Below, in pieces: positions 1 through 20,190 of a DNA stretch of 20,190 bases (its first letter is position 1; each line of letters opens with the position of its first letter). Source of the DNA: a virus. The stretch is from positions 1-20,190 of IMG/VR virus record IMGVR_UViG_3300035157_001043. One strand, given 5' to 3'. The notes under the pieces were generated by a model. The model made no database searches and was not told the origin of the DNA. It saw only the letters and a list, made by a program, of their open reading frames with translations. The position numbers and the translations under genes were made by a program.

Positions 1-3000
1 TAAGTTGGATCAGTTACTCTTGGATAAGCATGGTTAGAACCATTACTGTCTTGAGCACAAGTAAAGGTTATTGCATCAGCATCAAACTTAACTCTATCAC
101 CAGCAACTAATCCGTGTGAAGCAGATGTAATTCTTAAAATACCAGTTGTAGGTTCATAGTTAGCAGTTGAAGGAGTAAGACTTGAAGTACCAACAGAAGC
201 AACAGGTATTGCTTTTGCAGAGAACTCATCTTTATTAGTACGAGGATAAGTCTTATTAGCTTGATTGTTATCCATTGCACAAGTGAATGTCAATGAATTA
301 TCATCAATAGTAATACTATCATCGTCTGTTATATCATGTGATCCAATAGTTAATACTAAGTTACCAGTAGCAGGATCATATGTCGCAGCAGTTGGAGTAT
401 ATGGTTGATCAATAGTATCACCAAGAGACTTACCAATATCAACAGTAAATGTATTTGTTGTTGCCTTTCTTACTCTTAGAGCAGAAGTATAAGCAGGATC
501 TGTGACACGAGGATATGCATGATCTGTTCTCTTACCATCGATATGACATCTGAAGGTTAATGAACCAGCATCAAGTTTAATTGCATCACCCATCTTATGA
601 ATACCATTTGCCTTAGCAGATACAAATGTATGGGTATAGTCACCACCAGTACTTACTACAGATCTGGTAATACATCCAGTAGTAGCAGATACAAATGCGT
701 GTGTTGTAGTATTAGTTGGGGATGTTCCCTGTAAAGCATTAATAGTAAATGTATTTGTAGTTACAGCAGTAATCGGTACAAATCTACCACTTAGAGGGTC
801 AGAAGCACGAGGATAAGCATGGTTTGTAGCATTACTATCTTGTGCACAAGTAAATGTTAATCCACCATCAGCAATCTTAATATGCTCTCCAACCTTAAAT
901 CCATGATTATTAACAGTCAATACCATGTTACCAGTGGATGCTGTATATGAAACAGTTGATGGAGTATAAGTGTTATTTGCGTCTATAAATGTATGATCGT
1001 AGTTACCACCAACAATTAGACCACCAGTCTTAGCAGATACAAATGCGTGTGTTGTAGTATTAGAAGAAGTATTAACATTCAGGGTAATAGTTCCATCCTG
1101 AACCTTGATACCGTTAGATGTAGCACTTACATAAGTGTGTGCAAAATCACCAAATCCAGTAATACCAACATTAACATCAAATGTGTTAGTTGTGGAAGCA
1201 ACAATAGGAGTCCATTGGTTAGCAACTGGGTCGGTAGCACGAGGATAAGTATGGTTTGTTGCATTACTATCTCTTGTGCAAGTAAAGGTTAATGAATCAG
1301 CATCAAACTTAACTTGACTATTTGCCTTCATAACACCATTAGTTGTGGCAGATATGAACGCATGAGTTGATTGATCATTTGCAACACCAATATTAACATC
1401 GAATGTATTGGTTGTTACATTTTGAACAGTCAACCACTTGAGGTATGAAGGATCAGTAGCACGAGGATATGAATGTTGTGATTCATGATTATCCTTATTG
1501 CAACTGAATGTTAAAGCACCTTCTTTAATTAAAATTCTATCTCCATTAGTATATCCATGACTTGATTTTGTCAAAGTCAGAACACCTGTTGCTGGTACAT
1601 ATACAGCACCAGTTGGTGTAATCTCTGAAGCAGCAGTCAAACCATGACCATTGCTAGTGATTTGTAGAACACCTGTAGTAGGAGCATAAGTTGCACCTGT
1701 AGCAGTCTTATTGGAAGTACCAACAGCAGAGATCTCGATAGGAGCGTCATATGCTCTATCTCTCTTTTGCTTGATGCAGTTTGTAACAGCAGATACAAAT
1801 GCATGAGTAGAAGTATTAGTAGAAGGTATAGTCTGTAATACTTGTACTGTAAATGTGTTTGTAGTTACAGCAGAAACTTTCAACCACTTACCGCTAACTG
1901 GATCAGTTGATCTTGGGTAAGTATGGTTAGTTTGGTTATTATCTAACTGACATGTAAATGTAAGTGAATTATCATCTATCTTAATCCAATCACCAACTCT
2001 AACACCGTGAGAGTTAACTGTGAATACTAAGAGACCTGTTGTACCACTATATGTCGCAGTAGATGGTGTGAACTCATCTATAAATGGTCTTGGATAAGAG
2101 TGGTTAGATGCATTGCTATCTTCAGCACATGTGAATGTTAATGCTCTATCAACTAATCTAACTGTTTGACCAACGTTTAAATTATGTGTTCCAACTGTCA
2201 ATACTAAGTTACCATTTGCAGGAGTATATGCTGCATTGGTCATATCATGCTTCACAGTAGGTGACTTACCTACATCAATACTAATAGATCCATCTTGCTT
2301 AACAATACCATTAGGATATGCAGACTTAAATGTATGAGCAGACTTATCTGGAGATACACCAACATTAACAGTAAATGTCTTATCTGTTAGAGAATTAATT
2401 CTCAACCATCTTCTATAGAATGGATCTGTAGATCTTGGATAAGAATGATCAGTAGCGTTATTATCTTTCTCACATGTAAATGTTAGAGACTTCTCAGCAA
2501 TTCTGATCTTATCACCAACAGAATAACCGTGCTTATCAGATAGAACACTGTTATTTCTTGCACTTACGAATGTATGAGCATAGTCACCACCAGTCGTTAC
2601 AACTGCTCTTGTTACACAGTTAGCAGCAGCAGAAACGAAACTATGAGTTGTAGTATTTGTTGAAGGTACTACATCAAGAACTTGGATAGTGAATGTATTT
2701 GTAGTTACTGATTGAATATCAATAAACTTACCGCTAATTGGGTCAGTAGTTCTTGGATAGGTATGATTAGTAGCATTGTTATCCTTACCACATGTAAATG
2801 TTAATGAGTTGTCAGCAATCTTAATCTTCTGTCCAGCTAACATTCCATGACCTGCAACAGTAAATGCTAATAAACCGTTAGTTGGGTTGTAAGTAACAGA
2901 AGTTGGAGTTAATGTTCCTGCTTTTGGTACAAATGTATGAGTACCAGCAGTTGCATCATTAGCAGTTCCAACATTGACTGTAATTGATGTTGAGGTTACA

Positions 3001-4800
3001 GCAGTAATTGTTGTTGCAGCATCATATACAGGGTCAGTAGTACGAGGATATTTGTGCTCAGTAGCATTACTATCCTTAGTACATGTGAATGTTAAGGATG
3101 CAGGTTCAAATCTAACAGATGTACCAACAGTCAAACTATGACTACCAATAGTCATAACCATATCACCTGTAGTAGGAGTATAGGTGACTGCTGATGGGTT
3201 AAAGGATACTAAAGGTGATGCACCAACATTAACATCAAATGTATTAGTTGTTACATTTGCAATGTTTATAAAGTCACCACTTAGAGGATCAGATGATCTT
3301 GGATAAGGGTGAAGAGTAGCATTATCATCCATATCACAAGTAAATGTGATTGCACCATCTTCAATCTTAACCTTATCACCAAGAACCATTCCATGATTAG
3401 GAACAGTTAATGTCATTATACCTGTTCTTGCAACATATGAAGCAAGTGTAGGAGTAAGGTTAGTACCAGAAGTAATTGTTAAATCGCCTGTTGAAGGAGT
3501 ATAACTTGCATTAGTTGCTGTACTATGAACTCCATCACTTACAATCTCAACTGAATCATTATAGATTGGATCTGTTGTTCTTGGATAAGTCTTATACTCA
3601 GTAGTACCACCCATAGAGCACAAATACTTCAGAGAGTTATTTGCAATCTTAACATTGGTTCCTACTTCTAAACTATGATCTCCAATACCTAACTTCAACC
3701 AACCCGTCTCAGGATCATAAGTAGAGGATGTTGGAGTGAAACTCTTAATTGGTGATGGACCAACATTAACATTAAATGTATTAGTTGTTACACCAGAGAC
3801 TTCTAAGTATCCAGAACTTGCTTCGTCGGATATTCTGGGATAGGTGTGTTCAGACCTATCTTGGTCCATACTACACGTAAAAGTGAGTGAGTCATCAACA
3901 AGTTTGATTCTATCGCCATTTGAAAGTCCATGACTATTGCTCGTAATAGTTAATACACCAGTATTCGCTACGTATGCTGCATTAGACGCTGTAAGAGACG
4001 AGGCACCATTAATACCATGAGAAGACTTGGTTAATGTTAATTCACCTGTTGCAGGGTCATATACTGCTGCTGTAGGAGTAATGGAAGTAAGTGAATTTGT
4101 TGTGGAATCAGTGATAGTAGTATCAGTTGTCTGAGTTAAACCATGATCACCTTGAACTTCCCAAAGAGTGTTGGTTCCAATGTACTGAACCATTTCCTGA
4201 GTCTTCTTAAATGCCCAAAGACTTTCAGTAACTTCACTCTTAATTTCTTTTAATTGGATAGGATTAGCAGTTCTATCAACATAGAATGCAGATGCATCCC
4301 AGATATGACTGTTACTACCGTTGCGAATATCATCTACAACACTCTTCAATACATCAACAATATCATCAGCACAGTTAATAGATCCACCCTTAACAGTGAA
4401 GTTAGGGAATCTCTTCTTCATTAACCATACAACTTCTTGAGCAATAAAGTCTAAGTTTGCAAGTACTAAATCGCCAGCGTTGATATATCTCTGAGTATTC
4501 TTATTAAATCCATTGTTGGCAATACCAACATTAACAGTAAGAGTTGTCCCTGAAACCGCAGTGATAGCAAGGGTTGTGTCGTATGCAGGGTCAGTTACTC
4601 TTGGATATGTATGAGAGGTTTGATGATTATCCTTAGAACAAGTGAAGGATAACTTATTAGCACCAATCTTAAGAGTATCACTTGTTGTGAAACTATGAGA
4701 ACCAATAGTTAATACCAAGTCTCCTGTATTAGGATCATATGTTGCATCAGTTACATCCTTCTGTACACTATTAGCAGTTATTGTAATAGCATTAACTGCA
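1..4800 (-). repeat. C-terminal array of CxxDxxxxxHxYPRxxDP repeats (15 copies in window, continuing past the left edge)
   Basis: From residue about 4284 on, the protein repeats a unit of the form Y-x-P-x-T-G-x-L-x-L-T..SHG...GD.IKI...SLTFTC..D.N.T.H.YPR.TDP, followed by a strand such as TTNTFTVNVG. The YPR codons lie at 4599, 3834, 3579, 3297, 3042, 2751, 2433, 2088, 1911, 1461, 1239, 807, 507, 240 and 18 (left base of each). Spacing runs from 177 to 450 bases apart from the first gap of 765, always a multiple of three. A second, shorter element H(A/T)FVSA occurs about nine times between units. The copies diverge at protein and DNA level, so this is an old array with some newer duplications. 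The Cys/Asp/His core may bind metal or be structural (inference). Confidence 0.88.
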
Positions 4801-7800
4801 GTACTACCATTATAGATGTGCTTACCAGCAACATCTCTTACAGTTGCAAGAATAGCATCATTATTGAAGAATTCTCCTTCAGTAAATCCTTCTACACCAG
4901 ACCAATCATCAATATAATTAACACCATCATTACCATCACAGTGTAATAGTAGTTTTGTATTAGCATCACCTTGGAATATACCAGCAACAGGAGTAAATGC
5001 ACCAGTATAACGGTTAGTTGTAGAAACTCTTACCTCATCAACATGACCAACAAATCCATTAGCACCATTCCAATCAGCACCAATTCTTATTGGTTTAGCA
5101 ACATAGGTTGTACTGTCAGTACCAGTTCCAGCTTCAACACCATTAATGTAGATCTTACCAGTTGTGCTGGACTTAACATATGCAATATGAGTCCATGTAT
5201 TAGCAGAAATCGTTGTTGCACCTGAAGTTACAAGATCAGAATTATTAACATTTACACGAACTTGACCTGCCTCTAAGTATAATCTGAAGGCAACTTCATT
5301 AGCACTACTTGCTCTTGTATCGAATATATCAGCAGTACCACTTACTGAAGCAGTAGCAGGACGGATATACATCTCAATAGTAAATGCACCAGATCCAAAT
5401 GCTATTTCATCAGTAGATGCATTAACAATATAATCAGCAGCAGCAAATTCTAAAGATGCTGTTCCAAACTTCTTCTGTGCGGTATCGATAGCAGCAGCAT
5501 TTTCAAAGGTAAAGTCAAAGTAATCTTCACCATTTGCTTTACATCTACCAATCTTACCAAGATAAACAATATTACGTGCTTGATTAAATCCAATAACTTC
5601 AGCTTTAGTATCTCTGGTTCTAATTACTTGTCCAGTATTAAAGAATCCATCACCAATTCTATTAGTGAAACTTAATTTTCTAACTCTTCCATCTTCTCCA
5701 GCAATAAAATCACCATTACTATTACCATATTCAATCTTATAATTACGGATATTCTCATTTTCTACAAGAGTTCCTACTGCATTATCATAAGGAATAGTAT
5801 AGTTATTGATACGCTCATTAGAAGGGAATTTAGAATCAAATGCAGTAGCATTGTCTGTAAAGTCAACAATACTAATCTGAGACTTAGAAATATCGTCTAA
5901 TACAACGTTTGGATAAGTCTGAGAGGTAATTCTGTTGAATAGTAGACCAAAGAATGATGAACCTTCGGATATATTAACTTGACCAATAAATTCATTAGTT
6001 GTAGGATCTTGATATGCTGCAGTTGCAGTAACAGTAGCAACAACACCAGATGATGCACCAAGAATAACATCATTTAATTGAATATCAAATAAACCAGGAG
6101 TTGATTGATAAGTACCAGCAGTCTTACTTAGGGTTAATGTATTAGTAACGCTAATGTCTGTACCGTAAATTGGAGTATTCTCTTGTACAGATTGAGCAGT
6201 AGTACCAAGTTGTCCTCTGGTAACACCTATAGTTGTAGATGATGATCCATCAGTAATACTATCAACTCTGAATATTTCAGAACCAAACTGATAATTCTTA
6301 GTAGCAGTAAATGTTCCTGCTGGAACAGGACCAGGATCGCCAGTTAGAGGAACTACTTCAAATGATACAGTAGAAAGACCAATAGTATAACGAACCTTAG
6401 CTACTGGTGTTTCAGCACCAGATTCAAGGTTAATTTGTTCAACCTTTGCAGTATCTCCAGTTAAGTTAGTGATCTGCTCACCAAATGTGAATAGACCAAT
6501 ATTTGATACAGCAGTATTTGTTGCTAAGTTAGCAGAGAATCCAGTAGCACTAACAGTACATAATTCACCAACAATAAAGGTTCCTTCAGTAATATAACCA
6601 TTAATTGTAGTACCAACAACTGTTGTTACAGTTAACTTTGCACCAGATGATATACCAGTTAATACGTTACCTAATGATGGGTAAATACCACTCTGATTAG
6701 TAAATGTAAGTGCAACAGTAGATTTCTGAGAAATTGTTATGTTTGCATACTTAACACTTGCTGGAGGTTGTGGTGGTTCGGAGAATACAATAGAGTCTTG
6801 CTGAATACTAAATGCAGTCTTAGGATTCTGTACAACACCATTCAATACAATCATTAACTGGTTTGCGTTTGCAACAACATTACCACCATCAACAGTTAGA
6901 GGGAATGAGATTCTCTCACCGTCAAATAAGTTAGAAATATCATCGACACGTTGTACAACAGAGGTCAAAATGTTCTCTGAAGATGTCAGTCTCTTCTGCC
7001 TGAATAGAACTTCAGTATTATTGAAGTCAGAGTAAATTGGTTCAACAAGAGCAAAGTTTTGAATATTAGGAACGATTGATTCCTGAGCAAGTTCAACAGA
7101 CTTAGTTAACTGGAAGAATGTCTCTTTGTTAGGAACAAATCCATACTCATTAAGGTTTAATTCACCAAATACTTTAAATGATGCAGGGTGAACGTTCTTA
7201 ATAAGGATCTCTTTCCAATCGCTGATAGAAACAGCAGATTTAACAGCATAAGAGAAGTCCTGATAGTAGTAAGAGTCTTGAATCTTTTGAATAATTTCGG
7301 AAGGTTTACCAACATCATCGATAAACTGACCTGTTGTTTTGGTAATAGAACCAATTTCAAGAACACCTTTAGCGATCTTCAGATCACTGATAGTACCTGA
7401 AGACTTAGAAATAACACCAGTAACTTTTTCATTTTCTGTAAATGAACCAGTGTAATCAACAATCTTAAGAATTCGAGGTCCAACCTGCCAACCAGAGTTA
7501 GTAGAAACATAACCTTGAGCAGTAGCATTTTCAAGTGAATCACCTTGATATATCAATTCTCCTTCTAAGAAAGTAGAAGTGATAACGTTAGCAGTAGCAG
7601 CACCACCAAATGATTCAGTTAATACACTTTGACGACCTTCACCAGCGTTAACGAAGGAAAGAGCATCACCAAGAGCAGCGTTAGATGCAGTAATAGCAAG
7701 TTTTAACTGATCTGGTTCCAATGAGTTTGCTGTACCAGCAATAGCAAAGTAAGTAGTAGAAGCATTTAATCTACCAGTTGCACCAGCAGCAAGTGGGAAA

Positions 7801-10800
7801 TCAGCACCATCTCCAGTATCAGTTACAGTAACTGTTACTTCAGAACCATTTACAATACCATGAGGATAAGCAAATTGAAGTAATCCTAAGTCAAGGTTTA
7901 CAACATAGTTGAATGAAGACTTAAGATTAATAGTTGGTGTAGATGAATAACCAGCACCAGGATCTTTAACAAAGATTTGATCTAATCGACCATTCTTGAT
8001 AGTTGCTTCAGCAACAGCACCAGTACCACCACCACCTGTAATTACAACAGCAGGAGGTAAGGAATAACCAGAACCTGGGTCAGTAACTGTAATACTTGAA
8101 AGTATACTTGTAGATGTTAACTGAGCGTTAATCGGGAAGGTAATCTCAGGACGTAAAGTATAGTCATGAGGATAATCATATCCAAAGTTATTATTCTTAA
8201 GTTTCTTGATTTTTCCGACATTTGTACCCTTAGTAAAGATAGATGCCCCTGTACCAGCAGAAGGAATAACAACTACTAATTCAGCACCAGATCCAGTTAA
8301 ACCAGATCCAAGAATACCTGAAATTGAGTTAATATCAATAGTTGCAGTAGTATATCCTTTACCTGGATCAATAACATCAACTTTTTGAATTTGACCTGGT
8401 ATAGTAGTACCTTCATCATCAGTGCCATCAGCAACAGTAATAGAAACTAATCCACCTTCTCCATCACCAGCAATAGGTACGTTATTGTATTCTCCAACAG
8501 CATATTCAGTACCTGGAGCATTAATTTGAACTCTTTCAATCTTTCTTGTTGATACAATACCTGTAACAACTGGTAATTTAGTATAGAATCCACCAGAGTT
8601 AACAATACGGATATTATTAATAGAACCAACAGCTTTTAGTGAACTTGTACTATAACTTGTCCTACTTACATCTGCAGAACCTTCTGGCTCATTTTGTAGA
8701 GGGAATTTGAATATATCAGGTCCAGTAGTAATAGTCTGACCAGCAGTAGAACTAATTTGGAATGTACCCTTATATGGAGAATCTACAACATCTAAGTAAC
8801 TACCAGGAATTACAGGAGAATCATCCCCAGTTCTTGATGGGTCAAAGTAATATGAAATATTTGTAACAACGCTTTGATCAACTTTCAGTTTAACTGTAGG
8901 TGTAGGTTGTCCTTGACCAGTTACACCAGGAGTACCAATTCTTTCAATAGAGTTGAATGAATATTCCAACTTATAAAGGTTATCCTTAGCAAATGATAGG
9001 TTACCCCCAACCAATGAAGAGTGACTTAGGTCAAACAGATACTGGTGACCATAATACATCTTCAACACAGGAGACTTAACAAATATACTAACATTACCAG
9101 GAGTGCTTGTCTCAGGATCAGTTATTGCTGCTTGAGGTAATTTGTAAGTAAATTCAAGTGAACTTACAACAGTATCAACAGGGAATGCACCATCATACTC
9201 ATCATATACAACACCACCAGAAGTACGTTCTGGGTTACCATCAATATAAAGCATTTCACCTGCATTGAGGTAATGCTTAGTAGCAGTAATTACATAAACT
9301 TCATCACTATTAGCAACTGCAGTTACCTGAAGAATCTTAGTAAGGTTTGCAACTAAAGTAATCTTTAGAACACCAGTTAAATTAACTATTGTTGCTTGAG
9401 AATAATCAGCATTATAAGAAATATCACCTGAATTGATTGTAACAACAGATCCAACAATATATGGTGAAGAACCAGAAACTTCATCAATTCTTATAGAGTA
9501 ATCTGCATCAGCATATGGTTTGAATGTTGCAAATGTGTGTAGATTATTAGCTCCACCAACTTCTAAAGGATAACTTGAAAGAGGAATGATAAAGGTTCCA
9601 GGAGTTTGATTAACAACTTGTGCAAAAGTATATCCTATTATCTCATTAATATCATTAGGAATTGGTCCAACAATGTTATAAGTAGACTGCTCACTAAACT
9701 GAACTGTGCTTAATTGACCAGTATTAAGATCATCTGACCAAAGATTATTATTAACAGCAACATATATCTTATTGTTATCATTATCAACTTTAATGATATA
9801 ACCGCTATTTTTAAATGTAGATCCTGTATAAAGTTGTAATTTAGCACCAACTGTGAAATTAAATGCCTGATTAACAGTAAGAATCTGAATATTATCAATC
9901 TTAACAGTATCAGTAACTTTAAAGTAATATCTGTCTTTAACTACAGCAGATACCTTAAGTTTCTGTGAACCTGGAGAAGGAACAGTAGCAGTTCTTGAAC
10001 CCCAAATATCCTGAGTATAAGTTAGAGTCTCAGTATCTTGAGACATCGTAGTTGTTGTATCGTCAAAGTCAAGAGTCTGTAAACCTGCATCACCTAAACT
10101 ATATCCAGTAGCAGAAACAGTTATAGCAGAACCAGTAACAGGAGTTACAGCAGTTCTAACAAATCCTAATTTAGTATTAGTTCTTTCACTATAAGTTCCA
10201 ATTCTTCCAGATTCAGCATTCTTATCAACCTTAATACCCCAACCAACATAATCAATATTATCATAACGATTCAAGTAAGAAGTAAACCATGCATCATCTA
10301 CCCAATCAAATGTCTGACTATAACTTGCAGTTGGAGGTAATGTTGCAACATCAGTAGGAACTGTAGGAGTTACAAATCTATTCCTTAATTTAATGTTATC
10401 AATGTAGAATTGACCCTGCTTAGATTGAGCAAAATCAGTTGCTCCACTACCAAAACCAATTTGGTTACCAAAGTATATGTTTTTAGTACCAAGAGCAGTA
10501 TTTGATAATGTACCAGTAATAACTGCAATACCATTAATATATGCCTTGAACTCATTACCATTCTTAGTTAATGCTACAAACTGCCAAGAGTTATCAGCAT
10601 ACATGTTGGTCTGAGTTGATGACTGACCAGAACCGCTTATAAGTTGTGTTGTGTTATTAGTAATTACTAATTGTAACTCTCCACTACCATTATCATAACC
10701 TAACCATAGACCACCAGTAGCATCTCTTGCTCCACCAATACCACATAAGGTTTGAGCACCTTGAGATAAAGTCTGTGATTCACTACCATTCTTATAGATC

Positions 10801-13800
10801 ATGAACTCTAAAGTCCAATCACCAGCAAGAGTCTCTTTTAATGTAGTACCTGGAACACTTAAGTAAGAATTAACCCAAGTAGAATTAGAACCTGCAGGAT
10901 TATAACCATAGATCTTAGCAAGGTTACCTGTATAGGTTATTGCATTAGTAGCACCAACAGATGTTAAAACATGATGACCTGTTATATCAACTTGCTCATT
11001 ATTAGCAAAATCGTAGATAAATTCATTTCTATTCCACTGAGTTTGACCAAATACATGAACATCACCTGATTCATCAACATCAAGTGCATGTGCAGTTACA
11101 CCCTCAATATTATTAATATTGAAATTATTAGTTGTATGATTCTTAATCTTACCATCATAACCAATCTTAACTGTATCTACAGTTGTTTGAGTATTTGTAT
11201 TATTCTTTCTTGTAAATGCAACGTTTAAATCACCAAATAAATCAATTTCAGATGAAGTTGTTACATGAACTTCTCTACCTGGAGCAAGATAACGATAATT
11301 CCAGATTAAAGTACCATCAGTAGAATTAACCTTACCAACCCAGAAACTATCTCTAGTTGTATCATCACTCTTCATTCTGCAAGAAGCAGTAAGATAAATT
11401 TCCTTAAATTCATCAATACAAAGTGTAGAATCTAAGAATGAGTAAGTTGCATTACTAAATTCCTTAATCCATTGAATTTCAATAACACTTGTACCAATAG
11501 TTGCTTTACCTACACACTGATTAATATCCTGAGCAGTGTCTGTTGCTGATACTTCCATCGTGAAGTATACATCAGTACCATCAATGATTAAATCAGTAAT
11601 TTTCTCATTTCCAGTAGCAGAAGCTAACTTTCTCTTAACTGAGAAATTACCAGTAGTATCAATAGATGCAATAAATGCATCAAAAGGTGCAGCAGAGTTA
11701 GTATTAGTATAACCACCAATAATATAACGAGTATCTGAATATTTCTGAATTGCAGTTACATTATCAGAACGAGTTGCACCAGATATACCAGCATATGCTT
11801 TTTGGAAACTTAATGTTGCACTAAGTCCATTTTCTGCCTGAACATACTTACAAAGAATGATATCAGGGTTATATGCATCGAGTAGAGAACTATTGGGTTT
11901 ATTATTACCAACTACCCAAATATTATCTCCATCTACATACAATCTCTCAAATTCTACGTATTTTAGACCAGCTGTACTCTCTAAAGTTTTTTGCCACTCT
12001 TTAACACCTGTAGCAGATAACTTCGCTACAAATCCTACTGTATTACCATCAGCATCTAAAGTTTTACCACAAGTGAATACTTCTTTCTTAATATTAACCT
12101 TACAGTCATTAATCTTGACATAATTATTATTTTCAATCTTAGAAACATAATAATCAGCCTTCTTGTATATCTGAGGATGACTTAAAATAACACGAGGATT
12201 GGTAGTATACCCAGATCCAGAGTTAGTAATGTTAACAGTATCAATAGCACCAACAGAACTAACAACCGCTTGTAAAGCACCTTGGGTTCCGTCGCCATCG
12301 ATGATAATTGTTGGAGGAATTTCTTCATTATATCCAGATCCTGTCTGACTAATGACTATTTGCTCAATACCCTTGAATTGACGAACTTTAAATGTTTTGT
12401 TCGTGTTATCCATGATAGGTGTATAATCAATAAACACACTATCGCCAGCTATCAAATTATGAGGTACATCTGTCTTTAATGTACCGTAGTTACTTCCACT
12501 TACATTCTCAAAACCATAAGTTGAAACTGACTCACCTTTAATACGTGAAACACGAGCAGATACACCATCTCCATCAGTATCTGTATTATCAAATACCAGT
12601 CTATCATTGACCTGATAGTTAATACCTGGGTTTTCAACTGTAAATCCAGTTACAGAAGCATCTTCAAACTTAGTAATAGTCTCAACTTCAATATCAACCT
12701 TGGAGTCAAACTTAACTGTAGGGAAGTAATCGAATAGTTGTAATGGTGCTTCTTCAAACAACTGAGTAGGATTAGCAGTCTCCTCAGCATCAATTACACC
12801 ATCTCTATTAACGTCTTCTGGATCGAATAAGAGGATTTCTCCTGCTTCAGTAGTCAATGCATTAGTAGAAGCATTTGGAGTCCTTGTAACGTCAATATCA
12901 ACGTTCTCATAAGGGTCTCTGTAACGTACAACACCTGCAGGAATGTTCTGTTGTGTTGCAGCATCAACAAGGTTCCATTTATCAACAACTGAGTTGAAAC
13001 TTGGACCTAAAACATAAGGGAATACTGGGTTACCATCTTCTGTAGAATCAATAGTAACAAAATAACAATATCTACCATCAGTAAAGTCTGGTGTCTTACA
13101 GAAACGACCATTATACTGATCTAAATCACCTAAACCGAAGACATACTCATAATCTTCAACAAAGTTACCAGCAGCTTCTGAATTTAGTAAAGGACCAGCA
13201 GTTCTTGCTGGATATGGGTTAGTTGTTGCATCATAAACTAAATTTGTCTTCAATCTATAAGAAGTATTCAGTTTTGTAATAGAAGATGCTTGGTTAGTTG
13301 GGTCAGAGAAACCATAAGGACCATAAATTGGGTTACCATCAAACGCCCATCCAATGATAGGTGAGTGATTTAATTGAGTTTCTTGCTCCTTAATATTACC
13401 ACTAGCATTTTCAAATAAGTTATCACCAAGAATATATCTTAATTTCTGAGGGTTGGATAAGTGAGCATACTCACCACCATATTGGTTATTAAATCCTTCA
13501 AATACAGTACCTTTAGCAGAGTCAAATGTTGATGTTGCTTGAAGGTTATAAGTCCATTGGAATACATTAGGTGTAAATGTAGCACCTTGACCAACAGATG
13601 TTAGGTTAATAATCGTAGTACCTTGAACATAGTTAATACCCTTATTAACAATAGTGATACCAGTAACTCTACCAGCATTTTCACCATCAGTATCAATAGT
13701 AGCACGAGCAACAGCACCAAATCCAGCACCCTGAACAGAAACTTCAGGTGCGGTAGTATATCCAGATCCAGCAGAAATAATAGCGATAGAAATGATTCTA

Positions 13801-16800
13801 CCATTAGTTACAATTGCCTGAGCAACTGCACCACTACCAGAACTTAGTGTGACAGCAGGATTTGAAGTGTATGAAGCACCACCATCTGTTATAGCAATAC
13901 TTTGAATTGGACCACGAACAGATGCAGTACCTTCAGCACCAGTTCCTCCACCACCAACAATAGTAATTGAAGGCTGGGAAGTATATCCAGAACCACCTTG
14001 GTTGATCAGTATACTAGATACAACACCTTTAGTGATAATAGCAGTAGCTGCTGCTCCTGCTCCGCCACCACCTACAATAGAGACCAAAGGTGAGGAAGTA
14101 TACCCAGAACCCCCTGCAGTGACTGTGACTTCAGAGATAGAACCATCAACAGTTACATTTGCAGTTGCACCTGAACCGCTACCACCAGAAATAGTAATAG
14201 TTGGAGGTGAAGCAGCATCATATCCAGCACCAGCATTAGTGATGTTAATTCCAGTTATAGCACCGAAAGTTTTACTTAATTTTGACTTATATGCCCATAT
14301 TGATACACCATTAACCCAAGTACCAACAGGACCAGAATCAATAGTATTCTTAGTCGAAATTGTAGTAGGTACTTTAGGAAATCTGTTTAATTTACGTTGG
14401 TTTCCTGGAAGAAGAGCAGATCCTGGGAAAGGACCAATCTTATAGTTAGGAATACCTGTAGAAGCAACGTAAGTATGAGTAGTATCGAAGAATGAGTTTT
14501 GTACGTTAGTAGTATAAGAACCAATAGCATTTAAAACTGCACTATTATCTGACTTACCTTTATTAAGGTCAACAGATACAAGAATATTACCTTGAGGTAT
14601 TACAGTAGCAGGTTGGGGAAGTTGATACTGGAAAGTATACTCGGAATCCCTTGATGTGACTAAGAAAGTTCCGTTATAGATTATTGGGTTAGCACCATAT
14701 ACAGTTACCTGATCTCCAACTAATAATCCATGAGGATTAGCACAAGTAAGAGTTGCAGATTGGTCATTAACACCACCAAATGTTACAGTATTAACTGATA
14801 TTAATTTTTTAACGTTATACAACCAAGTTGTAAGATCTGAAGTCGTACCAGTACCACCTAACTTAGAAACTGTTAATTTATCTCCAGGTAAGTAGTAAGA
14901 TCCAGTATCTGTTAGATTAGTTTGCTGTGCATCAACAATACCAACAACATTCATTACAACTTCTTGTAATGTACCCTTATTCAGGTAAACTTTGAAGTTT
15001 GAAGTAACTTGTGTAGCAGAATCCCAATCTTCAACAACACCATTTACAGAACGAGTACATTCGATAAACTGGTTAAGTGATTTTTCCTTATATTGTACAA
15101 CTTCTGTCGTAGTACCCGAACCAATAACAAACTCACCGTTCCTTTCTGGCCAACCAATGGTAGAGTCAACCGTAATAATAGAGTCGGTTGCACTCAATGG
15201 TTCAGCAAGTTTTGTCTTATATGGAACAGTAAATGAACCAGTAATAGTCTCTTCAGACAATACAAGTTCAAAAATTTCTACTTCAGACGTTTTAATTGAA
15301 ATATAATTTTCTACAAGAGCACTCGCTGCTTTAATATTAGGGTCTGATATATCCTCTTCTTGTACTAATAAAGCATCTTTAATATCAACAGAATTACCAG
15401 AAACCTTAGTAGCACGAAGAATAGTATCAATAGACCAAGTAGCATCAGATGGTTTGATAATCTGATCTTTTGGATAAGATATACTTACAGTTTCACCATA
15501 AAGTAACTTAAAGAGATAAGCAATACTAAAAGATGTACCCTTTGAAGAGTAGAAATCTTTAATAGTTTTAATTGCTGTACGAACGTCAATTTTCTTATAA
15601 TCGAGTTCAGGTACATCAGGAAGGAACTGTTCTGTATATTTGTCTAAAAGTCTCTTTATAAACAGTTGGTCTAAGCACTTAACTGGAGTATTAACAGTAG
15701 CTGCAGCAGCAGTAGTTGCACTAGAGAAAACTGCATTACCATCTTCTGTATATGAAGTAATTCCTGAAGCAGCACGAGCACATCCTTCAAATTGTGCTTT
15801 AGTGTATTCTTTTCCTTCCTGTGTTACAGTAAAACCAGTAATTTCCTTTAAACCAATCTCAGCAGATGCTTCTGCAGCAGGTGGAGTCTGAATAACGATA
15901 GTTGGAGGTGCAGCAGCAGTATAACCAGTTCCAAATGCAGTTATATTAATATCAGTGATTCTACCATTGAATATTGCAGCAACAGCAGTTGCTCCAGTAC
16001 CACCTATTGAATTTCCTTGTGCATCTACTCTTCCATCAACAATGTATACAGATGGAATATCCTCATATCCGCTACCACCATCTAAAAGTTCAATATTAAT
16101 TACACGACCATCACCGTCAACAGACGTTTGAAGTATTTGAGCACCAACTGGATCAACAATAGCAACCCTTGGAACTGTTGTATATCCTTGCCCTGCATTT
16201 AATACAGTAATTGAAGCAAGAGTACCGTCTGCAGCAAGGTTTGCACGTAATGATGCTTTAATAGGGTTAGTTCCTGTTGGTTCATCGACATATATGACTG
16301 GGGCAGTAGTATAACCAAATCCTACATTAGTAATGGTTGGAGCAGCTGCAAAAGAACCATTAGTAATGGTTGGAGGATCAATTGTAGCACCTCCAGGCTG
16401 TCTAAATGTCAATCTTGGTGTAAATGTATATCCACTACCTGAATTAAGTATTTCAAGTCCACTTACAGCACCATTAGTAACAGTTGCTTTAAGTTTTGCC
16501 TGTGTTGCACCTGGTTTAGTTGGTGATTGTACTTGAACTACTGGTGGGTTAGTGTCACTATAACCTTTACCACCATCTAATAGAGAAACTGATTTAACAC
16601 CATTAACTAATGCATTAGCTGAAGCACCACTACCTAATACAGAACTAATAGTTACTTTAGGAGGATACTCAAATCTATATTCTGATCCATTAGTATCAGT
16701 CTCAATGCTGGTAAGAGTACCAGTATCACTAATACGTGCATATCCAATAGCACCAGCTCCAAATGAAGGTACAGGTGCCTCAATAGCATATAATGATAAG

Positions 16801-17648
16801 AATCTACCGTTTAAAGGGGCAGTTAAGAATATAAATTGATCTCCATCTATGAAGAAATCAACTTTAGGAACTAAAAGTCTATTATCATAAATTGCAATAA
16901 CATATTCATCTACAATAGGTTCATACCTTTCAGCATTCTTTGTAATAGTAAATTGTCTCTTAGATTCACCAAAAGAATTAGATAAATTATCTATTGCTAC
17001 AATTGGGTTTTCAATAAAACCACTTAAGAAATTAATATATGTCTGATCTGATCCATCTGAAGGAGTTCTTGTTCTTGGAGCCTCATTAAAGACGATATTA
17101 GTACCATTAATGGTATAATCAACAACAGGAACTAAAATTTTACCATAAACACTTACAATTAAGTGTTGTGGTGTTATAGGAGCAATAGGACTGTCTTGAG
17201 ATGTTAAAGGAAACTGCGTTGTTGTTCCATCAAATGATAAAAGAGGACTTGCAAGACCTGTCCACTTAAGTTTTACCTGATCATATGAAATACCTGGACT
17301 TAATGCAATATTAGGTGCAGAAGTCGTCTTTTCATAGTAAATTATCTCATCACCAATTAATACAGATCCATTATTATCAAGAAATTTATCAACACTCTCT
17401 ACAACAATAGTATTATTCGTCGAATTTATTGCTTCTACAACTTTAGTCGAACCATCAAGTATCCCAATATCTAACTTATCAATATCAAGATATTGAAGGA
17501 AGTTATTGAGTATATTTTGACCTAATCCTGTTTTCTCTTGAGATCTATAATAATACTGTATAAACCTATTAAATAGGGGATATTCAGACTCCAGAAAATC
17601 GGGAGTCTGACTCCTTATAGCTTGAGAAACCTTATTAATATTGCTCAT
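1..17648 (-). CDS. Giant modular baseplate/tail structural protein, gp7-like N-terminus (partial: C-terminus outside window)
   Basis: One frame runs from ATG 17648-17646 to the left edge with no stop, at least 5,882 complete codons (my estimate is above 600 kDa). I checked the frame at many points between 17648 and base 3 and it never shifts. Modules in order, by residue: gp7-like start (1-300), GxGY repeats (about 317-600), FYSSKGT block (657-750), beta linkers, second GxGY cluster (1127-1337), YHYH-type domain (1384-1554), EF-hand loop (1612-1623), third GxGY cluster (1670-1820), beta-propeller-like part (1827-2213), LamG-like (2240-2423), fourth GxGY cluster (3007-3240), YYYQDFSY...HP block (3453-3495), second LamG-like (4042-4220), and the CxxD...HxYPR repeat array from 4284 on. 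It follows gene 6 by four bases, as gene 7 does in T4 gene order, so a wedge-anchored tail protein is likely. No clear Shine-Dalgarno precedes the start, which suggests coupling to gene 6. There is no signal peptide or membrane segment. The outward adhesin role is inferred from the domain types. Confidence 0.9.
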   Translation of the reverse strand, partial: MSNINKVSQAIRSQTPDFLESEYPLFNRFIQYYYRSQEKTGLGQNILNNFLQYLDIDKLDIGILDGSTKVVEAINSTNNTIVVESVDKFLDNNGSVLIGDEIIYYEKTTSAPNIALSPGISYDQVKLKWTGLASPLLSFDGTTTQFPLTSQDSPIAPITPQHLIVSVYGKILVPVVDYTINGTNIVFNEAPRTRTPSDGSDQTYINFLSGFIENPIVAIDNLSNSFGESKRQFTITKNAERYEPIVDEYVIAIYDNRLLVPKVDFFIDGDQFIFLTAPLNGRFLSLYAIEAPVPSFGAGAIGYARISDTGTLTSIETDTNGSEYRFEYPPKVTISSVLGSGASANALVNGVKSVSLLDGGKGYSDTNPPVVQVQSPTKPGATQAKLKATVTNGAVSGLEILNSGSGYTFTPRLTFRQPGGATIDPPTITNGSFAAAPTITNVGFGYTTAPVIYVDEPTGTNPIKASLRANLAADGTLASITVLNAGQGYTTVPRVAIVDPVGAQILQTSVDGDGRVINIELLDGGSGYEDIPSVYIVDGRVDAQGNSIGGTGATAVAAIFNGRITDINITAFGTGYTAAAPPTIVIQTPPAAEASAEIGLKEITGFTVTQEGKEYTKAQFEGCARAASGITSYTEDGNAVFSSATTAAAATVNTPVKCLDQLFIKRLLDKYTEQFLPDVPELDYKKIDVRTAIKTIKDFYSSKGTSFSIAYLFKLLYGETVSISYPKDQIIKPSDATWSIDTILRATKVSGNSVDIKDALLVQEEDISDPNIKAASALVENYISIKTSEVEIFELVLSEETITGSFTVPYKTKLAEPLSATDSIITVDSTIGWPERNGEFVIGSGTTTEVVQYKEKSLNQFIECTRSVNGVVEDWDSATQVTSNFKVYLNKGTLQEVVMNVVGIVDAQQTNLTDTGSYYLPGDKLTVSKLGGTGTTSDLTTWLYNVKKLISVNTVTFGGVNDQSATLTCANPHGLLVGDQVTVYGANPIIYNGTFLVTSRDSEYTFQYQLPQPATVIPQGNILVSVDLNKGKSDNSAVLNAIGSYTTNVQNSFFDTTHTYVASTGIPNYKIGPFPGSALLPGNQRKLNRFPKVPTTISTKNTIDSGPVGTWVNGVSIWAYKSKLSKTFGAITGINITNAGAGYDAASPPTITISGGSGSGATANVTVDGSISEVTVTAGGSGYTSSPLVSIVGGGGAGAAATAIITKGVVSSILINQGGSGYTSQPSITIVGGGGTGAEGTASVRGPIQSIAITDGGASYTSNPAVTLSSGSGAVAQAIVTNGRIISIAIISAGSGYTTAPEVSVQGAGFGAVARATIDTDGENAGRVTGITIVNKGINYVQGTTIINLTSVGQGATFTPNVFQWTYNLQATSTFDSAKGTVFEGFNNQYGGEYAHLSNPQKLRYILGDNLFENASGNIKEQETQLNHSPIIGWAFDGNPIYGPYGFSDPTNQASSITKLNTSYRLKTNLVYDATTNPYPARTAGPLLNSEAAGNFVEDYEYVFGLGDLDQYNGRFCKTPDFTDGRYCYFVTIDSTEDGNPVFPYVLGPSFNSVVDKWNLVDAATQQNIPAGVVRYRDPYENVDIDVTRTPNASTNALTTEAGEILLFDPEDVNRDGVIDAEETANPTQLFEEAPLQLFDYFPTVKFDSKVDIEVETITKFEDASVTGFTVENPGINYQVNDRLVFDNTDTDGDGVSARVSRIKGESVSTYGFENVSGSNYGTLKTDVPHNLIAGDSVFIDYTPIMDNTNKTFKVRQFKGIEQIVISQTGSGYNEEIPPTIIIDGDGTQGALQAVVSSVGAIDTVNITNSGSGYTTNPRVILSHPQIYKKADYYVSKIENNNYVKINDCKVNIKKEVFTCGKTLDADGNTVGFVAKLSATGVKEWQKTLESTAGLKYVEFERLYVDGDNIWVVGNNKPNSSLLDAYNPDIILCKYVQAENGLSATLSFQKAYAGISGATRSDNVTAIQKYSDTRYIIGGYTNTNSAAPFDAFIASIDTTGNFSVKRKLASATGNEKITDLIIDGTDVYFTMEVSATDTAQDINQCVGKATIGTSVIEIQWIKEFSNATYSFLDSTLCIDEFKEIYLTASCRMKSDDTTRDSFWVGKVNSTDGTLIWNYRYLAPGREVHVTTSSEIDLFGDLNVAFTRKNNTNTQTTVDTVKIGYDGKIKNHTTNNFNINNIEGVTAHALDVDESGDVHVFGQTQWNRNEFIYDFANNEQVDITGHHVLTSVGATNAITYTGNLAKIYGYNPAGSNSTWVNSYLSVPGTTLKETLAGDWTLEFMIYKNGSESQTLSQGAQTLCGIGGARDATGGLWLGYDNGSGELQLVITNNTTQLISGSGQSSTQTNMYADNSWQFVALTKNGNEFKAYINGIAVITGTLSNTALGTKNIYFGNQIGFGSGATDFAQSKQGQFYIDNIKLRNRFVTPTVPTDVATLPPTASYSQTFDWVDDAWFTSYLNRYDNIDYVGWGIKVDKNAESGRIGTYSERTNTKLGFVRTAVTPVTGSAITVSATGYSLGDAGLQTLDFDDTTTTMSQDTETLTYTQDIWGSRTATVPSPGSQKLKVSAVVKDRYYFKVTDTVKIDNIQILTVNQAFNFTVGAKLQLYTGSTFKNSGYIIKVDNDNNKIYVAVNNNLWSDDLNTGQLSTVQFSEQSTYNIVGPIPNDINEIIGYTFAQVVNQTPGTFIIPLSSYPLEVGGANNLHTFATFKPYADADYSIRIDEVSGSSPYIVGSVVTINSGDISYNADYSQATIVNLTGVLKITLVANLTKILQVTAVANSDEVYVITATKHYLNAGEMLYIDGNPERTSGGVVYDEYDGAFPVDTVVSSLEFTYKLPQAAITDPETSTPGNVSIFVKSPVLKMYYGHQYLFDLSHSSLVGGNLSFAKDNLYKLEYSFNSIERIGTPGVTGQGQPTPTVKLKVDQSVVTNISYYFDPSRTGDDSPVIPGSYLDVVDSPYKGTFQISSTAGQTITTGPDIFKFPLQNEPEGSADVSRTSYSTSSLKAVGSINNIRIVNSGGFYTKLPVVTGIVSTRKIERVQINAPGTEYAVGEYNNVPIAGDGEGGLVSITVADGTDDEGTTIPGQIQKVDVIDPGKGYTTATIDINSISGILGSGLTGSGAELVVVIPSAGTGASIFTKGTNVGKIKKLKNNNFGYDYPHDYTLRPEITFPINAQLTSTSILSSITVTDPGSGYSLPPAVVITGGGGTGAVAEATIKNGRLDQIFVKDPGAGYSSTPTINLKSSFNYVVNLDLGLLQFAYPHGIVNGSEVTVTVTDTGDGADFPLAAGATGRLNASTTYFAIAGTANSLEPDQLKLAITASNAALGDALSFVNAGEGRQSVLTESFGGAATANVITSTFLEGELIYQGDSLENATAQGYVSTNSGWQVGPRILKIVDYTGSFTENEKVTGVISKSSGTISDLKIAKGVLEIGSITKTTGQFIDDVGKPSEIIQKIQDSYYYQDFSYAVKSAVSISDWKEILIKNVHPASFKVFGELNLNEYGFVPNKETFFQLTKSVELAQESIVPNIQNFALVEPIYSDFNNTEVLFRQKRLTSSENILTSVVQRVDDISNLFDGERISFPLTVDGGNVVANANQLMIVLNGVVQNPKTAFSIQQDSIVFSEPPQPPASVKYANITISQKSTVALTFTNQSGIYPSLGNVLTGISSGAKLTVTTVVGTTINGYITEGTFIVGELCTVSATGFSANLATNTAVSNIGLFTFGEQITNLTGDTAKVEQINLESGAETPVAKVRYTIGLSTVSFEVVPLTGDPGPVPAGTFTATKNYQFGSEIFRVDSITDGSSSTTIGVTRGQLGTTAQSVQENTPIYGTDISVTNTLTLSKTAGTYQSTPGLFDIQLNDVILGASSGVVATVTATAAYQDPTTNEFIGQVNISEGSSFFGLLFNRITSQTYPNVVLDDISKSQISIVDFTDNATAFDSKFPSNERINNYTIPYDNAVGTLVENENIRNYKIEYGNSNGDFIAGEDGRVRKLSFTNRIGDGFFNTGQVIRTRDTKAEVIGFNQARNIVYLGKIGRCKANGEDYFDFTFENAAAIDTAQKKFGTASLEFAAADYIVNASTDEIAFGSGAFTIEMYIRPATASVSGTADIFDTRASSANEVAFRLYLEAGQVRVNVNNSDLVTSGATTISANTWTHIAYVKSSTTGKIYINGVEAGTGTDSTTYVAKPIRIGADWNGANGFVGHVDEVRVSTTNRYTGAFTPVAGIFQGDANTKLLLHCDGNDGVNYIDDWSGVEGFTEGEFFNNDAILATVRDVAGKHIYNGSTAVNAITITANSVQKDVTDATYDPNTGDLVLTIGSHSFTTSDTLKIGANKLSFTCSKDNHQTSHTYPRVTDPAYDTTLAITAVSGTTLTVNVGIANNGFNKNTQRYINAGDLVLANLDFIAQEVVWLMKKRFPNFTVKGGSINCADDIVDVLKSVVDDIRNGSNSHIWDASAFYVDRTANPIQLKEIKSEVTESLWAFKKTQEMVQYIGTNTLWEVQGDHGLTQTTDTTITDSTTNSLTSITPTAAVYDPATGELTLTKSSHGINGASSLTASNAAYVANTGVLTITSNSHGLSNGDRIKLVDDSLTFTCSMDQDRSEHTYPRISDEASSGYLEVSGVTTNTFNVNVGPSPIKSFTPTSSTYDPETGWLKLGIGDHSLEVGTNVKIANNSLKYLCSMGGTTEYKTYPRTTDPIYNDSVEIVSDGVHSTATNASYTPSTGDLTITSGTNLTPTLASYVARTGIMTLTVPNHGMVLGDKVKIEDGAITFTCDMDDNATLHPYPRSSDPLSGDFINIANVTTNTFDVNVGASPLVSFNPSAVTYTPTTGDMVMTIGSHSLTVGTSVRFEPASLTFTCTKDSNATEHKYPRTTDPVYDAATTITAVTSTSITVNVGTANDATAGTHTFVPKAGTLTPTSVTYNPTNGLLAFTVAGHGMLAGQKIKIADNSLTFTCGKDNNATNHTYPRTTDPISGKFIDIQSVTTNTFTIQVLDVVPSTNTTTHSFVSAAANCVTRAVVTTGGDYAHTFVSARNNSVLSDKHGYSVGDKIRIAEKSLTFTCEKDNNATDHSYPRSTDPFYRRWLRINSLTDKTFTVNVGVSPDKSAHTFKSAYPNGIVKQDGSISIDVGKSPTVKHDMTNAAYTPANGNLVLTVGTHNLNVGQTVRLVDRALTFTCAEDSNASNHSYPRPFIDEFTPSTATYSGTTGLLVFTVNSHGVRVGDWIKIDDNSLTFTCQLDNNQTNHTYPRSTDPVSGKWLKVSAVTTNTFTVQVLQTIPSTNTSTHAFVSAVTNCIKQKRDRAYDAPIEISAVGTSNKTATGATYAPTTGVLQITSNGHGLTAASEITPTGAVYVPATGVLTLTKSSHGYTNGDRILIKEGALTFSCNKDNHESQHSYPRATDPSYLKWLTVQNVTTNTFDVNIGVANDQSTHAFISATTNGVMKANSQVKFDADSLTFTCTRDSNATNHTYPRATDPVANQWTPIVASTTNTFDVNVGITGFGDFAHTYVSATSNGIKVQDGTITLNVNTSSNTTTHAFVSAKTGGLIVGGNYDHTFIDANNTYTPSTVSYTASTGNMVLTVNNHGFKVGEHIKIADGGLTFTCAQDSNATNHAYPRASDPLSGRFVPITAVTTNTFTINALQGTSPTNTTTHAFVSATTGCITRSVVSTGGDYTHTFVSAKANGIHKMGDAIKLDAGSLTFRCHIDGKRTDHAYPRVTDPAYTSALRVRKATTNTFTVDIGKSLGDTIDQPYTPTAATYDPATGNLVLTIGSHDITDDDSITIDDNSLTFTCAMDNNQANKTYPRTNKDEFSAKAIPVASVGTSSLTPSTANYEPTTGILRITSASHGLVAGDRVKFDADAITFTCAQDSNGSNHAYPRVTDPT
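4150..4495 (-). other. Module: helical insert inside the C-terminal repeat array
   Basis: Residues 4385-4500. Unlike its neighbours it is predicted-looking helix: AGDLVLANLDFIAQEVVWLM, then CADDIVDVLKSVVDDIRNG with IWDASAFYVD, then ESLWAFKKTQEMVQYIG. The pattern LI.AN..FIA.E and C..DIVD.. is one I recall from other marine phage structural proteins. It separates the first YPR repeat from the other fourteen. Function unknown. Confidence 0.6.
4990..5525 (-). other. Module: LamG/concanavalin-like domain 2
   Basis: Residues 4042-4220. It shows a textbook LamG-like order: KKFGTASLEFAAADYIV, then GAFTIEMYIRP, then TWTHIAYVKSSTTGKIYING, then PIRIGADW and FVGHVDEVRVSTTNRYTGAF. The fold often binds carbohydrate. 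The domain sits just before the C-terminal repeat array and is clearer than domain 1. Confidence 0.88.
5530..6770 (-). other. Beta-rich region between the HP block and the second LamG domain
   Basis: Residues about 3627-4040. It includes a GSEIFRVDSI...IGVTRGQLGTTA unit and several pieces of the type G.v..G..SGa.a.Vt, such as DVILGASSGVVATVTA. No domain is recognised, and no catalytic or membrane motif is visible. Confidence 0.4.
6770..7900 (-). other. Module: YYYQDFSY...HP block and flanking strands
   Basis: Residues about 3250-3627. The core (3453-3495) reads DSYYYQDFSYAVKSAV, then SDWKEILIKNVHPASFKVFG, a combination I know from marine T4-like structural proteins. Later comes LMIVLNGVVQNPKTAFSI with IVFSEPP, the third copy of the NG-x-x-x-P...F pattern also present at the N-terminus. 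Its role is unknown. It may be a conserved bead in such giant proteins. Confidence 0.55.
7930..8640 (-). repeat. Gly-rich GxGY protein repeats, cluster D
   Basis: Residues about 3004-3240. It contains GKGYT, GSGYS and GAGYS turns plus decayed ones (GGFYT, GTEYA), with the regular VVITGGGGTGAVAEAT run between two of them. It is the last GxGY cluster before the C-terminal half. Confidence 0.7.
8640..10380 (-). other. Beta-rich middle region without a recognised domain
   Basis: Residues about 2424-3003. It is rich in Thr, Val, Asn and Ser with short strands throughout. One known-looking unit is ATKHYLNAGEMLYIDG followed by VSSLEFTYKLPQAA, the same kind of H...GE/GD.l.I.G unit found elsewhere in the protein. 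I see no enzyme motif, coiled coil or membrane segment. Confidence 0.4.
10380..10930 (-). other. Module: LamG/concanavalin-like domain 1
   Basis: Residues 2240-2423. It has the strand order of the LamG fold: DWTLEFMIYKNG, then NSWQFVALTKNGNEFKAYIN, then NIYFGNQIGFG and QFYIDNIKLRN near the end. Such domains commonly bind glycans or surface polymers and are frequent in phage tail proteins. Glycan binding here is inference. Confidence 0.75.
11010..12170 (-). other. Module: beta-propeller-like region
   Basis: Residues 1827-2213. Successive units carry the pattern G-(x)n-FVAKLSATGVKEWQKTL, seen again as DIILCKYVQ...SFQKAY, DAFIASIDTTGNFSVKRKL, QCVGKATIGTSVIEIQWIKEF and DSFWVGKVNSTDGTLIWNY. They alternate with short strands such as IWVVGNN, RYIIGGYT, VYFTMEV, IYLTASC and VHVFGQT. 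This is the layout of the SBBP-type beta-propeller repeat, with about five or six blades. A propeller here would be a compact, possibly ligand-binding domain in the middle of the fibre-like chain. Confidence 0.65.
12190..12640 (-). repeat. Gly-rich GxGY protein repeats, cluster C
   Basis: Residues about 1670-1820. It holds GINYQ (decayed), GSGYN and GSGYT turns with strands such as IPPTIIIDGDG. A unit of the PHNL..GDSV type with a KTFKVRQF strand lies between the first two turns. It precedes the beta-propeller-like part. Confidence 0.65.
12780..12815 (-). other. EF-hand/dockerin-type calcium loop
   Basis: Residues 1612-1623 read DVNRDGVIDAEE, an exact fit to the twelve-residue EF-hand loop: ligands D1, N3, D5, D9 and E12 with G6 and a hydrophobic residue at 8. 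It stands alone, with no second loop close by, as in extracellular calcium-stabilised proteins. Calcium binding is inferred from the motif. Confidence 0.65.
12990..13500 (-). other. Module: YHYH-type domain
   Basis: Residues 1384-1554. The signature HSPIIGWAFDGNPIYGPYGF (about 1428-1447) matches the conserved core of the YHYH family, followed by EDYEYVFGLGDLDQYNGRFC and GRYCYFVTI, as in the marine phage versions. The name-giving tetrapeptide is not intact: the corresponding place reads GEYAHLSNPQKLRYILGDN. The family is widespread in marine phage structural proteins and its biochemical role is not established to my knowledge. Confidence 0.8.
13640..14270 (-). repeat. Gly-rich GxGY protein repeats, cluster B
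   Basis: Residues about 1127-1337. Four clear turns (GAGYD, GSGYT three times) and two decayed ones (GASYT, GINYV) alternate with Gly/Ala runs such as SIVGGGGAGAAATAI. This is the most regular cluster, at about 35 residues per unit, and it leads directly into the YHYH-type domain. Confidence 0.8.
14500..15300 (-). other. Module: beta-strand linker region
   Basis: Residues about 784-1050. It has recognisable small units: ITVDSTIGWPERNGEFVIG followed by VVQYKEKSLNQFIECTRS, and NPHGLLVGDQVTVYG with a following YNGTFLVTS strand. The latter HGL..GD.V pattern recurs in the middle of the protein and, in altered form, in the C-terminal array. I see no catalytic motif. These look like small beta domains spacing the larger modules. 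Confidence 0.45.
15400..15680 (-). other. Module: FYSSKGT...ISYPKD helical block (marine gp7-like signature)
   Basis: Residues 657-750. This is the most helical part of the N-terminal third: CLDQLFIKRLLDKYTEQF, then DFYSSKGTSFSIAYLFKLLY, then ISYPKDQIIKPSDATW. The order FY.SKGT / LF..L.GE / YP.D.I...SD..W is one I know from gene-7-position proteins of marine T4-like phages. In this protein it is separated from the N-terminal helix by GxGY cluster A. Function is probably contact with neighbouring wedge proteins (inference). Confidence 0.55.
15850..16700 (-). repeat. Gly-rich GxGY protein repeats, cluster A
   Basis: Residues about 317-600 hold six GxGY turns (GKGYS, GSGYT, GFGYT, GQGYT, GSGYE, GTGYT), each followed by a Pro and a short V-x-I/V strand, then a run such as GSGASANALVNG and a strand ending in ...I.V.. 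before the next turn. The period is roughly 35-50 residues. Such repeats are common in marine T4-like phage structural proteins. A beta-rich, possibly solenoid fold is an inference. Confidence 0.75.
16750..17648 (-). other. Module: gp7-like N-terminal region of the giant protein
   Basis: Residues 1-300. It begins with a helical stretch containing FLESEYPLFNRFIQYYYRSQ, which resembles the start of gene-7-position proteins in marine T4-like phages. A strand-rich piece follows, with SVLIGDEIIYYEKTT near residue 90. Two copies then follow of a pattern seen in phage fibre proteins, IVSVYGKILVPVVDYTI with IVFNEAP and VIAIYDNRLLVPKVDFFI with FIFLTAP. I infer that this part docks the protein to the wedge. 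The family link is from memory of motifs, not a search. Confidence 0.55.
17584..17610 (-). other. Perfect 9-bp inverted repeat (RNA hairpin) early in the giant gene
   Basis: TCAGACTCC at 17584-17592 pairs perfectly with GGAGTCTGA at 17602-17610, leaving a 9-base loop. In the mRNA the stem starts 38 bases after the first base of the start codon and spans codons 13 to 22. There is no U-run after it, so it is not a typical terminator. It could slow or time translation of the giant gene, or simply be a chance consequence of coding sequence. Confidence 0.5.
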
Positions 17649-17652
17649 CTAA

Positions 17653-19683
17653 TTAGAAACAACTATCTGTATTCGTTGTGCCAGTGTTTGTCAGGTTCGG
17701 AACTTCAACCGTAGTTGGAGTCTGATTGAAAACTGTTGGTGTCAAACTATTTAGAGGTATAGTACCAGGTGGAGTTGTTCCAATTGGAGAAACCGTAACC
17801 TCAGGATTCACAATATTAATAACAGTTCCTGGTGTAGATGCTGGAATGGTAGAATTGTTTGAAGGTATAAAGAGCACGGGGATTTGTAAATCTATTGGTA
17901 AGAGAGTAGTATCAATCACCGTTCCTACACCAGTAACAGTATCAGTTAACGTTAAGTTAGTGATAGAAGGTACATTAGCACCAGCACCTATTATATTAAC
18001 TGCTCCGAAGCATATTTCGCCTGTAGCATAGTTAACTGATCCAGCACTATCATTCGTATATACTTTCTTATTACCAGTGTTATAGAAGGTTCTTAACTTA
18101 CCAAATCCATCGTCTTCAAATTGCTGATCGATACCTGGTCTATCAGCAGTCCTAAAGGTTCCTGATAATACGACAGGTTCCTTCTTACAAGAGTCACTAG
18201 CACCACTATTACTTGGAGCACTATCATATAATTGACCACCAGTTGAAACACAATACGTGTTTGTTGAGTTAGTACCTGGTTTGATATACTTCAGAATTGT
18301 AGTTTGTAGTGAAACGTCACTTATACACTTGTCGGAAAGCACAATTGCCTTCTCAAAGTTCTGACTTCTAAAGGTAGAGTTAAAGTTATTAATCTGTGTC
18401 TGAGAAGCCCAATTAGTGATAGCATCATTAATATGGGTTTTTATATCAGATGTACTAGAACCGCAACCAGTATCATACTGTGCAAAGATCTTATTGTAGA
18501 TATAGATCTGATCTGGATCAACGACAACAGGGTCAATTGATGCCATAGCGTATTTTCTTAAATCTGCTGCTACTTCTTTCTTAGTTTGGTCATTAAGTAA
18601 TGATCCAGTCTTAGTTTTGATTGCAACGAAAACTTTACCGTAAATTGGAGGATTTAAAGCATCTCCACCATATGCAACAACGGAATCAGCATTAGAATAA
18701 ACTTTTTTAGTAATAACAGCATAATCTTGTGCTGTTACTGCTCTATACTGTGCAGAGTAGTATCTTGGAGCATTATATTTAATAGATTCAGGTGATTCTG
18801 CAACAGATCCCAGTTGTGACCTGTCTTTTGTTGTAAGATCTACTGAATTTGGTCCATAAGCAACTCCTAAATTATCCCTCATAGTACCAACGAAGGAGAA
18901 TCCAGTTACCTCATTTGCTTCAATACCAGAAGTTACAAGATACTCAAGATCAACAACCTCACCATCTTTTAGTGCTCTACCAGCAGTATCATCACCAAAC
19001 CTTATCTCATACCTCATATCCTCGCCTTCAGAGAGGAAATAAACCCTTGTGGTAGCAGTTAGGTTGGTAACAGTATCAACCTTGTTATAGAGGTCAGAAG
19101 CAGTCGCAGACTCGTTTGCTTTTACCCTTACAGTTAAAGTATCAATATCAGCGTCTTCAGAAGGAACTTTATAATTTTGAGTTGCAAAAGTATTAACAAC
19201 GTAGTTAAATCTGACAATAGTTCCTTCACGAATCATCAAATTGTCAAATTCGGCAAGTCCAGTGGTAGTATTAACAACTACAGTAGTATCTTGAAGAATA
19301 TTCCAAATAAAATTACCACCAGTAGCAACTGCACCCTTAGATAGAGTTATACTACTTGGATATGCACCATTTGTCTTAACAGTCTGTACTTCAAGTTTAA
19401 GACATGCTTTTGATGAAGCAATTGACTTAGGAACATAATTTAACAGTTTAGCAATATTAACAATATTGTCTCTAACAGTGGCAGAAGGCAAAAATGCCTC
19501 ATTCATTGCCATATTAGCATTAAATGCGGTATAATATGTGTTATACGCTAAAGTATCAATCAAATACGTCAGAGCAGAACCTTCAAAGTCATAATCAGTG
19601 AACTCTGATCTGGTTCTAAGATAAGACTTAATCGATGCTTTTACATCATCAAAATCTAATGCTGTTAAATTATTCGGTTGCAT
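17653..19683 (-). CDS. gp6: gp6-like baseplate wedge protein
   Basis: This 676-residue protein is near the 660 residues of T4 gp6, the wedge component that forms the continuous ring of the baseplate and drives the shape change at sheath contraction. The N-terminus (about 10-90) has the usual block FEGSALTYLIDTLAYNTYY followed by AFLPSATVRDNIVNIA. The baseplate-J-like core includes RFGDDTAGRALKDGE (228-242), the RYYSAQYRAVTAQDY segment (307-321) and PPIYGKVFVAIK (345-356). A later part carries GSVNYATGEICFG (548-560). The last 70 or so residues are Pro/Thr/Asn-rich low complexity and end in DSCF, which looks like a flexible tail. The ATG overlaps the gene 25 stop (TAATG), with AAGAGA about ten bases upstream as a modest ribosome site. 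Only four bases separate its stop from the giant gene. Assignment is confident from motifs, length and the neighbouring gp25. Confidence 0.94.
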   Translation of the reverse strand: MQPNNLTALDFDDVKASIKSYLRTRSEFTDYDFEGSALTYLIDTLAYNTYYTAFNANMAMNEAFLPSATVRDNIVNIAKLLNYVPKSIASSKACLKLEVQTVKTNGAYPSSITLSKGAVATGGNFIWNILQDTTVVVNTTTGLAEFDNLMIREGTIVRFNYVVNTFATQNYKVPSEDADIDTLTVRVKANESATASDLYNKVDTVTNLTATTRVYFLSEGEDMRYEIRFGDDTAGRALKDGEVVDLEYLVTSGIEANEVTGFSFVGTMRDNLGVAYGPNSVDLTTKDRSQLGSVAESPESIKYNAPRYYSAQYRAVTAQDYAVITKKVYSNADSVVAYGGDALNPPIYGKVFVAIKTKTGSLLNDQTKKEVAADLRKYAMASIDPVVVDPDQIYIYNKIFAQYDTGCGSSTSDIKTHINDAITNWASQTQINNFNSTFRSQNFEKAIVLSDKCISDVSLQTTILKYIKPGTNSTNTYCVSTGGQLYDSAPSNSGASDSCKKEPVVLSGTFRTADRPGIDQQFEDDGFGKLRTFYNTGNKKVYTNDSAGSVNYATGEICFGAVNIIGAGANVPSITNLTLTDTVTGVGTVIDTTLLPIDLQIPVLFIPSNNSTIPASTPGTVINIVNPEVTVSPIGTTPPGTIPLNSLTPTVFNQTPTTVEVPNLTNTGTTNTDSCF

Positions 19684-20102
19684 TATTCAGGTCTCTTTAA
19701 GACAAAGGAAATATTCTCAACAACGGGTTGCCCAACAATTTGGTATTCAACATCTATTCCAATAGCATTATCATCCCAAATAGGTTGTACGGATACTTCC
19801 GTGAGGGCAACTCTAGGTTCATACTGATTAATAGTATTTATGACTTCTTCTTGGATTTGATCAGCCACAAAGGGATCTAATGGTTCAAATAGTAATGTAT
19901 ATACATTAGATCCAATTAAAGGTTGGAAAGGTTTCTCTCCAGGAGTAGTTAATATTAAATTCTTTATTGATTGTTTAATTGCATTATCATTCTTTACCAC
20001 ATTAACATCATCCGTGAAAGGATTTTTTCCCATCATCACGGCAATATCCTTAAAAGCACGAGACCTTTTCTGTTCGTTCCTTCCAATCTTCTTTAATGCC
20101 AT
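19683..20102 (-). CDS. gp25: gp25-like baseplate wedge protein (sheath-initiator family)
   Basis: This 139-residue protein is close in length to T4 gp25 (132 residues). The family, shared with TssE/GpW-type proteins of contractile injection systems, sits in the inner baseplate wedge and starts sheath assembly. The conserved EPR motif is present at residues 95-97, inside YEPRV. Before it lie a helical stretch NAIKQSIKNLILT (40-52), the phrase PGEKPF (54-59) and a LLFEPLDPF loop (70-78), all in the order usual for the family. The C-terminal half has short beta strands ending in FVLKRPE. The start is supported by TAAGG five bases upstream and by the one-base overlap with the upstream stop. The stop overlaps the gene 6 ATG, so translation of 25 and 6 is probably coupled. 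Family assignment is secure. Confidence 0.95.
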   Translation of the reverse strand: MALKKIGRNEQKRSRAFKDIAVMMGKNPFTDDVNVVKNDNAIKQSIKNLILTTPGEKPFQPLIGSNVYTLLFEPLDPFVADQIQEEVINTINQYEPRVALTEVSVQPIWDDNAIGIDVEYQIVGQPVVENISFVLKRPE

Positions 20103-20190
20103 TATACCTTATAGAATGTATAGTTCAAAAACAATTCTTCCATAGGACCAATTGGTTTTATAACCTTTACATAATATTTATCGTCTACTT
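20102..20190 (-). CDS. C-terminal fragment of an unidentified gene upstream of gene 25 (partial, 5' end outside window)
   Basis: A minus-strand frame is open from the right edge and ends in TAA at 20104-20102. It gives 28 residues ending in MEELFLNYTFYKV. The stop overlaps the ATG of the next gene by one base (TAATG), the same junction that joins genes 25 and 6, so this is very probably a real gene of the same late operon. The fragment has alternating charged and aromatic residues and no motif I recognise. A structural or baseplate role is only suggested by position. It is too short to name. Confidence 0.6.
   Translation of the reverse strand, partial: VDDKYYVKVIKPIGPMEELFLNYTFYKV
20175..20182 (-). 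promoter_or_regulatory. Possible T4-type late promoter (GATAAATA)
   Basis: The minus strand reads GATAAATA here, one base off the T4 late consensus TATAAATA, about 73 bases before the gene 25 start. T4-like late genes are read from such boxes with a phage sigma factor. The box lies inside the end of the upstream gene and the DNA is very AT-rich, so chance is a serious alternative. Confidence 0.22.

Follow-up and report, generated by a model that had tools for sequence, protein, structure and literature searches.

Gene order and the motif array

The window, that is, the whole 20,190-nucleotide stretch of viral DNA analysed herein, presented the gene order gp25-gp6-giant, the giant gene occupying the gp7 position. 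The genes, and the domains recognised within the giant protein, are as follows.

19683..20102, minus strand: gp25-type baseplate wedge protein (PF04965, 57.2 bits; cutoff 27.2)
17653..19683, minus strand: gp6-type baseplate wedge protein (PF21379, 62.5 bits; cutoff 27)
3..17648, minus strand: giant ORF, 5882 amino acids, stop-free and running off the contig end (phrog_701)
15459..15632, minus strand: baseplate-wedge stretch of the giant, residues 673-730 (PF23786, 36.3 bits; cutoff 27)
13044..13586, minus strand: YHYH domain of the giant, residues 1355-1535 (PF14240, 109 bits; cutoff 25)
10437..10871, minus strand: LamG/concanavalin-like domain of the giant, residues 2260-2404 (PF13385, 29 bits; cutoff 27.6)

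The gp6 of the window was 74% identical to those of P-RSM4 and S-TIM4. PF23786 was used as a baseplate wedge profile, and equating this model with gp7 is an assumption. A near-identical contig (G001; 48 nucleotide differences across the 19,403 window bases compared) completed the giant to 7938 amino acids with 21 profile hits, and its 19 motifs showed that the array runs past the window.

Within the window, the minus-strand ORF was found to carry 15 C-x10-YPR motifs in one frame, while 1000 residue shuffles of the ORF yielded none in total. The tandem array that a preliminary description had reported at positions 1 to 4800 was thus confirmed to be a real repeat in a single open frame of a phage structural protein, and its placement held as well, with motif Cys codons running from base 4640 down to base 59 and units covering 3-4778. 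The same description regarded Cys, Asp, His and YPR as constant and their spacing as fixed. Cys and YPR were indeed present in 15 of 15 motifs, whereas Asp occurred in 14 and His in 13 (Lys in the other two); the spacing was constant within the motif but not between units, where Cys-to-Cys distances ranged from 59 to 255 residues. The fuller patterns C..D.....H.YPR and C-x10-YPR..DP were counted 13 and 12 times, respectively, and every motif feature combined was retained in 11 copies. Because the copies are too diverged at the DNA level, Tandem Repeats Finder returned no rows for this DNA. The units were delimited as listed below.

4500..4778, minus strand: unit 1, Cys at residue 4337
3738..4010, minus strand: unit 2, Cys 4592
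3486..3761, minus strand: unit 3, Cys 4677; Gly for Asp, Lys for His
3207..3476, minus strand: unit 4, Cys 4771; part of the three-unit model
2946..3224, minus strand: unit 5, Cys 4856; part of the three-unit model
2604..2924, minus strand: unit 6 with its last strand, Cys 4953; modelled singly (pLDDT 95.9, pTM 0.86)
2334..2612, minus strand: unit 7, Cys 5059
2073..2270, minus strand: unit 8, Cys 5174; ends early, after YPR
1812..2081, minus strand: unit 9, Cys 5233
1362..1634, minus strand: unit 10, Cys 5383
1146..1382, minus strand: unit 11, Cys 5457; shorter N-terminal part
708..986, minus strand: unit 12, Cys 5601
411..668, minus strand: unit 13, Cys 5701
171..419, minus strand: unit 14, Cys 5790; Lys for His
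3..188, minus strand: unit 15, Cys 5864; interrupted by the contig end

Neither Pfam nor NCBIfam gave an above-cutoff match over the array. Urease_alpha scored just under its cutoff (22.6 against 23 bits, 27 residues) and was set aside as a sub-threshold match to a single short stretch. Cthe_2159, a different family matched by 13 of 40 relatives and by 5 of 63 in another set, scored 23.4 against 25.8 bits over one short stretch where located, the cutoff being the only ground for its rejection. An iota-carbonic anhydrase (7c5x) reached an E value of 5.6e-6 over the whole chain, but was rejected because this value sums three weak repeats, whose E values taken singly were 5, 55 and 26. The lowest E in a PDB search with A3 was 0.039. 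In a profile comparison of 120 windows of the giant, the top matches were three HxL-x2-G-D/E places at a probability of 29% or less, and no claim is made for barrel modules elsewhere in the giant. Meanwhile, the array sequences were found to belong to phrog_701, 5342, 18802 and 1276, which match the array directly, and the repeat was found in 375 of 50,697 phage records; PHROG 701 also matched the two non-array pieces with E 0 (residues 3-2215 of one, 2-1999 of the other), the array piece giving 6e-240. The earlier statement that the repeat has no recognised family thus stands with respect to Pfam and NCBIfam, while the term "undescribed" was too strong, since the sequences already reside in PHROGs, large families named "virion structural protein" or "tail fiber protein" or unnamed, with no description at the level of the repeat in the library searched.

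Relatives of the giant and evolution of its middle

In all 13 named phages compared, the giant lay directly after gp6 or a "baseplate wedge subunit" gene, and in eight of them a gp9 or "baseplate wedge tail fiber connector" gene then followed; this set omits metaG-MbCM1, where the gene is split over three ORFs, Syn30, whose record is cut, and S-WAM2, which has its units in another gene. Both the N-terminal part (45-74% identity, best long piece) and the C-terminal end (43-65%) aligned in 12 of the 13, the exception being P-SSM2, and the middle held 0 to 13 profile units, P-SSM7 having about 13. The array was shown to form the variable central part of a giant structural protein encoded right after gp6 in a T4-like marine cyanophage (Kyanoviridae). 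Since the isolates S-ShM2, S-WAM1 and S-SZBM1 possess orthologs with no units, the array is dispensable in general, and the occurrence of units in other genes, such as one annotated as short tail fiber in S-WAM2, indicated that the units are not tied to the position after gp6. The S-SZBM1 ortholog (S-SZBM1_208) was detected by virion mass spectrometry with 71 peptides (PMC9146016), which, as this ortholog lacks units, do not directly show the array in virions. An archaeal origin was also considered, the sole genome_contigs match being in a "Euryarchaeota" MAG, but that contig carries the same giant including its C-terminal part and was interpreted as phage DNA binned with the MAG.

The array was shown to be under purifying selection, with dN/dS of 0.16 and 0.13 against two close contigs; the value of 0.38 against a distant contig was set aside, dS being near saturation (1.48). 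These ratios are low, whereas rapid receptor adaptation might raise them, and an excerpt of PMC6224464 describes variable regions as not preferentially mutated. In a comparison with six array rows of at least 18 units, the close relative L019 left aside and L023 and L053 being one contig, only 5-11 of the 15 window units were nearer to the other array than to their own.

Such a history would also suit barrels that bind nothing and whose copy number does no more than determine how far a baseplate arm extends. The range from 0 to more than 20 units between ends conserved in nearly all relatives, the drift of the units outside the hairpin described below, the limited number of them nearer to another array, and the low dN/dS against close relatives are all consistent with such a spacer. 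Conservation is focused on one hairpin, however, beyond what a bare spacer would need, and the YHYH and LamG domains of the giant suggest surface contact; we regard a pure spacer as unlikely, while still giving it serious weight.

Predicted fold of the unit and its conserved residues

A single unit of about 90-107 residues was predicted with confidence to be a small beta-barrel (unit 6 above). In the Foldseek search against the PDB, ranks 1-7 were occupied by chains of the phi92 and K1F endosialidases (probability 1.00, TM 0.48-0.53, rmsd 3.8-5.7, E 0.026-0.064), the best E of 0.026 meaning that no PDB fold match reached 0.001. In a second look with VIA, E1 chains gave Z scores of 8.1 and 7.9, phi92 7.7 and K1F/NF 6.8-7.0, with 73-82 of 107 residues aligned for the E1 and endosialidase rows (77-82 for the endosialidases); the E1 FCCH comparison reached Z 8.1 with an rmsd of 2.6 over 76 residues, although, by the caveat of the tool itself, a Z near 8 may reflect a common arrangement. 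The top matches of the three-unit model were fibronectin-like with an rmsd of about 20 over the whole chain, and the single-unit search was preferred.

Profile matches pointed weakly to the same two families. End_beta_barrel (PF12195) was matched by 12 of 40 relatives, with E 1.5e-4 at best, and by 4 of 63 in another set, and E1_FCCH (PF16190) by 8 of 40 (best E 2.6e-6), while the window's own unit matched no Pfam family at E 0.1, these two included. That Cthe_2159 attracted just as many relatives counts against reading much into these matches. The E1_FCCH match that was located, in the relative L082 (25.7 against a curated 29.5 bits, E 1.2e-5, profile positions 3-25 of 70), covers the HG-GD part and stops right before the hairpin. 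In the model, an extra beta-hairpin (strand-Cys-short helix-strand-YPR..DP) follows the H-G-x3-G-D strand, and this hairpin is probably an insertion relative to the endosialidase and E1 FCCH barrels.

Residue conservation was assessed on the 1598 of 1797 profile hits that had the core. Among 588 non-redundant units, Cys was present in 588, Asp in 528 and His in 434, with all three together in 71%. The preliminary description had proposed a metal site or knot made of these residues, and one may suppose that the three, possibly joined by Tyr, hold iron or zinc in each unit. Their proximity in the sequence is consistent with such a site, as is the covariation of Asp with His (odds ratio 12.1, Fisher p 7e-18 with the kinship of sequences ignored), Cys hardly varying. 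Yet His was replaced by Lys in 128 units (22%), all of which retained Cys. When a hairpin-free barrel profile was used instead, by which 497 of 1018 distinct barrels were left after 75% clustering, Cys was found in 494 of the 497; 13 of these, with short hairpins, kept Cys without that Asp and YPR, and the His that they also retain, which would favour the site, was demanded by the sorting pattern. Furthermore, the covarying column pairs 45-56, 45-58, 47-53 and 42-58 suggest a hairpin register in which His would lie opposite Leu41, two rows off Cys45 in the single-unit model. The motif residues of that model are Cys45, Asp48, His54, Tyr56, Arg58 and Asp61. A shared Cys-Asp-His metal site is hence disfavoured on sequence grounds, and we consider it highly improbable; a knot of the three is likewise unsupported. 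The A4 row pattern required H, C, H/K/Q, YPR and the last H, and the conservation of these residues in A4 was disregarded because the pattern itself required them. Cys and YPR..DP would rather determine the structure of the hairpin and barrel than bind metal with Asp and His, and the latter (or Lys for His) look like an exchangeable side-chain pair by the hairpin turn.

The frequency of Cys nevertheless exceeds the usual conservation of a buried residue, which counts against the structural account of the Cys, and a thiol that bonds covalently after assembly, as a disulfide, a thioether or the like, within or between units or chains, has to be weighed. Its conservation was found independently of the hairpin, and exactly one Cys lay in the aligned columns of 1441 of the 1598 units. 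Most units, however, lack a partner Cys, and no partner residue was identified; the cytoplasm, where phage tails assemble, is reducing; and 40 of 1623 YPR triplets in the array ORFs lacked a Cys in the preceding 14 residues, the listed examples being mostly unrelated or devoid of the strand that comes before. Such thiol chemistry appears improbable to us. In its boldest form, up to about 30 one-Cys barrels, each beside a YPR..DP latch, would make a long extensible arm on the baseplate for chemically triggered multivalent attachment; the odds of this are similarly poor, but if it were true, the units could open, react or cross-link when they touch the host or are oxidised in seawater.

Proposed function and comparison with known systems

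We lean, with some reserve, toward the variable barrel array of the giant after gp6 being a multivalent host-contact arm, most likely glycan-directed. The barrel chain would extend outward from the baseplate, forming an arm whose length varies, and would touch the host surface through many weak contacts, glycans being the likeliest partners; this reading rests on the endosialidase barrel being a known sugar-binding site and on the YHYH and LamG domains of the giant. An excerpt of PMC12632334 supports it by describing the endosialidase barrel both as a site for sialic acid and as a hotspot of host discrimination. The finding in the same paper that the K1F barrel is largely permissive to mutation counts against it, as do the orthologs that lack units and the low dN/dS. 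The adhesin option of the preliminary description is plausible as an adhesin-like role, the binding of sugar by the units being argued by analogy. T4-like cyanophages are common marine viruses whose receptor-binding parts are poorly assigned, and a barrel array of variable copy number in a very large structural protein is a candidate contact arm. The present analysis supplies the domain limits and likely fold family of the unit and removes the misleading metal-site reading; the near-invariant cysteine without a known partner is left as a puzzle.

With respect to T4 gp7, the giant is similar in gene position and in its above-cutoff PF23786 match, and several of its orthologs are annotated as gp7 or baseplate wedge initiator. 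T4 gp7 has 1032 amino acids, however, against 7938 in the giant, and direct PDB matches to gp7 were no better than chance (E 0.28 and 0.71, with an unrelated match at 0.89). In addition, S-ShM2 and S-SZBM1 possess a separate downstream gene annotated as baseplate wedge initiator, which counts against naming the giant gp7, and a portion of PMC7029224 describes these phages as being without gp7 and having VrlC in its place.

The E1 FCCH domain (PF16190) resembles the predicted fold of the unit and, in the relative L082, the HG-GD part of the sequence, whereas a hairpin of the C/D/H/YPR type was not seen in this cellular enzyme, and a common function is not implied. The endosialidase tailspike barrel (PF12195; K1F and phi92) is likewise a small barrel resembling the predicted unit, and sits in a phage tail protein in contact with the host surface. 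It occurs once per enzyme chain, whereas the giant, a structural protein, carries 19 motifs in tandem with the C/D/H/YPR hairpin added.

The repeat array and its conserved residues

The window, a complete IMG/VR virus record of 20,190 bases, carries the following features on its minus strand, among which the giant ORF, coding for a structural protein, holds the repeat array.

gp25, minus strand
gp6, minus strand; 74% identity to gp6 of cyanophages P-RSM4 and S-TIM4
3-17648, minus strand: giant ORF after gp6, uninterrupted over 5882 codons and running off the contig end
4008-4100, minus strand: half-unit (pre-hairpin part only), protein residues 4517-4547, directly before a full unit
1620-1721, minus strand: half-unit (pre-hairpin part only), protein residues 5310-5343, directly before a full unit

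The tandem Cys/Asp/His/YPR array proposed in the preliminary description was borne out: the pattern C-x10-YPR occurs 15 times in the last 1600 residues of the giant ORF and was absent from all 1000 shuffles of the giant protein. Spacing was indeed constant within the motif, with Cys and YPR in 15/15 copies, but the claimed constancy did not extend to Asp (14/15) and His (13/15); DP was present in 12/15, and the motif-to-motif distance varied from 59 to 255 residues.

The unit was modeled singly (pLDDT 95.9, pTM 0.86) and as three consecutive units (mean pLDDT 88.1, pTM 0.64), its predicted secondary structure being nearly all beta. In the single-unit model the motif forms a hairpin, in which strand 41-45, with Cys45 at its end, is followed by a three-residue helix containing Asp48, strand 53-56 with His54 and Tyr56, and then PR..DP. 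Among 588 units from a set clustered at 75%, Cys and Pro were each found in 588, Tyr in 583, Arg in 577, Asp in 528 and the second Asp in 525 (45 gaps), and the His position was occupied by His in 434 and by Lys in 128. The covarying column pairs (45-56, 45-58, 47-53 and 42-58) suggest a hairpin register that would separate His from Cys by about two rows.

Because a profile containing Cys would bias the count, 497 non-redundant barrels were collected with a profile of the pre-hairpin part. Cys was present in 494 of them: 477 also had YP, 13 had a short hairpin and 4 fitted neither description. The three barrels without Cys also lacked the hairpin. The 13 short-hairpin barrels keep Cys without Asp at +3 and without YPR; as they were sorted by a pattern demanding His 6-10 residues after Cys, they are no evidence against a Cys-His pair, and inspection by eye places their His in the barrel's final strand. 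A short form, SFSCxYGxxxHT(F/Y), keeping Cys without Asp and YPR, was noticed in several relatives' records (L103, L025, L081, L075 and others); by eye, the strands after the motif are missing as well.

Among the 477 barrels, 331 had both Asp and His, 82 Asp only, 16 His only and 48 neither, giving an odds ratio for joint loss of 12.1 (p 7e-18, uncorrected for relatedness). Owing to this joint loss, Asp and His/Lys look like each other's partners, and Cys appears to go with the barrel and hairpin. With Lys frequent at the His position, Cys kept where Asp is missing, and Asp and His lost together, the shared Cys-Asp-His metal site raised in the preliminary description is unlikely on these alignments.

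The giant protein as a virion component

The giant gene is complete in a near-identical contig, G001 (17429-41245), where it encodes 7938 aa with 19 motifs. For a structural protein of a phage this is very large; the relatives in 13 named Kyanoviridae span about 5200-7300 aa. In 13/13 of these records the gene immediately before the giant gene is gp6 or is annotated as baseplate wedge subunit, and in 8/13 the next gene is gp9 or annotated as tail fiber connector; the orthologs themselves are annotated as structural or virion structural protein, gp7 or baseplate wedge initiator. Three Pfam matches above cutoff lie in the giant protein: one to a baseplate-wedge profile, one to the YHYH domain and one to the LamG domain. 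By eye, a second LamG-like stretch lies just upstream of the array (window about 5000-5500, protein residues about 4050-4215), and many copies of a GSGY(T)xxPxVxI repeat lie in the N-terminal part (window about 13600-16800). The metaG-MbCM1 record (6732-26498) shows the giant divided into three annotated ORFs, which may reflect real splitting or assembly errors.

According to PMC7029224, these phages lack T4 gp7 and have VrlC in its place. A PDB sequence search returned three matches, the best two being T4 gp7, at E values of only 0.28 and 0.71. A much smaller second gene annotated as baseplate wedge initiator lies downstream of the giant in S-ShM2 (38610-40331) and S-SZBM1 (14260-16107), either of the two genes being a candidate for the gp7 counterpart.

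In purified virions, 71 peptides were reported for S-SZBM1_208 (6619 aa, 724 kDa) (excerpt of PMC9146016), a homologue of the giant without array units, which shows that the giant protein forms part of the virion; the array itself would probably do so as well.

Spread, unit number and putative role

Of 50,697 phage records, 375 had a tblastn match to the array, their organism names starting with Synechococcus, Cyanophage, Prochlorococcus or Marine. Giant residues 1-1000 matched 479, of which 458 were Synechococcus, Cyanophage or Prochlorococcus; both counts include many near-identical strains. Since many records match the array at several places, units also occur in other genes; those of S-WAM2 sit in a gene annotated as short tail fiber protein. 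A contig of a 'Euryarchaeota' MAG (L038, PBPH01000042.1) bears 29 units together with the giant protein's C-terminal part, and is probably a cyanophage contig in the wrong bin.

Profile units per giant numbered 13 in P-SSM7 and P-SSM3, 11 in P-SSM2, 7 in S-TIM4, 3 in S-MbCM6, 2 in S-IOM18 and S-SSM5, 1 in S-RIM8, S-RIM50 and Syn9, and 0 in S-ShM2, S-WAM1 and S-SZBM1 among the 13 named giants; G001 gave 21 profile hits against its 19 motifs. In 12/13 the giant can be aligned to G001 at both ends, with 45-74% identity for the best long piece of the N-terminal part and 43-65% at the C-terminal end, the exception being P-SSM2, which aligns in a short piece only. The kept ends and differing unit numbers thus indicate that the array is a variable insert. 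In 92 IMG/VR-type ORFs longer than 2000 aa, 1-32 units were counted (median 19); this set was chosen by unit search, and the window, several fragments of a single record and duplicate contigs are among its members. The array of a close relative, L019, pairs with that of the window unit by unit and in order, whereas divergent arrays do not, which fits gain and loss of units.

The array would most likely be a baseplate arm of many barrels touching the host surface. A reading as a spacer remains strong; the dN/dS of the array was 0.16 and 0.13 against two close contigs, and the region before it was alike. In a host-adaptation experiment with S-TIM4, whose giant has 6-7 units, 6/8 mutated particle genes of ascribed function belonged to tail fibres and baseplate, and mutations showed no preference for variable regions (PMC6224464).

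Fold relatives of the unit

The protein family itself is already known in PHROGs, though the preliminary description, which recognised no named family for the unit, agrees with Pfam and NCBIfam, neither of which gave a match above cutoff for the repeat domain. A limited search of open papers on cyanophage baseplates and related folds yielded no name for it.

Against the PDB, Foldseek placed endosialidase chains at ranks 1-7 (probability 1.00, TM 0.48-0.53, E 0.026-0.064), with E1 next. A second structural aligner gave Z-scores of 8.1 and 7.9 for E1 chains, 7.7 for phi92 and 7.5 for a T1 tail tube protein, values that on their own could mean a common arrangement; one of its E1 entries, titled 'first catalytic cysteine half-domain', was read as FCCH. 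In a viral structure library, 25 models had E values of 0.001 or lower, those with names all being from cyanophages, and endosialidases followed from E 0.007 and worse. K1F endosialidase has three polysialic acid sites, one of them its barrel, which is also a hotspot for discriminating between hosts though otherwise permissive to mutation (PMC12632334); sugar binding by the array units is putative.

A sequence scan of 40 relatives gave weak matches throughout, to Cthe_2159 (13), End_beta_barrel (12) and E1_FCCH (8), and points to the same two families as the structure search, End_beta_barrel and E1_FCCH. The located E1_FCCH match scored below the cutoff and spans only the TG..HG..GD part ahead of the hairpin, and by Pfam scoring the unit does not qualify for either family. 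On these weak sequence matches together with the fold matches, the unit is read as related to the FCCH/endosialidase barrel and as carrying an additional hairpin.
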